Virus record (IMG/VR): IMGVR_UViG_3300044701_000569 | Span: 186,001-250,000 of that record | Origin: a virus | Length of the DNA stretch: 64,000 nucleotides | Reading direction: 5' to 3' (one strand) | Shown: piece by piece, positions 1 to 64,000 of the stretch | Layout of the letters: each line of letters opens with the position of its first letter | Position numbering within the stretch: the stretch's first letter is position 1 | Notes under the pieces: generated by a model | Databases searched by the model: none | Seen by the model: the letters and a program-made list of their open reading frames with translations, nothing else | What the model was told of the DNA's origin: nothing | Made by a program: the position numbers and the translations under genes

Positions 1-660
1 CAAGGTTATGCTGATAAGATTTTAATTAGATACAATTCTAACGGATTATTACTAGACGAAGAAACATTAGAGTTATGGAAAAATTTTAAGAAAGTAAAAT
101 TTGCTGTGAGTATTGATGATATTACTGACAGAAACTATTACATTAGATATCCGTCTGATTGGGATAGATTAGAAAAGAATATGCATATTCTTGATAATAC
201 GCCTAGCAACGTACAAGTAAGTATTGCTACAGCTATTCAAATCCTAAACATAAAAACTCTACCTGAATTAGCAAAGTGGAAAATTACACAGAATTTTAAA
301 AAGATAAATTTTGAAAATGTTTATGAAGGTATACAAGCCGGCGGCGGAATAGTAAACATGCACTTATTGTATATACCTACTTTTTTAAGTATACGATGCT
401 TGCCTAAAGAGGACAAGCAAGAAGTAAGAAAAATATTTGAAGATTTTAGATTATGGCTTCTAGAAAACTATACACAAGATTCAGACTTTTGGAATGTAAA
501 TCCGTATGGGTGGAAGCGTTGGCAGGCTGTTTTAGATTTTATGGACGGTGAAGATCATACACACGAACTACCGGCATTTAAAGAATACATACATAAACTA
601 GATTCTATTAGAAACACAGATTTTAAAACTATTTTTCCGTTATTGAGTCACTTAGTATGA
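1..660 (+). CDS. Radical SAM family protein, C-terminal part (5' end outside window)
   Basis: The reading frame is open from base 1, so this is the 3' part of a longer gene; the GTG at 106 is internal. The visible 219 residues start with a strand ending in an RYNSNG motif, followed by an acidic helix and a FAVSIDD strand. This pattern is typical of the later half of a radical SAM TIM barrel, but the CxxxCxxC motif would lie upstream of the window. The stop overlaps the next start (ATGA at 657-660), so the two radical SAM genes are probably translationally coupled. Substrate unknown. Confidence 0.75.
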   Translation, partial: QGYADKILIRYNSNGLLLDEETLELWKNFKKVKFAVSIDDITDRNYYIRYPSDWDRLEKNMHILDNTPSNVQVSIATAIQILNIKTLPELAKWKITQNFKKINFENVYEGIQAGGGIVNMHLLYIPTFLSIRCLPKEDKQEVRKIFEDFRLWLLENYTQDSDFWNVNPYGWKRWQAVLDFMDGEDHTHELPAFKEYIHKLDSIRNTDFKTIFPLLSHLV

Positions 661-1655
661 AACAACTAGCAAGAGTTATTACTACACAAGATCCTACTCT
701 TTTAGATGTGAGATTTTGGCCTACCGATATTTGTAACTTTAGTTGTAACTATTGTTTTCCTGGCAGTGTTCTTAACAAGTATCGTTATCCTAAAAATGTC
801 AACACTGTAATAAAGAATTTTAGAATACTGTTTGATGCATATATGAAACTGCATAACAAGAAAAAGTTTAAGATAAACATAGTAGGGGGAGGTGAACCTA
901 CATTATGGCCGCATCTCTCAGAGTTCTGTCAAGGCATTAAAGAAACACATCCAGTTGAAATACAATTGACTTCTAACGGCAGTAGAACTCTTAGATGGTG
1001 GGAAGAAAATAGTTTATATGTTGATAAAGTAGTATTAAGTTGTCATTACAAAGATGTTGACATTAATAATTTTATTCAAGTAGCTGATTATATTTTTGGA
1101 AGAGGTACAGACATAGGTGCTCTAATGCTTATGGATGCTACGGCTTGGGATACATGTGTTGAATTAATTGAACAAATGAGAAGCAGTAAACATCCTTGGA
1201 TTATACAAGCAAAAGAAGTTGTAGATGCTCCAGGATATGATATAAGAAACTATACAGCAGAACAGCTCAGTTATTTTAAACAACCTTTTAAACGTGTTCC
1301 GGATACTAATTGGATTATTAATAACATACATAGATTTAGAGTACACGAAAGTGTATCGCTTTATGATGATAATTCTGTAGAGCTAGCACTACCTAACTAT
1401 TACATAGTTAATAAATTAAATCAATGGAAGGGTTGGAATTGTAATGTGGCTCTTGAAAATCTAGTTATTACTTATGACGGTACAGTTACAGGTAGTTGTC
1501 AAGAACCTGTGTTTTCTAATTCTAATTTAAATATGTTTGCAGAAGATTTTGAAGAAAAATTTAGCGAAGAATCGCTAAGTTTAAAAACATTAATTTGTCC
1601 AAGAATGAATTGTAGCTGCCAACCAGATACGCACATTACAAAATGGAAGTCTTAG
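657..1655 (+). CDS. Radical SAM/SPASM-like protein
   Basis: 332 aa. A radical SAM CxxxCxxC motif (CNFSCNYC) is near residue 24, followed by a GGGEPT motif typical of SAM binding. The C-terminus has further cysteines (a CNV motif, SCQEP, CPRMNCSC), as expected for an auxiliary Fe-S (SPASM/twitch) domain. Such enzymes modify peptides, nucleosides or sugars by radical chemistry; the substrate cannot be read here. It is coupled to the preceding radical SAM gene and ends convergently with the minus-strand radical SAM gene (20 bp overlap). Confidence 0.85.
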   Translation: MKQLARVITTQDPTLLDVRFWPTDICNFSCNYCFPGSVLNKYRYPKNVNTVIKNFRILFDAYMKLHNKKKFKINIVGGGEPTLWPHLSEFCQGIKETHPVEIQLTSNGSRTLRWWEENSLYVDKVVLSCHYKDVDINNFIQVADYIFGRGTDIGALMLMDATAWDTCVELIEQMRSSKHPWIIQAKEVVDAPGYDIRNYTAEQLSYFKQPFKRVPDTNWIINNIHRFRVHESVSLYDDNSVELALPNYYIVNKLNQWKGWNCNVALENLVITYDGTVTGSCQEPVFSNSNLNMFAEDFEEKFSEESLSLKTLICPRMNCSCQPDTHITKWKS

Positions 1656-2526
1656 TCAGCGGAATGTCTGCTGCACAAGTACACCAATTTCTATCACAAA
1701 TTATTTCTGATGCTGGAATACGAAAATCTCCTTTATAGATATTTCCTAAACTACCGCCAACCCTGCAAGTAGCTCGGTGTACTTCACCATCCCAGTTAAT
1801 CATTAGACTTTCAATACCTGCACTGCATTTCCAATCTTTAAATTTATTCATATGCAGTTTTATTATATCATTAGCATGATATAGATCTTTGTTGTCAACT
1901 ATGCAATTTTCTTTTGCTGTTGCGTTGTTTTCTAATAGATATTTTAAGTCATTAGGTTGATATCTCATGTCGTCGAACCAATCGTGATCACCTTCGGTCC
2001 ACCGTATTCTTCTTAGTACAAATCCTATGTTGTGACCTGTAAACAGATCAACTGAATACCGCACTCTATCCATGTGTTGATGATGAGCCATAATATTAAC
2101 TTGAAACGGTATTTCACACAACTGAGAAAACAACAGTATAGTCATAGCACACCGTTCCCAATGTTCATTATCGTAGTGTAAACTAAACACATAATGACTT
2201 ACAGGTTGTTTAGCGTACCATTCAGGTGTTCTAGTAGCGTTAGTAGTTACATTGATCCAACTAGCATGTTCTTTAGCATACGCTAACAATTCTTCAATAT
2301 CCGGATGAACACACGGTTCACCACCAGTAAAGCTGATTCTAATTGGCTTATTAATTTCCGTTAATTTGTCTACAGTATTCTTTAAAATAGCTATATCTGT
2401 GTGCGGGCTTATGTTGTCATGAATTTCAGCAGGACAATATCCGCAATCAAAGTTACAACGTTTACCAAGATTCCACTCAATCTTTACAGACTCTTGATGA
2501 GGCCAACGACTAGTTATCTTATACAT
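1636..2526 (-). CDS. Radical SAM protein with C-terminal Cys-rich domain
   Basis: 296 aa. The core motif CNFDCGYC is near residue 24 and FTGGEP follows at about 65. The C-terminus carries a TCRVGG segment and CDRNWCTC, resembling the end of the plus-strand neighbour at 657-1655, so the two look like distant paralogues read convergently. Its start overlaps the end of the next upstream radical SAM gene by 8 bp. Enzymatic target unknown; oxygen-sensitive Fe-S chemistry is expected from the family. Confidence 0.85.
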   Translation of the reverse strand: MYKITSRWPHQESVKIEWNLGKRCNFDCGYCPAEIHDNISPHTDIAILKNTVDKLTEINKPIRISFTGGEPCVHPDIEELLAYAKEHASWINVTTNATRTPEWYAKQPVSHYVFSLHYDNEHWERCAMTILLFSQLCEIPFQVNIMAHHQHMDRVRYSVDLFTGHNIGFVLRRIRWTEGDHDWFDDMRYQPNDLKYLLENNATAKENCIVDNKDLYHANDIIKLHMNKFKDWKCSAGIESLMINWDGEVHRATCRVGGSLGNIYKGDFRIPASEIICDRNWCTCAADIPLTKTSIL

Positions 2527-3784
2527 AATTTATAAACTCTGGGTTGGTTGTAAGAAAGTTTTGATTTCTAGTTTTATCTAGTTGCCGATTAAATTCAACA
2601 CAGTCAGGCCAAAATCTACTTAAATCGTTAGCCTTAAGGAAATTAATATTATCTTGTATTTGTTGTAGTGTTACAGTTTTAAGAAGAGCATGTTTTTGCA
2701 CTAACGGATAGTCTAGTATTTTTGTTTTCATAACTTCTAACTTTTCTATTACTTGTTCTTTTAATACACTTGGCAATGTCTGAGCAGATAGTGCTCTAGG
2801 ATAGTTTACACGATGTGAATAAAACACAATACCCATTTCATTTATAAAGTAGTCTATAACTTTATCTATCTGCATTATGTTATTAGCCTGTACAGTAAAT
2901 GCTCCTACTACTCGGCTTACGTTAGGAAATGACTTAAACACTTTAACATTTTCTTCTATTTCGGAAAACTTACCATTACCTCTTATGTATTCATAAACAT
3001 CATGTATACCATCAATACTTACATTTACAGCTATTGATTTAAACTTCGGCCAATAATCATGTATAGTTCTTCCTCCCTTAATTCCTAAGGTCGTACCATT
3101 AGTAGCATATTTTAATTCAATATTAGAACCATAAGGTGCAAGCATATCTAATATTTTATAATGATAAGGATCCATTAGAGGTTCGCCGCCAGCAAATTCT
3201 ACCCTACGAAAGTACGGTAATAACTTTTCAAAACTATTCCACCAGTTATCGCTATTGTCAAAGGGTCCTATATACTGACCAGGTACATCAACTAATTTTT
3301 CAATAGTAGGTATAAGATAATTGTTTTCTTTTTTATAAAATTCTGTAACTTGGTCCCAATCTTTCCAACTAGTACTATCTAGAGGATTGCACATACGGCA
3401 TTTTAAATTGCAAAGATTGTTTAATTTAATTTCCATTGTAGGAAATTCAAAAGGCATTGAAAAATCTTCTAACAGATTTTCTAATGCATTGGGATAAAGA
3501 TTAATTCTAGCTTCTGGAATAACTCCATTAATGTGTCTTTGTCTTAAACTTTCAACGCCCTGATCTTCTAAATCAAAACAGGGTTTACATACTTCTGGTC
3601 TTTCATTATTTAGAACCTGTTGGCGAACTTTGCGCATTTCACTGTTGTTCCACGCTTCTTCTAAACTTTCTTTTTGAATCCACCCTATAGGTTGACTACG
3701 ACAACAGACTTTTATTGCTCCGTCTTCTCTAGTAGCAAGTCCTGTAAAAGGATGCATACAGAAGGTACATGATTTATTTTCCAA
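2519..3784 (-). CDS. Radical SAM protein with N-terminal SPASM/twitch-like cysteines
   Basis: About 421 aa from a TTG at 3784. I prefer that start because GGGAG lies just upstream and the recognisable protein (CTFCMHPFTG) begins directly after it; an ATG at 3850 would add 22 residues read through the upstream PP-loop gene. An N-terminal Cys cluster (CTFC, CC, CKPC) precedes the radical SAM motif CNLKCRMC and an AGGEPL motif. Putting the auxiliary cluster first is the arrangement of twitch-type radical SAM proteins annotated in marine phages. Overlaps the PP-loop gene by 11 bp. Substrate unknown. Confidence 0.82.
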   Translation of the reverse strand: MENKSCTFCMHPFTGLATREDGAIKVCCRSQPIGWIQKESLEEAWNNSEMRKVRQQVLNNERPEVCKPCFDLEDQGVESLRQRHINGVIPEARINLYPNALENLLEDFSMPFEFPTMEIKLNNLCNLKCRMCNPLDSTSWKDWDQVTEFYKKENNYLIPTIEKLVDVPGQYIGPFDNSDNWWNSFEKLLPYFRRVEFAGGEPLMDPYHYKILDMLAPYGSNIELKYATNGTTLGIKGGRTIHDYWPKFKSIAVNVSIDGIHDVYEYIRGNGKFSEIEENVKVFKSFPNVSRVVGAFTVQANNIMQIDKVIDYFINEMGIVFYSHRVNYPRALSAQTLPSVLKEQVIEKLEVMKTKILDYPLVQKHALLKTVTLQQIQDNINFLKANDLSRFWPDCVEFNRQLDKTRNQNFLTTNPEFINYV

Positions 3785-4517
3785 GAGCCCACTCCCTTTC
3801 TTTACACCAGAAACATTTTCCGCAAACAGGAACATACTGTCCTGAAACATAAGTTTTATAATCTAAGTCACCAAAAGTTTCAGGATAGTTTATTTTATCG
3901 CCTTCACAGCTTCTAGTCAAGTTTAATAAGTCTGTTATGTTATTTTTAAAATACTGATTTATTATCCAATTTTTTCTTGTATGAATAAAGGGATGACATA
4001 CAGTAACTCCCATGTGTTGTATAATAGGATCTATATGACCCTCATCTCTGTCGTCTAGAGATCCGTCAATTTCAATATCGGGGTTAAGATTAACAGCAGC
4101 AAACCAAGCATCTAGTTGTTCTCTATGAGCAATATATTCGTTATGAGCTCTAAGAATTATTTGATTACCAGATTTTAATTTTCCGTATTCGTCAACAATA
4201 TTAGGACCAGTAGATCCCCACTCTAGTTCTGGAGGTATAAAACCTTCGTGCCTAAAAAAACGATTTTTAAATCTATTTTGAAGCCAATTATACACATCTA
4301 AACTGTTTTGTCTTTGCCAGGGTCTTGTTTTCCAACAACGAATCTGTGTAATGATATGAATATCTGCACTAGTGTTCATACATATTAAATAAGCTAATAA
4401 GGCACTATCTGCCCCACCGCTTAAACTTATTCCTATCCGTGACCAATTAGGATCAATAGGCAAGATTACGTCGTCATATTTAACAGAAGGAATATTCATG
4501 CAAGTATTTATCGACAT
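3774..4517 (-). CDS. QueC-like PP-loop ATP pyrophosphatase
   Basis: 247 aa. An adenylating PP-loop (SLSGGADS) lies near residue 32, and the C-terminus has CGKCFWCKERE with another Cys upstream. The CxxCxxC zinc site resembles that of QueC (7-cyano-7-deazaguanine synthase), which makes preQ0 from CDG. With folE, queE, queD and dpdA elsewhere in the window it is the only QueC candidate, but it sits in the radical SAM island, is divergent, and could adenylate another substrate. A second possible start is the ATG at 4499, which shares a CATG with the plus-strand start of the next gene. Confidence 0.6.
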   Translation of the reverse strand: MSINTCMNIPSVKYDDVILPIDPNWSRIGISLSGGADSALLAYLICMNTSADIHIITQIRCWKTRPWQRQNSLDVYNWLQNRFKNRFFRHEGFIPPELEWGSTGPNIVDEYGKLKSGNQIILRAHNEYIAHREQLDAWFAAVNLNPDIEIDGSLDDRDEGHIDPIIQHMGVTVCHPFIHTRKNWIINQYFKNNITDLLNLTRSCEGDKINYPETFGDLDYKTYVSGQYVPVCGKCFWCKEREWALGK

Positions 4518-5217
4518 AAACTGCGCAGATAATAAATATATGATGCTAACTAAAACAGGTTATACAGTTCCAAAAGAATTAATGGATCGTACATCAATAG
4601 ATCCAAAATCAATTGATGAAAAATTTACCATTAACACTCCTACGGGTAATTTCTTTTATGATCCGTGGGAAATTAAACCAGAATTTAAAAATACGATATG
4701 GAATGAAATATTAGAAACACTACCATATCCTAAAGGTGAAGCTAGACTTTTAGTTTTAGATTCTGGAAAAAACTATTTTGGCCACGCAGACATTGATGAT
4801 AGGTGGCACTTAAATATCTGCGGAACTTATAGTTTTCTTGTAGATTTAGATACAAATATGCTGCACAAAACTGACAATGATATGACATGGTATTTAATGG
4901 ATGCTGGCAGATTACATTCTGCTGCTAATTTTGGAGATAAACCGCGAGTACAGTTAGTAGTTAGAAAACTTTTAAATCGTTCAACAAAGGATTTAGTATC
5001 AATTCAGATAACTCCTACAAAGAAAAGTTTTGACACTAGATACAGATTTGATCAAACACTAAGCCCGTGGCTCAATAGAGCATCTAAAAATGGAGATATT
5101 GATAATTTTCAAATTACTTCTAATGGTGTACAGCTTGATCTTGCTGTAGATAGGATTAATGAATTGTTAGAAGTTTGCGGAACTGAATTTTTAACTACCA
5201 TCTTGGGTACTTGTTAA
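4498..5217 (+). CDS. Aspartyl/asparaginyl hydroxylase-like 2OG-Fe(II) oxygenase
   Basis: 239 aa, starting at an ATG with AGAAGG 7 bases upstream. The middle of the protein shows the double-stranded beta-helix pattern of the Asp/Asn hydroxylase family: an ARLLVLDSGK strand, an HAD iron motif (HxD), a distal His in LHSAANFG, and an Arg in PRVQLVV for 2-oxoglutarate. These enzymes hydroxylate side chains using Fe(II), O2 and 2OG; the target is unknown. It is one of few plus-strand genes in the island and overlaps the GNAT-like gene convergently by 23 bp. Confidence 0.6.
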   Translation: MQVFIDINCADNKYMMLTKTGYTVPKELMDRTSIDPKSIDEKFTINTPTGNFFYDPWEIKPEFKNTIWNEILETLPYPKGEARLLVLDSGKNYFGHADIDDRWHLNICGTYSFLVDLDTNMLHKTDNDMTWYLMDAGRLHSAANFGDKPRVQLVVRKLLNRSTKDLVSIQITPTKKSFDTRYRFDQTLSPWLNRASKNGDIDNFQITSNGVQLDLAVDRINELLEVCGTEFLTTILGTC

Positions 5218-5746
5218 GCTCAGCATAAAACTTATCAGGAAATAACTCCCATACTGTTTGTTGAGTTCCTCGATAGAATATCTCTTTTATTTTTTTCATT
5301 TGTCCTGATTTTTCCATAGCAGGACCAAATATTCTATGCACTAGGCGTTGTGTGCCTGCAGAATTTTCGTTAGAAGTTATAAACAACTTACTACCTTTAG
5401 GAGCCCAGTCTATACAGGTAGGAATTAAAAACTGACTAGTAACATGCTGATGTGTAATTATTTGGTTAACTGTCCTAAGAGAGGTTACTGGAATTTCATC
5501 ACTGAATGCACAAGTCCTAGCAGCTATACGATAGCAGTTTTCTCCCATTTCGTCAAAAGAGTGTGCTGCAACACTGCCTACAGGTTTGTTATTATAGTAG
5601 AGTATCCATACCTGCCATTCTCTTTCTTTTTTAAAACAATCAACTAGTAGTTTTTGAGAAGCATTATTTTCAAAACCTTTGGCAGCAGCTTTTGTATAAA
5701 ATTCATCTAGATCTAAGTCTTTAGTCCAAGGAACTATTTTATACAT
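5195..5746 (-). CDS. GNAT-like acetyltransferase (tentative)
   Basis: 183 aa. The central strands (WILYYNNKPVGSVAAHSF, then an acidic turn and a CYRIAARTCAF strand) resemble beta strands of the GNAT fold, but no clear acetyl-CoA loop (Q/RxxGxG/A) is present, so acetyl transfer is only a suggestion. It overlaps the kinase-like gene upstream by 13 bp and belongs to the minus-strand run of the island. Confidence 0.4.
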   Translation of the reverse strand: MYKIVPWTKDLDLDEFYTKAAAKGFENNASQKLLVDCFKKEREWQVWILYYNNKPVGSVAAHSFDEMGENCYRIAARTCAFSDEIPVTSLRTVNQIITHQHVTSQFLIPTCIDWAPKGSKLFITSNENSAGTQRLVHRIFGPAMEKSGQMKKIKEIFYRGTQQTVWELFPDKFYAELNKYPRW

Positions 5747-6429
5747 TCGTTTACTCTACTAACAAAGTTGTCCGGGTAATTTGTTCTAAAACTCATCCAG
5801 CAAAGTTTTTCTAGCTGATTTAACGGCGCCGGAGCAGTCCAATTCATTCCTAAAGACTCTACTGTTTGTTTTAGATTGGCCTTTCTGTCTTCACTTAGAT
5901 GACTTTGATGTTTCTCTATACTTATAAATCCTTCATTGTGATGATAGGTAAAGAAATAATTAATACTTTTAAGTTTACCATCTACTATAAAGTAACTGCT
6001 AGGATGCATTGAATACTTGTATAAGTTTAGAGACTTATGGGCTTGAATAATTTCTAACATTTGTTCTTCCCAGTTTGGCAATACCTTAGAGTAATTTTCT
6101 GTAAGGCAACCTGCTTGCTCCCAAAAATCAGATCCGTCAATGTTTAAATAAATCTTTTTTTGAACATAGTCTATATCTAGTATTTGAGGAATATGCATTG
6201 GAAATGAATTGTTCATCACTGTTAAAAATTTAACTTCTCTTTCCCATTTTTCCTCCATAAGTTCAGGATCAATTACCTGATTTTGACCTTTATGGTAATC
6301 TGTGTCGTTATGATACCATTGTACAAATGTTTTCTTATCTTTACTGATAAGACTAGTATAAATTAAGTTGTTTCTACAAAGTCCTTTACCAGGAACATTG
6401 TTGTAGTAGTATTCAAATTCTGTGTTCAT
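5734..6429 (-). CDS. Kinase-fold-like protein, probably degenerate
   Basis: 231 aa. A segment around residues 130-160 (AHKSLNLYKYSMHP, then FIVDGKLKSINYFF) mirrors the layout of the catalytic loop and metal-binding strand of APH/protein kinase folds, but the usual HxD and DFG-type residues are not intact. The same pattern appears in 9748-10311, suggesting divergent paralogues. It may be a pseudokinase or a binding domain rather than an active enzyme. Nine bases separate it from the upstream gene. Confidence 0.35.
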   Translation of the reverse strand: MNTEFEYYYNNVPGKGLCRNNLIYTSLISKDKKTFVQWYHNDTDYHKGQNQVIDPELMEEKWEREVKFLTVMNNSFPMHIPQILDIDYVQKKIYLNIDGSDFWEQAGCLTENYSKVLPNWEEQMLEIIQAHKSLNLYKYSMHPSSYFIVDGKLKSINYFFTYHHNEGFISIEKHQSHLSEDRKANLKQTVESLGMNWTAPAPLNQLEKLCWMSFRTNYPDNFVSRVNECIK

Positions 6430-6437
6430 AATAGTAA

Positions 6438-7739
6438 TTATGCTACTAGATTATTAGAACGATTTAGATTGAAAGGCATTTCAAACCACACACTATTTGT
6501 AGAATCAAGTAGTCTTTGAATTTTTTCTCTAGTTGAAATAATTTCTTCTTTTGAATATATTACATGTGTAAATGGATACACAGTTAAAATTGTGCTTGTA
6601 CCTAATAGTGTATTTTCTTCAAAATGAGTTTCAAGTTTGCTAAAATCTTTTATAATATCACATTCGATAAATTCAACAGTAACAGACTGTTTAAATTCTT
6701 TCCAATTAGCAAGAATTTTTTCTCTAACAAGATCTCTAGTATCAACCGAATTTTTTATATCAATGTCAAACGTAGGTTCAATTGGTAAGTTACAAGTTTT
6801 AGCATAATCCTGCATGAACGAATCGTAGTCGTTGCCGTCCCATTCTGTGTATAGTTTTTTCTTAAAGTTTAAATTATGTAAGTTCTTATCATACAACACA
6901 ATATTTTTAGCTCCAGAATTTACTGCACACAGCTCTCCAAGAAAACCTGTAGCAGGACAAATTACTTTTTTTGCTGGCACTGACGGAGCAAATTCATATT
7001 GCCATCCGTTAAGGACATTAAATTTTAAAACCTGTTGTATTATTTTAATAAACAGTTCTTGAGAGTCGTCTAACCCTTCTACTAGTTCTATTTTTTTAAG
7101 TGCTTCTGCAAATGCTTCAGTACTCTTTTTTGGATACAGAAAACCTCTACTAGGTAGTACAACATCTTTTAAGTAATCATTAGCTGTTTTAGGATAGCGC
7201 CATTCTTGATCCCAATTACGTACCTCAAAATTATTTTTAAGACATTCTTCGATAACTCGTGTTCCAAATTTTAAATCTCTGTTTACAGTCTTTCCGCCTA
7301 ATGTTATGTACAGCGGAGCATGACCATCGTGCATGTCTTCGTAACTGCGAATTAAATTGAATCCTTGATCCTTGCCACCATTAAATTCTAATTTTTTAAA
7401 TGCAGCAGTTCTCAATATAAAAAATTGTTCGTGAAAGTACGGGGTAGTATCATAATCATATTGAAGTAAGTTTGCAATTAAACCTACAGTCTCTGGTATA
7501 GAATGCATCTTGTTATAGATGTGATCTCTTTCTACTATCACAGTACCTGCAGACGCTACTACAAGAAACTCTGCTGAAGTTAAATAATCGTTTATTTCAT
7601 TATAGGATGATAATGTGTGGACAGGATATTCGCCTATGTTGAGAATATCGATAAATGCTTGCGTAATCTGAAGCATCTTTTCATCCAACCAATCATCACT
7701 AGAAAAGCTCGGTACTATAAGAAAATTGACCTTGTGCAT
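6438..7739 (-). CDS. Two-domain protein: possible transferase plus nucleotide-binding domain
   Basis: 433 aa. The N-terminal half (to about 200) has a VVASAGTVIV strand and a later HAPLYITLGG segment, loosely like sugar transferases. From about residue 255 the pattern PATGFLGELCAVNSGAKNIV, then LYDKN, looks like the first strand-loop-helix of a Rossmann methyltransferase with an acidic strand-2 end. Both assignments rest on short patterns. It overlaps the 2OG oxygenase gene upstream by 41 bp. A role in modifying a glycan or surface protein is only an inference from context. Confidence 0.35.
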   Translation of the reverse strand: MHKVNFLIVPSFSSDDWLDEKMLQITQAFIDILNIGEYPVHTLSSYNEINDYLTSAEFLVVASAGTVIVERDHIYNKMHSIPETVGLIANLLQYDYDTTPYFHEQFFILRTAAFKKLEFNGGKDQGFNLIRSYEDMHDGHAPLYITLGGKTVNRDLKFGTRVIEECLKNNFEVRNWDQEWRYPKTANDYLKDVVLPSRGFLYPKKSTEAFAEALKKIELVEGLDDSQELFIKIIQQVLKFNVLNGWQYEFAPSVPAKKVICPATGFLGELCAVNSGAKNIVLYDKNLHNLNFKKKLYTEWDGNDYDSFMQDYAKTCNLPIEPTFDIDIKNSVDTRDLVREKILANWKEFKQSVTVEFIECDIIKDFSKLETHFEENTLLGTSTILTVYPFTHVIYSKEEIISTREKIQRLLDSTNSVWFEMPFNLNRSNNLVA

Positions 7740-8355
7740 TTTGTTCCTTTATTGCTAACTCAAATAAATTTTTCCATTTAGGCGTAGAATCATAATGATG
7801 TACTATAAGATGATATCGATCTTCGTTACTGTCATTTTTAATAGAATGGGTATAGCTAATGTTCATAGCATAAGCATCACCCGGTTTAAATTCTAACGAT
7901 TCTCCATCCTCCCAATACCATTTACAATTTTGAGGGTTTGTTATTGCTATGTTTATAGCACCTAGTACTGGATATTCTGTGTCTTTATGTGGTTCTATAT
8001 AACCACCTGGTTCTAGTAACATAAATCTAACCCTAGCATAACTAGAGCTAGGATAAACGTTCTTAAGCCATTCAACAGTTACTGGACATTTCTCAGCTAT
8101 GTCTGTATACTGCATATATGGTGCGGCATCTCTAGCTGTATTAAACTCTTTGTATTGATCCCATGCGTATGGTTCTTCGCTGCTCTTACCTATAATAGGT
8201 AATGAATACCATCCTTTTGTTTTATATGTTGATCTATATTCAACAAACTTAGATCTTAAAGCACTAGCTTCTTGTGCAATAAGTTCGTGAGGAAAATCTA
8301 AATTTAATTTTAGATATTTGGCATTACTTAAAAAATATTCTCTACCTTCAAACAT
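7699..8355 (-). CDS. Aspartyl/asparaginyl beta-hydroxylase-like 2OG oxygenase
   Basis: 218 aa. The core is well preserved: YARVRFMLLEPGGYIEPHKD gives the HxD iron motif, followed by a small-residue strand, a FKPGDAYAMN turn, the distal His in YTHSIKN and an Arg in EDRYHLIVH. This is the clearest Asp/Asn beta-hydroxylase-type enzyme in the island. The family hydroxylates aspartyl, asparaginyl or related residues using 2OG and O2. Substrate not visible. Divergent from the plus-strand gene at 8395 across a short AT-rich gap. Confidence 0.75.
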   Translation of the reverse strand: MFEGREYFLSNAKYLKLNLDFPHELIAQEASALRSKFVEYRSTYKTKGWYSLPIIGKSSEEPYAWDQYKEFNTARDAAPYMQYTDIAEKCPVTVEWLKNVYPSSSYARVRFMLLEPGGYIEPHKDTEYPVLGAINIAITNPQNCKWYWEDGESLEFKPGDAYAMNISYTHSIKNDSNEDRYHLIVHHYDSTPKWKNLFELAIKEQNAQGQFSYSTELF

Positions 8356-8394
8356 GAAATATTTACCTTTAAAATTGTAGGCATAAATATTTTC

Positions 8395-9210
8395 ATGATT
8401 AGAGGAATTAATAACAAACCGTACGTAAGTCTAGATCCTTATATTGACATAGAAGGATTTAAACAACTTCATCCTGAAATTTGCAAAGGCTTTGCACAAG
8501 CTAGAGACTATGCTAAAGAAGGAACTTGGATGCAGCCAGGATTTGACCCCAAAGACTGTAGCTATATTGTAGATTGGAAACCTATTTACAAAGCATTTGA
8601 AGAATATCAAAAATTGCCTGATACCGATCCTATTAAAATACATGGCAATGAAATATTTCCTAATGATTTTAAAGATTATAAACAGCGTAATTTGTTTACA
8701 CGTTACTTAAAAAGCACGTTAGGTGCTAATGACCCTTATATCTATTATTTTCTTTGGAATGAAGGCGACTGGAATGAGCGTAATGCTGAACGTCAACGTA
8801 CTGAAGAGAGTAAATTCTTTCCAGGTGTAGTTAAGTGGGTTGAAGGGTTACAGGAACAAGGTATAATTGATCGTATAGGTCGCGTTATATTTTTTCACTG
8901 TGATCATAACGGTAAAGCATTTGAACATAGAGATTTAGATGCTAAAAATGGTATACATACTAATAATCAGTATACACCTCATAACAATGAATTCATCCAT
9001 ATACGCTATAGAACTAAAAGAGGGTTCTATATATGGGATCCAGACAGTCAGAATAAACACTATCTAAATTGCCATGCATCTTTTTGGAATGATCAAGATT
9101 GGCATGGCGGCGAAGAGTCTAAAGAAGTTGAATACGGACTGCGTATTGATTGTAAATTTAGTTTAGATTTAAAGAAGAAGTTAGGTATTGATCACCTAAC
9201 TCACTATTAA
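8395..9210 (+). CDS. Putative 2OG oxygenase-like protein
   Basis: 271 aa. A RVIFFHCDHNG strand is followed by an FEHRDLD motif that could be the HxD iron site, and a distal His is available in the DQDWHGGE segment ahead of a YGLRIDCKF strand with an Arg. The order fits a double-stranded beta-helix oxygenase, but similarity is weaker than for the neighbours. It ends 4 bp into the convergent gene at 9207-9755, which is also oxygenase-like. Confidence 0.45.
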   Translation: MIRGINNKPYVSLDPYIDIEGFKQLHPEICKGFAQARDYAKEGTWMQPGFDPKDCSYIVDWKPIYKAFEEYQKLPDTDPIKIHGNEIFPNDFKDYKQRNLFTRYLKSTLGANDPYIYYFLWNEGDWNERNAERQRTEESKFFPGVVKWVEGLQEQGIIDRIGRVIFFHCDHNGKAFEHRDLDAKNGIHTNNQYTPHNNEFIHIRYRTKRGFYIWDPDSQNKHYLNCHASFWNDQDWHGGEESKEVEYGLRIDCKFSLDLKKKLGIDHLTHY

Positions 9211-9755
9211 CCCCAAATATTAAAAAGATACTTTGGAGTAAGTCCTGCGTTGGCCCCAGCATGCCAACTTTTCCTGTCAGGCCATTCATAGACATTACCT
9301 TGTGCTTCGTTGTAAAGACAGGTATTTTCTACTATTACAATGTGTCCGGGTCTTGGAATATCAATATGACAATGAAATCTTCTAATTGTACCTTTAGCAT
9401 TAAGAGTATTTTCATCATCAGTGATGTCCCAGTGCCAGGGAGCTACATCTCCCGGTAGTACTTTACTGATCCAGCAGTTTATATAACTGTCCATGCCAAT
9501 AAAGTCCATAAACTTTTCTACTACTTCTTGGGGAAATTGTCTTCCTGGGAAATGCATTTCCCAGCTAGCATTGCCGCCTTCTGCCTTCATTTTATATCCA
9601 GCATTCCTTAGCGGTCTAGCTACTTCTTCTACACCCTCTACTGCATAACCTACATCGTGTCTAGGTCCTAAGTAACCAGGCATACTATTATCAACTGCCT
9701 CTATTACTTCGTTCCAATTGATAATGTGATTGCAATTACCTATAAATTTAAGCAT
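9207..9755 (-). CDS. Putative 2OG-Fe(II) oxygenase or cupin-like protein
   Basis: 182 aa. ISKVLPGDVAPWHWDITDDE contains an HxD motif in the right strand context, followed by FHCHIDIPRPGH, then a KSWHAGANAG segment with the likely distal His. This matches the compact oxygenase/cupin layout of other island members. It overlaps the next upstream gene by 8 bp. Target unknown. Confidence 0.55.
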   Translation of the reverse strand: MLKFIGNCNHIINWNEVIEAVDNSMPGYLGPRHDVGYAVEGVEEVARPLRNAGYKMKAEGGNASWEMHFPGRQFPQEVVEKFMDFIGMDSYINCWISKVLPGDVAPWHWDITDDENTLNAKGTIRRFHCHIDIPRPGHIVIVENTCLYNEAQGNVYEWPDRKSWHAGANAGLTPKYLFNIWG

Positions 9756-10311
9756 TCAGCGAAATAGGCCAATCGCCAGCATTGCTGTCTATAGAACGTC
9801 TGTAACTTGTTACTATGTCTAGGTATCCGTCAGTAAATTTGAACCTATCCCAGTTTCTAATTACATCATTAACTGTAGTGAGAGGAATCTTTTCGTCGCC
9901 TTTGCAACAGCCATAGAGATCGTGGATCTTTAATTTGTTATCCTTAACATACACTGTATGCGGATAAAAATTTAGTTTATAAAGATTATTACTTTCTAGA
10001 TCCTGTAGTAAGGATTTTAATTGCTGTACCCAATCGCTAGGCATCTCTCTACCAAAAAACAGTAAATGGCTCAAACTACTGTCATACCATTTGAAAGTTA
10101 TTTTTCTGTTGCCTTCGTCAACTGATTCTATTTCAGGAGCGTAATCTTTGCCTGCAATTAAATCTAATCCGTATAATTCTCTGCGGAACCAAAATTCCTC
10201 AAAGAATGTCATAGAATATGAAGTACTGTTATACTCGGCTTTATAAACATCGTTAGGAGTGCCGGGATATCCGTCACTACTGTATTTGTAAAAATCTTTA
10301 AATGTTTCCAT
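9748..10311 (-). CDS. Kinase-fold-like small protein, paralogue of 5734-6429
   Basis: 187 aa. Residues about 110-135 (NNLYKLNFYPHTVYVKDNKL, then KIHDLYG) repeat the NLYK, P, V/IxD, KLK pattern of the protein at 5734-6429 and resemble the catalytic-loop/DFG region of kinase folds; here an HDLYG stands where a DFG would be. A strand-rich N-terminus with a FFEEFWFRREL helix could be the small lobe. Activity is doubtful. It is the first gene after the tail-fibre-like gene. Confidence 0.35.
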   Translation of the reverse strand: METFKDFYKYSSDGYPGTPNDVYKAEYNSTSYSMTFFEEFWFRRELYGLDLIAGKDYAPEIESVDEGNRKITFKWYDSSLSHLLFFGREMPSDWVQQLKSLLQDLESNNLYKLNFYPHTVYVKDNKLKIHDLYGCCKGDEKIPLTTVNDVIRNWDRFKFTDGYLDIVTSYRRSIDSNAGDWPISLNA

Positions 10312-10348
10312 GTTTATATTTAACCCTATTCTAACTCACCCGCCTTAA

Positions 10349-12073
10349 TTAAGGCTCAACAGCCATTTGTCTCCAACCACCGCCTAGATAAACTACCATC
10401 TGCTGTTTAGCTGGAGCACCAATGCCTAATGGATCCCATCCGCTTACAGAGTCACCGTCAGCAATAGCTACCATACCGTTGACTGGTGTTGCTGGTGCAG
10501 CACTTAACACTGCTAGTTTGGCAAATCCGTTGATGTCAAGAGTTGCTTCTGCTTCATAACCTAGTGTGTGATTAATTGAAGTATAACCTCGAGAATCAAT
10601 ATTAACGCCTTTAGGATTTAAAGGATTACCGTCAGTAAATGTTAATAAAGAAATACTTCCAGGTACTTCTCCTTCGTCAACTACGGCATTAGGATCAACA
10701 CTGCGTAGAATGATGCTGGATAGCGTGTAACTTGCAGTGCCTTCACCGGTAAGTGATATGCCGTCGTAACCTAGTGCAGCATCAATCTTAATTGTATCAC
10801 CAACTTGAATTGCTGTAGGAGCACTAAGTGTTCCACGTGATGATCTAAATGTTTCGCCTGGGCCAAAGAACCCTTGAGTAATACCGTTAGTGATATTAAC
10901 AAAATCACCGTCTGGGCATAGTCTTATAATTTGAGTAGTTCTTGTTGGATCTGTATTTTGTATTCTAATTGGAATAGATGATTCGATAATACTGTTACTA
11001 AAAGACATCGTTGATGTTCTTAAGATCGAGTTTACACCATCAACTAGTACTGTAGAATCATCACCAAAGAATGATCCTTTAAATGCAGAAGCTTCAACTT
11101 CGCCGTCAAACACTGCACTACCATTAACATCTAGAGCAGCTCTAGCAAAAAACTCTAAAGGTTGATTAATAGCAGTAAATCCTCTAGAGTCTATTATTAG
11201 ACCTTTATATGCACTAGTATTGCTATCTGCAAATGTTAATAGCTGTATGCTACCTGGAATTTCTCCTGCAGCAACTGACACATTATAATCTACACTGTGT
11301 CTAATAGCACTTGAAAGTGTATATACAGGATCGCCCTCACCATCAACTGATACGCCGTCGTAGCCTAGAGCAACATCAATTTTAATTGCATCACCAACTG
11401 TAAGATTAGTTGGTGCAGCTAGTGTCCCTCGAGACGCTCTAAAACTTTCACCTGGTCCTAAAAATCCTTGGCTTATACCCGTTGTAATAGCAGAGAATCC
11501 ACCGTCAGGCGCTGTTCGTATAAAGTTTAGAGTTACTGCTGGGTTATCGTGTTTGAATACTAATGCTGCAGAAGTACTGTTAACAGTAAATCCGGAAATG
11601 TCTAATATACCTGTAGAAAGAGTTTTTGTAGTAGAATTTACTAAAACTGTACTATCTGTAGCTTCTACATCTCCAATGTGCGTGCCGTCTGTATCACCTG
11701 TAACGTTACCAATTACATTACCATTAAGCGTACCATAAAAGTTTGATGTTACTGAGTCAACAACAATTTGATCAGTTGCATTAGTAATATCAATGTGATA
11801 ATCACCACCAGGTGTAAAAGCACCTTCATCTGCTGCTACAAACGCTGTACCGTTAAATTTTAGTATTTGTCCTGTTAGCGCAGGAAGTGTAAGATCTACG
11901 TCTAACAGATCATTAAGAGATTGAGCTATGCCAGAGTTTACTACAATACCGCCAACAGTGCTACCGTCACCTACCCACAAACGTTTAGTATCTGTAGTAT
12001 AGACAAGCTCGCCTTCTGTGGGCGTAATTAGTAATCTTTGTGCATTAGTTCCGCGTCTGAGACGTAAGGCCAT
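10349..12073 (-). CDS. Tail-fibre-like structural protein with internal duplication
   Basis: 574 aa. The N-terminus (MALRLRRGTN, then TEGELVYTTDTKRLWVGDG) matches the small N-terminal domain seen in many phage fibre and tropism proteins. Low-complexity beta-rich text follows (NGNVIGNVTGDT), then two similar blocks of about 150 residues (170-320 and 367-518). The C-terminus ends in a GWDPLG, YLGGGWRQ segment typical of fibre tips. A late promoter lies 32 bp upstream. Likely role: virion surface, host recognition. Confidence 0.75.
   Translation of the reverse strand: MALRLRRGTNAQRLLITPTEGELVYTTDTKRLWVGDGSTVGGIVVNSGIAQSLNDLLDVDLTLPALTGQILKFNGTAFVAADEGAFTPGGDYHIDITNATDQIVVDSVTSNFYGTLNGNVIGNVTGDTDGTHIGDVEATDSTVLVNSTTKTLSTGILDISGFTVNSTSAALVFKHDNPAVTLNFIRTAPDGGFSAITTGISQGFLGPGESFRASRGTLAAPTNLTVGDAIKIDVALGYDGVSVDGEGDPVYTLSSAIRHSVDYNVSVAAGEIPGSIQLLTFADSNTSAYKGLIIDSRGFTAINQPLEFFARAALDVNGSAVFDGEVEASAFKGSFFGDDSTVLVDGVNSILRTSTMSFSNSIIESSIPIRIQNTDPTRTTQIIRLCPDGDFVNITNGITQGFFGPGETFRSSRGTLSAPTAIQVGDTIKIDAALGYDGISLTGEGTASYTLSSIILRSVDPNAVVDEGEVPGSISLLTFTDGNPLNPKGVNIDSRGYTSINHTLGYEAEATLDINGFAKLAVLSAAPATPVNGMVAIADGDSVSGWDPLGIGAPAKQQMVVYLGGGWRQMAVEP
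10520..10975 (-). repeat. Tail-fibre internal repeat, copy 2
   Basis: Codes for residues about 367-518. GITQGFFGPGETFRSSRGTL, GYDGISLTGEG, GEVPGSISLLTF and IDSRGYTSINH align one for one with copy 1. The copies are clearly diverged at the amino-acid level, so this is an old duplication rather than a recent DNA repeat. Confidence 0.7.
11114..11566 (-). repeat. Tail-fibre internal repeat, copy 1
   Basis: Codes for residues about 170-320 of the fibre-like protein. Marked by GISQGFLGPGESFRASRGTL, GYDGVSVDGEG, the GEIPGSIQLLTF strand and an IDSRGFTAINQ turn, all echoed in copy 2 about 198 residues later. Confidence 0.7.
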
Positions 12074-12104
12074 CTTTGTAACTCCCGGTATAGTATGTTA
12101 CAAG

Positions 12105-12112
12105 TATTTATG
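12105..12112 (-). promoter_or_regulatory. Late promoter, CATAAATA
   Basis: On the minus strand the octamer CATAAATA differs from the T4 late consensus TATAAATA only at the first base. It sits 32 bp ahead of the fibre-gene ATG, the same spacing as at 16850 and 37232. Confidence 0.55.
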
Positions 12113-12124
12113 CCTTTTTAGGAT

Positions 12125-12436
12125 TTACCTACGACGTTTCATGAAGCGTTTTGTACGATCCTGTACGTCTTTTTTAACTTTTGCTGTATTAAGATTAAAG
12201 TCTACGCTTTCAATTAGCTCGTCGTGTTCTTTAAAGAACTCGTCTAAAATCTCTTCTACAGATTCTATAGTAATTCCACGTTTTCTACGTAGATCAATAT
12301 TCCACTGACGCCCGTCTTTAAAGTGTACATTTACACCTTGCAAATACTCTATTGGTATTGCTTTTATTTCAACATCTTCAAATATTTCGGGCCAATGATC
12401 TATTATTTCTTGCGGTAGCTTATTATTTTTAGGCAC
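12125..12436 (-). CDS. Conserved phage protein of unknown function
   Basis: 103 aa. A short beta-rich part (VNVHFKDGRQWNIDLRRKRG) is followed by an acidic helix (EEILDEFFKEHDELIESVDF) and a very basic end (DRTKRFMKRRR). No family recognised. It overlaps the gene upstream by 8 bp. The basic tail could bind nucleic acid; that is a guess. Confidence 0.6.
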   Translation of the reverse strand: MPKNNKLPQEIIDHWPEIFEDVEIKAIPIEYLQGVNVHFKDGRQWNIDLRRKRGITIESVEEILDEFFKEHDELIESVDFNLNTAKVKKDVQDRTKRFMKRRR

Positions 12437-13025
12437 TTGCTTCAGTTGATTTCTTCTTGGTAGGGCTCAGCTTTTCAGCTTCTTCTCTAAGACGCTTTGC
12501 TTCCTTGTATAGTCTATCTGCATCACTACGATACTTAGTTGCAAGAGCTTCGTCCGTTAGAGGTTCTTCGTTTACTGCAAGTGCTTCAAACGTTTCTGTA
12601 GCAGCTGATACAGCTTTTGGTGCTTCATTAGCATTAGCTGGCTTAACTGCTAGATCAGCAACTGATACACCTCTTTGTTTAGCTACAATCTCGTTAAGTT
12701 CCTTAAGAGAAATAGTAGTCTGCATATTTGGAGTCATTTCAACCATACTGGTGTTGATCTTGATCATCTTACCTGTAGCATGGAATGCAGCCAACATAAT
12801 ACGCCCGTCCGGAAGTCTAGTTCTAGCCATAGCATCAGCTAGCTCATTAGACTGTTGTCCAGCATCGGATTCAACCAGCTTCATAAGAGCATCGTGTTCA
12901 TCTGCCATAAGATTTTCTGTAGTAACTACAATACAATTATCCGGATCATTTGGTACTACACGGTATGCAACTATTACTTTACGTTTTGTTGTAGTAATAC
13001 GACCTACATGTTTGATATTAGCCAT
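12429..13025 (-). CDS. Unknown phage protein with basic coiled-coil C-terminus
   Basis: 198 aa. A beta-rich N-terminal region (IKHVGRITTTKRKVIVAYRV onward) is followed by an Ala/Glu-rich linker and a C-terminal helix of repeated RLYKEAKRLREEAEKL heptads ending in a KKK stretch. It looks like an oligomerising structural or assembly factor, but no family is recognised. It is 13 bp from the upstream 77-aa gene. Confidence 0.6.
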   Translation of the reverse strand: MANIKHVGRITTTKRKVIVAYRVVPNDPDNCIVVTTENLMADEHDALMKLVESDAGQQSNELADAMARTRLPDGRIMLAAFHATGKMIKINTSMVEMTPNMQTTISLKELNEIVAKQRGVSVADLAVKPANANEAPKAVSAATETFEALAVNEEPLTDEALATKYRSDADRLYKEAKRLREEAEKLSPTKKKSTEASA

Positions 13026-13038
13026 TTTATTTTTCCTT

Positions 13039-13272
13039 TTAGTTAGCTTGTGGTGCAGCTACTGCCTTTAGGAAAGTGTCTAGCTTGGTATAAACAGTTC
13101 CTACAGCAGTCATCTCATTGGGCTTAAAAGCACCTCTAGAGCTTGCTACATCAATAATGCTTCTTAGTGCTTGAAGATCCTGTACAGTTAGATCAGGTCC
13201 TTGTTCCTGCTTTGTTTGGGTAGCAGTGGTCTCAGTCTTCTGTGCAGTTTCGTTCTTTTGTTCGTCGCTCAT
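13039..13272 (-). CDS. Small unknown protein, 77 aa
   Basis: The N-terminal 25 residues are Gln/Thr/Glu-rich (QKTETTATQTKQEQG) and probably disordered. A predicted helical part follows (LTVQDLQALRSIIDVASSRG). An SD-like AGGAG precedes the ATG. No family recognised. Confidence 0.6.
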   Translation of the reverse strand: MSDEQKNETAQKTETTATQTKQEQGPDLTVQDLQALRSIIDVASSRGAFKPNEMTAVGTVYTKLDTFLKAVAAPQAN

Positions 13273-13308
13273 ATGAATCTCCTATAATATTATATATGCG
13301 CAGTTTAT

Positions 13309-13590
13309 TTATTTGTACTTCAAATGTGGACAAGCCAACATGAAATAGGACAGCTCTTTTGGTTCTTCAAATCCTATCCTTAGCGAATAATTTAATTTGT
13401 TATCGTAATCAATGATAGTACTTCGTCCAATATAATACTTGCTCTTTAGATTATATTCTATCCATTTTTCAAGAGCATCTTTCATGTTGTACGGAAGTAC
13501 AAGATCCGCATATTCAAAATGGATAGGAGGAACAGTAGTCCTCCTAATCCCAAACACCTCTAATGGATTAACTGTAAGTGCTTTACGCAT
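13309..13590 (-). CDS. Small unknown protein, 93 aa
   Basis: The ATG at 13590 is preferred over 13602 because AGAGG sits 4 bases before it and no SD precedes the earlier one; it overlaps the VWA gene's stop by 8 bp. The sequence alternates short strands and helices (MKDALEKWIEYNLKSKYYIG) with no recognised family. Its tight coupling suggests co-expression with the VWA/MoxR pair. Confidence 0.6.
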   Translation of the reverse strand: MRKALTVNPLEVFGIRRTTVPPIHFEYADLVLPYNMKDALEKWIEYNLKSKYYIGRSTIIDYDNKLNYSLRIGFEEPKELSYFMLACPHLKYK

Positions 13591-14854
13591 TAGCCTCTTC
13601 ATAATGTGCAGTTACACCAAATGGAGCCTGCAGATTCTTATCGTGATGTCCGTGTACGATAAAGATAGTATCGCAGTAGTTATCTTCACCCCAACTGTCA
13701 AATGGGTAACCATCTGTAAACATGATAAACTTTTTTGGTTGGATATTGTTATTGCGCATGTATGCCCAATTGGCCATAAAGTCAGTACCACCGCCACCTT
13801 TGATTTCATAGTCTAGTAGACTGTCACCACCATCAGCACTAAAGTCCTGTTCGTTATAGACCTTAGTGTCAAAGCACCACAGTTTAATATTGTAGTCTTT
13901 GTACTCGTCCATAATGCCTTTAATCTCGCCTAAGAAATCTTTTGCTTGATCATCACCAATTGATCCTGACATATCTAAGCTAATGCAGATATCAATCGTT
14001 TCGTCAAAGTTCATACCGGGCAGGATAGCACCAGTATGCCATCCTTTGCGACTTGGACGAGCAAAAGTGTAGTCATTACGGATAGTGCTTTGGATTTGCT
14101 GACGTAGCATCTGCCGCCAATTCATCTTTGGCTCAGTAAGCTCTTTGATCATCCGACGGATTTCACCGGGTACGTTGCCAGCGCCAGCACTCTGTGCCGC
14201 ACTGATCATACCTTCCTTAATCTCGTCACGAATCTTACGAAGCTCTTCCTTGCTGTACTTTGGACGCTTACCCTTGCCTTCTTTTGGATCACTGTCGCCG
14301 TCCTCGTCGTCACCTTCCCAGTCAATATGCTCGTCAAGAAGCTCACCTAGCTTTTCGAGCTCTTCCTTAGTCTTCTTAAACAAGTCGTCATATACTTCTT
14401 CAGAAGTCCAATCTTGGTACTTGAAGTCTTGATAGCAGTCTACTATCTTTGGCTTGTCACCAATTCGATCTCTTACAAGAAGATTGTTGACAATGTAGTC
14501 AGATGCAATGTTATGTAAGATTGGGTTACGATCTTCTCTACGACTAAGGTGATCAAAAACGCAGTGAAGAATTTCGTGTGCAATAACAAACTCAATTTCT
14601 TTATTGTTCATAGCGTTAAAGAATTGAGTGTTAAAGAATAGATTCCTGCCGTCTACAGCGGCAGTAGGCAACCATTCGTCGGCTGCTTGAATACGCAAAC
14701 GAGTTGCCATATTACCAAAAAACGGGTGACGCAACAGTAGTCCAATACGAGCAGTGATAATTCTATCAACTACTTCTTTGCGCATATACTCTAGCTTTTC
14801 TGGAGTAATGTTTGGATCTGGTTGCCAGTTCTTCTTTTTGCTAGCTACGGTCAT
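13583..14854 (-). CDS. VWA domain protein with HExxH metallopeptidase-like motif
   Basis: 423 aa. An HEILH zinc motif lies at residues 93-97 in a long helix, followed by an acidic linker (DDEDGDSDPKEGKG) and a von Willebrand A domain with the MIDAS motif DMSGS at 294-298 and a GGGGTDF loop. This peptidase-plus-VWA layout pairs with MoxR-type AAA+ ATPases, which is exactly the adjacent gene. The pair may remodel or insert metals into a target complex; the HEILH suggests possible proteolysis. It has its own early promoter. Confidence 0.85.
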   Translation of the reverse strand: MTVASKKKNWQPDPNITPEKLEYMRKEVVDRIITARIGLLLRHPFFGNMATRLRIQAADEWLPTAAVDGRNLFFNTQFFNAMNNKEIEFVIAHEILHCVFDHLSRREDRNPILHNIASDYIVNNLLVRDRIGDKPKIVDCYQDFKYQDWTSEEVYDDLFKKTKEELEKLGELLDEHIDWEGDDEDGDSDPKEGKGKRPKYSKEELRKIRDEIKEGMISAAQSAGAGNVPGEIRRMIKELTEPKMNWRQMLRQQIQSTIRNDYTFARPSRKGWHTGAILPGMNFDETIDICISLDMSGSIGDDQAKDFLGEIKGIMDEYKDYNIKLWCFDTKVYNEQDFSADGGDSLLDYEIKGGGGTDFMANWAYMRNNNIQPKKFIMFTDGYPFDSWGEDNYCDTIFIVHGHHDKNLQAPFGVTAHYEEANA

Positions 14855-14884
14855 AGCATGTTCCTTATTCAGTGCCTATACTGT

Positions 14885-14912
14885 ATAATAACATATTTAC
14901 AGGATATGTCAA
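14885..14912 (-). promoter_or_regulatory. Sigma70-type promoter of the VWA gene
   Basis: On the minus strand, TTGACA (14912-14907), 16 bases, then TATTAT (14890-14885), about 30 bp before the ATG. It has the same spacing and -10 as the promoter of the MoxR gene at 16082. Confidence 0.75.
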
Positions 14913-14923
14913 CCTAGAATAGA

Positions 14924-14950
14924 AAAAGTGGGCCTTTTGGACCCACTTTT
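14924..14950 (-). terminator. Rho-independent terminator of the MoxR gene
   Basis: A 9-bp stem (AAAAGTGGG / CCCACTTTT) with a 9-base loop lies just after the stop of the MoxR gene; on the minus strand the 3' arm runs into a five-T tract. It separates the MoxR and VWA transcription units. Confidence 0.8.
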
Positions 14951-14956
14951 GACTCT

Positions 14957-16045
14957 TTACGCAGACTGTGCTGCCTTAATATACTTACCAAATCGATCAT
15001 GGAACTCATCAAAGCAAGGTACAGCATCCGGATCAATTGGAAGATTGTATTGGGTAAGAGCAACCTTAATGCCCATTACAACCAATTCAGTTTCAAAATT
15101 GTCCATTGCAAAACGCAGGAAGTTATGAACCTTTTCGTCAAACTTCTTGTCGCCCTTGTCACTTGCTTCTTTAAGTTCGTAGCAGAGCGAAATAGTCAAG
15201 GAATACATGGCACTGATTTCTTTAGCCTTCAGCTCTTTTACCTTACCATCCAAAATGTCAGTTGGATTAGGCATATTGCCAGCAACCTTGCGGTGAGCCA
15301 TAAACTTAACAGCAAGACCTTCACCGACGGAGCCACTAACTAGATCAGTGATAGTGCTGTGTTCCAAATCGTCTTCCAACAGCTCGCTAACAAAACTCCA
15401 AGAACGAGGAGTAGCAAATGAACGGCTTGCTGACTTTGGATCAAAGTCGTAAAGGTCCTGCTTTGCAAATTGCAAGTAACCTACTACGTCCTTGTGAATC
15501 TTGTTTTCAACTGCCCACTGGAACCAGTCTTCAAAACTGACAGCCATTTCCAAGTGAACAAAACGGTTAGCCAGTGGAGCAGGCATACGATAAGTAACAC
15601 CCTTGTCTGCTTCACGGTTACCAGCGGCAACAATGAATACGTTGTCTGGCAGGCGATAAGTACCAACCTTGCGGTTGAGGATCAGCTGATAGGCAGCTGC
15701 CTGTACAGCAGGAGCCGCTGAGTTCATTTCGTCCAAAAATAGAACGATAGCTTCGTGTTTGGATGCTAGTTCCTCATCTGGAAGTTCCATAGGAGGCGCC
15801 CAAACCATTTTGTTAGCATTGCTATCAAAATACGGAATGCCCTTAATGTCAGTGGGTTCCCAAAGGCTCAAACGTACATCAATGACATGAGCATCAATGC
15901 TGTCTGCAATCTGGTGAACGATATCTGACTTACCAATACCTGGAGGACCCCACAGGAAGATTGGACGCTTCTTAGCGATAGCGTGTTTGATACTTGCCTT
16001 AGCCTTGTTTGGGCTAACTGTACGAATTACGTCTGAATGTGCCAT
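14957..16045 (-). CDS. MoxR-type AAA+ ATPase
   Basis: 362 aa. Walker A GPPGIGKS at residues 33-40, Walker B LFLDEMNSA near 97 and an AGNREAD sensor region, with the compact layout of MoxR AAA+ proteins. These ATPases act as chaperones with VWA proteins to mature or insert cofactors into partner complexes; the VWA partner follows immediately downstream, but each has its own sigma70-like promoter and a terminator lies between, so they could be tuned separately. Target unknown. Confidence 0.88.
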   Translation of the reverse strand: MAHSDVIRTVSPNKAKASIKHAIAKKRPIFLWGPPGIGKSDIVHQIADSIDAHVIDVRLSLWEPTDIKGIPYFDSNANKMVWAPPMELPDEELASKHEAIVLFLDEMNSAAPAVQAAAYQLILNRKVGTYRLPDNVFIVAAGNREADKGVTYRMPAPLANRFVHLEMAVSFEDWFQWAVENKIHKDVVGYLQFAKQDLYDFDPKSASRSFATPRSWSFVSELLEDDLEHSTITDLVSGSVGEGLAVKFMAHRKVAGNMPNPTDILDGKVKELKAKEISAMYSLTISLCYELKEASDKGDKKFDEKVHNFLRFAMDNFETELVVMGIKVALTQYNLPIDPDAVPCFDEFHDRFGKYIKAAQSA

Positions 16046-16081
16046 GTAGTATTCCCTCTTTTAAACAGTGTCTACATATAT

Positions 16082-16109
16082 ATAATAGCACCTTTAAGCA
16101 TATTGTCAA
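16082..16109 (-). promoter_or_regulatory. Sigma70-type promoter of the MoxR gene
   Basis: Minus strand TTGACA (16109-16104), 16 bases, TATTAT (16087-16082). Its position ahead of the MoxR ATG and near-identity with the VWA promoter argue for shared host-polymerase control. Confidence 0.75.
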
Positions 16110-16112
16110 GAG

Positions 16113-16502
16113 TTAATCTAGATCTTTTTGGGCTTTTTTCATAGCTTTTATGAGTCCAAGTTTACGGACATCGCCCGAGAACAGAGTGAGTTCTACGGCC
16201 TTGCGCTCGTTAGTAACCACTATGCTATGATCAAAAAGATAATATGGACAGTCAATGTAATTGTCTAAAAATACAATAACTTGAACAGTGAGTACCATGT
16301 CTTTTGGAAATGGAATATCATAAGTAGCTAATCCAATTTCCATAACAGTTTCATACCCTGCTTCAGTTAGACGTAGTCCGCCTGAATCTTTTTCTCGTGT
16401 GTTCTTCCACCAAATTGGAAGATACTGCTTGACAGTTGATTCGTCTGTACTCTTGTCAAGCTGCTTCAAAAATATTTTGGTATATGTTTCTTTCCAATTC
16501 AT
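16113..16502 (-). CDS. Conserved phage protein of unknown function
   Basis: 129 aa. Contains a beta-rich core (TVQVIVFLDNYIDCPYYLFD, then IVVTNERKAVELTLFSGDV) and ends in a Lys-rich helix. No family recognised. It overlaps the upstream gene start by 4 bp (ATGA). Confidence 0.6.
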   Translation of the reverse strand: MNWKETYTKIFLKQLDKSTDESTVKQYLPIWWKNTREKDSGGLRLTEAGYETVMEIGLATYDIPFPKDMVLTVQVIVFLDNYIDCPYYLFDHSIVVTNERKAVELTLFSGDVRKLGLIKAMKKAQKDLD

Positions 16503-16819
16503 TCTTCGTCAATGCCGTTAGACACTATTGTGTTCTCAGACACTACATCTCCTGACACTAATTTATGTACGGCAAAGTCCTCGCATTTGAACATAGTGTT
16601 CAATTTTTTTGCAAGGTTAAAGGCATGGCCTGGATTTGAGAAGGAGACCTTTTTATATTTAGGTCCTGGATAATTGGTAAGAGAATTTGAACTCTTTAAA
16701 TTGAACGGCTGGCCCTTATAAAAGACTGCCCAAATAGCATCAGCCTCTAGTACCTGTTCAGTCTTATAGGTTTTGTTATTTGTATGTTCTAATATTATAG
16801 TTGGCTTTGGCCGACTCAT
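16499..16819 (-). CDS. Small unknown protein under hairpin-gated late start
   Basis: 106 aa, hypothetical. The middle has a KKVSFSNPGHAFNLAKKLN segment resembling small nucleic-acid-associated folds, but nothing is recognised. The notable part is its leader: a late promoter and a start-codon hairpin (see 16817-16857). Followed by a coupled 129-aa gene. Confidence 0.6.
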   Translation of the reverse strand: MSRPKPTIILEHTNNKTYKTEQVLEADAIWAVFYKGQPFNLKSSNSLTNYPGPKYKKVSFSNPGHAFNLAKKLNTMFKCEDFAVHKLVSGDVVSENTIVSNGIDEE

Positions 16820-16857
16820 ATGCGTATCCTTGTTATTTAAGTACGCATATATTTATC
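16817..16857 (-). promoter_or_regulatory. Late promoter plus start-codon hairpin
   Basis: On the minus strand GATAAATA (16857-16850) is followed by TATGCGTA (16849-16842), a 15-base loop holding the AAGGA ribosome site, then TACGCATA (16826-16819), whose last base is the A of the ATG. The 8-bp stem would hide the start in transcripts read from upstream. A late transcript starting about six bases after the octamer loses most of the 5' arm, freeing the site. This copies the layout of T4 gene e. Confidence 0.55.
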
Positions 16858-16883
16858 TTTCTTTGGGGGTTATCTACGCAGTT

Positions 16884-17126
16884 TTACCAGCTAGAATTAG
16901 AGCCAATTTGCACTTGAATTACGTCATCTGTACCGCTTTTAGCGTTAGAAATCAGCTTTTCTAAGTCGCCTTCTAAACGACTCATAACAATACCTATAGT
17001 AAAGGCTAAATTCTTAGCCTGTTCAATAGTAAGTTTAACTTCTTTCGAACGACTATTTTCAGCAGCCTTAACTTGCTGAATAAATTGCTGTAGTGGTATT
17101 GTGTTTAACGGTTCAATGGTTTGCAT
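16884..17126 (-). CDS. Small unknown helical protein, 80 aa
   Basis: Two predicted helices (LQQFIQQVKAAE and IEQAKNLAFTIGIVMSRLEG) and a Ser-rich C-terminus. No family recognised. Its start overlaps the 3' end of the upstream gene by 14 bp. Confidence 0.6.
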   Translation of the reverse strand: MQTIEPLNTIPLQQFIQQVKAAENSRSKEVKLTIEQAKNLAFTIGIVMSRLEGDLEKLISNAKSGTDDVIQVQIGSNSSW

Positions 17127-17583
17127 TTGCTAGTTCCTGTCGCATTTCTAATTCAGTTTTAAAAGGTCCACGAGTTTCGTATCGTTCAACTGTAATTAGT
17201 TTTGGACAAAAACTTTTAACCCAACCTTTTTCAAATTTAATAATATAATAACCAGCACAGTAAAGACTTTTTGATTTTAAAGACTTAGTGAACAGTGGTA
17301 GTTTCCGTTTAATGTCATACATTGAGTTAAATGGTTCAACACTGGCTTTATATCCATGAACTTCATAATCTTTGTCTGAAATAACCTCTTTCTCGACCTC
17401 TGCCCAGATTATGTCTACACCAAATCTTTTCTTAAGTTGTTTCTTGTTATCAAAGAAACATGTTTCTGCACTACTAGAAAACATGTAACGATCATCGTTC
17501 CAAGATAGCGTTCCTATCTTTTCGCCATCATTTTCAACGATCCAAAATTTGTCTTTTAAAACTGATTTTGCTTTTACTGTCAT
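17113..17583 (-). CDS. Conserved phage protein of unknown function
   Basis: 156 aa. Mostly beta strands with basic and aromatic residues (KDKFWIVENDGEKIGTLSWN; AGYYIIKFEKGWVKSF). No family is recognised. Its ATG overlaps the RNase H stop by 4 bp (ATGA), placing it in the replication-gene operon. Confidence 0.65.
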   Translation of the reverse strand: MTVKAKSVLKDKFWIVENDGEKIGTLSWNDDRYMFSSSAETCFFDNKKQLKKRFGVDIIWAEVEKEVISDKDYEVHGYKASVEPFNSMYDIKRKLPLFTKSLKSKSLYCAGYYIIKFEKGWVKSFCPKLITVERYETRGPFKTELEMRQELANANH

Positions 17584-18566
17584 TCTGGGTACCTTGCATT
17601 AAGTGATTCTGAATAAAGTGAAGATTGATCAGCAATTTTTTGCATGTTCCATTTACCGCAAAATTTGATCAGCTTCATGCCTACTTGTGTAACAGACTTT
17701 GGAAAACAAGCCTGCTTAATTGTGTTGTTAATAATTTCTTTAATATTATCTGGCTGTGCAGTTAGATCACATAGTGTTACATTTCTGTTGTAGTCGTCAA
17801 GGACTCTGTGTTCAACACCTTCGTGATCTACCCAGCGTTGAAGCATGAGATTGTTCCAAGCAAACCCCTTTGTTTTTTTATCTTGGAATGCTTCAGTAAG
17901 ACCTACTTTGTTCTTAGTGCCTTTAATGCGCACACCGGGATAGGCTGAAAAGACGTTGTCACTAGTGTCTCCACGCATGCATTTCTCAAACAATAACCAT
18001 TGTGGATCAGGTGCAGGTTTAGTTTCTTTTGTTTTCTTATCTACGACAGGTCTACCCTTCTCGTCAAAATAACCTTCATGGGTAATAGTAGTATTACTAA
18101 CACCGTTATATTGCTTGACATTAGGCGCAATTAATTGTGCAAAGTCACCATCTGTAGAAATAATAATGTGATTGTCATTAGGATGATTTGCAACCCAGCC
18201 TGCAATAAGATCATCAGCTTCTAGTACAGGATTCTGCAATACTGTACAGTTTGTTTTAGTATGAACAAAATCTTTAAACTCATCAAAGATTTCCCAAAAT
18301 ACACGATCTTCTTCTGCTTCTCTAGGACTTAGAGCAGAACGAGCATCACTGCGATTGCGCTTATATGGCTCGTAATAATCCTTTCGCCAACTGCGCCCTT
18401 CTAAGAAGAACACTACATGACTACCATTAAAATCAGTCCACGCCTTCTTAATGCTGTTTAGCGTAATATGCAGCGCCATACCTACTTTTGTATCAAGGTC
18501 GCCACGGATTACGTGTCTAGCACGAAAGAAAGTGTTAGCAGTGTCTACTAGAATGTAATTGCTCAT
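17580..18566 (-). CDS. rnh: RNase H / 5'-3' exonuclease, FEN family (T4 Rnh-like)
   Basis: 328 aa. The FEN-nuclease acidic residues are present: an ILVDTANTFF start, LEADDLIAGW, STDGDFAQL and RGDTSDNV, each supplying metal ligands. The length matches T4 RNase H (305 aa). This enzyme removes RNA primers and some DNA from Okazaki fragments, working with the polymerase and clamp seen elsewhere in the window. Coupled by a 4-bp overlap to genes on both sides. Confidence 0.88.
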   Translation of the reverse strand: MSNYILVDTANTFFRARHVIRGDLDTKVGMALHITLNSIKKAWTDFNGSHVVFFLEGRSWRKDYYEPYKRNRSDARSALSPREAEEDRVFWEIFDEFKDFVHTKTNCTVLQNPVLEADDLIAGWVANHPNDNHIIISTDGDFAQLIAPNVKQYNGVSNTTITHEGYFDEKGRPVVDKKTKETKPAPDPQWLLFEKCMRGDTSDNVFSAYPGVRIKGTKNKVGLTEAFQDKKTKGFAWNNLMLQRWVDHEGVEHRVLDDYNRNVTLCDLTAQPDNIKEIINNTIKQACFPKSVTQVGMKLIKFCGKWNMQKIADQSSLYSESLNARYPE

Positions 18567-19021
18567 GATACTTGTGATTTGCCTTTACTAATTGGTATAA
18601 CATTAATATACCCGGCATTTCGTGATTTGTCAAGTCCTTCTTCATCTAACATTTGGTAGATTATGTCTCTAAACCATCGATCTACTACTTCTTCTTGCGG
18701 ATCATTGTCAACACCATAGCCGTTTTGGATTAATTCTTTGATAAAGATATCATTCCAGTCTAGCTCAAAGAATCCATTTCTAATATTGTCTTTGTTAATT
18801 TTTACATCTAATACACTGACCCAAGGTTCGCCCTTGCGTGTTGCATAGGCCTTTGGATCTCTCTTTTTAAGTATTTCGAGTTCAGCTTCTTCGATAGCCT
18901 TACGCTTTGCTTCTGCATCTTCTGCTACACGGATTTTTTCTTCTTCAATACGTCTAGCTTCAGCGGCAAGAGCTTGTTCTTTAGCTTCAATACCTGTAAC
19001 TTTCTTAAGCCATTGTTTCAT
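18563..19021 (-). CDS. Unknown protein with N-terminal coiled coil
   Basis: 152 aa. The N-terminal third is a long charged helix (ARRIEEEKIRVAEDAEAKRK), then a compact domain with FELDWNDIFIKELIQNGYG and VDRWFRDIIYQML. No named family. It lies between RNase H and queE in the early operon. Confidence 0.65.
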   Translation of the reverse strand: MKQWLKKVTGIEAKEQALAAEARRIEEEKIRVAEDAEAKRKAIEEAELEILKKRDPKAYATRKGEPWVSVLDVKINKDNIRNGFFELDWNDIFIKELIQNGYGVDNDPQEEVVDRWFRDIIYQMLDEEGLDKSRNAGYINVIPISKGKSQVS

Positions 19022-19081
19022 AACATCTCCCGTATTCTCTTAAATTCTTCGTCTGATTTGATAGTTGATGGAAGCGCAGGC

Positions 19082-19954
19082 TTAGGTGCCCCACGCATTT
19101 CCGAATATGTCGACATGGAGACGGGGCGTATATCTCCATCCCCGCTCCATTGCGAGGTTTGCGACTCGCTTGGTGTTTTGCTGGTAAAGCCCATCTTTTC
19201 CACCAACTGGCATAACATAGACTGGACATTCGATACCAGCACTGCGATATTCTCTAACAGCCTTTTCAACTTCGTCCACGTCCACTTCATCAGCAACAAC
19301 AAACTTGAAGTAAATGTCACTGTTAGGTACGGTACTATAAGACAGAGCAATATCAGGTTTGATAGCATCATTCCAAGACTCCCCCGAAACAGAAAGCTTC
19401 GGTGAGCAGGACCAAGTAATTCTGAGTTTGCTCTGTTGACAGAGATAGTCTCTAAAATCAGGTCTGAGAGCTTGTGTAGTATTTGTTTCAAAAGTAACAT
19501 TTTTTAAATCTTTCATTCTAGGATGTTCAAACAATTCTTGATAAAACTTTTGCCATCCTAGCAAAGGTTCTCCGCCTGTGATAATAAAATGAATGTCCTG
19601 CCCATTGTCCATCGTCCACTTGCCCGTAGGAGTAAGACTCAACAAGTGATCTACAACTTCGTCTACAGTCTTATCCTGCATAAACTTTTTAAATTCAGGA
19701 TAGATGCTAGCATAGGTATCACAGCCTGTGCCTATGATAGGTAAGTCTTTAAACTCTACAATAGATTCAAGACGTCCACTGTCTAGTAGTTCTTTTACTT
19801 CCGGATTATACTTATCGTTAACAGTTCCTCTAGGTAAACCAAAGTTCATACAACGAAAGTTACAACCAAAAGTACGTAGGAACACACTAGGTACTCCTAC
19901 GTAACGACCTTCACCTTGAATAGAATAAAATGCTTCGCTATATCTTAATTTCAC
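19082..19954 (-). CDS. queE: 7-carboxy-7-deazaguanine synthase QueE
   Basis: 290 aa. The QueE opening FYSIQGEGRYVGVPSVFLRT and GCNFRC are present; the third cluster Cys comes after an insertion (IIGTGCDTYA), as in QueE variants with long spacing between the second and third cysteines. TGGEPLLGW follows. QueE turns CPH4 into CDG, the second-to-last step to preQ0. Lies in the folE/queE block; the start overlaps the next gene by 4 bp. Confidence 0.88.
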   Translation of the reverse strand: MKLRYSEAFYSIQGEGRYVGVPSVFLRTFGCNFRCMNFGLPRGTVNDKYNPEVKELLDSGRLESIVEFKDLPIIGTGCDTYASIYPEFKKFMQDKTVDEVVDHLLSLTPTGKWTMDNGQDIHFIITGGEPLLGWQKFYQELFEHPRMKDLKNVTFETNTTQALRPDFRDYLCQQSKLRITWSCSPKLSVSGESWNDAIKPDIALSYSTVPNSDIYFKFVVADEVDVDEVEKAVREYRSAGIECPVYVMPVGGKDGLYQQNTKRVANLAMERGWRYTPRLHVDIFGNAWGT

Positions 19955-20325
19955 TTCAAGTTCTCCAATGTAGCGATCCTAGCAATCTTTTCGCCAAAAT
20001 CTTCATCCTTACCTATAATATACAGCGTAGATTCACTTCTGTCAATCTTACGATCCATCCTACGAAATTCAACAATAGTACCACCAATAGCAGGATAGAC
20101 CCTAAAATTTAATTTAGGGTCTTGTTCCGGAGTGTCTCTCTCAAGACTAATTGGTCCATCGCTTGTACGTTGTACACGATTTGTTCTGGAAGCATTTTCC
20201 CAATCTTCCCTAACCCAACGTAGTATCATACGTTTAAACCAATTTATCTTTCTAGGCTTGTTGTAACCTTCGTCAAGTTGTGATGGCATTTTTGCTTCTT
20301 CAACTGCGTACATTGATGTTCCCAT
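19951..20325 (-). CDS. Unknown protein between folE and queE
   Basis: 124 aa. Rich in basic and aromatic residues at the N-terminus (KINWFKRMILRWVREDWENA) and a beta strand (IVEFRRMDRK) later. No family is recognised. Its 2-bp spacing from folE and overlap with queE tie its expression to preQ0 synthesis. Confidence 0.6.
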   Translation of the reverse strand: MGTSMYAVEEAKMPSQLDEGYNKPRKINWFKRMILRWVREDWENASRTNRVQRTSDGPISLERDTPEQDPKLNFRVYPAIGGTIVEFRRMDRKIDRSESTLYIIGKDEDFGEKIARIATLENLK

Positions 20326-20327
20326 AA

Positions 20328-21026
20328 TTATCGTGGTGCAAATTCTTGCTGTAGTTTAATGTTGTCAAAAAACTCTTTCTTAGTACCTGGGTCATCTTTA
20401 AATGCACCTTTGAGTACTGTAGTCTGAGTTAATGAACTATGTGCCATAATGCCACGATTCTCACAGCATCCGTGTGTGGCTTGAATATATACAGCTACAT
20501 TTTCTGAGTCGGTAACTCGCATGATTTCGCGGGCAATATCATTGCAGAGCTCTTCTTGAAGCGTCCCGCGCCTGGCACACCACTGTGCGATACGAGTGTA
20601 TTTGGAAAGCCCAATGAGTTTGTTGGCGGCAATAATCCCGATATATGCCACGCCACTAACGGGCTGATGATGATGACTACACATACTACGAAGCTCACTA
20701 CGGACAACCAGCATACCTTCGTAGCGGTCCTCCGAATCGTTGGGAAATGCTGTTGCGTCTGGTGCTGGGTCATATCTTCCTGCCATAATTTCATTCACGT
20801 ACATCTTAGCAAGACGCCTTGCGGTGCCTCGACTGTTAGGATCTGTATGTCTGTCAATAACTAGTGCGTCTAGCACACCTTCAAACTTTTCAGTAATTTC
20901 ATCAATTAACTGATCTCGTTCACTAGGAGCAAGCCATTGGCTAATGTTGTCACCAGCCCAAAAGCGACCGCCTTCATTCTTAATTCTATTTCTAATTACC
21001 TGTGATAGGTTCTTTTCTTGAGTCAT
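20328..21026 (-). CDS. folE: GTP cyclohydrolase I
   Basis: 232 aa. The catalytic core is intact: SMCSHHHQPVSG with the zinc Cys and His, an IGLSKYTRIAQWCARR segment and the second zinc Cys in ATHGCCENRG. FolE forms 7,8-dihydroneopterin triphosphate from GTP, the first step of the 7-deazaguanine (and folate) pathways. With queE, queD and dpdA here the 7-deazaguanine route is the likely purpose. A strong early promoter lies upstream. Confidence 0.93.
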   Translation of the reverse strand: MTQEKNLSQVIRNRIKNEGGRFWAGDNISQWLAPSERDQLIDEITEKFEGVLDALVIDRHTDPNSRGTARRLAKMYVNEIMAGRYDPAPDATAFPNDSEDRYEGMLVVRSELRSMCSHHHQPVSGVAYIGIIAANKLIGLSKYTRIAQWCARRGTLQEELCNDIAREIMRVTDSENVAVYIQATHGCCENRGIMAHSSLTQTTVLKGAFKDDPGTKKEFFDNIKLQQEFAPR

Positions 21027-21079
21027 TATTTCTTTCTCCGATGTTGAGGCAGAGGATTGCCGTATATACTATATGTTAT

Positions 21080-21108
21080 AGTATACACTTTATTTAGGTT
21101 TTTGTCAA
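21080..21108 (-). promoter_or_regulatory. Sigma70-type promoter of folE
   Basis: Minus strand TTGACA (21108-21103), 17 bases, TATACT (21085-21080), about 55 bp before the folE ATG. One of several host-type promoters in the early region. Confidence 0.78.
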
Positions 21109-21110
21109 GA

Positions 21111-21314
21111 TTAAACACTAAAATATTTTTTTAGCATTTCTAACTTGTCGCTGTACTCTGCCATAATTGCCAATTCCTTTTCAATAGCATCCATTATATC
21201 AGTATGCTCTGGAATAGCAATTGGATTGTTAAGCATTACTTCAACATTCATCTTGTGCTTTAGAATATGCGACTCAAAATGAACTTTGGATGTTTCTAAA
21301 ATTTCTTTACGCAT
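21111..21314 (-). CDS. Small unknown helical protein, 67 aa
   Basis: Helical throughout (KVHFESHILKHKMNVEVMLN; DAIEKELAIMAEYSDKLEML). The start overlaps the HIT-like gene by 8 bp. No family recognised. Confidence 0.6.
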   Translation of the reverse strand: MRKEILETSKVHFESHILKHKMNVEVMLNNPIAIPEHTDIMDAIEKELAIMAEYSDKLEMLKKYFSV

Positions 21315-21660
21315 GAGGCTCTCCTTTTCTATAGTTGCCTTTTTCTGGGATAACGTGTCTTACGCCTCCCCTTGGATCTTCCATGTCACCCTTGCGACGT
21401 GGTATTAAGTGTATATGAGGATACATAACAGTTTGTCCTGCAGCCTCCCCTACATTTTGACCAATGTTGAACGCATCGCAGTATCCGCGATCAACCCAAT
21501 CATAGCCCCACTTGTAAGCAGCTTCCCAGCATTTTACCATGTGTTGCCAATCTTCAACTTTTGGTACAAAAAGTACATGTCCTTCTGTAACAGGAAATCC
21601 GTCCTTATAGACGGTAAAATCTCTAGTATCTAATAAAACATTAGTCCAAGGTCCTGGCAT
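21307..21660 (-). CDS. HIT-family protein (Ap4A hydrolase-like)
   Basis: 117 aa. The hallmark HIT motif appears as MYPHIHLIPRRKGD, preceded by an FNIGQNVGEAAGQTV segment as in HIT nucleotide hydrolases. These enzymes hydrolyse dinucleoside polyphosphates or nucleotidyl amides. It is close to the minimal HIT length. Role in the phage unknown; it sits in the early nucleotide-metabolism run. Confidence 0.8.
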   Translation of the reverse strand: MPGPWTNVLLDTRDFTVYKDGFPVTEGHVLFVPKVEDWQHMVKCWEAAYKWGYDWVDRGYCDAFNIGQNVGEAAGQTVMYPHIHLIPRRKGDMEDPRGGVRHVIPEKGNYRKGEPHA

Positions 21661-21669
21661 ATCTTACTC

Positions 21670-22266
21670 TCATATAAAATTAAAATTTATAACGGTCCTA
21701 ACATCACTACTAGGGGGCGTACTAGCATGATAATGTCTTCCGTCAAATATTAAACATCTTCCTTTTTTAGGAGATATTTTAGTTAAAACTTTCTGTTCGT
21801 TAGGATTTAAATGTTGATTTATATCACTGTCGTCGTTCATTTTATCAAAAATAACAGTATCGCCGTCGCTGTCGTTTACATAATAGATACACACAAGATG
21901 CATTCCTGGGCGATCAACATGAGGTCTATCAACTTTCTGATTGTTAATTGGAGAAGACATAAACCCTCTTATAAGAGTGATGTCGTTTAATTTTATATTT
22001 GCAGCATCAACAGCATTATACAACACAGAAGTTACTAGGTGATTAGTAGTACCATAATTTTTTTCTTTGTCAAAAATCATACTACCCCAGCCAAATCTCT
22101 TTTTTAATGGAACACCAACTTTTAAAAACTCATTAATCTGCAAATCAGAAAAAGTTATATCAGACTGAAACCACCAGGGTTGTTTGTTGTGCATATACTC
22201 TTCAATTTGATTTTGAAAAGTTGTAGATATAGCATTATCAACGACAACGAAGTCATCTAGTATCAT
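21670..22266 (-). CDS. 2OG-Fe(II) oxygenase, prolyl-4-hydroxylase-like
   Basis: 198 aa. A PHVDRPGMHLVCIYYVND strand supplies HxD, and LIFDGRHYHASTPPSSDVR supplies the distal His and the 2OG-binding Arg. This is a typical small phage P4H-type oxygenase; unlike those in the 4-10 kb island it is in the early operon. Substrate unknown. Its start overlaps the next gene by 14 bp. Confidence 0.8.
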   Translation of the reverse strand: MILDDFVVVDNAISTTFQNQIEEYMHNKQPWWFQSDITFSDLQINEFLKVGVPLKKRFGWGSMIFDKEKNYGTTNHLVTSVLYNAVDAANIKLNDITLIRGFMSSPINNQKVDRPHVDRPGMHLVCIYYVNDSDGDTVIFDKMNDDSDINQHLNPNEQKVLTKISPKKGRCLIFDGRHYHASTPPSSDVRTVINFNFI

Positions 22267-22513
22267 TTTTCTTTTTCTCGTAGTCGTATATTAACATAGA
22301 CAAGTCGTCTAATTTATCATTAGTTTCAAAAACATGAGTGGCTACACTGCCAACAATATCCATATGATACTTGCTAGGATAATGACGCAGGCAGTAATAT
22401 GCTTGTTTACGAATTGCTTTAGGAACACGAGGCGTCTTCTTAGGATCAAGAAGATCGTGTAAAAATTTTCCAGTGTTTATTACAGAACGATATCTTTCGT
22501 CAGGCAGCGTCAT
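22253..22513 (-). CDS. BPSL0761-like small protein
   Basis: 86 aa from the ATG at 22513, which forms an ATGA overlap with the phosphoribosyltransferase stop and has GGGAG just upstream; an earlier ATG at 22540 is less likely. The pattern MTLPDERYRSVINTGKFLHD, then LRHYPS, resembles the bacterial BPSL0761 family (recalled, function unknown). Confidence 0.55.
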   Translation of the reverse strand: MTLPDERYRSVINTGKFLHDLLDPKKTPRVPKAIRKQAYYCLRHYPSKYHMDIVGSVATHVFETNDKLDDLSMLIYDYEKKKNDTR

Positions 22514-23052
22514 TTTTTCTCCCAAGGATATACTAGCCAAACATCATTTTCAATTTTATTAACCTCATGCGAGTAGTATGAGATATTGTCAAAGTTACTG
22601 GACAGATTGTTTGTTAAAACTGCGAATCGTACATTACCGCCAAATACATTACTCCAACCAGCATCTTCGTTGGGTAAACAACTACTGCGCCAATCCTTTT
22701 CAATCCATTCCAGTGTTGCACCTGTATCGTTAATGTCGTCAACAATTAGTATGTTTGATCTACGTGCAGGATCCCACCTGCTTTTGTAAAGTTCTTGTTC
22801 TTCAAGGGCAACGCATCCAAACGCATCTTCTGCCATCCAGCAGTTACTTTCACACTCTCCACCGTCACGCAGACTAACCTTTAGCGATTCGCAACGTACA
22901 TCAATCATATGAGAAATAATAGTAGCAGGAATGTTTCCGCCACGAGTTAAGCCAACAATGTAATCAGGACGCCAAAGGTCTTTGTACATCTGCAGAACAA
23001 TGTCAGTACACATCTGTTCTACATCTTGCCAAGAGTAGAAATGTTTATTCAT
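22510..23052 (-). CDS. Phosphoribosyltransferase
   Basis: 180 aa. The PRPP-binding motif ILIVDDINDTGATL is unmistakable for type I purine/xanthine-type phosphoribosyltransferases, and IVGLTRGGNIPA forms the pyrophosphate loop. Probably salvages a purine base. In a genome that makes 7-deazaguanines, a base-salvage role could matter, but the substrate is not readable. Confidence 0.85.
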   Translation of the reverse strand: MNKHFYSWQDVEQMCTDIVLQMYKDLWRPDYIVGLTRGGNIPATIISHMIDVRCESLKVSLRDGGECESNCWMAEDAFGCVALEEQELYKSRWDPARRSNILIVDDINDTGATLEWIEKDWRSSCLPNEDAGWSNVFGGNVRFAVLTNNLSSNFDNISYYSHEVNKIENDVWLVYPWEKK

Positions 23053-23324
23053 TGTAGTGTCCTTTTACGAGGCATGCCCGCACGTTCAAGTTCTTCTAAC
23101 TCATCTTCATCAAAGAAGTGTTCTGCAATTTGTGCTAGAACTTCTGGAGGAAGATCGTCAACATCTACTGGCCTAGCACCTAGAGATTCAATTTCGTCAG
23201 AAGTTTTGCCTTCAAACATGTTAGTTAATTCTTTAATGAAAGCATCAAGTTCTTCCTGTGTGCCTTCAAAGTTGTCAAAGCACCCTGGTGCAAATTCAAC
23301 TCGCATTTTCTTTTCTTCTGTCAT
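23049..23324 (-). CDS. Small acidic protein, unknown
   Basis: 91 aa, highly acidic (EELDAFIKELTNMFEGKTSD; EHFFDEDELEELERAG). No recognised family. It overlaps both neighbours by 4 bp. Confidence 0.6.
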   Translation of the reverse strand: MTEEKKMRVEFAPGCFDNFEGTQEELDAFIKELTNMFEGKTSDEIESLGARPVDVDDLPPEVLAQIAEHFFDEDELEELERAGMPRKRTLQ

Positions 23325-23773
23325 TTTGAGTCCTTAATGGCGTCAAAGGTTTTATATTTTTCTAAAGCACGTTCGTAAGCATCTTTAAGTTCTTTGAGCT
23401 TAGGATACTTCTCTTCCATGCGAATGTCACGCTTTAATAATAACAGAGCATCACGCATTTCGTCAAGCTCTTTTAAGATATCTCTACCATTAACTTCTAA
23501 TGGTGTAGTAATTTTTGTTACAGACGGTCCTATACTAACTGTAGTATCTTGAGTTACGGAGTTTAAAGAGTAAACTGGACTTGATACCCATGAAACTCCA
23601 TTAAGACCGGGTGTAGTTACCAGTCCACTACCGCCACCTCCGCCGCCCACTGCTGAAATGTTAACACCACTAACAGAAGGAACAGGTCCATAGCCCTGTA
23701 AGAAACCACCAACTGTAGCGCCAGCGGTTAACTCAGTTATTAGCGGAGTATTTTTCTCTAAGGTATCGCTCAT
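23321..23773 (-). CDS. Gly-rich protein with helical C-terminus, possible virion protein
   Basis: 150 aa. A Gly-rich loop (SAVGGGGGGSGLVTTPG) sits in a beta-rich N-terminus and the C-terminus is a helix containing KYPKLKELKDAYERALEKYK. The same two-part layout with an xPxL-helix occurs in 24151-24525 and 55871-56239, suggesting a family of small virion-associated proteins. Function unknown. Confidence 0.55.
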   Translation of the reverse strand: MSDTLEKNTPLITELTAGATVGGFLQGYGPVPSVSGVNISAVGGGGGGSGLVTTPGLNGVSWVSSPVYSLNSVTQDTTVSIGPSVTKITTPLEVNGRDILKELDEMRDALLLLKRDIRMEEKYPKLKELKDAYERALEKYKTFDAIKDSK

Positions 23774-24173
23774 GCTGTATCCATTCTCCGTTTACATCAA
23801 AACCCCAGTCTTTTTGCTTAGGACCAGGCATAAACAAGGTCCAACAATCAACCCCAGGTTCTAATTCTACTCTATGATAACTGTTTGCCCTGCAGGTTCT
23901 AAAATGTCCTGCACCTCTCCAAAAACGACCTTCTGGAGTAGTTTCCCAATAGCCACCTTTAAGGATCAGCGTAGCATAAGGCCAAGGATGATCATGAAGA
24001 TCGTCAGGATCACCTTTTAGAAACTTGTGTAGAAAGACGTTAAACGGAAATCGTTCTCTTTCTTTTAAGAAAAGATAATAGCGTTCAAGGTATGGCTCAG
24101 AACTTAGTCTGTCCATAATGATACGCTTGCGGTCAGTTTTGTCTAGCAGTTTAAAAAAGAGACGTTTGATCAT
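23733..24173 (-). CDS. Cupin-like protein (cysteine-dioxygenase fold)
   Basis: 146 aa. HDHPWPYATLILKGGYWE and NSYHRVEL have the cupin metal-site histidines. The fold suggests a mononuclear metal enzyme or binding protein; substrate unknown. It overlaps the genes on both sides, 41 bp and 23 bp. Confidence 0.65.
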   Translation of the reverse strand: MIKRLFFKLLDKTDRKRIIMDRLSSEPYLERYYLFLKERERFPFNVFLHKFLKGDPDDLHDHPWPYATLILKGGYWETTPEGRFWRGAGHFRTCRANSYHRVELEPGVDCWTLFMPGPKQKDWGFDVNGEWIQHERYLREKYSANN

Positions 24174-24525
24174 CTTTCATTTTACCTTTCCAGTCTTGTT
24201 CGACCATTTTGTAAACAGTTTTAAAATTTTCAAATGCTTTAGCTAGTCCGGGATATTCTTCACACATCTTTTCTACAGTATCAAAGTCTGGAAAGCAGTC
24301 CTTCCATTCAGTTCTATCAAATACAAATGTACTGCTGCTAAGACCGTCTAGATTAATTGCTGTATCAGTTGATAAAATATAATCTGTGCCGGATAGCGTA
24401 ATAGTTTCTATACCACCTGCCATAGTTGACACTGTAAAAACATCTTGAGCTGCATAGTTGCTATCAACAGTAATAGTTACGTCGCCTGTGGATGTAAAAA
24501 CAAATTCATCGTCTTTATTTTCCAT
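24151..24525 (-). CDS. Unknown protein with beta N-terminus and helical xPxL C-terminus
   Basis: 124 aa. The first half is Thr/Val-rich beta text (VTITVDSNYAAQDVFTVSTM), the second is helical with EYPGLAKAFENFKTVYKMVE. It appears related in layout to 23321-23773 and 55871-56239. Possibly virion-associated; no family recognised. Confidence 0.5.
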   Translation of the reverse strand: MENKDDEFVFTSTGDVTITVDSNYAAQDVFTVSTMAGGIETITLSGTDYILSTDTAINLDGLSSSTFVFDRTEWKDCFPDFDTVEKMCEEYPGLAKAFENFKTVYKMVEQDWKGKMKDDQTSLF

Positions 24526-25618
24526 TCTTTATCGCCTCATAGAGATCCTTACCATTAAAGAATTCTTTCTTTAACTTAGCGACCTGCTTATCTAGACTAA
24601 CTAGAAAGTCTTCGTAGTGTTCCATATATTCTACTATTTGAGCTACTATCTTAGCTCTATTGTCTTTATAAGACAGGAAGTCAGTAGTCCAGTCAGACGG
24701 ATATTTAAACTCTGGTAGAGACATCTCGCTGTAACTAAGCCTATCAGGAACCATAGGAATAGCATCTACTAGTGCGCCTTCATACCAACTGATGCCTAAT
24801 GTTTCCTGCAAGTTAGCACTGAACACTAACTTAGCTTGTCCTAGTAAGTTATGATATTCGTTCTTTGTTAAACTGCGTTCTTGACAGATTACAAATTCGT
24901 ACTGTGGAAGTTGTTCTGCTAGATCTCTAAAAATATCAACCTGCTTTTCTGGAGCAATACGATGCGGGAAAAGAATTAAATCTTTCTTCTCCATACCTTT
25001 ATATTGACTTAGACTGTTTGCAAGATACTCCATGGGCCAACCAACACGTACAATCTTCCCATCGTTGTATCGATCTTCCCATTCCTCATGATACCAGGGA
25101 TTTTCTAATGGGATGCCATCATGTAGCAGTTCATCAAACAACATCTTTACATGAAACTCTGTTGCAAAAAAGTTTTGATCATAACAGTGAAACATGCTCT
25201 TCTCAGCATTCCTGACCCAGCTTGCTGGGCCTATAAGTCTTCCTAGGAAGTCTGCCTCATCATAAGAACCAGCATGCCATAAACCACCAATTCGAATGTC
25301 GATGCCCAAGAGCTCAGCCATGTACCGAAGCTGTATAACCGTGGGGTTCCAAGCATCTGTGTAAAGAAAATAGTCGCCATTTTTAATTTCTCCTTTGCAG
25401 AACATTTCACCAATCTGTTCGAGCTGTTTGCTCTTATACACATTGGTACCGCCAAAATTGAGAAAAGCCCCAGGCGTAGTAGCCTGAGGCGTTTCACCAC
25501 CACTAATTACAACAACTTTTTCATTCGTAGCATGGCGAAGCTGTTGTGGAAGATAGTCCTTCCACTGTTTAGTGTAGCGTGTATCTACTGCTTCAATATC
25601 TACGATGTATATAGTCAT
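24515..25618 (-). CDS. GT-B glycosyltransferase (GT4-like)
   Basis: 367 aa. The C-terminal domain shows FPHRIAPEKQVDIFRDLAEQ and then ETLGISWYEGALVDAIPMVP, the GT4-type donor-binding glutamate region. It transfers a sugar from a nucleotide donor; acceptor unknown. It could serve DNA, protein or surface glycosylation, together with the sugar-nucleotide cassette at 29-32 kb. Confidence 0.8.
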   Translation of the reverse strand: MTIYIVDIEAVDTRYTKQWKDYLPQQLRHATNEKVVVISGGETPQATTPGAFLNFGGTNVYKSKQLEQIGEMFCKGEIKNGDYFLYTDAWNPTVIQLRYMAELLGIDIRIGGLWHAGSYDEADFLGRLIGPASWVRNAEKSMFHCYDQNFFATEFHVKMLFDELLHDGIPLENPWYHEEWEDRYNDGKIVRVGWPMEYLANSLSQYKGMEKKDLILFPHRIAPEKQVDIFRDLAEQLPQYEFVICQERSLTKNEYHNLLGQAKLVFSANLQETLGISWYEGALVDAIPMVPDRLSYSEMSLPEFKYPSDWTTDFLSYKDNRAKIVAQIVEYMEHYEDFLVSLDKQVAKLKKEFFNGKDLYEAIKNGK

Positions 25619-25821
25619 TGGTGTGTATTTTTCTCAAAACGTCGTGTGTTCTTAAATTTCGAACGTTGCCATCCGCGATAGCGTTCGTATGCCTGCCAAT
25701 TAGGATCTTCCTTATTATAAAGAGCCCGTTCGTTGAATACCTTACCTTCAAAGCGGCAATAATCGCGATAACTATCGAGATCATTAAATACCTTGTTGAT
25801 AACGGGATTAGTGATAGACAT
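25615..25821 (-). CDS. Small unknown protein, 68 aa
   Basis: Short, Arg/Tyr-rich (SYRDYCRFEGKVFNERALYN-like content). Overlaps the glycosyltransferase start by 4 bp (ATGA) and lies just downstream of queD. No family recognised. Confidence 0.55.
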   Translation of the reverse strand: MSITNPVINKVFNDLDSYRDYCRFEGKVFNERALYNKEDPNWQAYERYRGWQRSKFKNTRRFEKNTHQ

Positions 25822-25835
25822 TGTTGTTTTTTCCT

Positions 25836-26228
25836 TTAAATCAAGTTGTAAGGATAATAGATAAGTGAGCCATTTTCTCCATCTTCGGAGACTTCAATTT
25901 CTACAAATCGGCCCGGAAACTTTGTAGAAATTTCCTTATACAAGTCATCCGAAATCATTTCGCAAGACTTGTGATTAAGTTCTAGTGTACCTTGGTTATA
26001 TAGATTTTCAAGCCAACGCTTGAATTGAATGAATTCAATATCTCGGTCATCATGGAAAACTTCGATACGAACCTTAAAGTGAAAGATATGTCGATGTGGA
26101 GTAGCTAGAAAACTCACATCATATTCATCACCTGTTGCTAGCTTAGGATCTACGCTTGCGGCAGGATAGCAGTGGATACCTTCTTTACGGAAAGTAACCC
26201 AAACACTCTTTGAAATAGGTTGACTCAT
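25836..26228 (-). CDS. queD: 6-carboxytetrahydropterin synthase QueD-like
   Basis: 130 aa. The HRHIFHFKVRIEV segment carries the zinc histidines, DIEFIQFKRWLE the QueD strand and LNHKSCEMISDDLYKE the catalytic-region helix. This short form resembles phage QueD proteins. It converts dihydroneopterin triphosphate to CPH4 ahead of QueE. It has its own promoter and lies two genes from dpdA. Confidence 0.82.
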   Translation of the reverse strand: MSQPISKSVWVTFRKEGIHCYPAASVDPKLATGDEYDVSFLATPHRHIFHFKVRIEVFHDDRDIEFIQFKRWLENLYNQGTLELNHKSCEMISDDLYKEISTKFPGRFVEIEVSEDGENGSLIYYPYNLI

Positions 26229-26256
26229 TTGTTGCCTTTGTTTTTGTTATATTTTA

Positions 26257-26285
26257 AGTATATGTTCACTTAACTACCTTGTCAA
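26257..26285 (-). promoter_or_regulatory. Sigma70-type promoter of queD
   Basis: Minus strand TTGACA (26285-26280), 17 bases, TATACT (26262-26257), about 30 bp ahead of the queD ATG. It overlaps the 3' end of the upstream gene. Confidence 0.75.
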
Positions 26286-26784
26286 GTGTATATTTGGACC
26301 AATCAGTAAATTTTGTTCTATCCATTAGTTCATGAAGACTATGACTCCAAACACCTGGGTTAGTTGCCTTAAAGTCCTTGTCATCGATCTTGAGCATAGT
26401 GTTATAATTCCAAAGACGGATATAAGGAATTGGAACACGTATTTGTGGAATAAAATTATCTTGTTCGTTTAACCCACCATCGTTAAATTCTTCAACACAA
26501 TGAATTGGAATATCTAAACTACAAAAATAATCCTTTTTAAGAAAATACATAATCATATCTTCCCATACTTTCCATTCTTCGTAGGTGCTGCCAGGATTAA
26601 AACTGTGATTAGCACCAAAGAAGATATGCTGTATGTGATGCTTGAGTTTAGATTCTATAACATGAACAGAATGAACACCTACTACAAACAGTGTGTCCAT
26701 TCCATATGCAGGAGTGTGTTCTACTTCTTCACCGTAGAAGAATACAGCGTCATCTTCTACTCCGTCGATATAATCTCTTTTCAT
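26266..26784 (-). CDS. Conserved protein of the queD-dpdA interval
   Basis: 172 aa. Contains an FFYGEEVEHTPAYGMDTLFV start, HHIQHIFFGANHSFNP and DKDFKATNPGVWSH. I recall similar proteins in T4-like phages carrying QueD, but no function is named. Its place between queD and dpdA makes a role in the modification plausible, not shown. Confidence 0.6.
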   Translation of the reverse strand: MKRDYIDGVEDDAVFFYGEEVEHTPAYGMDTLFVVGVHSVHVIESKLKHHIQHIFFGANHSFNPGSTYEEWKVWEDMIMYFLKKDYFCSLDIPIHCVEEFNDGGLNEQDNFIPQIRVPIPYIRLWNYNTMLKIDDKDFKATNPGVWSHSLHELMDRTKFTDWSKYTLDKVVK

Positions 26785-26987
26785 AATGCTAATGCTCTTA
26801 ATTTAGTTTCGTAAAGGTTGATTTCGTCTTTGATCCAAAGTTTTTTAGTTTTAAGCATGTTAACTGTTGAGTCGGGAGCAAACTTATTATATAACAAGTT
26901 TATCTCGTCGTCAAGCTCTCTATGCTTTTTATAAAGTTCTTGTAGATGTGCCACAAGTTTATCGTGGTCTGTTTCAAAGTTGTTCAT
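26781..26987 (-). CDS. YdcH/DUF465-like small coiled-coil protein
   Basis: 68 aa from the ATG at 26987 (GGAG 5 bases upstream); the longer frame from 27032 only reads through the dpdA end. The sequence ELYKKHRELDDEINLLYNKF and later LKTKKLWIKDEINLYETKL matches the YdcH pattern of two short helices. Function of YdcH unknown. Confidence 0.6.
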   Translation of the reverse strand: MNNFETDHDKLVAHLQELYKKHRELDDEINLLYNKFAPDSTVNMLKTKKLWIKDEINLYETKLRALAL

Positions 26988-28533
26988 CCTCCAACTCCTC
27001 CAGTTTATGTTCTTGTTCTTCCGTAAACTCACCCGCTTCTAGTTCTTGCTCTGTCGTTTGCTCTACTTCAAACAGCGCATCGAAGTATGTACTAGAGTTC
27101 ACAGTTTTCTTTCCAATTGCACCGCGAGTACCGGGAATAGCAATCCAAAATTTTGAATACTTTTCAATTACTTCTAATGATTCTTCTCGAGTTGTCTTTG
27201 AAAATATTTCTTCTACAACATCTCTAAAGAACAGTCTATCAAACTTTTCTTGTACCAACATGTTTGGAACAACACCTGCATCATACTGTCTATTTGCTTC
27301 TTGCACAGCATTGATGTGACTCCATACATTATGACCCATCTGAATAGCATAACTAAAACTATCCCAACTGGTGCGCCCTTCCTTGCCAATCTTATTCAAA
27401 TCGCCTGGTTTATAAATGCATACATCAGATACTTTCATTTCTGATGTAATTGGACTGTCTTCAAAGTTCTTGAAGATACCGTCTTGCAATACTGCTTGTT
27501 TAAAAGTTCTAGTATCGGTTGCATACTTTTTATGGTCAATGCTTGGAACCATTCGATAGGTCCACTTGCCTCTATCAGGTGTTTCATTTTGAATGTAAAT
27601 CTGTCCATTAGCAGTTGCTAAGAACGGGCTAGCACAGTCAAACGTCAGCATCATAGTAGGATTATAATACTTGCGAATAGCACGTTGTAAGTCTGTAAGC
27701 AAACATGCCCACTCTAATTTACTAGTGCCCAAGAAATGCATTACATCATGTACACCGCTTTGTAACAAGCCGTCATAGTGCAGAGCAACAATACGTTTGA
27801 GTACTAAGTGTACATCACACATGTTCTGTCCACCCATACTCCACCCATTAAAGTGATTGTCAGGATAGATGTTAGGGTCGCAGTAATCTTTCATCTGCTG
27901 ATACCAATCTTCTGCATCAGTGTGATTTTCACCTTGCAGAACATTTAAGAACTTACATGCTCCTGTACGATGCTTTAACCAATAGTCATTATTAATGCGT
28001 GTTGCTTTAACGGCTTCTTGATAAGTGCTGATACCAGTAGCCTTTGCGCCTTCAGGTGAACGAGCAACCCAGGCTGGGATATCAAGTACCATGCCATAGT
28101 CCATATAAGCGTCCATCCAACGCAATACACCATCTCGTTTCTTTTGAGCCTTAGGGCAATTAGGATCTTTCCAATCACCTTCCCAAACACCCTTACCAAT
28201 CTGGAAGCCGCCTGAGTCACCCAGCAACCAAGTGTTCTGTCTATCTCTATTACGAACCATGTCTTCTTTAGGCACAATCTTAGTTGTATCTAAATCAGCA
28301 TGTCCTGCAGAGTAAAGCGTCCACTTGTATGTGAACGCTCCTTCTTGCGCATTAAGATAGTTTAGACTTTCAACTCCGTGTTGGAAGTTAGCAGGAATAC
28401 GAGCTGCCTCAATGTAAGGACCTTTAACAGGATCTGGATGACGCTGCTTGCCTACATAAGTTGCATAGAAGCCGCTTAGTGCTGGTAAGAAGTGTGCGTA
28501 ATCGTTTTGTGTCGCTGTTAAGTCTTTATTCAT
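26974..28533 (-). CDS. dpdA: DpdA-like DNA 7-deazaguanine transglycosylase
   Basis: 519 aa. TGT-fold hallmarks: DSGGFQ at residues 106-111 (general acid/base Asp), a GWSMGG segment near 230, and TFDCAS with the nucleophile Asp near residue 299. It is much longer than tRNA-guanine transglycosylase, as DpdA proteins are. DpdA exchanges guanine in DNA for preQ0 or a derivative, shielding phage DNA from host nucleases. folE, queE and queD nearby supply the precursor. Directly overlaps the clamp gene by 1 bp. Confidence 0.85.
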   Translation of the reverse strand: MNKDLTATQNDYAHFLPALSGFYATYVGKQRHPDPVKGPYIEAARIPANFQHGVESLNYLNAQEGAFTYKWTLYSAGHADLDTTKIVPKEDMVRNRDRQNTWLLGDSGGFQIGKGVWEGDWKDPNCPKAQKKRDGVLRWMDAYMDYGMVLDIPAWVARSPEGAKATGISTYQEAVKATRINNDYWLKHRTGACKFLNVLQGENHTDAEDWYQQMKDYCDPNIYPDNHFNGWSMGGQNMCDVHLVLKRIVALHYDGLLQSGVHDVMHFLGTSKLEWACLLTDLQRAIRKYYNPTMMLTFDCASPFLATANGQIYIQNETPDRGKWTYRMVPSIDHKKYATDTRTFKQAVLQDGIFKNFEDSPITSEMKVSDVCIYKPGDLNKIGKEGRTSWDSFSYAIQMGHNVWSHINAVQEANRQYDAGVVPNMLVQEKFDRLFFRDVVEEIFSKTTREESLEVIEKYSKFWIAIPGTRGAIGKKTVNSSTYFDALFEVEQTTEQELEAGEFTEEQEHKLEELEDEQL

Positions 28534-29276
28534 TATTTGCTCTGTGCTGGAAGGATGTAATCGTACTTGGCCAATCCGCTATCTACGGAAATCATCATAG
28601 CACCTTGGTCTGAAATGCTTACAGTTGACTCACCGTCTAAATTTAAAATAGCCTGCATTTGACTTACTGGCCAACTCCATGCATGCTTCAAACTACCCGA
28701 TACGTTGTTTTGGAATACAAACTTACCAGCATGTGTGCTAGCATCACCAAAGTAGAATACTAGATCAGTTACTCCGCCTGTTACTTCAGTCTTAACTGTA
28801 AAGATTGGCTCTTCAGAGTGTGCTGTACTCATTAGCTTCATACGCTGAATAGCTGCCATTGATGGCTTAAATTGAACATCCCAGCTAGCACCTTTGAACT
28901 TAACAGTCTTGAGCTTTTCTTCAATAATTGCCTTGTTCATAAAACGATAGTCGTTTTCAAAGTCGCCTGTTGCATTTTCAAAGTGAATATGCGTAGGAAT
29001 AGTTTCACCGTTCCTATCCGCACTAACAACTTCAATCTTTGCATTATCCTTGTACTCCGGATTCTTTAAGTGAAGTGCTAGCTTGTCTAGGTTAGGCATA
29101 CCAAACGTACCTGTAAATTCAGTTACTGCCTTGTGTGTTGACGATGTAAGAATAACGGAACGATCTTCTGCCATTGCGTCAATAGTAGTTGCGCCATTTT
29201 CGCTAGTAACCTTAACTAGGGATAAGAAGCCTAGTGAATGTGTATGAGCTACGATGTCTTGTAAAATGTCTTTCAT
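28533..29276 (-). CDS. 45: DNA polymerase sliding clamp (gp45-like)
   Basis: 247 aa. Resembles T4-like marine-phage clamps: a GTFGMPNLDKLALHLKNPEY strand-helix, IQRMKLMSTAH and a C-terminal ILPAQSK. Length fits the T4 gp45 trimeric ring. It tethers the polymerase and, in T4, activates late transcription. It precedes the sugar cassette by a 4-bp overlap. Confidence 0.82.
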   Translation of the reverse strand: MKDILQDIVAHTHSLGFLSLVKVTSENGATTIDAMAEDRSVILTSSTHKAVTEFTGTFGMPNLDKLALHLKNPEYKDNAKIEVVSADRNGETIPTHIHFENATGDFENDYRFMNKAIIEEKLKTVKFKGASWDVQFKPSMAAIQRMKLMSTAHSEEPIFTVKTEVTGGVTDLVFYFGDASTHAGKFVFQNNVSGSLKHAWSWPVSQMQAILNLDGESTVSISDQGAMMISVDSGLAKYDYILPAQSK

Positions 29277-30025
29277 GGGTTTTCTCCTGTAATATATTGT
29301 AGTTTAACGTCTATGCCTTTATTTGTCAAGAAGTTTTCTACGGTGTATTTAGGTTTGAAGCCTAAACTGGTTAAAAATTTTATATCTGCCTGAGTGTGTG
29401 TTCTTTCGTGGGGTGTATATTCTTTAATTTTAAGATTTGGTGCGATGCTAGGGATATAGATACTAGTGCCAGTTCCAACATCTACAACACCTTTTAAGTC
29501 AGTATTTTCAATAAGGTATAGGAAAGCAGAACAAACATCTTCCAAATGAATAAAATCTCTATAATGCTTAGTTGCATATTCTAATCCTCCATTTAGTAGT
29601 TTGTCAAAAAACATGTCTTTACGGGGTGTGTCGCTGTATACAGTGTGTAGTCTAATTCCTAATGAATTAGAATGTTTGGCACCTATATATTCAACTAATA
29701 ATTTTGTTGCGGCATACGGGTTACGTTCGGGTTCATACGCAGAACTAGAACTAGCATAGATAATTCTAGTATTCTTAAATACTTCAAAGATTCGTCTACT
29801 ACCTTCTACGTTGTTATACCAATATGCACTAGGATTCTTAAGGCTTTGACGAACGCCGCTCTTTCCTGCTAGATGTATTACTAGATCAACTTCGTAGTCT
29901 AAACTACAGGTATTGATATCTTTGCCGTCTGCTAGATCAATGCCATATACTACATGATCTTTTTCCAAGACTTCTTTTAGTCTTGAGCCAACAAATCCTT
30001 TATGGCCTGTTAACAATATACGCAT
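29273..30025 (-). CDS. NAD-dependent sugar epimerase/dehydratase
   Basis: 250 aa. SDR nucleotide-binding motif GHKGFVGSRL, an HLAGKSG segment and the catalytic YAATK (YxxxK). It acts on nucleotide sugars. First downstream gene of a four-gene cassette that sits between the clamp and the polymerase. Confidence 0.88.
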   Translation of the reverse strand: MRILLTGHKGFVGSRLKEVLEKDHVVYGIDLADGKDINTCSLDYEVDLVIHLAGKSGVRQSLKNPSAYWYNNVEGSRRIFEVFKNTRIIYASSSSAYEPERNPYAATKLLVEYIGAKHSNSLGIRLHTVYSDTPRKDMFFDKLLNGGLEYATKHYRDFIHLEDVCSAFLYLIENTDLKGVVDVGTGTSIYIPSIAPNLKIKEYTPHERTHTQADIKFLTSLGFKPKYTVENFLTNKGIDVKLQYITGENP

Positions 30026-30026
30026 A

Positions 30027-30776
30027 TTATTTTCTTATTTTATTATTATAGTTTATTGCTTCTTGCATAACACTTAACTCAACACCTTCTAGTTCTGCGG
30101 TGTGCAGTAAAGCAGCAGTGTCTTTAGGAAAACAATGTCCTCCCCAACCTCTTGCAGAAGTAACATCAGTGTGACTAGCACCAATCCTTAGATCTTGACC
30201 CACACCAGCAGCAACATTTTTATAATTAACTCCGAATGCTTGGCATAGGTCATAAACTTGATTAAAGAAACTTACCTTGGTGGCTAGAAATGCATTTCTA
30301 AAATATTTTACAAGTATTAACTCTTCAGGCTGCATATGAACTGAAATTACCTTAGGAAATACTTTTCTAAAGGTAGCTTCCCAAAATGTAATATCATCTC
30401 CTGCATAGTACATATACTGTGTATTTCTAAAATCTCTTTCAGCAGTTTCTGCTCTAAGAAATTCTGGACTATATGTTAAGCTACGTTCTGAAAATGTTTC
30501 TTTAAGATAAAGCCAACCTTCTAAACTAATAGTACTGCGTATTAGAATTGGTATATCTTTAGGTGTATCTGTAATAACTTCATATACATTGTTTATGTTG
30601 CAAGCACCTGAAGGATGCTGAGGTGTATTAACACATATAATAACGGCATCAGTGGGATTGTCTTTAATTTTATCAGTACTAATTTTAGGATCTACTATAT
30701 TGATAGTAAAATGTTGCTTCATTAATTCAACATGAGACTTACCAACAAATCCGTATCCTGCTATTGTGATGTTCAT
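30027..30776 (-). CDS. UDP-glucose/GDP-mannose dehydrogenase-like, short form
   Basis: 249 aa, about 60% of the usual length: the NAD-binding half (AGYGFVGKSH), a VIICVNTPQ strand, and the middle domain with the catalytic Cys in GWGGHCFPKD are present, but the C-terminal UDP-binding domain is absent. It may therefore act with a partner or on another substrate. Adjacent to the epimerase (1-bp gap). Confidence 0.82.
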   Translation of the reverse strand: MNITIAGYGFVGKSHVELMKQHFTINIVDPKISTDKIKDNPTDAVIICVNTPQHPSGACNINNVYEVITDTPKDIPILIRSTISLEGWLYLKETFSERSLTYSPEFLRAETAERDFRNTQYMYYAGDDITFWEATFRKVFPKVISVHMQPEELILVKYFRNAFLATKVSFFNQVYDLCQAFGVNYKNVAAGVGQDLRIGASHTDVTSARGWGGHCFPKDTAALLHTAELEGVELSVMQEAINYNNKIRK

Positions 30777-31480
30777 AGTGCTATACCTTTTGATTGTAAT
30801 TCTCGAAGAGTTTTAAAAGTTTCTCTCCAGGATTTTACATAGAATGTATTTGTAACAACTTTTGCAATAGGGTAATCATTACCATTTATATCACATCTAT
30901 CACCGAAAAAATAAATGTTACTAATATCTTCAAAGTCTTTTAAAATTTGAGATTTATCTAAACCTTTTGGAAAAATATCAATTCCTGTTTCTCCGCCTAC
31001 TTTTGCTTCAAGTTTTAGAAACAATGAATTAAAATCTTTTGCTATTTTAATTCTTTCATCGGAACTATTATCCCATTTAACATATTCTGCTCTTTGCAGT
31101 TTATTGGCACCTCTACCAACAATGCTAAAATTACACATACCGGGACGATGTTCAAAATGAGTTCCTGTTCTAACTTTAAAATCGCTAGTCTTTAAATATT
31201 CTATCAAAAACGTTTCTGCTGCGTCTGGTAAATGCCATTCATTTGTATGAGTGTTAATACCTGACTCCCAGATATCATTCCCTGAACAGTTATATACTTT
31301 TCTAACAGTTTCACATATTTTTAAACCTAATTGCTCAACCGTTTTAGGATAATCACTACCAGTTACTAGATAGACTTCATTAGCAAAACAAAAGTCTAAA
31401 AAGTAAGACTGAAACATTCCGTCAATGCTGCTTCTACTTTCAGTCAAAGTTCCGTCTACGTCAAAAATAAATTGATTCAT
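30773..31480 (-). CDS. Phosphomannomutase, eukaryotic-like HAD type
   Basis: 235 aa. DVDGTLT (HAD), then GSDYPKTVEQLG, RPGMCNFSIVGRG and TGIDIFPKGLDKSQIL, closely following the order of motifs of eukaryotic PMM enzymes (mannose-6-P to mannose-1-P). FFGDRCDINGNDYP ends the pattern. Would feed GDP-mannose-type sugars into the cassette. Its stop and the cytidylyltransferase gene overlap by 4 bp. Confidence 0.82.
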   Translation of the reverse strand: MNQFIFDVDGTLTESRSSIDGMFQSYFLDFCFANEVYLVTGSDYPKTVEQLGLKICETVRKVYNCSGNDIWESGINTHTNEWHLPDAAETFLIEYLKTSDFKVRTGTHFEHRPGMCNFSIVGRGANKLQRAEYVKWDNSSDERIKIAKDFNSLFLKLEAKVGGETGIDIFPKGLDKSQILKDFEDISNIYFFGDRCDINGNDYPIAKVVTNTFYVKSWRETFKTLRELQSKGIAL

Positions 31481-31902
31481 TGTGAATTTTTCATTTCCCT
31501 ATCTACTACTCTTTTTCTTAAATCACTAGAGCTGAATCGATGTTCTCGTTTATTGAAATAAAGTTGTATTCCTCTTTTCTTACAGATATCCTTACCTGTA
31601 AAATCTTTATCTCTATATTCTTCACCTAAAATCCTAACGTCAATATGATACATTGATAATATATCTTCAAGATCACCTTCTGATGAATAAGGAATTATTT
31701 CATCTACATAACCAACTGCTTTAAGTTGAGTATATCTTTCAACTACAGTTTGAATTGGTGAATTTTTAGTTGGCCTATCTAAGCTAGGATCAAACTGTAA
31801 TCCACATATCAAATAATCACACTGCTCCTTAGCTTCTCTAAGCATTTGAACATGACCTGCATGTAATAGGTCAAAAGTTGAACAAGTAAATCCTACTTTC
31901 AT
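31477..31902 (-). CDS. Cytidylyltransferase, TagD/RfaE-like
   Basis: 141 aa. Nucleotidyltransferase motif HAGH (TFDLLHAGHVQ), GEEYRDKDFTGKD and FSSSDLRKRV. Activates a sugar or alcohol phosphate as CDP-derivative. Fourth member of the sugar cassette, translationally coupled to the small gene upstream through an ATGA. Confidence 0.85.
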   Translation of the reverse strand: MKVGFTCSTFDLLHAGHVQMLREAKEQCDYLICGLQFDPSLDRPTKNSPIQTVVERYTQLKAVGYVDEIIPYSSEGDLEDILSMYHIDVRILGEEYRDKDFTGKDICKKRGIQLYFNKREHRFSSSDLRKRVVDREMKNSQ

Positions 31903-32009
31903 AGTTTCATTTTATCTGCTAAATTTCTCAGCGCCGCGATAATTTCCTCAATTACATTAAGGTCACGATCTTGGTCTGTGTCTATTTCTATTTCTATTTT
32001 AATTTTCAT
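31899..32009 (-). CDS. Small coupled ORF between polymerase and cytidylyltransferase, 36 aa
   Basis: Reads MKIKIEIEIDTDQDRDLNVI, then an EEIIAALRNLADKMKL helix. GGAG lies just upstream, overlapping the polymerase stop, and the stop forms ATGA with the next start. The neat coupling argues it is real; a beta strand plus a helix may form a tiny oligomer. Function unknown. Confidence 0.6.
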   Translation of the reverse strand: MKIKIEIEIDTDQDRDLNVIEEIIAALRNLADKMKL

Positions 32010-32010
32010 T

Positions 32011-34701
32011 TTATTCTCCGAAGTCAAATAAACTTGAGAAAGTATTGTGCTGCTTTGTATCTTCTAAACTATAGTTTAGAACTCCAATCAAGTTATCCAA
32101 CTTATTGTCAATAATTGTTTCTTCCATAGCACTATCATCAAATGGAAGTTCTTTGAACCAATCAGGCAATCTTAGTTCATCAACTGGGTATGCAACTGAA
32201 GTATATCCTAACGGATTGTCCTTTACTTTACATACAATTACCTTCATACCGTCAACAATTTCCATTGAGTATCTATCACCGTTCATACGTTTTAGTGTAT
32301 TCCAGTTGATACTTGCACGGACATGTCCAGGCATGTTAGCTTTGCCTTTCTTTTGCTCTTCTCTCTGATAGTGACCAATTTTGTTTGCTCTCTTTGGTGA
32401 ACCTTTTTCCCATCCTGGACGTTCTTTGAACACCTGTCTAAAAGCAGTAATACGTTCAATAACTTCCTTTTCTTCCTTACCGGTCAATACCATTAGAAGT
32501 ACTTCACTTAGAAACTCCTGCATAAACACAGGAGTATCTGATCGACGAAGATCTAAACCCATAGCTTTTACTTTGCCTGGTTTGCCATCCACATCTTTTC
32601 TAGTACCTTCTTGATCGTATACTAATGCTGCATAGCGTTTCTTAGTAATATACAATCCGCTTTCTGCTACAATTTCTCTGCCTGCTGCAATAACATCTGC
32701 ACGACTCTTAGGACAGTGAAACGCCTTGCCCATAAATTCTGGGAACGTCTTATTAGCTTCTTCACTTACTTGATCGTAAAGCATTGTGATATTTTCTTTA
32801 CTCCAAGGTATACGTCCTGCATCAATGTCTTCTTTGAGTGTTGTATAAGCACTAAAGTATACAGAGTCAGTATCACCATAGATAACAGCGTTACCTACGT
32901 GATCATATGTGCCTGTAATGATTTCATTTACCTTAGAAGCCATGTGCTTGGCAATTTGACGTCCTGTGAGCGTAGTTGATTGTCCAATGCGTTTATCAAA
33001 GAACCTGCAACCAGGGTTAAGAATAGCACCATACAAACTGTTAAGGTTAATCTTTTTAACAAGCTGACGCTTATCCCAGAACGCAATTTCTGTATCATTA
33101 CCGGCCTCCTGAGCCTTCTTTTTCATAGCCTGGAGTTCTTTACGTTCAGCGTACCAACGCTTTAGTAGTCCAGGGATAACACCTTCATATTCTGTTGTAA
33201 AAATAGTTCCGTTGGCACTGAGCATCCAAGGCATGTGACTGTCAAAGATTAGCTTGAATATTTCAGCACCACTTAGTACGTCACTTCTGCCATCTTCCCA
33301 GTCAACTGTAATTGCAACATCTTTACGTTGGGTAATTACTGCTTCGTATTCTTCAGAACCAAACCTACCTTCCCAGCTATTAGCAAAGCTCATCTTTTTA
33401 AGATTTGTGTCTTCGTGGATACGTGCATCAGTAAGTGTAGAACGTAACTGCCCAACGATTGTCTCTGGTGCCATGTTTAGCGCACGAATTACGGATGGAT
33501 ACAGACTGTTCAAGTCCATTGACGCAATCCATTTATGTAATCCTACTTTTGGATAAGCAACATACGCACCTGCGGCTTGAGTATTCTCGTCATCCTGTTT
33601 GGGACGATTAGGAACCTGTAGTCCTCTGTTGTGAGCTTCATTGATAATAGCCTGTTCTGTAACAGCTACAGCACCCATTGTAGTTTGTAGTAGTACAGTA
33701 TTTGCATGAGCAAGTTCGTTTGATAAATCAATGAACCTTAGCTTCTTATCAAGTTTGTCCAGTAGTGCAACGTCCTGTCTGTTGTATTCAATGAACGTTC
33801 TAAAATCGTTGTTGTACAACTGATCCAGTGTGCCTTCATAAACAGTCTTGTTTTCACCAATCTCCATTTCGCCAATGGCATCTAGTCGATAGCTGTGACG
33901 TTCTTCATAAGTATACTTTCGATACAGTTCAAGACTGTCTAAGTGTACACGACCTACAAAGTCAAATGTTTCAGCAGTCTTGCCATACTTTTCGTATTCA
34001 CGTTTCTTAGGTAATTGACCCCACAAGCAGAATCTGCGTGTATCATCCTTGCTTAACATCCTAGCAACACGATTTACAGTATAAGGAACGTCATAGCCTT
34101 CTGAGTTCCAACCGCTTACAATGTCTGCATCCTCAATCAAGTCAAGAAATGTTTTAAGCATTTCTCGCTCGCCGTTGCCATCCTTGTCATTCTCAAAGAG
34201 AATAATGTTGTCACCCCATTCCGTACACATTTCTCTAGCTTGATCCATAGTCAGTCCTTTGGGTGGAACTGCTAGAGTAATCAATGCATTGAGCCACTGT
34301 AGGCATACAGTGATAGCTGTAATGGGCATGAATGGGTCTGAAGGATCAGCGAATCCTCGTTCCGGATCAAAGTCCGTCTCAATATCCCAGAATGCAATGT
34401 TTAGCTTTGGTGCATCCTGATTGAGATAGTTCTCACTGAGACATTGGAATATAGGGTTGATATCGCTTTCATACAACTTCTTACTGTTGTTGATAGCTAG
34501 TTCTTTGCGGAAGTCTTTAGTGTTTTTACAAACAATACGACTTAGCTGAGTACCATACACACTCTTATATTTGCCCTTGGGGTCTTCATAGTAAAAGGTG
34601 TATTTTACTGGGTGTTCTGTAAAGCGTCTTTTACCGTCTTTACGTTCAACGATTCTGATGATATCAGAATCTCTGTCAAAAATTGCATCTACGTAACTCA
34701 A
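32011..34701 (-). CDS. 43: DNA polymerase, family B (T4 gp43-like)
   Basis: 896 aa, about the length of T4 gp43 (898). The 3'-5' exonuclease acidic motifs are present (AFWDIETD near residue 106, SGWNSEGYD, YNRQDVALL), as are palm motifs DLNSLYPSVI, KKINLNSLYGA and YGDTDS. The start is TTG with a GGGAGG ribosome site 5 bases upstream; no ATG fits better. It replicates the phage genome with the clamp and RNase H seen here. Confidence 0.95.
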   Translation of the reverse strand: MSYVDAIFDRDSDIIRIVERKDGKRRFTEHPVKYTFYYEDPKGKYKSVYGTQLSRIVCKNTKDFRKELAINNSKKLYESDINPIFQCLSENYLNQDAPKLNIAFWDIETDFDPERGFADPSDPFMPITAITVCLQWLNALITLAVPPKGLTMDQAREMCTEWGDNIILFENDKDGNGEREMLKTFLDLIEDADIVSGWNSEGYDVPYTVNRVARMLSKDDTRRFCLWGQLPKKREYEKYGKTAETFDFVGRVHLDSLELYRKYTYEERHSYRLDAIGEMEIGENKTVYEGTLDQLYNNDFRTFIEYNRQDVALLDKLDKKLRFIDLSNELAHANTVLLQTTMGAVAVTEQAIINEAHNRGLQVPNRPKQDDENTQAAGAYVAYPKVGLHKWIASMDLNSLYPSVIRALNMAPETIVGQLRSTLTDARIHEDTNLKKMSFANSWEGRFGSEEYEAVITQRKDVAITVDWEDGRSDVLSGAEIFKLIFDSHMPWMLSANGTIFTTEYEGVIPGLLKRWYAERKELQAMKKKAQEAGNDTEIAFWDKRQLVKKINLNSLYGAILNPGCRFFDKRIGQSTTLTGRQIAKHMASKVNEIITGTYDHVGNAVIYGDTDSVYFSAYTTLKEDIDAGRIPWSKENITMLYDQVSEEANKTFPEFMGKAFHCPKSRADVIAAGREIVAESGLYITKKRYAALVYDQEGTRKDVDGKPGKVKAMGLDLRRSDTPVFMQEFLSEVLLMVLTGKEEKEVIERITAFRQVFKERPGWEKGSPKRANKIGHYQREEQKKGKANMPGHVRASINWNTLKRMNGDRYSMEIVDGMKVIVCKVKDNPLGYTSVAYPVDELRLPDWFKELPFDDSAMEETIIDNKLDNLIGVLNYSLEDTKQHNTFSSLFDFGE

Positions 34702-34771
34702 ATCTGCCTCCCGTTGCTTGTGGCCAACGCTGCCGTACTACATGCTCGTAAAGTGAGCGACTCTGAAATAT

Positions 34772-34797
34772 TTAGTACCGCTGTTACACGGCACTAA
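34772..34797 (-). other. Intergenic hairpin before the polymerase
   Basis: A 9-bp stem (TTAGTGCCG / CGGTACTAA with one G-U pair on the minus strand) around an 8-base loop, just after the 86-aa gene stop. No T tract follows, so it is not a standard terminator; a processing or attenuation role is possible. Confidence 0.4.
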
Positions 34798-34799
34798 AA

Positions 34800-35060
34800 T
34801 TATTTGTCATAGCCAAGTGTTGAAACTAGTGTTTCTAGATCTTCAAACGAATCGGCATACTTGTCCCAGTCACGCTTTTGGGCAATCTTAATTGCCTTAG
34901 TAATTAGTGCTGGTTTAATGTCTAATTCTTCTGCAACTGCCTTAACAGTTTCCTTAAGACCTTCCTGCAAGTCTTCAATTTCTTGAAGTACAGTAATGCC
35001 TTCTCTAACTAGACGCTCTAGCTTTGCCTTTTCTTCTGCACCATAGGTACGATCGCTCAT
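34800..35060 (-). CDS. DsbA-like double-stranded DNA-binding protein (late transcription)
   Basis: 86 aa. A helical protein (LVREGITVLQEIEDLQEGLK, then EELDIKPALITKAIKIAQKR) of the type called DsbA in marine T4-like phages; T4 DsbA binds DNA and helps late transcription. It has its own sigma70-like promoter and lies one gene-length upstream of the polymerase. Confidence 0.6.
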   Translation of the reverse strand: MSDRTYGAEEKAKLERLVREGITVLQEIEDLQEGLKETVKAVAEELDIKPALITKAIKIAQKRDWDKYADSFEDLETLVSTLGYDK

Positions 35061-35085
35061 CGGTAATCCTCCGTTAATAGTAATA

Positions 35086-35114
35086 ATTATATAGTGATTT
35101 AGTATTTAGAGCAA
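35086..35114 (-). promoter_or_regulatory. Sigma70-like promoter of the DsbA-like gene
   Basis: Minus strand TTGCTC (35114-35109), 17 bases, TATAAT (35091-35086): perfect -10, weak -35. A CTAAATAC overlaps, so late use is also possible. Confidence 0.6.
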
Positions 35115-35122
35115 GAGATATT

Positions 35123-35734
35123 TTAAAGAGACTTAAGAGTTCTCTCAGCAAATGTCCAGCCAAATATCTCTTTGGCTTTCCAATCATTCTGTTTGAAACC
35201 TTCAAGATTGGACCATTCACTTTCTTTTGCTATAATATGTTTACTTATGCTTTCCCAGTCTGTGCTGAGAATTTTTTCTTGAATAGATTCTTTCATTTCA
35301 ACTATTTCGTTAAAATGATAACTGTCCCATTCGATATGCACTATTTCCCAAATGCTTCCGCGGTCATCAATATAGTCAAGTGCAAAGTCAAAGCCCCACT
35401 TCTTTTTTGATTTTAACAACATCTGAGCTTTTGGATTTTGAGTCATAAGATCTGTAATTTCATTTCTTGCATCATCTGCAAAGTCACAGCGATGTAATAG
35501 CATACAATGATCTAGAATAAATTTAGGATGCTGAATATTCATCCATGTGTCTTGCCAACACAAGTGATACAAACATTCAGTAAGGGGAAAATTCATTGCA
35601 GCATATAATTTTTTTTCTGCTGCACATAGTTCAAAACCGTCTTTGTCGTACCAACGAAAATCTTCAGGTATTAGATTTGCAGTTTTGGTACAGGTTATAT
35701 CTTTTGTAAAATTATTGACAACAAGATCAAACAT
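35123..35734 (-). CDS. Unknown protein, 203 aa
   Basis: Aromatic, Trp/Cys-rich sequence (FPLTECLYHLCWQDTWMNIQ; KKWGFDFALDYIDDRGSIW). No family recognised. It overlaps the upstream gene by 8 bp and ends the head-protein block. Confidence 0.55.
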   Translation of the reverse strand: MFDLVVNNFTKDITCTKTANLIPEDFRWYDKDGFELCAAEKKLYAAMNFPLTECLYHLCWQDTWMNIQHPKFILDHCMLLHRCDFADDARNEITDLMTQNPKAQMLLKSKKKWGFDFALDYIDDRGSIWEIVHIEWDSYHFNEIVEMKESIQEKILSTDWESISKHIIAKESEWSNLEGFKQNDWKAKEIFGWTFAERTLKSL

Positions 35735-36536
35735 CGTCTTTATTCAACGCTGCCCACAGTCTGTCTTTGATAGATTCAGTAGCATAATCTTTCTTATGCT
35801 TTTCTTTGCCTATTTTTGCATCATACTTCTTGTCTTTATGAGTGCCACCTGCGCCACTGGTACGCTTTGCTAACATAGTGCGCCAGTTAGGATCTCTCTG
35901 CTTAGGTGCTTGCACTTTCATGTTATCTGCCTCTTCTATGCCTTCATCTTTAACGTATAGTTTTGGATCAGCCTTTTTCATTAGTTCTATGAACTCTCTT
36001 TTAAGCTCTCTTTCACTGGTAAAGATTTTTTCTAGAGCATACTTAAAAGGTTCTAATTTTGACTGTAGCTTAGGATGCAGTACGCTAGATGAGCTACTCT
36101 GCTTTGCCGTAGCAGGTCGTTTAACGTTGCCGCCTGTAAAGAAATCTCCAACGCCTTTTTCTAAAGCACCAGGGTCGTAATCTTTTACACCCTGTTGCAT
36201 TTGGTCTAGAGGACCTTCACCTACTAGTCTGTCTTTAAATGGATGCTTGGTTCTGCCTGGTTCTGCCTTGGGTTTTGGTTCATTACCTCTAACCTTATCA
36301 GCAGCTTTTTGCTGGCTTTCATTAATAGCAACACCTGCTAGTTTAGCAAAGTCTGCTATGCTGTCAATCTCTAATGGCAACGAACCTTTGGAAACATTTA
36401 CTGTTTCGTTTAGGTAATCTTTAGTTGGGGGGACATTCGCAGGACCTCTAGCTGCTTCCTGCAACTTTTTCAAATCTTCTCTAGGATCACTAGGATCTAT
36501 TTCAAATAGTTTACGTTGCAGTGCATGGAAGTCCAT
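35727..36536 (-). CDS. Head-associated protein candidate with N-terminal LFE leader
   Basis: 269 aa. The N-terminus MDFHALQRKLFE is an amphipathic helix ending in L-F-E, matching the form of a T4 capsid-targeting peptide cut after (L/I)xE. The rest is Lys-rich and low-complexity, with long helices and a basic end (SGAGGTHKDKKYDAKIGKEK). Not recognised by family; role inferred from its neighbours. Confidence 0.5.
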   Translation of the reverse strand: MDFHALQRKLFEIDPSDPREDLKKLQEAARGPANVPPTKDYLNETVNVSKGSLPLEIDSIADFAKLAGVAINESQQKAADKVRGNEPKPKAEPGRTKHPFKDRLVGEGPLDQMQQGVKDYDPGALEKGVGDFFTGGNVKRPATAKQSSSSSVLHPKLQSKLEPFKYALEKIFTSERELKREFIELMKKADPKLYVKDEGIEEADNMKVQAPKQRDPNWRTMLAKRTSGAGGTHKDKKYDAKIGKEKHKKDYATESIKDRLWAALNKDDV

Positions 36537-36538
36537 GA

Positions 36539-37201
36539 TTAATCCTTCTTAACGTGCTCAGGCTTACCTTTGTGCTTGGTAGCAGCATAATCTTTAGCAT
36601 CTGCCTTGCTCATACCTTTAGCAGCTTTAGCAACATCAGGACTTGCAGCTGGTTCACCTTTCTTAGCAGCATATACCATACCCATGAACTTTTGTTGAGC
36701 CTTACTCTTTGCTTTTTCTGTTACTTGAGCGTGTAGTCTTGCTTTGAAAGGATCTTCCTTTAGGCGGCCATCCTTTTCTGCACTCTTGAGCATAGCAACA
36801 CGATCTTTGTAACCTTTGATACCTGGCTTAATATCTTTAGCAGCCTTCTTCTCGCCTGCTGTTGGATCTTTAACATGCTTCATTGTAGTTTTAGACTGAT
36901 GGCTAGCAGCTTCGCCTACCTGTATTTCCATTTCAGGACCTGCTCCGCCACCGTCAGCACCAAACTTCATTTCGTAGTCTAGATTGTGATATACTGAGCC
37001 AATGTAATCTGCTGACTTGGTGATCTTGCTTTGTACCCAACCTTCAAGACCCTGTTCTTCAGAAACATTCTTAAGCATTTCGTGCAGTTTGATAGCGTAC
37101 TTGGCAATTTTATAAAGCTCTGCACGAGCCATTTGTACTTCATGGTCTCTTTCAGCAGCGCCAGCTAGATCAGCTAAACCTTCTTTAATTTTATCTGTCA
37201 T
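36539..37201 (-). CDS. Lys/Ala-rich protein with DUF3008-like C-terminus
   Basis: 220 aa. The N-terminal region ELYKIAKYAIKLHEMLKNVS and GWVQSKITKSADYIGSVYHN is typical of marine T4-like structural proteins; the C-terminus (KAQQKFMGMVYAAKKGEPAA, then KGMSKADAKDYAATKHKG) follows the DUF3008 pattern. Very basic overall, suggesting an interior-head or DNA-associated role. A late promoter lies 31 bp upstream. Confidence 0.65.
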   Translation of the reverse strand: MTDKIKEGLADLAGAAERDHEVQMARAELYKIAKYAIKLHEMLKNVSEEQGLEGWVQSKITKSADYIGSVYHNLDYEMKFGADGGGAGPEMEIQVGEAASHQSKTTMKHVKDPTAGEKKAAKDIKPGIKGYKDRVAMLKSAEKDGRLKEDPFKARLHAQVTEKAKSKAQQKFMGMVYAAKKGEPAASPDVAKAAKGMSKADAKDYAATKHKGKPEHVKKD

Positions 37202-37231
37202 ATTTTTAACTCCAATGAGGCATTGATGTAG

Positions 37232-37239
37232 TATTTATC
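37232..37239 (-). promoter_or_regulatory. Late promoter, GATAAATA
   Basis: Minus-strand GATAAATA 31 bp before the DUF3008-like gene. It overlaps the stop codon of the upstream small gene, so it is internal to the operon. Confidence 0.6.
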
Positions 37240-37408
37240 GTTTAACTAACTTGCCACCAAATAAACTAACACCCTTCATATCTAGAGCATTATCTGTAGG
37301 TTTTTGTTTTTTAGGTTTCTTTTTACTGTGAGGGTTAGCTACTGCGGCTACACTTCCTGCGCTAGTAGCACCTGCACTAGCAGTTTCTATTAATTCTCTT
37401 AGTCTCAT
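37235..37408 (-). CDS. Small basic protein with LIE leader, 57 aa
   Basis: Starts at the ATG overlapping the upstream stop (ATGA) and reads MRLRELIETASAGATSAGSV, then a Lys-rich middle (NPHSKKKPKKQKP) and a C-terminal KGVSLFGGKLVKR. The leader MRLRELIE ends in L-I-E like its neighbours, so this may be a small internal head peptide. It had to be read by hand because of its length. Confidence 0.6.
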   Translation of the reverse strand: MRLRELIETASAGATSAGSVAAVANPHSKKKPKKQKPTDNALDMKGVSLFGGKLVKR

Positions 37409-38493
37409 TTGCTACGCCCTGATTTCATATTAGCGCACCAATGAGCCATGCGAGCTTTCTCACCCGAGCTGTTCTTTGCTACACTGCGAAGTTTTGTAAC
37501 ACTTTGTTTACAGTTAACACCACTACGTTTGGCTAGTCCTTTGCGTCCCGGATTCTTACCATCAGCAAAGTTTTCGTGCATGCCAAAGTTTCCACTCATA
37601 GGCATCTGTTTAATACCAACATCACTTGCAAAACGATCTATAACCATTGCAATTTGAAAGTCTAACAGTGTTAGACCTTTAACATCAGATGTGCTGGTCT
37701 TTACAGTAACTTCTGCAACATCCTGTGTTACTTCACAGAAGTGATCCATTTTTTCGCTGAGCATGTTAATAATCTTAACAAATGCTACAGCAGCTCTATG
37801 ATCGTCTGCTACATATTTTGCTTGTAGCGTTCTATGGTCTAACATTTCCCAGTCTGGAAGATATTTGCTTTTTAAATTATCTAGTGCATCATTAGAAGGT
37901 TTGAATTCCTCAACATCGTTAGCTCTAAATTCACCTTCAGTCATACCGTCACTGCCTCCATCTCCGCTATAGCCCGGATAATAACCATATAAGCCGTAAG
38001 GTCCTGGACCATAAGCTGCACTGCGTAGTTTACGTGTGCTCTTACGTTTCTTCTTACGACTTTCAACATTGTATGTAGGATCTGTCTTTTGACCTTTTTT
38101 AGCACTGTGTCCAGCAGGGTCAATATCAGTAGTTGTTAAACCAAGTTTTAATAAATCTTTTATAAACTCGTGTTCTATATCTTCACTGCCAAATGATATA
38201 ATAGCACTAGGAGGCCCCTTGCCAAAATCATGTTTGCCTAGACCTTTTAGATTGCTAATGTGTTGTCCTAGCTTGTACCAATCATACACGTCGCTTACAT
38301 CTATTTTTACAGTGCCTTTGGGCATAGTAGGTTTAGTTTCTGGACCCATAGGAGGATCATTAGGATGCTGATCTTCATTTTCATTACGACCAGCACAGTG
38401 AGCACGTTGACTAAACCCTTTTGGATTAGAGCAGTTTATAGAACGCTTATATTTGTCGCTCCATTTTTCAGGAAGTACATCTTTTGATTTCAT
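37405..38493 (-). CDS. Cys/Arg-rich basic phage protein
   Basis: 362 aa. Two motifs I recall in many phage virion or capsid-interior proteins: WSDKYKRSINCSNPKGFSQR followed by AHCAGR near the N-terminus, and GLAKRSGVNCKQSVTKLRSV with a later HWCANMKSG at the end. Between them is a Tyr/Gly-rich stretch and helices. Function unknown; probable DNA-associated structural role. Confidence 0.6.
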   Translation of the reverse strand: MKSKDVLPEKWSDKYKRSINCSNPKGFSQRAHCAGRNENEDQHPNDPPMGPETKPTMPKGTVKIDVSDVYDWYKLGQHISNLKGLGKHDFGKGPPSAIISFGSEDIEHEFIKDLLKLGLTTTDIDPAGHSAKKGQKTDPTYNVESRKKKRKSTRKLRSAAYGPGPYGLYGYYPGYSGDGGSDGMTEGEFRANDVEEFKPSNDALDNLKSKYLPDWEMLDHRTLQAKYVADDHRAAVAFVKIINMLSEKMDHFCEVTQDVAEVTVKTSTSDVKGLTLLDFQIAMVIDRFASDVGIKQMPMSGNFGMHENFADGKNPGRKGLAKRSGVNCKQSVTKLRSVAKNSSGEKARMAHWCANMKSGRSK

Positions 38494-38783
38494 TTTTTAC
38501 TCCCTTTAACAGGTTTTTCTCCTGTCATATATGGAAGGCTAAACCAAAGCTGAAACCATTCAGGTGTTCCTGGCTGTATATTTTTTTCTCTTTGAATTCT
38601 ACCTTTTTCATTACCAGTAACAGATATATTGCTGCCTTGGTATTCGTGTAGTCTTGCTGCATGTCCTAGACCTGCTAGATACTGCATTGATTTAATTTCG
38701 TGTATAGGATCGTTAGGCGGAAGTACACAGTCTTCTGGACTAGCCTGATTTAAATGTTCTGTAGTGATTCTATACTGTTTCAT
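38490..38783 (-). CDS. Small phage protein, possible virion component
   Basis: 97 aa. Contains a NISVTGNEKGRIQREKNIQP segment and EWFQLWFSLPYMTGEKP; I recall this pattern from virion-associated proteins of marine T4-like phages. 4-bp overlaps with both neighbours. Confidence 0.55.
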   Translation of the reverse strand: MKQYRITTEHLNQASPEDCVLPPNDPIHEIKSMQYLAGLGHAARLHEYQGSNISVTGNEKGRIQREKNIQPGTPEWFQLWFSLPYMTGEKPVKGSKK

Positions 38784-39871
38784 TTTGAAGCAGGCTCTCC
38801 AGTTTTAAAAACTTCCCACTTCTTGCCCGTAGCTTGAGACTTCTTTTGAGCCATAGATTTTAATCTATAGTATTCTCTTTCTTCTTCAGGACTGTCAGCA
38901 TATGCACCGTAAGGTCCTGGAAATACTTTCCACTTTTTACCATTAATATAAACAGCAAAGTTATTTCCGGGCTCTGTATTGCCTTCGTCCCAATCTTCAG
39001 GATCTCTTACTCGTTCTGTAGTTTTTCTCATACTCGGTGATACAGCAATAATAGAATCAGGATCAACTCTTGGTTCAACTGTTAAAAATTTCCAACCTGG
39101 ATCAACTACAATTTCAATATCGCCGCCGCTATTAGGAAATGGTTTGTTGTTTGCACTCTTAATTTTAACAGCATCATCGTCAAAATCGACAGCAGTTATT
39201 ATAGATGGAAACTCTTGTCCTTGTGAATTTTTATAAATTACTCGTTGCCCAACACGGAAGTCATTGCCAGGTGTTCCTTCCGCTACACCTTCCGCAGGTT
39301 CTAATTCTTTTACACCCATACCAGTACGCACAGCACTGTAAACATTCTTAGCATTGTTTTGTAAACCTCGCGGTAGGCCTTGTGCAAATGCTTCAAAGTT
39401 ACCTTTCATTGCAGCTTCGCGCATCTTACTAGCACTCATTCCTTCTGCACCTTCTGCATCAGGATCACGCTCACCTGCACTGATTACTTTGATTGATTTA
39501 AAGGTATAGTCTTTGCCGTTGTATTTGTTAAGCATTTCAGAGAAACTATCAAGTCTATCTGAACCTGCTACATATATTAGATTGTCGTAGCCCATTGACT
39601 CAATTTTTTGTAGAGCTTGAATAATTGTTTTTACATTTGCATCGCCCACAGTTACATTAGGAAATGCTGCTTGTGCAAACTCTAGTTTGATATTAAAAGG
39701 AAGCGGGTCGGTTTTGGGCTTTTGAGTTTGTGTTACAAACAAAAAAGGGTCTGCCTTTTGACTTGCAATAACATTAACTAGCTTTTCATGTCCGATGGTA
39801 GGAGGGTTCATTCTACCAAAGGCTATTGCTGCTGTTTTGCCTTCCGCTTCAAAAATCTGTCTTAATCGCAT
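38780..39871 (-). CDS. Nucleotidyltransferase with capsid-targeting-like leader
   Basis: 363 aa. Begins MRLRQIFEAEG, then AIAFGRMNPPTIGHEKLVN (TIGH in place of HxGH) of the NMNAT/cytidylyltransferase fold; FGRMNPPTIGH is typical of the phage type. The C-terminal half is beta-rich with VGQRVIYKNSQGQ and YRLKSM-like helices, function unknown. The leader ends I-F-E, so the enzyme may be packaged and injected. Confidence 0.75.
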   Translation of the reverse strand: MRLRQIFEAEGKTAAIAFGRMNPPTIGHEKLVNVIASQKADPFLFVTQTQKPKTDPLPFNIKLEFAQAAFPNVTVGDANVKTIIQALQKIESMGYDNLIYVAGSDRLDSFSEMLNKYNGKDYTFKSIKVISAGERDPDAEGAEGMSASKMREAAMKGNFEAFAQGLPRGLQNNAKNVYSAVRTGMGVKELEPAEGVAEGTPGNDFRVGQRVIYKNSQGQEFPSIITAVDFDDDAVKIKSANNKPFPNSGGDIEIVVDPGWKFLTVEPRVDPDSIIAVSPSMRKTTERVRDPEDWDEGNTEPGNNFAVYINGKKWKVFPGPYGAYADSPEEEREYYRLKSMAQKKSQATGKKWEVFKTGEPASK

Positions 39872-40203
39872 TAGTAAACCCCCTTCTGAATGTTGTTTAA
39901 CTCTTCAGAATATAATTTCTGTATCAACCCTTTTTTGTCTTCGTTGGTTAATAGATCATCGGGGTGTTTGTTGATTTTAAATTTCTTGCAGTAACTATGT
40001 GCGGCTTTATTAATCATTGATCCAAAAATAGATTCAGGACTAACAGATTCTTTTTTGTCATGAGATGCCTTCATGCTTATAATGGCAGGAAACATTTCCT
40101 TTCTATAAAACACAGGATCGTTTCTCATATACACAGACAAGTCATCAACTACGTCAAATGGTAACTTGTCATTTTCTATTTTAGAAAATTCTTCAATGCG
40201 CAT
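39871..40203 (-). CDS. Unknown protein, 110 aa
   Basis: Mixed helical sequence (DDLSVYMRNDPVFYRKEMFP; HSYCKKFKINKHPDDLL). Shares the MRI-type start of its neighbours but no (L/I)xE follows. 1-bp overlap with the nucleotidyltransferase start. No family recognised. Confidence 0.55.
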   Translation of the reverse strand: MRIEEFSKIENDKLPFDVVDDLSVYMRNDPVFYRKEMFPAIISMKASHDKKESVSPESIFGSMINKAAHSYCKKFKINKHPDDLLTNEDKKGLIQKLYSEELNNIQKGVY

Positions 40204-40212
40204 GTTTAATCC

Positions 40213-40773
40213 TTACCACTTACGGCAGGACCAGTAGCGTGCCTTATGGCGTGGTCCTGGATTGTCGCAGTTGTGACGAGCACGGAAGCTGCGTCTACGA
40301 GCTGGATTTGACTTTTTAATCTTCATGTTAGGGTCACCAAAGTTTACCTTAACTACATTGCCGCCCGGCTTACGAACATATACTTTAAATTTCTTAACAT
40401 CGCCTCTCATAGGCTTGCCTAATGGAACCGAGCGACCTTGATATTCAGCTTCGTCCAAAGCGTCATCTTCATTGAACCACATTACGCCGTATTCTAAAAA
40501 GAAATTATCGCCGTCGTACGTTTCTTCGTCTACAGGTTCACCTTCTACAGACATCTCTATATCAAAATCATCATAGCCTTCGTCTTGAAGATAACTAGTT
40601 AGATGTTCTGCAAACTTATCAGCTTCTTCTTCTGAAAGCTGACGTGGAAGGGGTATATCTACAACTGTAGCACCCCTGTCTGATTCATACACTAGATTGT
40701 TTGGGAAAATTGATTCATCTAACTTCTGCGCTAGATCTGTCTTTTCCATTATTACTCTAATAAAATGTTCCAT
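40213..40773 (-). CDS. Basic phage protein with Cys motif and IME leader
   Basis: 186 aa. MEHFIRVIMEKTD gives an amphipathic leader ending I-M-E. The middle is acidic (SEEEADKFAEHLTSYLQDEG), and the C-terminus has the phage motif NPARRRSFRARHNCDNPGPR, then YWSCRKW, with two Cys. This C-terminal motif recurs in capsid-associated proteins; function unknown. Confidence 0.55.
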   Translation of the reverse strand: MEHFIRVIMEKTDLAQKLDESIFPNNLVYESDRGATVVDIPLPRQLSEEEADKFAEHLTSYLQDEGYDDFDIEMSVEGEPVDEETYDGDNFFLEYGVMWFNEDDALDEAEYQGRSVPLGKPMRGDVKKFKVYVRKPGGNVVKVNFGDPNMKIKKSNPARRRSFRARHNCDNPGPRHKARYWSCRKW

Positions 40774-40783
40774 AGCTGTAGCC

Positions 40784-41143
40784 TTAGTGATTTAATCTTA
40801 TGCTGTTGACAGTCCCGTCAGTGAACAGTAGCTTTGCTCTAAGCCATACATAGTTTCCTGTAAAGTTAGCAATTCTACTGCCAGTTTCGTCGTTAGCAGA
40901 ATATGAATGCACTTCAAACCAATCATCTTCTATTGGATCCAGTACTAGAGTAGCTTGGATTATAATATCACCAGAAAGTCCGGTATATGTATATTGGACT
41001 GTGTGCAATCCATCACTGCGTCCGTAATAACCGTCACCCTTAAAAGGGAGACCTACAACAGTAGCTAAATCGCTGTTAGCTGGTGTATGTGTATATTCTG
41101 ATAGTATAATTTCACTGTTAGTCGTCATACTTATATTTATCAA
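40784..41143 (-). CDS. Small beta-rich protein, possible virion component
   Basis: 119 aa, mostly beta strands (TVQYTYTGLSGDIIIQATLV; FEVHSYSANDETGSRIANFT) and no charged helix. Suggests a structural or adsorption role but no family is recognised. Overlaps the upstream gene end by 26 bp. Confidence 0.5.
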   Translation of the reverse strand: MINISMTTNSEIILSEYTHTPANSDLATVVGLPFKGDGYYGRSDGLHTVQYTYTGLSGDIIIQATLVLDPIEDDWFEVHSYSANDETGSRIANFTGNYVWLRAKLLFTDGTVNSIRLNH

Positions 41144-41831
41144 TATCGCCCTTGTAGACTATTTTGTCTACTTTGCGTATTGCATGACCTATAAGCATCT
41201 CAACTAGCGACATAACACGGTCGTCACGTACATAAATGTAACTTCCGTTCGCAAATCCATTACCAATATCTTTAAGTGTTTTAGGACCTACTTTTACTTT
41301 GTCAGTGTTAGATTTTAACCAATTGTAAGCATTAGCATCAAGCCTCTTGTAGGATAAGTGTACTTGATATTGATAAGAACTGGGATAATTTACAATTATT
41401 AAGTTTTCTTTGCGCGAAAGAAGATCAACTGCTTCCGGGCTTGGTTCCCAAAACTCCTTAACACTTACACGCATTTTATTAGAAATTTTCATTAAAAGAC
41501 TTCTATTGCTACTGTATATGTTAAGTGTATTAGATTCGCATCTTACTTTATAGTCACTGGCTTTTTTTAAGATATTGTAAATATCCTTAGCATCAAAAAA
41601 TGCGTCCTCAGTTATTTCTACTGTAGATCTATATGTGGTCTTAGTTAAGGGTTCACCTGCTTTATGCTGTGCTGTTAGAGTATCTAATCTAACTTTAGCA
41701 TGAGCTAACTTTTTATCAGAATTTGAATCTGATCTAAAAATTGTAGCCAGCGGATTGGAAAGTACCAGTTTGTACAGGTACTTTCCGTGATGCAGTTTTT
41801 TAGTTTCAAACAGTCTCATTAGCTGCTTCAT
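41118..41831 (-). CDS. Unknown protein with LFE leader, 237 aa
   Basis: N-terminus MKQLMRLFETKKLHHGKYLY: an amphipathic leader ending L-F-E. The rest mixes beta strands and basic helices (SKRLDANAYNWLKSNTDKVK-like content). It overlaps the ClpA-like gene end by 26 bp. Together with 35727, 37235, 38780 and 40213 it forms the leader group. Confidence 0.5.
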   Translation of the reverse strand: MKQLMRLFETKKLHHGKYLYKLVLSNPLATIFRSDSNSDKKLAHAKVRLDTLTAQHKAGEPLTKTTYRSTVEITEDAFFDAKDIYNILKKASDYKVRCESNTLNIYSSNRSLLMKISNKMRVSVKEFWEPSPEAVDLLSRKENLIIVNYPSSYQYQVHLSYKRLDANAYNWLKSNTDKVKVGPKTLKDIGNGFANGSYIYVRDDRVMSLVEMLIGHAIRKVDKIVYKGDIDKYKYDD

Positions 41832-44052
41832 TTACTACACAGTCCAATTTGATTTCGTTTTCACGATAGTCAACAGTTACACTGCCCCCATTCTTTAAAT
41901 CACCAAACAGTATCTGTCTTGACAAGGGACGCTTAATCTCTTTGTCAATAACACGCTGTAGAGGTCTTGCACCCATCTTAGGGTCAAATCCCTTATCTAC
42001 TAGATAGTCTAATGCTTCGTCAGTAATTGAGATAGCAATGTTCTTTTCCTTGACCATTTGCTTGAGTTCTAACAGGAACTTGCCTACAATCTTCATCATA
42101 GTTTCCTTGCTCAACTTAGCAAACGTAATTACACCGTCTAGTCTGTTGCGGAATTCAGGTGCAAAGAATTTCTTAAGCTCACTGTCATTGTAGTTGCCTT
42201 CAATTGAATCATTAAATCCAATCTTGTTCTTTTCAGCTTCCTTAGCGCCTAGGTTAGTGGTAAGGATTAGGATACAGTTTCTACCATCAGCTTCCTTGCC
42301 ATTTGAACCTGTTACTTTACCGTTATCCATCAACTGTAGTAGGATTTGGCTAACATCAGGGTGTGCCTTTTCAATTTCATCCAGCAGTAATACACAGTTT
42401 GGATTTTCCTGTAGCTTGGTAATCAGCAAGCCTGCATTTTCTTCAAAACCAACATAACCAGGAGGTGAACCAATCAACTTGCTAACAGCATGCTTCTCTT
42501 GATATTCACTCATATCAAATCTTACTAGCTTGACACCGAGATGTTTAGATAGCTGTTTGGCTGTTTCGGTCTTACCTGTACCTGTTGGACCCATAAACAC
42601 AAATGCACCTACGGGCTTGTCATCTGCTTTTAGACCAGCTTGGCTAACAAGTATCTTGTCAACAATGCTTTCAATAGCATCATCCTGTCCATATACACCC
42701 TGCTTGAGGTTGTTTTCTAGGTTCACAAGATTTTCTGTTTCTCTTTCTGCTACTTGTTCAGCAGGAAGATTAACAATCTTAGCCAGTTCGTATTGAATTT
42801 CAGCAGCGCCTACAACCTTATTGTCCTTTTGATTCTTGAGCTTGAATCTTGAACAAGCAACGTCAATGAGGTCAATAGCCTTGTCCGGCAGCTTCTTATC
42901 ACTCTGATACTTCACACTGAGTTTGACTGCTGCTTCAATTGCAGCGTCAGTAATTTCTGTCTTGTGATAGTCTTCATAATACTTCTTAATACCTTGTAGG
43001 ATATCTTTAGTAGTTTCTGGAGAAGGCTCATCTACAGTTACTCTCTGGAATCTGCGCATCAGCGCACGATCCTTTTCAAAGTACTTGCGGTATTCTTCCC
43101 AAGTAGTACTTGCTACTACCTTCAAGTCGCCTTTGGTAAGAGCTGGCTTGAGCATGTTAGCGAGATCATTAGCACCACCGCTGCCACCAGCACCAGCACC
43201 ACTCATCATGTGTGCTTCGTCGATGAACATGATAGTCTTACCCTGCTTAGTTAGAGCCTGTAGCACTAACTTGAAGCGTTCTTCAAAGTCGCCTCGATAC
43301 TTAGATCCTGCCAGCATTGAACCAATGTCTAGTACATAAACACTGTAGTCCTGCAGAAACTCCGGTACGTCCTTGTTTACAATCTTATATGCAAGTCCTT
43401 CTGCAATGGCAGTTTTACCTACACCGGGATCACCGACCATTAGCACATTGTTCTTTGAACGACGTCCTAGTGCTAGTGCAATAGAATCTAATTCTTCACT
43501 ACGACCAATAATAGGATCAATCTTGTTACGCTTTACTTCGTCATTTAGATTAGTAGTAAACGCTCTCAATGCCCTTCGAGCTTCGCTGCTGATAGAATTA
43601 TCCTCTTCAACTTCCTCTTCAACTTCGTTATTAAGAAATTCAGCAAACTTGTCTTTTACAATGTTAGCCTCATTAAGATAATATACAGCTATGCTACGTT
43701 TTTCAGTTAGCATGCTAAGAAGTACGTCGGATAAATTAATATGATTTCGACCATTAAACAATGTTTGCGTAAATGCTCTATTAAGCACACGCTCAACTGC
43801 TTGTGTTTTCTTAGGCTTAAACTTTTCTAGCTCTGTCTTTAAGTCATCACAATTAGTCTTTAAATGATGCTCTAAATTTGTTTTGATAAAGTTAACGTCA
43901 CTGCCATACATGGACAATACATTGACAAAATTTTCCTCACAGAGCATAGCATAGAGAAGATGCTCTAGAGTAACATATTCATGCTTTAACTTCTGAGCAT
44001 CTTTAACTGCTTTATCAAATACTAATGTTAACTCTTCTGATGGTTCGACCAT
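41806..44052 (-). CDS. ClpA-like AAA+ unfoldase
   Basis: 748 aa. Clp N-terminal repeats (HLLYAMLCEE) are followed by Walker A GDPGVGKT (207-214), Walker B (IMFIDEAH), then a second AAA+ module with GPTGTGKT (488-495) and LLLDEIEKAH. No ClpB-like middle coiled coil. The residues 611-613, IGF, sit where ClpA/ClpX carry the ClpP-docking loop, so it might feed host ClpP. No phage ClpP was seen. Adjacent to the DnaJ gene (1-bp gap). Confidence 0.9.
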   Translation of the reverse strand: MVEPSEELTLVFDKAVKDAQKLKHEYVTLEHLLYAMLCEENFVNVLSMYGSDVNFIKTNLEHHLKTNCDDLKTELEKFKPKKTQAVERVLNRAFTQTLFNGRNHINLSDVLLSMLTEKRSIAVYYLNEANIVKDKFAEFLNNEVEEEVEEDNSISSEARRALRAFTTNLNDEVKRNKIDPIIGRSEELDSIALALGRRSKNNVLMVGDPGVGKTAIAEGLAYKIVNKDVPEFLQDYSVYVLDIGSMLAGSKYRGDFEERFKLVLQALTKQGKTIMFIDEAHMMSGAGAGGSGGANDLANMLKPALTKGDLKVVASTTWEEYRKYFEKDRALMRRFQRVTVDEPSPETTKDILQGIKKYYEDYHKTEITDAAIEAAVKLSVKYQSDKKLPDKAIDLIDVACSRFKLKNQKDNKVVGAAEIQYELAKIVNLPAEQVAERETENLVNLENNLKQGVYGQDDAIESIVDKILVSQAGLKADDKPVGAFVFMGPTGTGKTETAKQLSKHLGVKLVRFDMSEYQEKHAVSKLIGSPPGYVGFEENAGLLITKLQENPNCVLLLDEIEKAHPDVSQILLQLMDNGKVTGSNGKEADGRNCILILTTNLGAKEAEKNKIGFNDSIEGNYNDSELKKFFAPEFRNRLDGVITFAKLSKETMMKIVGKFLLELKQMVKEKNIAISITDEALDYLVDKGFDPKMGARPLQRVIDKEIKRPLSRQILFGDLKNGGSVTVDYRENEIKLDCVVNEAANETV

Positions 44053-44053
44053 A

Positions 44054-44881
44054 TTAATCGTTTTCCTTTTTTATACTTTTATTTAAGTCCTGCAACTTTT
44101 GATACACTTCTGGATCTGACATATCAGGCATTATCGGATCAATTTTTACAAATACTTTACCTTTTTTTCTAGTATGCAAATCTGGAATACCATAATCTGC
44201 TATACTAAAAGTTGTGCCTGGTTTGGTGCCTTTAGGTATTGTTAGTTGAACTGTTCTTTCATCTAACGTTGTCACTAGTATAACACAACCTAACAAAATG
44301 TCAAACAAAAATACTTGTTGAGATGTGTACAAATCATTGCCATCTCTCCGCCATCCATCTATATCAAAAACTTGTATTTTAATAAAAAGATCACCGCGTT
44401 GAAATCTAGGATCTCCGTCATCACCTAGTCCAGTATAGCGCACTGTGTCACCGTTTCTTGCACCTGGTGGAATATCAACTTCTACAGTTTCTTGTTTTCC
44501 AGAACGAAGTCTATAAGATACTATTAGTTGTTTTCCAAGTATAACATCTTTTAAATCAATTCTAGCGAGAACTGTGAGGTCTCTGTTTTTAGGAGCGCCT
44601 CGACCCATACCAAATTGTGAAAATATATCTCCAAAAGGACTGCCATTCCCAAAAGGATTTTGATTAGCCCAGCCAGGATTTTGCCATTGTGTTTGCGGAT
44701 TATCGTAGTTAGCTTTTTTATCAGGATCGCCTAGTGTGTCATATGCTTCATTTATTTTAGCAAATGTATTGTGATCCCCGCCGCGGTCGGGATGATGCTG
44801 CATCGCTAGTTTGCGATATGCTCTTTTTATTTCTTCTGGCGAAGCTGTTCGTGAGACGCCCAGCGTACTGTAGTGATCCAT
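44054..44881 (-). CDS. DnaJ-type co-chaperone (class B)
   Basis: 275 aa. J-domain with HPD at residues 30-32 (QHHPDRGG), a Gly/Phe segment (NPFGNGSPFGDIFSQFGMG), then two beta-sandwich C-terminal domains, with no CxxCxGxG zinc finger, hence CbpA-like. It would recruit host DnaK. The neighbour is a ClpA-like protein, and a GroES-like gene lies at 57407, so the phage carries several chaperone functions. Confidence 0.9.
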   Translation of the reverse strand: MDHYSTLGVSRTASPEEIKRAYRKLAMQHHPDRGGDHNTFAKINEAYDTLGDPDKKANYDNPQTQWQNPGWANQNPFGNGSPFGDIFSQFGMGRGAPKNRDLTVLARIDLKDVILGKQLIVSYRLRSGKQETVEVDIPPGARNGDTVRYTGLGDDGDPRFQRGDLFIKIQVFDIDGWRRDGNDLYTSQQVFLFDILLGCVILVTTLDERTVQLTIPKGTKPGTTFSIADYGIPDLHTRKKGKVFVKIDPIMPDMSDPEVYQKLQDLNKSIKKEND

Positions 44882-44928
44882 GCTAATACTTAGCTGACCT
44901 GTACGCTGGGCGTGGTGTTAGTGAAAGA

Positions 44929-45405
44929 TTAGTTTCTACCTTCTACTTTTTCTTTAGTACGACCGTATGCAGCAATACCAAGTACAGCACCCATAGCAAT
45001 GTGATATAGGCCTGCGCCCTGAAGCGTTAGCGGTTGCCATTGGCTTGTTACTTGCCCGCCTTGTACTGCCTGTAATAGGCTCCAAAGGATTGGGAATATA
45101 ACAAAGTCAAATGTACAAGTTCCCATGTACAACCAACCCATAGCTGGACGCCATTTCTTGTTGATCCAATCTTCGTTTGTGTTCTTAACTAGGACGTCCG
45201 CGTCCCCTACATTATTACTCATATCTGCCCTCGCTGCTGGCGGGGTATTTCTAAATCCACTGACAGAGTCACTGTCCCCCCTACGTGTTGTAATTACAGT
45301 TTCTTCATACTTAGGTGCTGAAGCTGCTGCTGAAAAACTTGATGATGTTGAACTAGAACCAAAACTGTTAGCAGGTTCTAGATCTTCTGGCTTTAATCTA
45401 GGCAT
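44929..45405 (-). CDS. Holin candidate, GTA-type 3TM-like
   Basis: 158 aa. A disordered Ser-rich N-terminus (FGSSSTSSSFSAAASAPKYE) precedes KKWRPAMGWLYMGTCTFDFV and a second hydrophobic stretch near AGLYHIAMGAVLGIAAYGRT. The layout (RPxxG, membrane segments, basic end) fits three-TM holins of gene-transfer-agent type. Near the other lysis genes. Holin function is inferred. Confidence 0.55.
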   Translation of the reverse strand: MPRLKPEDLEPANSFGSSSTSSSFSAAASAPKYEETVITTRRGDSDSVSGFRNTPPAARADMSNNVGDADVLVKNTNEDWINKKWRPAMGWLYMGTCTFDFVIFPILWSLLQAVQGGQVTSQWQPLTLQGAGLYHIAMGAVLGIAAYGRTKEKVEGRN

Positions 45406-45432
45406 GTTCCCTCCTTAATTACCCTTGCGCAA

Positions 45433-45440
45433 GTATTTAG
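45433..45440 (-). promoter_or_regulatory. Late-like promoter, CTAAATAC
   Basis: Minus-strand CTAAATAC 28 bp before the holin-candidate ATG; a weaker match to the late octamer. Confidence 0.4.
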
Positions 45441-46141
45441 CGCAATTTGGCTAATTTAAATGCTCTGAAAATGCAGAACCACATCCATCCTATATCAAAT
45501 TCAAACCAACGACGGCTAAGTTTAGGGTTTGCAGGATCTAAATGATGATTATTATGAAGTTCTTCACCGCCTATTATAATGCCCCAAGGACTTACGTTAC
45601 GACTATGATCCTTAGTGTTACCATTGCGATAACCCCACCAGTGTCCTATACCATTAATAAAGCCTGCTGCCCAGAATGGAATCCATATCATCTGTACACC
45701 CCATACTAGAAAACCCCATAGCCCAAATAATAACAGATCTATAATTAGCATTAAAAAAATGCCTAGTCGATGATGCGGAGTATATAATTTTCTTTCAATC
45801 CAATCTTTTGGAGTACCAACACCATATCTAAGTACAAACTGCGGATCTTTGGTAGCTTCGTGATAAAGACTCCAACCGCCAAATAATAATTTCCAAATGC
45901 CAAATACATGAGGACTATGCGGATCACCGTTTATATCAGTGCTTTGATGATGTTTACGATGTACAGCCACCCATGCTTTAGTAGTCATACCTGTTGTAAG
46001 CCATAGCCAAAAGCGCATGAAATGCTCAACAATTGGATGAAATATAATTAATTTATGTGCTTGGCTACGGTGCAGATAAAGGGTAACACATATAATAGTA
46101 ATATGTGTCATAATAAGGGTCGCGAGTAATAAAGTTATCAT
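45437..46141 (-). CDS. Acyl-lipid delta-9 fatty-acid desaturase
   Basis: 234 aa. Three His boxes are complete: HRSQAH, HRKHH, and GEELHNNHH; several membrane helices follow each. It inserts a double bond into acyl chains, taking electrons from ferredoxin in bacterial relatives; a ferredoxin gene is at 54343. A late-type octamer directly upstream (46145) would suit the second in-frame ATG at 46111, so the true start is open. Confidence 0.88.
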   Translation of the reverse strand: MITLLLATLIMTHITIICVTLYLHRSQAHKLIIFHPIVEHFMRFWLWLTTGMTTKAWVAVHRKHHQSTDINGDPHSPHVFGIWKLLFGGWSLYHEATKDPQFVLRYGVGTPKDWIERKLYTPHHRLGIFLMLIIDLLLFGLWGFLVWGVQMIWIPFWAAGFINGIGHWWGYRNGNTKDHSRNVSPWGIIIGGEELHNNHHLDPANPKLSRRWFEFDIGWMWFCIFRAFKLAKLR

Positions 46142-46144
46142 CTA

Positions 46145-46152
46145 GTATTTAG
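46145..46152 (-). promoter_or_regulatory. Late-like promoter, CTAAATAC
   Basis: Minus-strand CTAAATAC. Only 4 bp before the first ATG, but about 33 bp before the second ATG at 46111, matching the spacing at other late genes. Confidence 0.4.
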
Positions 46153-46199
46153 TGCTCACTTCTTAAAACTTAGGGTAGCGAATCCGGTTTTAAAGGCAG

Positions 46200-46235
46200 C
46201 AGCCGCCTAACGCCTTAGGCTCAGATAACTGAGTA
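46200..46235. other. Intergenic double hairpin
   Basis: Within 113 non-coding bases, two adjacent stems: GCCTAA/TTAGGC (46205-46220) and CTCAG/CTGAG (46220-46233). The stretch looks G+C-richer than its flanks, with no T tract. Could be a small RNA, processing site or attenuator; not a tRNA (no TTCRA loop). Confidence 0.4.
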
Positions 46236-46254
46236 ACGGTCCCAAGGTGTGTTC

Positions 46255-46485
46255 TTAAATCATTTTAGTGAGTGCGTAAACTCCAGCTACTAGCAGAGCT
46301 TTAACTTCAATGTCATCTGCTTCGTCATCTAGTCTATCTGTGCGAACTAGGTCTTCTAACAGTTCTTTAAACTCGTCAGCACTTAGTTCATCGTTCTCAT
46401 ACTGAGCTGCTAGATCTAGTGCTATCTGAGCTCTTTCAGCAGCCCAGGGTCTATCGCAGTTTGCTAGTTCTCTCAACGCTTTCAT
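46255..46485 (-). CDS. Small acidic helical protein, 76 aa
   Basis: Helical and acidic (ALDLAAQYENDELSADEFKE; EDLVRTDRLDDEADDI), ending in a short hydrophobic stretch (KALLVAGVYALTKMI). No family recognised. Three bases follow the 16-aa ORF stop. Confidence 0.6.
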   Translation of the reverse strand: MKALRELANCDRPWAAERAQIALDLAAQYENDELSADEFKELLEDLVRTDRLDDEADDIEVKALLVAGVYALTKMI

Positions 46486-46488
46486 GAT

Positions 46489-46539
46489 TTATCTCTTGTG
46501 ATTGCCGCCGCAAATTGGGCATTCTTCTACTGTGTTCAT
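46489..46539 (-). CDS. Mini-peptide with CPICGG, 16 aa
   Basis: Reads MNTVEECPICGGNHKR. AAGGAT lies 7 bases upstream and the start forms ATGA with the 40-aa gene stop. The CPxCGG turn looks like half a zinc knuckle. Tiny, so not certain; the tight packing supports it. Confidence 0.45.
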   Translation of the reverse strand: MNTVEECPICGGNHKR

Positions 46540-46658
46540 AATGTATCCTTTTTAAACATTGTCATAAATCTTGCTTGTATATTTTTAGCGAATTGTGGTT
46601 GAGGAAAATTCCAACCTACAAATGCCCCTATTGCTAACCAAAATAATGTTTCTAACAT
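46536..46658 (-). CDS. Small membrane protein, 40 aa
   Basis: MLETLFWLAIGAFVGWNFPQ is a single hydrophobic helix with a PQPQF turn and a short basic end. Preceded by AGGAGAGG. I recall similar tiny proteins in marine T4-like phages. Possibly a membrane or lysis-related peptide. Confidence 0.65.
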   Translation of the reverse strand: MLETLFWLAIGAFVGWNFPQPQFAKNIQARFMTMFKKDTL

Positions 46659-46679
46659 AATACCCTCTCCTTTGTAATA

Positions 46680-47243
46680 TTACATGAATAAGAATAGGCC
46701 CTGAGCACTTAACAGTAACCCAACACCTGCTACAGCAAAGCTGGCCCAGAACATTGGCATACTAACTGCAAGAATACTTGCAGAAAGAACTACAATAGCT
46801 AACTGATATGCTGTACTTGCGTAGCCAATCCACGGACTAGATTTTTTAGCAATCTCACGTTCTGCTTCCATCTTACGTGCATTGATAGAGATTTCTTTCT
46901 TGTCAGATTCCATACGCTCTGCTTCTGCACGGAATTCTTTCTTCAATGCAGGGTCGTTGGTTGTCTTACTAGCAATTTCAAAACTGACTAGACGATTATT
47001 CTTTGCTTGATATTGTGCCCATGCATTGTTAGCACCCAGTGTATTGTTAAGAACTGTAGAACTTAACTTACCACCATACCATGCATTTACTGCAAGGAAT
47101 AGTGCAAACACAGATATAACCATACCTGCTTTGTCTTTGATTTTTGCTTCGCGCTCAGAACGAGATCCGGGAGCCGGCTTTGGAGCATCCGGATCTTTAG
47201 GTTCTTTATTGATTAATTTTAAAATAGAGTCTTGTATAGCCAT
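46680..47243 (-). CDS. DUF4337-like membrane protein
   Basis: 187 aa. MVISVFALFLAVNAWYGGKL gives the first membrane segment, then the soluble part with AWAQYQAKNNRLVSFEIASK, and two hydrophobic helices at the C-terminus (YQLAIVVLSASILAVSM). Order fits DUF4337. Function unknown; next to the lysis genes. Confidence 0.65.
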   Translation of the reverse strand: MAIQDSILKLINKEPKDPDAPKPAPGSRSEREAKIKDKAGMVISVFALFLAVNAWYGGKLSSTVLNNTLGANNAWAQYQAKNNRLVSFEIASKTTNDPALKKEFRAEAERMESDKKEISINARKMEAEREIAKKSSPWIGYASTAYQLAIVVLSASILAVSMPMFWASFAVAGVGLLLSAQGLFLFM

Positions 47244-47252
47244 CTTCCCTCC

Positions 47253-47645
47253 TTAGAATCTTGATAGAACTGCGGCAGCTGCCTTTTCTGCTTGTGCTGA
47301 CATTATCTTTTTCTTGGCTTCGCAATATGCAGGAGAACCCTCTTTCTCTACACTGCGCTTATAAAAATCGTCTACAGTTTCACGCATAGGCTTTATTAGT
47401 GTTCTTACGTCAGTCTGTCTTAAACCTTTGCTTTCACTGTACATATCAAACCATTCTAGGTTGTCTGATATTTTCTTAACCTGTGCTGCATGTGGCTGTT
47501 TGCAATCCAGCTGTGCTACACTCTGTCTTACGTCTATAATACGTGCAGATTGATTAGAATCACTAAAGCTGGGGATCTTGCTGGTTAAGCTAGCACACCC
47601 TGAAAGTGTTACAGCTAGTGCAACTGTTGCAAGTAGTTTTATCAT
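47253..47645 (-). CDS. Small secreted lipoprotein
   Basis: 130 aa from the ATG at 47645 (AAGGA upstream; the longer frame from 47714 only reads through iscU). MIKLLATVALAVTLSGCAS is a type II signal peptide with the lipobox LSGC. The mature part is helical with a pair of Cys. Function unknown; between the DUF4337-like gene and iscU. Confidence 0.65.
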   Translation of the reverse strand: MIKLLATVALAVTLSGCASLTSKIPSFSDSNQSARIIDVRQSVAQLDCKQPHAAQVKKISDNLEWFDMYSESKGLRQTDVRTLIKPMRETVDDFYKRSVEKEGSPAYCEAKKKIMSAQAEKAAAAVLSRF

Positions 47646-47646
47646 A

Positions 47647-48042
47647 TTAGTTTTCCTTACAGGAACATTTTGTTTCGTAGTCGTGTATAGCTGCTTTAAT
47701 TGCATCTTCTGCAAGAATTGAGCAGTGTATTTTAACTGGCGGTAGAGCTAGTTCTTCTGCAATTTCTGAATTTTTAATTTCTTTAGCTTGTTGGAGTGTT
47801 CTTCCTTTGACCCACTCTGTGACAAGGCTCGAGCTCGCGATAGCCGATCCGCAGCCATACGTTTTAAATTTTGCATCTGTAATAATACCTGTATCATTAT
47901 CAACCTTTATTTGTAATTTCATTACATCGCCGCAAGCAGGTGCGCCAACCATACCAGTACCAATGGAAGCATCACTAGTAGAAAAACTACCCACGTTTCT
48001 GGGGTTTTCATAATGATCAAGAACTTTATCAGAATATGCCAT
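47647..48042 (-). CDS. iscU: Fe-S cluster scaffold IscU
   Basis: 131 aa, full IscU length. All three scaffold cysteines are present: PACGD (C37), YGCGSAIASSS (C64) and KIHCSILAEDA (C107). LPPVK (100-104) is the HscA-recognition motif. It builds [2Fe-2S] clusters for transfer. In a phage with radical SAM proteins and a ferredoxin it could supply clusters during infection. Host IscS would be needed. Confidence 0.92.
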   Translation of the reverse strand: MAYSDKVLDHYENPRNVGSFSTSDASIGTGMVGAPACGDVMKLQIKVDNDTGIITDAKFKTYGCGSAIASSSLVTEWVKGRTLQQAKEIKNSEIAEELALPPVKIHCSILAEDAIKAAIHDYETKCSCKEN

Positions 48043-48045
48043 AAT

Positions 48046-48453
48046 TTATTTTTTATCTATCTTAACAGCTTCGTTTAGTTTTGAATCAGCTTCTTTATAA
48101 TATCTTTCATACGCTGCAATAATTGCCTGTTGCTGTTGAACATAGGCTCTAATGTCTGAAAGATTTAATCCTAGATCTGCATAGCCTTTGTCAGTTAGAC
48201 CAAATACAGCAATAGGTCTTCCTGACTTAGACAACTCGTCAAAAACTTCTTTATAGTTATCTTTAGTAATAACTACCCATTCGATGTTTCTCATACGAAC
48301 TCGATCAGCTTTGGGTAATTCTAATTTAGGTTTCTCAACTGGAGTAGTTGAGATTTGAATCTCTCTTGGCTTGGGAGTTAGTAAAGCGCAACCACTAACG
48401 CTTAACGAGATTATCAAAAAGCCAAGGACACTCGCTATTGAACGAACGGCCAT
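48046..48453 (-). CDS. Outer-membrane spanin subunit (o-spanin)
   Basis: 135 aa. Lipoprotein signal (SVLGFLIISLSVSGC) then a Pro-rich mature start (KPREIQISTTPVEKPKLELP) and a helical C-terminus with coiled-coil heptads (IIAAYERYYKEADSKLNEAV). Overlaps the i-spanin gene out of frame by 59 bp, the classic spanin arrangement. Acts in outer-membrane disruption. Confidence 0.75.
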   Translation of the reverse strand: MAVRSIASVLGFLIISLSVSGCALLTPKPREIQISTTPVEKPKLELPKADRVRMRNIEWVVITKDNYKEVFDELSKSGRPIAVFGLTDKGYADLGLNLSDIRAYVQQQQAIIAAYERYYKEADSKLNEAVKIDKK

Positions 48454-48856
48454 CTTTTGCCTCCTTCTCTGTCTTAGTTAGTTCTGCACCTGACAACAGC
48501 TCAAAGCATCTACCTGCTTTAGCACTGGCCGCATTGACTACACGTTGTATAGCTTCTGGTTTTGCGGCAGCAGTTTGTCCTAGGTCATGACGCTCTAGTT
48601 TCTCAGCAAGAACTTGATTCTGTGCTCTAATTCTACTAAACTCTTCATTAGTCTGCTTAATTTCAGTTGTTACACGAGCAAAGTCTTTTTTCATAGTATC
48701 GATCGTTTGCTCGTTTAATTTAACAGCAGTGTCTAACTTTGCATTGTTCTCAGTCAGGATTCGTATTCTGTCCTGACTGTCTTTATAATACCAGTAGCCA
48801 GCACCACCTAAGACGAGCATGACTACTAGCATTATACCTGCAAGTTTAAATCCCAT
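48395..48856 (-). CDS. Inner-membrane spanin subunit (i-spanin)
   Basis: 153 aa. One N-terminal membrane helix (LAGIMLVVMLVLGGAGYWYY) then a long periplasmic coiled coil and a C-terminal part with two Cys (CFELLSG, NSECPWL). The out-of-frame overlap with the lipoprotein gene and the neighbouring endolysin support the role. Bridges the membranes with the o-spanin. Confidence 0.75.
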   Translation of the reverse strand: MGFKLAGIMLVVMLVLGGAGYWYYKDSQDRIRILTENNAKLDTAVKLNEQTIDTMKKDFARVTTEIKQTNEEFSRIRAQNQVLAEKLERHDLGQTAAAKPEAIQRVVNAASAKAGRCFELLSGAELTKTEKEAKDGRSFNSECPWLFDNLVKR

Positions 48857-48861
48857 GGAGT

Positions 48862-49740
48862 TTATCCCAATAAAGCCTGTAAGGTTTTTGGTCCAGCTAC
48901 TCCATCCGCCGACAACCCATTTTGTGCTTGCCAGTTTTGTAGAGCTCGCTTGGTTCCCGGACCAAAATCTCCATCCGCGTTTAAACCAAGAGCTTCCTGT
49001 AGCTGCTGTACTAAAGGGCCTCTTGAACCTTCCTTTAGTACTTGATTGAAATTTACCTCACCACTGTCATCGTGATCTTCGTTATGTGAAGAAGATCCGC
49101 CACCGCTGCCTAAAACTTCTATTGCATGATTAAAATGCTTCTTACGATCTTCTAGACCAATAGTTCCGCCATTGATTTTCTTAGTCATGCCTACAATATC
49201 GCCAGCATCACAGAACTTGTTAATGTTGTTAGTATCCCAGAACCAAGCAGCACTGTCAAGAGCACCCTTCTTAGTTCCGATATAATCTACAGCTTCGCCA
49301 AGATCCATTTCCATTGCCTTGGCAAAACCTGAATAGTTACTCTTACCAGTCAACTGAATCAATCCACGACCACGATAGCGGAAACCATCACCAGAAGCTT
49401 CATCACCGTTGCCCATTCTGCTCGAATAGACTACGTTAGCAATTTTCTCTGGCTGGCGAGCATATGCGTTAGCATCTCTACCTGCATTCTTAAAATACTT
49501 AGGGAAAATCTTATTCAAACCATCAGCTGAATAGTTTAGATTTTCTGAAAGTACCTTAAAGCCTGCTGATTCGTGTGCGCACTGTGCGACGAATCCGGCT
49601 ACACGTTCTACAGTATTAATTTGCCAAAGCGGTAGTACTTCACACATAGCTTCGTACCATGCATCAGCTTCTTTATTTCCATGCAGTAGTTCTCTTACTT
49701 GATCTACTGTAAACTTAAACTTAAAATGTTCTGCACCCAT
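48862..49740 (-). CDS. Endolysin: GH19 muramidase/chitinase-like with peptidoglycan-binding domain
   Basis: 292 aa. The GH19 core has the catalytic-Glu segment VAQCAHESAGF and the FRYRGRGLIQLTGKSNY motif; a Ser/Gly linker (SGGGSSSHNEDHDDSG) leads to a PG_binding_1 domain (VQQLQEALGLNADGDFGPGT). No signal peptide, so release needs the holin. Clusters with both spanins. Confidence 0.9.
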   Translation of the reverse strand: MGAEHFKFKFTVDQVRELLHGNKEADAWYEAMCEVLPLWQINTVERVAGFVAQCAHESAGFKVLSENLNYSADGLNKIFPKYFKNAGRDANAYARQPEKIANVVYSSRMGNGDEASGDGFRYRGRGLIQLTGKSNYSGFAKAMEMDLGEAVDYIGTKKGALDSAAWFWDTNNINKFCDAGDIVGMTKKINGGTIGLEDRKKHFNHAIEVLGSGGGSSSHNEDHDDSGEVNFNQVLKEGSRGPLVQQLQEALGLNADGDFGPGTKRALQNWQAQNGLSADGVAGPKTLQALLG

Positions 49741-49755
49741 TGCAATTACCTTCCT

Positions 49756-50472
49756 TTAAAAAATGCGCTTTAGAACAACGACTTTGTCTTTGTTTTCCAG
49801 CGTCAGCTTGTCACCGTATTTGGTAATGTTATAATCTCCAATGTACTTAGTCAAAAATATAATTTCTGCAAAGTCATTAGCATTAAAACCTTCATTAATA
49901 TTAGTTATTGTTTCTTCAGCATCACCAAAGTCTACAAATCTAAATCTTACAGGATCTGCCCATGGTTTCTTGATAGTGAGTATATCGTCTATCATTTCTA
50001 CTGATTCAACATAACTTCTATTAAAGAAATTCTTATAATTTTCTAAATTTGATTCTGTAACAGTTAACCCATATTGATCTGGCTCAACTGGGATCATTTC
50101 AGAAAGATTCTTTTCATCAACTGCTAGACTGCGCCAATTCTTATAGTATCTAAATTTTAGATTATCCATGTCGCACAAGTTTTTAATACCGTTAGCAATT
50201 TCTAAAATTTGACTAGGTGCATCCTTATGTCGTTCAATTTCAACAAACACTTTGTATGTACCGTCACTTGTTTCTCCGCTAGTAGCATCTGCATCAAGAA
50301 CAAAGCTGTAACCTTTTTCTAAAAAAGTTTCTAAATCATCGGCAGCTTCTTTAGTTTTAACACTAAAGCTCATAGTGATAATATCTTGATCAGACCCCAT
50401 TTTACTTTTATAACTGTCTATCTCCATAATGTGATAGACTAAATCACGCAGATCGCTTTGTCTTAGTGTCAT
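49756..50472 (-). CDS. Unknown protein, 238 aa
   Basis: Mixed alpha/beta (KMGSDQDIITMSFSVKTKEA; KPWADPVRFRFVDFGDAEET). No family recognised; plausibly a structural or assembly protein by its place between the endolysin and phoH. 4-bp overlap with the upstream gene. Confidence 0.6.
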   Translation of the reverse strand: MTLRQSDLRDLVYHIMEIDSYKSKMGSDQDIITMSFSVKTKEAADDLETFLEKGYSFVLDADATSGETSDGTYKVFVEIERHKDAPSQILEIANGIKNLCDMDNLKFRYYKNWRSLAVDEKNLSEMIPVEPDQYGLTVTESNLENYKNFFNRSYVESVEMIDDILTIKKPWADPVRFRFVDFGDAEETITNINEGFNANDFAEIIFLTKYIGDYNITKYGDKLTLENKDKVVVLKRIF

Positions 50473-51023
50473 TGTACAGCCCCTTCTTCAGGTGCTGCTG
50501 CAACAGCTTCAGGTGCTACTGCACCAGTTGTTAACTCATCAGCGTTTTGAGATGTTGAAGGAATTTTAGTATCCTTAGCTGGTTCAACGGCTGCTTCTTT
50601 ATATCCTGAGTAAATATCAGCTATAAGAGATTTAGGCATCTGTATTTCTACTAACCAGATAGGATGTAGGTCTAATTTACCTTTTTTAGTACCTGGACGT
50701 ATGTCATCAGGTTCGCGTATTTTTCTAGGTTCAATTAGATTAGAACGAATGTATTTGACTTTACAATCATAATCTAGCAAACGTTTGCCGCCCATAGGAT
50801 CAGGCATCTTATCTTTTGGCCACATAAACGTACAAGTAACCCAGTGTCTTTCGATCGTTGGGCCACTAGCAAGCTCGCCTTCTGCCCAGTTAGCATACAC
50901 ATAGATATCTAGCTCATCAAGAACTCTTTCGAAGTCTTTAAGTACTTCAAACGCTGTGTTAGAATCGTATATATTTTCAATGTTGTTTATAATATCAAGA
51001 ACGTCTTGCATAGCTGTTTCCAT
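50469..51023 (-). CDS. Unknown phage protein, 184 aa
   Basis: N-terminal helical part (VLDIINNIENIYDSNTAFEV), then a GPTIERHWVTCTFMWPKDKM strand region and an Ala/Glu-rich disordered end. A late octamer lies 14 bp upstream; the second ATG at 51011 would give a more usual leader. No family recognised. Confidence 0.6.
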   Translation of the reverse strand: METAMQDVLDIINNIENIYDSNTAFEVLKDFERVLDELDIYVYANWAEGELASGPTIERHWVTCTFMWPKDKMPDPMGGKRLLDYDCKVKYIRSNLIEPRKIREPDDIRPGTKKGKLDLHPIWLVEIQMPKSLIADIYSGYKEAAVEPAKDTKIPSTSQNADELTTGAVAPEAVAAAPEEGAVQ

Positions 51024-51036
51024 AGTTTCCTATACT

Positions 51037-51044
51037 TATTTATC
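51037..51044 (-). promoter_or_regulatory. Late promoter, GATAAATA
   Basis: Minus-strand GATAAATA 14 bp before the ATG at 51023 and 26 bp before the ATG at 51011. Confidence 0.55.
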
Positions 51045-51097
51045 GTATCTAAAAAGTTAACAAGCGTTTTTATCATTTTTAATGTTTACTAAATAAC

Positions 51098-51163
51098 TGT
51101 GTAAGGGATGTATTTTCCCTTGCTGGAAAGACAGTCCTTACACAAAACTACCCTTAAGGAGGA
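51098..51163 (+). promoter_or_regulatory. Structured phoH leader
   Basis: A 9-bp inverted repeat (TGTGTAAGG at 51098, CCTTACACA at 51136) encloses a smaller stem (TTTCC/GGAAA). The strong ribosome site AAGGAGGA (51156-51163) follows. TCCTTA (51135-51140) could instead pair with TAAGGA in that site, so two exclusive folds are possible: one leaves the ribosome site open, one hides it. Confidence 0.5.
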
Positions 51164-51169
51164 CATTTA

Positions 51170-51895
51170 ATGGGTGCAAGACGTGCTTCTAAGAAGCAAA
51201 ACAGCGCAACTTTCAACTACAGCAATGTAGTAAATATCAATACTTTCCAAAAGCAGAAAACAGTCCACATTATTCCAAGGAATAGAAATCAAGAAGCCTA
51301 CGTGCTAACATTACTGGATCCAAAGAAAGACATAGTCTTCGGTATTGGTCCAGCAGGAACAGGTAAGACACTCTTAGCTGTGCAGGTAGCAGTAAAATAT
51401 TTTAAAGAAGAAAAGATAGATAAGATTATCGTCACAAGACCAGCCGTGTCTGTAGACGAAGATCTAGGATTTCTGCCAGGTACACTAGAACAAAAAATGG
51501 CTCCGTGGACAAGACCAATTTTTGATGTGTTAAGAGAGTATTTTAACTCACGTGAAATAGAAGGGATGATAGAAGAAGGTATTATTGAAATCGCACCACT
51601 AGCTTATATGCGCGGCCGAACATTTAAGAACGCATTTATTCTTGCTGATGAAATGCAAAACGCAACACCCAATCAAATGAAAATGTTGCTAACAAGAATA
51701 GGTGAAGGCTCTAAAATGGCTGTCACAGGAGACCTTAATCAAGCAGACAGATTAAAAGACAACGGTCTTATTGATTTTATCAAACAGCTTGAGAATAAGA
51801 ACGCAACAAGGCTGGACATAGTCCAATTTACACAAGGGGATATTGAAAGACACGAAGCAGTAAAAGAAGTACTCAGCGTCTACGGCGACGAATAA
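51170..51895 (+). CDS. phoH: PhoH-like P-loop ATPase
   Basis: 241 aa. Walker A GPAGTGKT and the PhoH segment TRPAVSVDEDLGFLPGTLEQ are intact; Walker B region ILADEMQNATPNQMK follows. PhoH proteins are ATP-binding and linked to phosphate stress and RNA handling, but the role in phages is unsettled. The only plus-strand gene in the second half of the window, with a structured leader and a terminator shared with the next gene. Confidence 0.9.
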   Translation: MGARRASKKQNSATFNYSNVVNINTFQKQKTVHIIPRNRNQEAYVLTLLDPKKDIVFGIGPAGTGKTLLAVQVAVKYFKEEKIDKIIVTRPAVSVDEDLGFLPGTLEQKMAPWTRPIFDVLREYFNSREIEGMIEEGIIEIAPLAYMRGRTFKNAFILADEMQNATPNQMKMLLTRIGEGSKMAVTGDLNQADRLKDNGLIDFIKQLENKNATRLDIVQFTQGDIERHEAVKEVLSVYGDE

Positions 51896-51897
51896 AG

Positions 51898-51922
51898 GAA
51901 AAGGACCTTAATGGTCCTTTTC
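51898..51922. terminator. Bidirectional terminator between phoH and dCMP deaminase
   Basis: A perfect 10-bp stem (GAAAAGGACC / GGTCCTTTTC) with a 5-base TTAAT loop lies between the convergent stops of phoH and the deaminase. The A-rich 5' arm and T-rich 3' arm work for both strands. Confidence 0.85.
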
Positions 51923-52357
51923 TACTTTTACAACTTCGATTCCGGATTTTTCGAGGAACTCCGTACCTTCAGAGCTGCGATAAGCAGTGCTATAAAACAC
52001 ACGCTTAATGCCGCTTTGATAAATGAGCTTGGCACAATCCAAACAAGGACTGTGAGTGACGAATAGGTCAGCACCAAATCCAGATTCCGTTCCTCTAGCC
52101 AACTTAGCAATCGCGTTAGTTTCTGCATGCAAAACCTCCGGTTTAGTTTTTAAAATGATATCTTCGCCTACTTCAGCTTCTCTCACAATCTCATCTTCAC
52201 AGTTGTTATCCCAACCAGCAGGCATACCGTTGTAACCAATTGAAATAATTCTGTCATCTTTTACAATGATAGCGCCTACATGAAGTCTACGTGCATGACT
52301 AAGCTCTGCAAATGTTTCAGCAGTTTTCATATATGCTTGAATAAATTTATTCTTCAC
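51908..52357 (-). CDS. dCMP deaminase
   Basis: 149 aa. HAETNAIAKLA (zinc His/Glu) and SPCLDCAKLI (zinc Cys pair) mark the CDA fold of the deoxycytidylate deaminase type. It makes dUMP for thymidylate synthase, located four genes upstream in the operon. Overlaps the DUF2452-like gene by 11 bp. Confidence 0.9.
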   Translation of the reverse strand: MKNKFIQAYMKTAETFAELSHARRLHVGAIIVKDDRIISIGYNGMPAGWDNNCEDEIVREAEVGEDIILKTKPEVLHAETNAIAKLARGTESGFGADLFVTHSPCLDCAKLIYQSGIKRVFYSTAYRSSEGTEFLEKSGIEVVKVEKDH

Positions 52358-52796
52358 TTACAATCTCCCATGTGCCATCTCCTAATAATCTAACAGCATG
52401 TTCGTATACGTAATCAATAGGAACACCGGTACACCAATCATTAGGACCTAAAATAGCTAATCTATAAAATTCTTTTCTTTTGTCCCATATTAGATAATAT
52501 GTTTTATATGGAACTGTAACAAATTGGTATTCTGACTCTAATACTTTATCTGTTACAGACAATCTATCAATAATTTTCTGTGCTTGTTTTTGTATTAGTT
52601 CTGCTTGTTTTAATACTAACTGATATTGCTCATTTAATTCTTCTAATTTTTCATTAGCGTGATAGCGAGCAATATTTTTAGCCTTATCCTTTATAGTAGC
52701 AATAGGCAAAGGTTCAAACTTTGGTGCTCCTACATTTGTAGGATAAGGCATTATATTAGGATGATCTGCTACTTGATCAGGTTTTTTATTCTTCAT
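52347..52796 (-). CDS. DUF2452-like protein
   Basis: 149 aa. MPYPTNVGAPKFEPLP and the YQFVTVPYKTYYLIWDKRKE region follow the DUF2452 pattern as I recall it. Central helix is a coiled coil (EELNEQYQLVLKQAELIQKQ). Function unknown; placed inside the nucleotide operon. Confidence 0.6.
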   Translation of the reverse strand: MKNKKPDQVADHPNIMPYPTNVGAPKFEPLPIATIKDKAKNIARYHANEKLEELNEQYQLVLKQAELIQKQAQKIIDRLSVTDKVLESEYQFVTVPYKTYYLIWDKRKEFYRLAILGPNDWCTGVPIDYVYEHAVRLLGDGTWEIVSEE

Positions 52797-52995
52797 ACCG
52801 ATTGTTTAAGATCATCATTATGTATTCATTTTTAGTATAGATAAATCTATTCTTAAAAATCTTATCTTTTTTCATATACTGATATTCATATGCGTGATAC
52901 ATGTTTAACCAAATTAGTTTTTTGCTCCATGTACTGCGCACAGGGAGCCATGCATATTTTTCGTACCAACGCTCATCAAGTATATTATAGGTCAT
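52786..52995 (-). CDS. Small unknown protein, 69 aa
   Basis: Tyr/Trp-rich short protein ([39 protein letters not shown]). 4-bp overlap with thyA. No family recognised. Confidence 0.55.
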
Positions 52996-53858
52996 ACAGC
53001 CATAGGTGCAGTAATACTGTCCATAGGAAAATAGTTAATTAGTTTATACTGTTCGGGTTTTGTCTTTACTAATTCTTCAAGATCTTTAAACTTAGGCATT
53101 TCTAAAGTAGGCCCAGACGCAGGTTCTCTTGTTATTTGCAACTTAACCTGCTCAAAATGATTTTGATAGATATGACAGTCTCCGCCAGTCCATACAAAAT
53201 CGCCTACCTTTAGATTTAATAACTGCGCCATCATATGAGTTAGTAGACTATAAGATGCAATGTTAAACGGAACACCTAAGAACATATCAGCACTACGCTG
53301 ATACAGTTGACAGCTTAGTTCGCCGTCTTGAATATGAAACTGAAATAATGTATGACACGGAGGCAACGCCATAACATTAACCTTATCAGCGTTCCATGCA
53401 CTTACAATGTGCCTGCGACTGTTAGGATTGTAATACATGTTTTCGAGAACTTCAGCTATCTGGTCAACATATCCAATTTGTGCATCCCAACTACGCCATT
53501 GGTGTCCATATACTGGTCCTAGATCTTTTTCTATATCAGTATTAGTGTAACCTAAATCTTTAGCCTGCTTGTCAGCATTAGCAGTCCAAATAGTTGTTTT
53601 TCCTACAAGTTCTTCACGGTTCTTTCCATAGTGTATTTCAGCTAGACGTCTCTCATCTGAACTTCCTTCAAGCATCCATAGCAGTTCCGAAACTACACTT
53701 TTCCAAGCCAGCTTCTTTGTTGTAACCGCAGGAAAGCTCTCACGCAGGTCAAACCGCATTTGATAACCAAATACTCCCCGTGTACCTACACCAGTTCGGT
53801 CATCTCTATCTTTGCCATTTTCTAAAATAAATTTTAGTGCATCAATGTACTGTTTCAT
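52992..53858 (-). CDS. thyA: Thymidylate synthase
   Basis: 288 aa. Catalytic Cys in [40 protein letters not shown] and a GDCHIYQNH motif define ThyA. Converts dUMP to dTMP with methylene-THF. Operon with the deaminase and DHFR, so the phage can supply dTMP and regenerate folate. Confidence 0.95.
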
Positions 53859-54343
53859 TTTCTCTTCTTTAATATCTGAAAGGTAACATCTTCATGAACT
53901 TCTTCCCAGTCAACTTTGAATAAGGTATCAATTTTTCTATTTGGTAAGAAAGTGTCGCAGTTATAAACACCTGGTATTTTACTAAGATAAAACTCGTCAA
54001 TAACACCCAAGCATTGTTCAACAACTTTTGCTCCACCAATAATCCAAACAAATTGACCAGGATATTTTTCCTTTAGTTTTAATAATTCGTTTACTAGATT
54101 TCCTAAGATGTATTCATCTGCTCCAGGATACGAATCTTTATTATTAGTAACTAAGACATTAGTCCTTAGAGGTAATGGGCGTGGCATGTGAGGATCAATC
54201 CATGTAGTAGATCCCATAACGACTACATGGCCTTTAGTATTTTCTTTAAACCATTTTAAATCTTTTGAATTGTGAGGCCAAGGAAGTGTTCCTGAATTAC
54301 TGATACCACCTGCATCGTCACAGGCCATAATAGCTCTAATCAT
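53855..54343 (-). CDS. Dihydrofolate reductase
   Basis: 162 aa. [20 protein letters not shown] contains the folate-binding LPWP loop, and VVVMGSTTW and VWIIGGAKV are the expected NADPH strands. It regenerates tetrahydrofolate used up by ThyA. Length matches bacterial DHFR. ATGA overlap with thyA and 1-bp overlap with ferredoxin. Confidence 0.9.
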
Positions 54344-54690
54344 TAGTCTCCCTTTCCTGGCTTCGTAGAAAAGTGTTCTACAAATTTATTAGGAACTCCG
54401 TTCCATTCTTCTGCATCCTTAGGAACATCAAACTCTCTTCGTTTGGTTATGTTTGGCCACAGTTTACTATACTTTTTATTGATTTCCATCCAACGATCTA
54501 CATCTTCAACAGCAGCTTCAGGGTGGATAGCATCTATAGGACATTCTGGTTGACATACACCGCAATCAATGCACTCATCTGGATTAATCACTAGGAAGTT
54601 TTCACCTTCATAGAAACAGTCAACAGGGCAGACTGTTACACAGTCCATATGCTTGCATTTAATACAGTTTTCAGTTACTAGATATGTCAT
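54343..54690 (-). CDS. Ferredoxin, FdxA-like (7Fe type)
   Basis: 115 aa. Two cluster motifs near the start: [17 protein letters not shown] and [12 protein letters not shown], the arrangement of [3Fe-4S][4Fe-4S] ferredoxins, then a helical C-terminus. An electron donor; candidates for its partner here are the desaturase, radical SAM enzymes or a host reductase. Unusual in a nucleotide operon. Confidence 0.9.
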
Positions 54691-55601
54691 AGTCTTGCTA
54701 ACCTAATCAGTGTTGCTGACAAATTAATCTCTGGATCAACTACAAGCGTATGATCCACTAATCCCTGTTTGATAACAAGTATTGCGCTATGCTGTCTTTC
54801 TTCATCACCGAACAGCTCAATGTTGTCATAGAGCCAACGATAGATTTCTTCCATTTCTTCTGGGCGAACACTGCCACACAGTAGTTTACGTGCTTCAAGG
54901 ATTTTGCCTGCTTTAAACAGCTCAACCATGTTGATTTTCCAATCTGCTGTACCACTGTCACCTTCGTGCGGTTTGATCAGTACACCATCCTGACTGTTCA
55001 TTTGCACCATATTAATGCATTTGCGAAGATCTGGATACGATGCTTTAACATAAGTGTCAAGGGTATCTATATCCATTTCAACTGATTCAGTTATGAGAAT
55101 TTCTGCAACCCTAGCAGTAAATTCTGTTTGATCTACTTTAGCAATATGAAAGCCCTGACAGCGACTGTGAATAGCAGGAATGATTCTATTTGGGTAGTTA
55201 CAGGTTAGTACAAATCTTGCTGTAGTGTGATACTCTTCCATAACGCCACGCAGGATAGCCTGAGCATTGGGAGTAAGATAGTCTGCTTCGTCTAATAGCA
55301 CAACCTTAAACGGACCAAAAGGAATCATCTGAACAAAGTTAGTGATCTTGTCACGAATAGTGTCTGCATTGTTTTCGCGGCTTGCGTTAATCTCCATAAT
55401 GTCTAGATCGTTAATGTCTAGCTCATTAAAAAGAATACGTGCCAGCGTAGTCTTACCAATACCAGCATTTCCACTAAACAGTAAGTGCGGGATCGTTTGA
55501 TCTTTGATCCACTGCATTACTTGTTTCTTTTGTGCATCATCTCTAAAGACATAACCATCTACAGTCTTAGGGCGATACTTTTCTACCCATAATTCTTTCA
55601 T
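54687..55601 (-). CDS. 44: Clamp loader ATPase (gp44-like)
   Basis: 304 aa. Walker [23 protein letters not shown] and the HSRCQG arginine-finger motif of RFC-type loaders. Loads the gp45-like clamp. No gp62-like small subunit is seen next to it, unlike T4, where 44 and 62 adjoin. Coupled to the 33-aa gene upstream via ATGA. Confidence 0.92.
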
Positions 55602-55699
55602 GATTTTAACCTCAAATATAAGTTTCTAATAGCCTTAGCTAGATTATAATATCTAGCTTTGTATTTGTCATTGATTATTTCTTTAGCTAGCGGATTCAT
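55598..55699 (-). CDS. Small basic peptide, 33 aa
   Basis: MNPLAKEIINDKYKARYYNL, then [13 protein letters not shown]: a strongly basic amphipathic helix. AAGGA lies 6 bases upstream and the stop overlaps the clamp-loader ATG (ATGA). Likely real by the coupling; function unknown. Confidence 0.55.
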   Translation of the reverse strand: MNPLAKEIINDKYKARYYNLAKAIRNLYLRLKS

Positions 55700-55874
55700 C
55701 ATTTTCCTTAGCAGGTGGTTGCTTCTTACGCTTACCATAAAAGCTAGTACTAGAAAGCACAGCCTCTTCCGATCTTTTTCCGTATGGAATTTTTTGAATT
55801 ACTCCACCTTTATTAAGAAACTCTTGTATTGCTTCTTCTGAAACATTGTCTAATGTTTTTTTTATGTGTATCAT
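55683..55874 (-). CDS. Small unknown protein, 63 aa
   Basis: Contains a helical segment (NVSEEAIQEFLNKGGVIQKI) and a basic SFYGKRKKQPPAKE end. Overlaps the 33-aa gene by 17 bp and the upstream gene by 4 bp. No family recognised. Confidence 0.55.
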   Translation of the reverse strand: MIHIKKTLDNVSEEAIQEFLNKGGVIQKIPYGKRSEEAVLSSTSFYGKRKKQPPAKENDESAS

Positions 55875-56239
55875 AATATCTCTTCTTTGTAGTCTTTAGA
55901 AATAGAGTCTAGCAACTCGAAGTTTTCTTCTGCCCGCTTAATGGCTTCTAGTGCTTTCAGCAATGCTGGATTCTTTTGTGCAGCCTCAAGCCTACGCATA
56001 TACATAGTACGCTGTGCTCTAGCCCATTCTAATAAATTTTTAACATCTGGCGTAAGATCAATAGCAGGGTATGACGGCACTATCTGCTTCCAAGATACTC
56101 CGTCACTAACTTCTATACAGTTCATATTAGGGTTCCAACGCATCATACCAGCACCTATTGCACTTGTACTGATGAACGGTGGCGTCGACCCACCGCCTGA
56201 TACTTGTATATATTCACTACCAGTTATGTTAGTAATCAT
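55871..56239 (-). CDS. Small virion-like protein with xPxL helical C-terminus
   Basis: 122 aa. ITNITGSEYIQVSGGGSTPP and a MMRWNPNMNCIEVSDGVSW segment resemble short fibre-associated proteins of marine phages; the C-terminal helix carries NPALLKALEAIKRAEENFEL, like 23321-23773 and 24151-24525. Suggests a small family of virion accessory proteins. Confidence 0.6.
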   Translation of the reverse strand: MITNITGSEYIQVSGGGSTPPFISTSAIGAGMMRWNPNMNCIEVSDGVSWKQIVPSYPAIDLTPDVKNLLEWARAQRTMYMRRLEAAQKNPALLKALEAIKRAEENFELLDSISKDYKEEIL

Positions 56240-56772
56240 CTTGTTATCCCTAGCTTTTCGTAAGCAATTTGTACTGCCTTAGCTTGATAGTAAGCATCAG
56301 CAAGTGCGTTGTGAAGATCGCTCTGCATACTCTTTCTAGGATCTTCAGATAAACAACCAAATAGTGTGCGGCTGTCCTTGACTTGCCAAAACTGCCAAGG
56401 GATTGGGCGTTTAACATTGCGATAAAGGTCTTCAAGGATAGTGATATCAAATCCGTATCCGTGACCCCAAATAACGTCAACACCAACTAGCCATTTGTTT
56501 AGTTCTGTTAGAATATCACCTACTGGTAATCTATTCTCTGTATCAAACGCTTCTTCCTGAATAGCAGGGTCTTGTTTACCCCACCATTCAACTGTAGCAT
56601 CTGACACTGTCCTACCAAGGCGATCTTGTTCGTCTATATCAAACTTTACATAAAATTCACTGTAGGGTTCTGACTTACTGTTAGGATTAAACTTAACTGC
56701 TCCTAGTGTTAGAATTGTACACTGAGGGCAAGTATCAAGTGTTTCCAAATCAATCATTGCGTGTGTGGCCAT
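56236..56772 (-). CDS. dexA: DexA-like 3'-5' exonuclease (DEDDh)
   Basis: 178 aa from the ATG at 56772, two bases after the small gene's stop; the ATG at 56799 would overlap that gene. MIDLETL (first DED motif), a VEWWGKQDP segment like T4 DexA, GYGFDITIL and HNALADAYYQA (H/D) give the DEDDh set. Degrades DNA 3'-5', probably host or displaced strands. Confidence 0.8.
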   Translation of the reverse strand: MATHAMIDLETLDTCPQCTILTLGAVKFNPNSKSEPYSEFYVKFDIDEQDRLGRTVSDATVEWWGKQDPAIQEEAFDTENRLPVGDILTELNKWLVGVDVIWGHGYGFDITILEDLYRNVKRPIPWQFWQVKDSRTLFGCLSEDPRKSMQSDLHNALADAYYQAKAVQIAYEKLGITR

Positions 56773-56773
56773 T

Positions 56774-56938
56774 TTATTGTTTCCTATTTTCCTGTCCAAT
56801 GCCTGCTAGTATTAAAAAGACATACAGAATGGGCCAGCCCCAACCTGTAAGATAATCGGTAATATGTAGAATCATTAACGCAATACCGGTTGCGCCACTG
56901 GTACCTATTCCACTGCTTTGTGGTGTGGGTATTCGCAT
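56774..56938 (-). CDS. Small membrane protein, 54 aa
   Basis: Starts at 56938 with AAGGAG upstream and reads MRIPTPQSSGIGTSGATGIA, then LMILHITDYL and WPILYVFLILAGIG, two hydrophobic stretches, ending ENRKQ. It overlaps nothing and leads directly into the exonuclease. Its leader is the hairpin at 56947-56993. Function unknown. Confidence 0.75.
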   Translation of the reverse strand: MRIPTPQSSGIGTSGATGIALMILHITDYLTGWGWPILYVFLILAGIGQENRKQ

Positions 56939-56946
56939 AAAAGAAA

Positions 56947-56993
56947 ACTCCTTAGTATAATCACAGTATAGCAGATTATATCTAAGGAGTCAA
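56947..56993 (-). promoter_or_regulatory. Promoter within a ribosome-site-hiding hairpin
   Basis: Minus strand: TTGACT (56993-56988), 17 bases, TATACT (56970-56965). The same interval is a long inverted repeat, ACTCCTTAG then TATAATC pairing with GATTATA then CTAAGGAGT, one bulged base, 16 bp in all, and the 3' arm contains the AAGGAG of the small membrane gene. A transcript from this promoter lacks the 5' arm; read-through from mazG would fold it. Strong T4 gene-e-like arrangement. Confidence 0.7.
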
Positions 56994-57001
56994 GTGTTTT
57001 A

Positions 57002-57397
57002 TTAAACTGGATGACCGACTATATCTTGTTCTTTAGTTACAAATGAATCCAATGCCGGTGGAACCCAACCTTCTGGCTTAAGAACCTTACCGTCTTCGCG
57101 CTTGCGCACCTTACCAGTAGTAGGATCAATTTTAGCAAAGTTAGTTCTCATAACTTCGTTCCAAGCACCTTCTCCGTCAGCTCCCATGCTGTGGATAGCA
57201 CCAATAGTAACAACAAGTATATCAACTAGTGCATCTAGTTGTTCAACTTTGTTGTTGGCTTTAACTGCATCTTGAAATTCCCAGAACTCCTCAACAATTA
57301 ACTTTTGGTACATACTGTATTGGGGTGTGTTAAAAAAGTCTGTGCTTTGATCACAGGCCTGCATAAATCGTTCTTGATCTTTAAATGGATTTGTCAA
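57002..57397 (-). CDS. mazG: MazG-like nucleotide pyrophosphohydrolase
   Basis: 131 aa. EEFWEFQDAVKANNKVEQLD and ALVDILVVTIGAIHS give the EExxE...D metal helix pair of the MazG fold; the C-terminal KVRKREDGKVLKPEGWVPPA is common in phage versions. It hydrolyses NTPs or ppGpp-like nucleotides. Close to the GroES-like gene. Confidence 0.82.
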   Translation of the reverse strand: MTNPFKDQERFMQACDQSTDFFNTPQYSMYQKLIVEEFWEFQDAVKANNKVEQLDALVDILVVTIGAIHSMGADGEGAWNEVMRTNFAKIDPTTGKVRKREDGKVLKPEGWVPPALDSFVTKEQDIVGHPV

Positions 57398-57406
57398 TTT
57401 TGCCTC

Positions 57407-57808
57407 TTATCGCATAAAATCTTCTGGTCTAATGTCAGTACCTTGACCATTTGAATATTCATTACCTATTTGTACGCCTTCTGGCTTTTCCTTACTGTAC
57501 ATTAATACACAATCAGGGTCAACCATGCGAAGTTCTACATTGCCTTCACCTTCGTCAACATTAAAACTTCTAGTCCATCGACCGTGTTCTATAAGAATCC
57601 AGTCACCTATTTCATAGTCGTCTTTGTTTTCAGGACCTTTATTATGTACCTTAGCCCATCGAGGATATATTCCTCGAGTAGTGCCGTCGTCACTTTTAAT
57701 GATAAGACCACTAGCAGTCTTTTGTTCACCAAAATGCATTTCTGAAACAAGAACTCTATTATGTAAAGCTCTTACTCGGCCTTTTGCAACAGATGTTGAA
57801 ATTGACAT
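57407..57808 (-). CDS. GroES-like co-chaperonin
   Basis: 133 aa. RVRALHNRVLVSEMHFGEQK starts the GroES fold; the ASGLII segment corresponds to the mobile loop, and VHNKGPENKDDYEIGDWILI to the roof strand. Would replace host GroES in folding the major capsid protein, like T4 gp31. Overlaps its upstream gene by 1 bp. Confidence 0.75.
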   Translation of the reverse strand: MSISTSVAKGRVRALHNRVLVSEMHFGEQKTASGLIIKSDDGTTRGIYPRWAKVHNKGPENKDDYEIGDWILIEHGRWTRSFNVDEGEGNVELRMVDPDCVLMYSKEKPEGVQIGNEYSNGQGTDIRPEDFMR

Positions 57809-58152
57809 TACTGACCTTTTCTTACAAAGTTTCCATTTTCATCTTCGATCCATTCGTCGTCTTCTAACATTTCTGCTTCGTTCGGCGCTAGATCTTCTTT
57901 AGCAATCTTAGATTCTTTAAAAACTCCCGAACCTTCTTTTGCTGTCTTAGGGTGTTGATTATAAAATTCTTTAATTATCTCTTCACGCTTTTTAATAATC
58001 TTTCCACCTGGGCCTAGTTCGTCGCCTCGAGCATTGACCCTAGCGTTGCCTACGGCGGGTGTTAATTCATTCTTTTTACGTAACAGTTCCATGTCAACAG
58101 GGAGACCTCTCATTGAGTGATACTGTTTACGCCCTACTTGCATTTTAGACAT
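57808..58152 (-). CDS. Conserved phage protein, unknown
   Basis: 114 aa. HSMRGLPVDMELLRKKNELT and PAVGNARVNARGDELGPGGK are patterns I recall across marine T4-like phages; charged helical remainder. No function named. Confidence 0.6.
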   Translation of the reverse strand: MSKMQVGRKQYHSMRGLPVDMELLRKKNELTPAVGNARVNARGDELGPGGKIIKKREEIIKEFYNQHPKTAKEGSGVFKESKIAKEDLAPNEAEMLEDDEWIEDENGNFVRKGQ

Positions 58153-58183
58153 ATTGTTCTCCTAATATATACGTACTTATCTC

Positions 58184-58525
58184 TTAATAGCATTCTCTAA
58201 TTAAGGTTTGATATCTATTACCCCAACCGTCATATTCTGTAATCCAACGTTCTACACATTGTACTGGATACGAATAATCATACCTTGGCTGAGGCTGATA
58301 GTAAACTGGCGGTGGAGGAGTATAGTAATAACTGCGATTTTGATTTGCAATTATCCCTCCAATAACTAGGCCGCCCACTAGCGGTGCTACCCAATTATGG
58401 CTGTTATGATAATGATGATGATGGCGGTGTTGTTGATGCCTATTATGATGTCGTCCGTCTGCTAGTGCTACGCTAGGCACTATTAAACTTAAGGCTAAAA
58501 TACCTGCTGCTATTCTTTTTAACAT
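58184..58525 (-). CDS. Secreted His-rich protein
   Basis: 113 aa. Signal peptide MLKRIAAGILALSLIVPSVA ending near ALA-D, then a His/Gln run (GRHHNRHQQHRHHHHYHNSH), a short hydrophobic segment and a Tyr/Pro-rich tail with two Cys. Possibly metal-binding in the periplasm. Unusual for a phage; function unknown. Confidence 0.65.
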   Translation of the reverse strand: MLKRIAAGILALSLIVPSVALADGRHHNRHQQHRHHHHYHNSHNWVAPLVGGLVIGGIIANQNRSYYYTPPPPVYYQPQPRYDYSYPVQCVERWITEYDGWGNRYQTLIRECY

Positions 58526-58539
58526 ACACTTCTCCTTGT

Positions 58540-59061
58540 TTAGCGTAAAAATTCACGCCAGTCTAGATTATAGTTAATACTATTTACCCTGTGTACTCCT
58601 ATGAGGTATAGCACATAACTTGCTACGCTTGAACCTCTACCCACACCCCAAACTATTTTGTTTTCGCGCATAAAATCTACAAGATAAATCATATAGCGCA
58701 GTAGATCAAGTAGTCCACGTTTTTCAAATTCTTCTAATTCTTCTAGAGCTCGAATCAGTTCTTTATCTGTTTTACATTTACTGCTAACGTAGTTATAAAC
58801 GTCTACGTTCTTATATCCATCCGGCATAAACCATTCTGAACGTAAAGCCTCGTCAAATTGTGCCTTGTCAACGTCTAGTGGAATATATTTGGTAAGTTCA
58901 GGAAGTCCCTGCTCTTTCATAGCAGAGTTAAACTTATCAATTTCGTCACTGGGCTCGCAGAGAACCACGTGACATTTATCAATATGTCCGCTATAGATCA
59001 TATCAATTAAGTCGCGATTAGAGAATCTGGGTATACCTAAATTATCAGTTTTCATTAACAT
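58540..59061 (-). CDS. Short DnaE/PolC-like fragment protein
   Basis: 173 aa. The C-terminus VGRGSSVASYVLYLIGVHRV, then NSINYNLDWREFLR, matches the start of the bacterial DNA polymerase III alpha palm (GRGS segment), but the protein stops before the catalytic Asp pair that follows in DnaE. The first part is unrelated to the full PHP domain. A degenerate or re-purposed piece, not an active polymerase. Confidence 0.65.
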   Translation of the reverse strand: MLMKTDNLGIPRFSNRDLIDMIYSGHIDKCHVVLCEPSDEIDKFNSAMKEQGLPELTKYIPLDVDKAQFDEALRSEWFMPDGYKNVDVYNYVSSKCKTDKELIRALEELEEFEKRGLLDLLRYMIYLVDFMRENKIVWGVGRGSSVASYVLYLIGVHRVNSINYNLDWREFLR

Positions 59062-59070
59062 GCTAACAGT

Positions 59071-59313
59071 TTAACTTACATTTATTAAACTGTCAAGATC
59101 TTTTCCGTTTGAGTCCATTTGTTCTCTCTGCTTTTGAGCAGCGATGGATCTTCTAGTGTTTAGTTCGTCTTTATATATGTCCAAAATATTTGCTATTTGG
59201 ACTTGCAGTTGAGGATTGTTTGTTTTGAAATACTTCCGCTGGAGCTCTTGAGCTTTATCTTCTAACTGCGAATCAGTAAACTCACTGAGATTGTTAACCA
59301 ACGGATGTATCAT
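59071..59313 (-). CDS. Small helical protein, 80 aa
   Basis: From the ATG at 59313, right after the upstream stop at 59315. Helical (SQLEDKAQELQRKYFKTNNP; QVQIANILDIYKDELNTRRS). No family recognised; similar proteins sit among structural genes in T4-like phages. Confidence 0.55.
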   Translation of the reverse strand: MIHPLVNNLSEFTDSQLEDKAQELQRKYFKTNNPQLQVQIANILDIYKDELNTRRSIAAQKQREQMDSNGKDLDSLINVS

Positions 59314-59314
59314 A

Positions 59315-59899
59315 TTAGCTAAAGAGACCCTTGTATTCGGCGTATACTGTTTCGCCGCCGTCATAGGACCAAAACTCAAAAATAGTAGGATTAATAGATC
59401 CTATAGTAACAGTGCCTGGCCAAGAACTATTTTTCTTTATAGTGCCGCCGCCCTCTGAAGTAAATTCAACAGTCTTACTGTCTCCAGCAGTTGCTAGTTT
59501 TATTTCTACAGTAATTTTAGCTAAACGATTTTCATCTTCAGTGGATGGCCAATTAGATAATTGGAAAGTAGCACTGGGCGTTTCTGCAGGGAGAGATAAT
59601 CCAATAGTTTGGTATCTTCCTTCTGTAAAACTAATTTCACTACCGCTTGCAAAATTACCCTTTGCAATAAAAGATTCTGTACAGGTTTCAAACTGTGCAT
59701 CAATAATGTGTGATCCTTGGAAATTACTGCTAGAATCTAATCTAGCAGCATTATTCTGAAGGTCTGTAATTTCAGTAGCTGCATACTGAAAGTTCTGCTT
59801 TATGATACCAAAATTGTCACGAAAACCCTGTGTATCGTTATCAACACCTGCTACCGGATATGTTGCGTCAATTGTATCGCTTGTAATATTGCTGGCCAT
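59315..59899 (-). CDS. Tail/baseplate-associated structural protein
   Basis: 194 aa. NDTQGFRDNFGIIKQNFQYA near the start is typical of marine T4-like fibre/baseplate proteins; the rest is beta-rich with a GGGTIKKNSSWPGTVTIGS turn. Probably a virion protein. Late octamer 19 bp upstream. Confidence 0.65.
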   Translation of the reverse strand: MASNITSDTIDATYPVAGVDNDTQGFRDNFGIIKQNFQYAATEITDLQNNAARLDSSSNFQGSHIIDAQFETCTESFIAKGNFASGSEISFTEGRYQTIGLSLPAETPSATFQLSNWPSTEDENRLAKITVEIKLATAGDSKTVEFTSEGGGTIKKNSSWPGTVTIGSINPTIFEFWSYDGGETVYAEYKGLFS

Positions 59900-59917
59900 T
59901 TTTAATCCTCTTTTATA

Positions 59918-59925
59918 TATTTATT
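59918..59925 (-). promoter_or_regulatory. Late promoter, AATAAATA
   Basis: Minus-strand AATAAATA 19 bp before the tail-protein ATG. Confidence 0.5.
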
Positions 59926-59929
59926 TTTC

Positions 59930-62900
59930 TTATACGTTGAACTGATAATTTGCGAACAGTATGTACTGTTCCTGGCTATTGCCCTCAGTTCTTTGTACTA
60001 TGTATCTATCTATTTCAAAATCTAAATCTTTGAAATCAAACCCATTATTTTTAATGTTTAGAAGTATTTCGTCTCCTAGACCCGGTTTACAGTACACTAT
60101 TGGAATAGCACTAACATAGTCTAGTTCTTGGAAGCCTGCTTGCGGAGTTCGCATCCAAAGCGGCAAGTAATTTCTTTCATTTTTTCCAATTTCTTTAATA
60201 TTTCTACGCATATTATCTATGCTAGATATATATCTTTTTCTATCGTTACCGTCCGATACTTTAACTGCATCACTGTCTGCTTTTACTGTATTAGCGTATA
60301 CTGGTCTTCTACGCATTGGTTCGCTGTCGCCTACCTGTAAAATAACCTGTACTTCGTTTGTGTTAACCAGTTCAACAAAGAAATCATTGTTATCAACATC
60401 AAGTACAACATCACCGTCTCTAGTATTAATTATAATTCTGTCATCAGTAGGAAACAAGAAACTGATAGTGTTTCTAGCATATATTGGCAATTGGTTGTAA
60501 CCCAAGTTTGTTGATGTCGAGTCATCAACAGCAGGATACAGCAAACTATCAACAGTTAAACGATTTGTTGTGTTAATAGTAAAATCTTTTTGAGTTTTTC
60601 CTTTTTTAGGTTTAGCTCTATCTATAACCTCAACATATATAACTTCGTACACAGTGTCTAATGTGCCTGGTTCTCTAGCAATAGCTTTTTTAATTTCACC
60701 AAGAGCATATCTCTTTTTCTTATGATTTTTAGCCGATGCAGCTACAAAATGTTGAACCTGTTTAGCCTCAATACCTGCGTATACTAACATTTTCATTTTC
60801 TTCTGTATGCCAAATGCTGGATCGTCTGGTCTGTATATATTTTCTGTTGTAAATATCTCTGGTGTTGAAATAAAGTTTCTATAAACATCTCTATGATTTT
60901 GTTTCATATACGGAGTAGCATATATGTCAGTATATAACGTATTATCTAAATCTTCTACATCGAGCACAAATTCTCTACGAACTGCTACTAGATTAAATCT
61001 GTCTCTAGCCTCGACAGTAAATCTATATTGTCTGTCAAACGAAGTTATTCCAGGAAATGAACCGTCCCAAGTTGTAGATTTAGAATCAAATGTAGTCAAA
61101 CCAGGATTACCATTTTCGGGAAACTGACGTGCAGTTCCTACAATTTCTCCATAATAATTTAATCTCATTCCAAAAGGAAGTCTTCCATCTACTAAGAAAT
61201 ACAACATCTTAGTGTCAGGAACAGTAGTTGTTGCTTGTACTTTAAGAGTGCTGGTAAAGTTTGCATTTATTTTTCCTAGATAAGATTCTGTAATCCAAGA
61301 AATTTTAGAATCAATTTCCCCTATAACATTTAATTCAAATGTTTTTGCTTTACTTGGTATAACAGTTTCATCTGTACTAGTAAGAACAATACTTTTAGAG
61401 AAAAAGTCATTTTTAAATAAAGCGATACCAATATTTCTACCAGCATTTAACTGCCTAGATAGACTGGTAGTAAAACTTATTCTATGTTCGTTGTCACGCA
61501 GTAATCTTACCTGTATTTGTGTACTACTGCTATCAAGTGCAAAGAAATCTCTTACGGTAGAAATAATTCTTGTTATAGACGTACTAAGAAGTTTTATTCT
61601 CCATTTGTTTTCGTTTATTACTTCAATATATGCTGTACCACCAAATTCTGCTTCCAGGGCTTGTTTGGTAGCATCTAACACATCCTCTGACGTTAGATCG
61701 CTAATGGTCTCAGCTACTTCTGTCCATTTTGAACTTTCAAAAATAATTTGAGGATTTCCATCTTCGTCTGTTATAATATTGCCGTCAATATTTGTTTGAG
61801 GCTGTATATTATGTGCTACTGTACAACGATAAATTTTTCCATCGCCTCCTGATTCTGCAGTATAAATTGCAAGATCATTAGCAAAATAATTTTCATAAAG
61901 ATCAATAGTTCTTGGAACAGCTCTAGGTCTTATGGGATCGTTTGCAGGAGTAGTCTGTGTAATTTCATATTCAATATAAGGTAAAATATCCTGCACTGCA
62001 TAAACTTCAGTGTCACTGAATCTAAATTCTCTTCCCTGGTATTTGTTAAGTTCTTGTTCTCCCAACCTGTTCACATAGATGTGATCCTGTCCTATAATAG
62101 CAGTTCGACTCATTATTAAAGATATATTTGGACCAATTGTGTCGTCTACATATATTAAATCAAACTCGGGGTCTCTATTATCAATATTAGTTACAGTGTA
62201 TTCTCTACTATTTAGAAGAATTTTTCTACCACGAAGTTCTTGTAGATCAAGTACATCATCTGTACTACCAGTAAGATCTAACTTATAAACTTTGAAGACG
62301 TTCTTACCCAACATGGTGTCTTCATAAAAGTTAGCAAAGATTGTAGCACTTTCTAATGCTCCTTCAAATCTAGTTGCTCTTACTGTAAATCTATAATTTT
62401 GAGTTATAGCAGGTTGATAAGGAATGCGTCCTGTTATTTCACCAGAGACACTGTCTAAACTTAAACCAGGAGGAAGTTCAGATACTGTACCGTCATCGTT
62501 AACGTCTTCTAGTGTATATACAACTGCACCAGTTAGTGTATCGTTATCAATTATATCTAGATATAGAGTTACATAATTGTTTGCTCTCTTATAGCCTAGA
62601 TCTCTTGGAGTTATCCATACTGGAGTTCTAACATGAGTAGTATCAGCGGTGAATACACCAGTACTCGATCTCATCACGGTGTTGTCTGCTCTTAGAAAAT
62701 CATCTCCAACAACATATATTTTAAATTCTCTTCGTTTGAAAGTGTCACCGTCTGTAACAGTAACCGCAAACGGAAAATATCTATTAAGTTTTCTTAAGCT
62801 CTGTGTTGCTTCGAAAAAGTCAAATGTTTGTGTATCATAATAAAAACTTCCGTAGCCATTACCTGACAGAACAGCATAGTCAAACGGAAAGTCTCCATAA

Positions 62901-63454
62901 GGCATTGTATCATACTGTCCGCCTTGGAATCTTTTATCTAAACTTAATATAGGATCTACAGTTCCTACTAATCTACCATCTCTAGTTAGAGAAATGCCTG
63001 GAGGTAAATTTCCATCTCCGTCTGCAATAAAGTATTCTAGTTCGTCACCAGCAGGTAAATCGTTATCTGTAGCTAATAATTGAAAATCAATAATTTCGTT
63101 ATCTAATATAAAATAAGTGTTGGTTCCGCCTACAGGTAGAAGTCCAGAAGCAGTTAGCCACTGCGGTTCGTCTGCTCCTGTAATAATAAATTTGAGGGTT
63201 CTGTCATCATAGTGACCTTCCCAATGTGCTCTAATAACGACGGTATATACAGTATCAATAGCAACTTCAAATGGAGTGCCTACTATGTTTATGTCTTGAA
63301 TTCTTGTACCGGTAGGAAGACTTCCGCTAATTATTTCAAGTTCAATGTTTGAATACCCGTTAGCTACAGGCAATGCGATGTTGATAGGATTTCTTTCTGT
63401 TAAGATACCTATCTGATAGCCATTTGGAATATTCCACAGTGATAAATCTGCCAT
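59930..63454 (-). CDS. Large virion protein with repeated Ig/cadherin-like (He_PIG-type) domains
   Basis: 1174 aa. At least four LPxGxxL-x-GxxxG motifs (LPTGTRIQDINIVGT; LPPGISLTRDGRLVGT; LPPGLSLDSVSGEITG; LPFGMRLNYYGEIVGT), each followed by a YxFTVxA strand, as in putative Ig-like repeats. A central part with many strands and a C-terminal segment (KPGLGDEILLNIKNNGFDFK). Likely baseplate or fibre. Confidence 0.8.
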   Translation of the reverse strand: MADLSLWNIPNGYQIGILTERNPINIALPVANGYSNIELEIISGSLPTGTRIQDINIVGTPFEVAIDTVYTVVIRAHWEGHYDDRTLKFIITGADEPQWLTASGLLPVGGTNTYFILDNEIIDFQLLATDNDLPAGDELEYFIADGDGNLPPGISLTRDGRLVGTVDPILSLDKRFQGGQYDTMPYGDFPFDYAVLSGNGYGSFYYDTQTFDFFEATQSLRKLNRYFPFAVTVTDGDTFKRREFKIYVVGDDFLRADNTVMRSSTGVFTADTTHVRTPVWITPRDLGYKRANNYVTLYLDIIDNDTLTGAVVYTLEDVNDDGTVSELPPGLSLDSVSGEITGRIPYQPAITQNYRFTVRATRFEGALESATIFANFYEDTMLGKNVFKVYKLDLTGSTDDVLDLQELRGRKILLNSREYTVTNIDNRDPEFDLIYVDDTIGPNISLIMSRTAIIGQDHIYVNRLGEQELNKYQGREFRFSDTEVYAVQDILPYIEYEITQTTPANDPIRPRAVPRTIDLYENYFANDLAIYTAESGGDGKIYRCTVAHNIQPQTNIDGNIITDEDGNPQIIFESSKWTEVAETISDLTSEDVLDATKQALEAEFGGTAYIEVINENKWRIKLLSTSITRIISTVRDFFALDSSSTQIQVRLLRDNEHRISFTTSLSRQLNAGRNIGIALFKNDFFSKSIVLTSTDETVIPSKAKTFELNVIGEIDSKISWITESYLGKINANFTSTLKVQATTTVPDTKMLYFLVDGRLPFGMRLNYYGEIVGTARQFPENGNPGLTTFDSKSTTWDGSFPGITSFDRQYRFTVEARDRFNLVAVRREFVLDVEDLDNTLYTDIYATPYMKQNHRDVYRNFISTPEIFTTENIYRPDDPAFGIQKKMKMLVYAGIEAKQVQHFVAASAKNHKKKRYALGEIKKAIAREPGTLDTVYEVIYVEVIDRAKPKKGKTQKDFTINTTNRLTVDSLLYPAVDDSTSTNLGYNQLPIYARNTISFLFPTDDRIIINTRDGDVVLDVDNNDFFVELVNTNEVQVILQVGDSEPMRRRPVYANTVKADSDAVKVSDGNDRKRYISSIDNMRRNIKEIGKNERNYLPLWMRTPQAGFQELDYVSAIPIVYCKPGLGDEILLNIKNNGFDFKDLDFEIDRYIVQRTEGNSQEQYILFANYQFNV

Positions 63455-63472
63455 TTAAATCATCCTTTGCAG

Positions 63473-63480
63473 TATTTATC
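63473..63480 (-). promoter_or_regulatory. Late promoter, GATAAATA
   Basis: Minus-strand GATAAATA 19 bp before the 1174-aa gene. Confidence 0.55.
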
Positions 63481-63490
63481 GGAAAAGAAC

Positions 63491-64000
63491 TTATAAAGAT
63501 CCAGCGTCAATATTGCGTAAAGAAGGAGCAGTGATAGTTCCAAAATCAAAGTTAGCGTCTGAAATTAACCAATCTATTACGTTGTTATAGGTACCATCAA
63601 TAGTACCAAGATCCCAATAGTTTGTAAAATACTGGGCTATTGTACGTATGTCAACGCCATGCACTAAACCAGTAAGATTTCCAACAAATGATCCCGATAT
63701 TTGTGCAGCATCTATGTCGCCTATGTTTGTTAAATCAAAACCCTGCCCGTCTAAAATACCGCCAAGCTGCGGACTAGTATCACCAGATAGTTCTGATAGG
63801 CCTGTATAATCAATTACTAAGTTATTTCCTACTACTCTAGTAGTAATATCTGTACCACCAAATACATTAAGCACAGCATCTTCAGTTAGTTCAATGGGGG
63901 AACCTAAATCAGTATTAACCGTTACAATCTTAACGCCGCCGTTTGCGTCAATTGTGATATTTTGATCTGTTGCTGTTAGTGTTACATCATTGCCAGCTAT
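63491..64000 (-). CDS. Fibre-like structural protein, C-terminal part (5' end outside window)
   Basis: The frame is open to base 64000, so the GTG at 63874 is internal. At least 169 residues: beta-rich (VTLTATDQNITIDANGG), then LGGILDGQGFDLTNIGDIDA and NGSFVGNLTGL-type turns typical of phage fibre/structural proteins. The stop is at 63491. Function by analogy only. Confidence 0.65.
   Translation of the reverse strand: MAGNDVTLTATDQNITIDANGGVKIVTVNTDLGSPIELTEDAVLNVFGGTDITTRVVGNNLVIDYTGLSELSGDTSPQLGGILDGQGFDLTNIGDIDAAQISGSFVGNLTGLVHGVDIRTIAQYFTNYWDLGTIDGTYNNVIDWLISDANFDFGTITAPSLRNIDAGSL

Follow-up and report, generated by a model that had tools for sequence, protein, structure and literature searches.

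The closest described counterpart of the locus studied here is the host recognition cluster of T4-like pelagimyophages and cyanomyophages, which already includes glycosyltransferases and radical SAM (rSAM) cassettes (PMC7029224). It is bounded by VrlC and the neck gene gp14. Like that cluster, our locus is an extensive, variable island set among the structural genes of a T4-like marine phage, beside baseplate and fibre genes, and it has glycosyltransferase and rSAM content. It differs in belonging to a jumbo phage, in carrying 13 rSAMs, whose paired core is conserved, together with a QueC-like ligase and five 2OG-like enzymes, and in the fact that its core is kept across hundreds of contigs, while the host recognition cluster is non-syntenic. 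No comparable island was found in the literature on rSAM in jumbo phages. An earlier sequence-only reading of the DNA had suggested a previously undescribed modification system: the co-inherited set of genes agrees with this suggestion, but the location is of an already known kind, that of the host recognition cluster (PMC7029224).

Extent and gene content of the island

The window analysed is a stretch of 64,000 nucleotides from one IMG/VR record, the 357-kb T4-like jumbo phage G000. The island (Table 1) occupies about 33 kb, approximately positions 162,857-196,311 of the record (window about −23,100 to 10,311), and holds about 35 chemistry genes; the window covers only its final third, as the feature starts some 23 kb ahead of the point where the earlier reading had it begin. 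All 13 Pfam PF04055 rSAM genes of the record lie inside the island in a span of 22.6 kb, for which simple arithmetic gives a probability of about 5e-14 under random placement. They comprise seven N-terminal-twitch, five short and one BlsE-like rSAM, and are accompanied by a QueC-like PP-loop protein, five 2OG-oxygenase-like proteins, a GT-A-fold protein (180199), and SGNH-like, methyltransferase-like and kinase-fold genes. T4-like baseplate genes (gp53/gp5/gp25/gp6) and tail-fibre genes form the upstream border, with neighbouring fibre proteins encoded at G000 155284-162763, and the downstream end at a fibre gene, as originally proposed, is borne out by the Mtd_N domain of g14. The island of another phage, G001, adjoins homologues of the same virion gene as in G000, and in most records that have both gp6 and rSAMs the two are separated by no more than a few tens of kb; in G016 and G017 most rSAMs are 110-140 kb away from gp6. 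Hydropathy revealed membrane segments in none of the island proteins.

All the open reading frames listed at the outset exist. The four rSAMs (one partial) originally recognized in the window are genuine: g02, g03 and g04 score above the PF04055 cut-off, and g01 is the 3' part of a longer rSAM. The four oxygenase-like proteins fared unevenly: g10 is recognized by PF05118, and g06, which is not listed by Pfam, owes its link to the beta-hydroxylases to a profile match to the solved structure 7v4f; g11 and g12 have an invariant HxD...H but find no family support, and PDB profile searches with g11, g12 and 184643 returned no credible match. The GNAT-like assignment of g07 is weak. The two kinase-like proteins, g08 and g13, share homology and match a kinase-fold profile, but their alignment lacks the catalytic HRD Asp. 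The product of g09 had been left unnamed.

Table 1. Features of the island and of the neighbouring DNA, in window coordinates.
Feature	Position	Strand	Basis and remarks
g01, 3' part of a 470-aa N-terminal-twitch rSAM	1..660	+	NF033640 397 bits vs cut-off 170; in 74/80 g05 loci; whole gene G000 185248-186660
g02, short rSAM	657..1655	+	PF04055 E 7.8e-9
g03, short rSAM, last gene of the g05-g04-g03 operon	1636..2526	-	PF04055 E 3.7e-11
g04, N-terminal-twitch rSAM	2519..3850	-	NF033640 326 bits
g05, QueC-superfamily PP-loop protein	3774..4517	-	motifs, fold
g06, beta-hydroxylase-type 2OG oxygenase	4498..5217	+	profile match to 7v4f E 9e-15; invariant HxD...H...R
g07, GNAT-like (weak)	5195..5746	-	PF00583 E 0.13; in 64/80 g11 loci
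g08, kinase-fold protein without HRD Asp	5734..6429	-	protein-kinase profile E 2.7e-6; in 78/80 g11 loci
g09, 433 aa, matches no family, rare in relatives	6438..7739	-	
g10, aspartyl/asparaginyl beta-hydroxylase-like 2OG oxygenase	7699..8355	-	PF05118 54.5 bits vs 22.6, E 1.6e-14
g11, 271 aa, invariant HRD...H, probable 2OG oxygenase	8395..9210	+	alignment A5
g12, probable 2OG oxygenase, invariant HWD...H	9207..9755	-	alignment A9
g13, kinase-fold protein, g08 paralogue	9748..10311	-	blastp E 1.6e-4 to g08; profile
g14, Mtd_N-domain fibre protein, right border	10349..12073	-	PF18454 E 8.6e-10
QueE-like CDG synthase, outside the island, possible supplier	19082..19954	-	phrog_2076 E 1.8e-53
FolE, GTP cyclohydrolase I, outside the island, possible supplier	20328..21026	-	PF01227 E 1.3e-40
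TGT-motif (DSGGFQ) protein, outside the island	26974-28533		
Phosphomannomutase-like, cytidylyltransferase, epimerase and UDP-glucose-dehydrogenase-like genes	29273-31902		
IscU-type Fe-S scaffold, outside the island, possible cluster supplier	47647..48042	-	PF01592 E 2.1e-55

A gene for a RiPP precursor peptide was sought in the intergenic gaps of the island and not found: in about 34 kb only one gap is longer than 60 nt and none exceeds 93 nt, in agreement with the absence of a precursor noted earlier. Gaps longer than 120 nt occur in 3 of 80 core regions. The only PADLOC results were a viperin-like similarity of rSAMs, of a generic kind, and a partial match to QueC (E 0.002); since these matches are generic or partial, we do not regard the island as a defence system.

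Conservation and pairing of the radical SAM genes

The island core co-occurs in hundreds of uncultured viral contigs and is under purifying selection; its gene order recurs in dozens of them. Among 80 loci containing g05, 79 also contain g04, 78 contain g03 and 74 contain g01. The best-conserved island protein is g04, with 76-83% identity in its 80 best viral relatives, and dN/dS values range from 0.06 to 0.15 (0.075 for g04, median of 0.11 for g03); 196 viral relatives were found for g11. Fifteen further records encode 10-22 rSAMs each. IscU is missing in 12 of 18 records, including one of 328 kb with 22 rSAMs; most of the others are short. In about 50,700 isolate-phage records no relatives were found for g05, g08, g11, g12 or 180199, and the twitch rSAMs have only matches of 22-25%, which come from Vibrio phages and a marine single-cell virus.

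Seven of the rSAMs score between 299 and 397 bits with the N_Twi_rSAM model NF033640, whose curated cut-off is 170. Their alignment (A1) contains seven invariant cysteines (C31, C49, C106, C109, C163, C167, C170), which correspond to the CxxxCxxC motif and the N-terminal auxiliary-cluster cysteines, as NF033640 requires; CxxxCxxC is present in 965 of 987 rSAM ORFs. In a departure from NF033640, the island members occur in tandem and paired with short rSAMs: we counted 176 twitch-then-short pairs versus 40 expected, 4.4 times the value in shuffles. The rSAM/SPASM similarity extends to the sugar and cofactor enzymes BlsE, BtrN and MoaA. Both the pairing and the co-occurrence in g05 loci (74-79 of 80) sustain the proposal that the genes are a co-inherited modification system; homologues scattered independently, or genes belonging to known unrelated pathways, did not emerge.

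Related clusters are carried by Bdellovibrionota chromosomes (JAUHWH010000001 and JABSOQ010000008). They resemble the island in combining N_Twi, short and BlsE-like rSAMs with g05-like, 180199-like, 184643-like and SGNH genes, and differ from it in being chromosomal and in additionally encoding membrane proteins and what may be a B12-type rSAM. As these clusters are not accompanied by a virion, the substrate is not necessarily a virion protein.

The QueC-like protein g05

The assignment of g05 as a QueC-like ATPase is confirmed by PHROG 1550 (E 7.5e-6) and by the motifs of its 264 relatives, of which all have SGGxDS and CE..CxxCxxC, and 258 have PF(x)4K. With canonical QueC (PF06508) g05 thus shares the PP-loop and the zinc motif, but not the substrate motifs: YxQxHxxE, VPxRN and YPDC are each found in 0 of the 264 relatives, and loss of these motifs predicts lost preQ0 synthesis (PMC13329287). 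The PF06508 score of g05 is 10 bits, below the gathering score of 22; one orthologue, with its neighbours, reaches 24.8 bits.

The AF2 model of g05 has a pLDDT of 87, and the closest solved fold is Cap9-CdnD (9nto, E 4e-6). Cap9, the QueC-like protein deazaguanylase of type IV CBASS, has in common with g05 the SGGxDS, PF(x)4K and CE...CxxCxxC motifs, with a longer CE-to-C spacing in the g05 family; unlike in Cap9, Y/FxQ(x)5E is present in 8 of the 264 relatives and YxDC in none. A search of the record with PF01702, the TGT family of the Cap10 partner, gave no match and lends no support to tRNA, one of the targets initially envisaged; a protein with a DSGGFQ motif is encoded outside the island. 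No CD-NTase was recognized among the island proteins, and a conserved Met-Gly start, the sign of a deazaguanylation acceptor, is present in no island family. Other genes of the phage code for FolE, QueD, a QueE-like protein and IscU. One might speculate, as a long shot, that g05 represents a third type of conjugase derived from QueC, one that would couple 7-carboxy-7-deazaguanine made by the phage to a protein or to some other amine, with the paired rSAMs reworking the conjugate, such that fibres or surface conjugates would gain a nucleobase-derived decoration, and a related chromosomal system would exist in predatory Bdellovibrionota.

Possible roles of the island

We favour, tentatively and with somewhat less than even confidence, the view that the island encodes soluble proteins that act in the cytoplasm to decorate fibres or some other product exposed at the surface; the likeliest substrate would be protein, fibre and tail proteins coming first. 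It would correspond to the host-recognition region of a T4-like jumbo phage, expanded and rich in enzymes, and we infer a multi-step pathway with the following activities, order and substrate. Pairs of an N-terminal-twitch rSAM and then a short rSAM would perform C-H chemistry, and 2OG oxygenases of the beta-hydroxylase type would hydroxylate side chains; the g05 ligase might use ATP to activate a carboxylate (7-carboxy-7-deazaguanine made by the phage would be a plausible one) and then join it to an amine, while the GT-A-fold, methyltransferase, SGNH and kinase-fold proteins may complete the decoration. The substrate would most likely be protein, chiefly the fibre and tail proteins encoded at both flanks, and the outcome would be variation of the virion surface beyond the amino-acid code.

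This reading is suggested by the clustering of all 13 rSAMs in the island and by the further rSAM-rich records, by the co-occurrence and the twitch-short pairing, by the CxxxCxxC motifs and the dN/dS values, by the virion genes that border the island, and by the lack of a gap for a precursor gene and of membrane segments. It is also consistent with the similarity of g06 to beta-hydroxylases, with the nearest fold of g05 being a protein-nucleobase ligase, with the GT-A fold of 180199, and with the supply of an Fe-S scaffold and CDG enzymes by the phage. As a pointer to the substrate, nearness to the fibres is circumstantial; the distance from gp6 in G016 and G017, the Bdellovibrionota clusters, the records without IscU, and the rSAM/SPASM similarity to sugar and cofactor enzymes all count against this reading.

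It is also possible, with a lower probability, that the island remodels the envelope glycan (O-antigen or capsule) of the infected host, thereby excluding competing phages, through the action on nucleotide sugars of glycosyltransferases, SGNH enzymes (acyl transfer or hydrolysis), methylation and sugar-directed rSAM chemistry. The pelagimyophage host recognition cluster, with its LPS-type glycosyltransferases and rSAM cassettes, has been interpreted in this way (PMC7029224), and the same interpretation would account for 180199, the BlsE-like rSAM and the phosphomannomutase-like and adjacent genes of Table 1; however, the island has no membrane protein, its top-conserved genes are rSAMs and the PP-loop gene rather than glycosyltransferases, and amino acids suit the beta-hydroxylase-like enzymes better. 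More improbable is the synthesis of a diffusible small molecule (a modified amino acid, a nucleoside, or a precursor-less peptide) as toxin, signal or virion cargo: rSAMs, 2OG enzymes and a PP-loop ligase with no precursor gene, the similarity to BlsE and BtrN, and the related chromosomal clusters of predatory Bdellovibrionota would fit this case, but no NRPS, transporter or export gene was seen, and the location is fixed at the fibres. Finally, it is very unlikely that g05 is a plain QueC in a phage 7-deazaguanine DNA-modification route (FolE, QueD, QueE-like, DpdA-like) and the other genes are loose hypervariable cargo, because, even though the first three enzymes and a TGT-motif protein are all encoded and a second QueC was sought and not found, the canonical motifs are lost throughout the g05 family, the jumbo phages PA5oct and 2.275.O have QueE and a TGT-motif protein yet g05 matches no isolate phage, the operon that g05 forms with g04 and g03 is kept, bacteria contain homologues of g05 linked to rSAMs, and the co-occurrence and pairing contradict loose cargo.

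Returning to the decoration of a surface-exposed product, such an island would probably achieve it in a previously undescribed manner. With its 13 clustered viral rSAMs, few known loci would be as dense in radical enzymes, and the island genes tested have at most a distant match in the isolate-phage records. The occurrence of a QueC-superfamily ligase with rSAM pairs in phages and predatory bacteria offers a concrete chemistry open to test and, if the products sit on fibres, host recognition would gain a chemical layer beyond sequence.

Extent and gene content of the island

The sequence-only reading had placed an island of radical SAM (rSAM) and oxygenase genes at positions 1-10,311 of the window. 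All of its open reading frames are present and its right end stands, but the left end does not: inspection of the upstream DNA shows a nearly gapless gene block from about 162,857 to 196,311 of the IMG/VR virus record (G000; 357,559 bases, linear, possibly incomplete; the window is G000:186001-250000), so that the feature is truncated by the window edge and positions 1-10,311 are its final third. Searching the entire record with PF04055 gave 13 rSAM genes, every one within G000 167,205-189,850. Seven rSAMs of about 400-470 residues exceed the cut-off of NF033640 (N-terminal-twitch rSAM), five are short (about 300-330 residues), with a C-terminal Cys cluster region in four of the five, and one is similar to BlsE/MoaA. 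In the short rSAM 173014 (L084:7014-8012) the Cys region is N-terminal, whereas it is C-terminal in the relatives, an apparent circular permutation. The catalytic and auxiliary cysteines are invariant across the alignment of the twitch rSAM family.

Features of the island and of related genes in the record (six-digit names give G000 coordinates of genes outside the window)
Feature	Position or gene	Remark
QueC-like protein	g05	alongside rSAMs in island
Probable 2OG oxygenases (5)	g06, g10, g11, g12, G000 182915	family-level support for g10 and g06 only; others HxD...H motif
SGNH-like proteins (2)		in island
Methyltransferase-like protein	184643	in island
Glycosyltransferase-like pair, common C-terminal segment	176494, 183453	read from sequence alone
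Paralogue pair	180199, 166285	one modelled as GT-A fold
Kinase-fold proteins (2)		HRD Asp missing in both
QueE-like rSAM, split Cys motif	window 19,082-19,954	outside island
7-deazaguanine route genes	window 19082-21026 (QueE-like, FolE), 26974-28533 (TGT/DpdA-like, DSGGFQ motif); G000 269893-270234	including QueD-type protein
Nucleotide-sugar cassette	window 29273-31902	epimerase, UDP-glucose-dehydrogenase-like, phosphomannomutase-like, cytidylyltransferase genes
Fatty acid desaturase	window 45437-46141	PF00487, E 6e-14
IscU-type Fe-S scaffold	window 47,647-48,042	PF01592, E 2e-55

Conservation and pairing of the island genes

Relatives of g04, g05 and g11 occur on 308, 272 and 196 viral contig stretches, and those of the twitch rSAMs on at least 573. 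Among the best 80 loci found with g05, g04 recurs in 79, g03 in 78, and g01 and g06 in 74 each, and g08 recurs in 78 of the best 80 found with g11; each figure is a minimum, since many contigs stop inside the island, and the two sets are partly redundant because some contigs occur twice. In a set of 149 loci, none identical to another, a short rSAM follows a twitch rSAM on the same strand 176 times, compared with 40 for shuffles; the opposite order occurs less often than shuffles give (16 versus 41). Median dN/dS is 0.06-0.15 in the 10 genes tested. With this conservation, co-occurrence, pairing and low dN/dS, the homologues are not scattered independently of one another; such scattering is what the earlier reading had said would speak against its proposal.

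Fifteen further long records carry 10-22 rSAMs each; in the 328-kb record of locus L241 the 22 rSAM genes are scattered rather than gathered in one island, and IscU was not found. Of 17 other records, five also encode the IscU-type scaffold, which fits a heavy Fe-S demand; among them are the three other long records with the co-occurring core. The scaffold is missing in other rSAM-rich records, mostly short ones. Immediately beyond the island of phage G001 lie an IscU-type and two IscA-type genes (282581-283670), alongside a tryptophan-halogenase-like gene.

Genomic location and likely substrates

Upstream of the island are T4-like baseplate genes (gp53, gp5, gp25, gp6), a gene for a 5,131-residue protein and tail-fibre genes; downstream, the Mtd_N fibre gene g14 comes first, followed by VWA/MoxR and replication genes. 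In G001 the left-hand part of the island has the same gene order and adjoins homologues of virion gene 161771. The distance from gp6 to the rSAMs is at most a few tens of kb in most records having both; in two (G016, G017) the main rSAM block is far from gp6. The island's position matches that of the host recognition cluster known from pelagi- and cyanomyophages, in which glycosyltransferases as well as rSAM cassettes have already been noted (PMC7029224).

Gene content, conservation, rSAM pairing, location and the lack of a precursor gene are observed. As for enzyme activities, order of steps and substrate, which we infer, our tentative reading is a soluble pathway that would decorate the fibre and tail proteins encoded nearby, its likeliest substrates. 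Hydropathy detects no membrane segments in the island proteins; remodelling of host-envelope glycans is a rival that we consider unlikely. A small molecule as the island's product seems improbable.

The QueC-like protein and its bacterial relatives

SGGxDS and CE...CxxCxxC are found in all 264 relatives of g05 and PF(x)4K in 258, and YxQxHxxE, VPxRN and YPDC each in none; judged by published signatures, g05 is not a canonical QueC, and its signature is partly common to Cap9 (PMC13329287). The solved structure nearest to its AlphaFold model (pLDDT 87.5) is Cap9 with deazaguanylated CdnD (9nto, E 4e-6, TM 0.52), a modest similarity; other PP-loop enzymes come close behind.

FolE, a QueD-type and a QueE-like protein are encoded in all four long records tested, and 7-carboxy-7-deazaguanine is therefore plausibly available; outside g05, no canonical QueC was found in these four. 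The supply may be used for DNA modification as well. The DSGGFQ-motif protein, unrecognised by any family library, shares 32% identity with a hypothetical protein of PA5oct. Since PA5oct-type phages have its homologues plus QueE, and no isolate phage matches g05, the DNA-modification route evidently works without g05; that g05 is the QueC of that route, accompanied by loose cargo, is highly improbable.

Among bacteria, the best-matching relatives come from Bdellovibrionota MAGs, in whose clusters rSAMs of the twitch, short and BlsE-like kinds occur together with g05-like (E ~1e-22), 180199-like, 184643-like and SGNH genes. Bdellovibrionota multi-rSAM clusters with g05-like PP-loop proteins (L087, L088, L096, L097) appear to encode HTTM-like membrane proteins and possibly a B12-type rSAM. 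On one contig an apparent seryl-tRNA-synthetase-like ORF lies near the cluster, which argues for a chromosomal location. The existence of the Bdellovibrionota clusters implies that the chemistry is not confined to virions.
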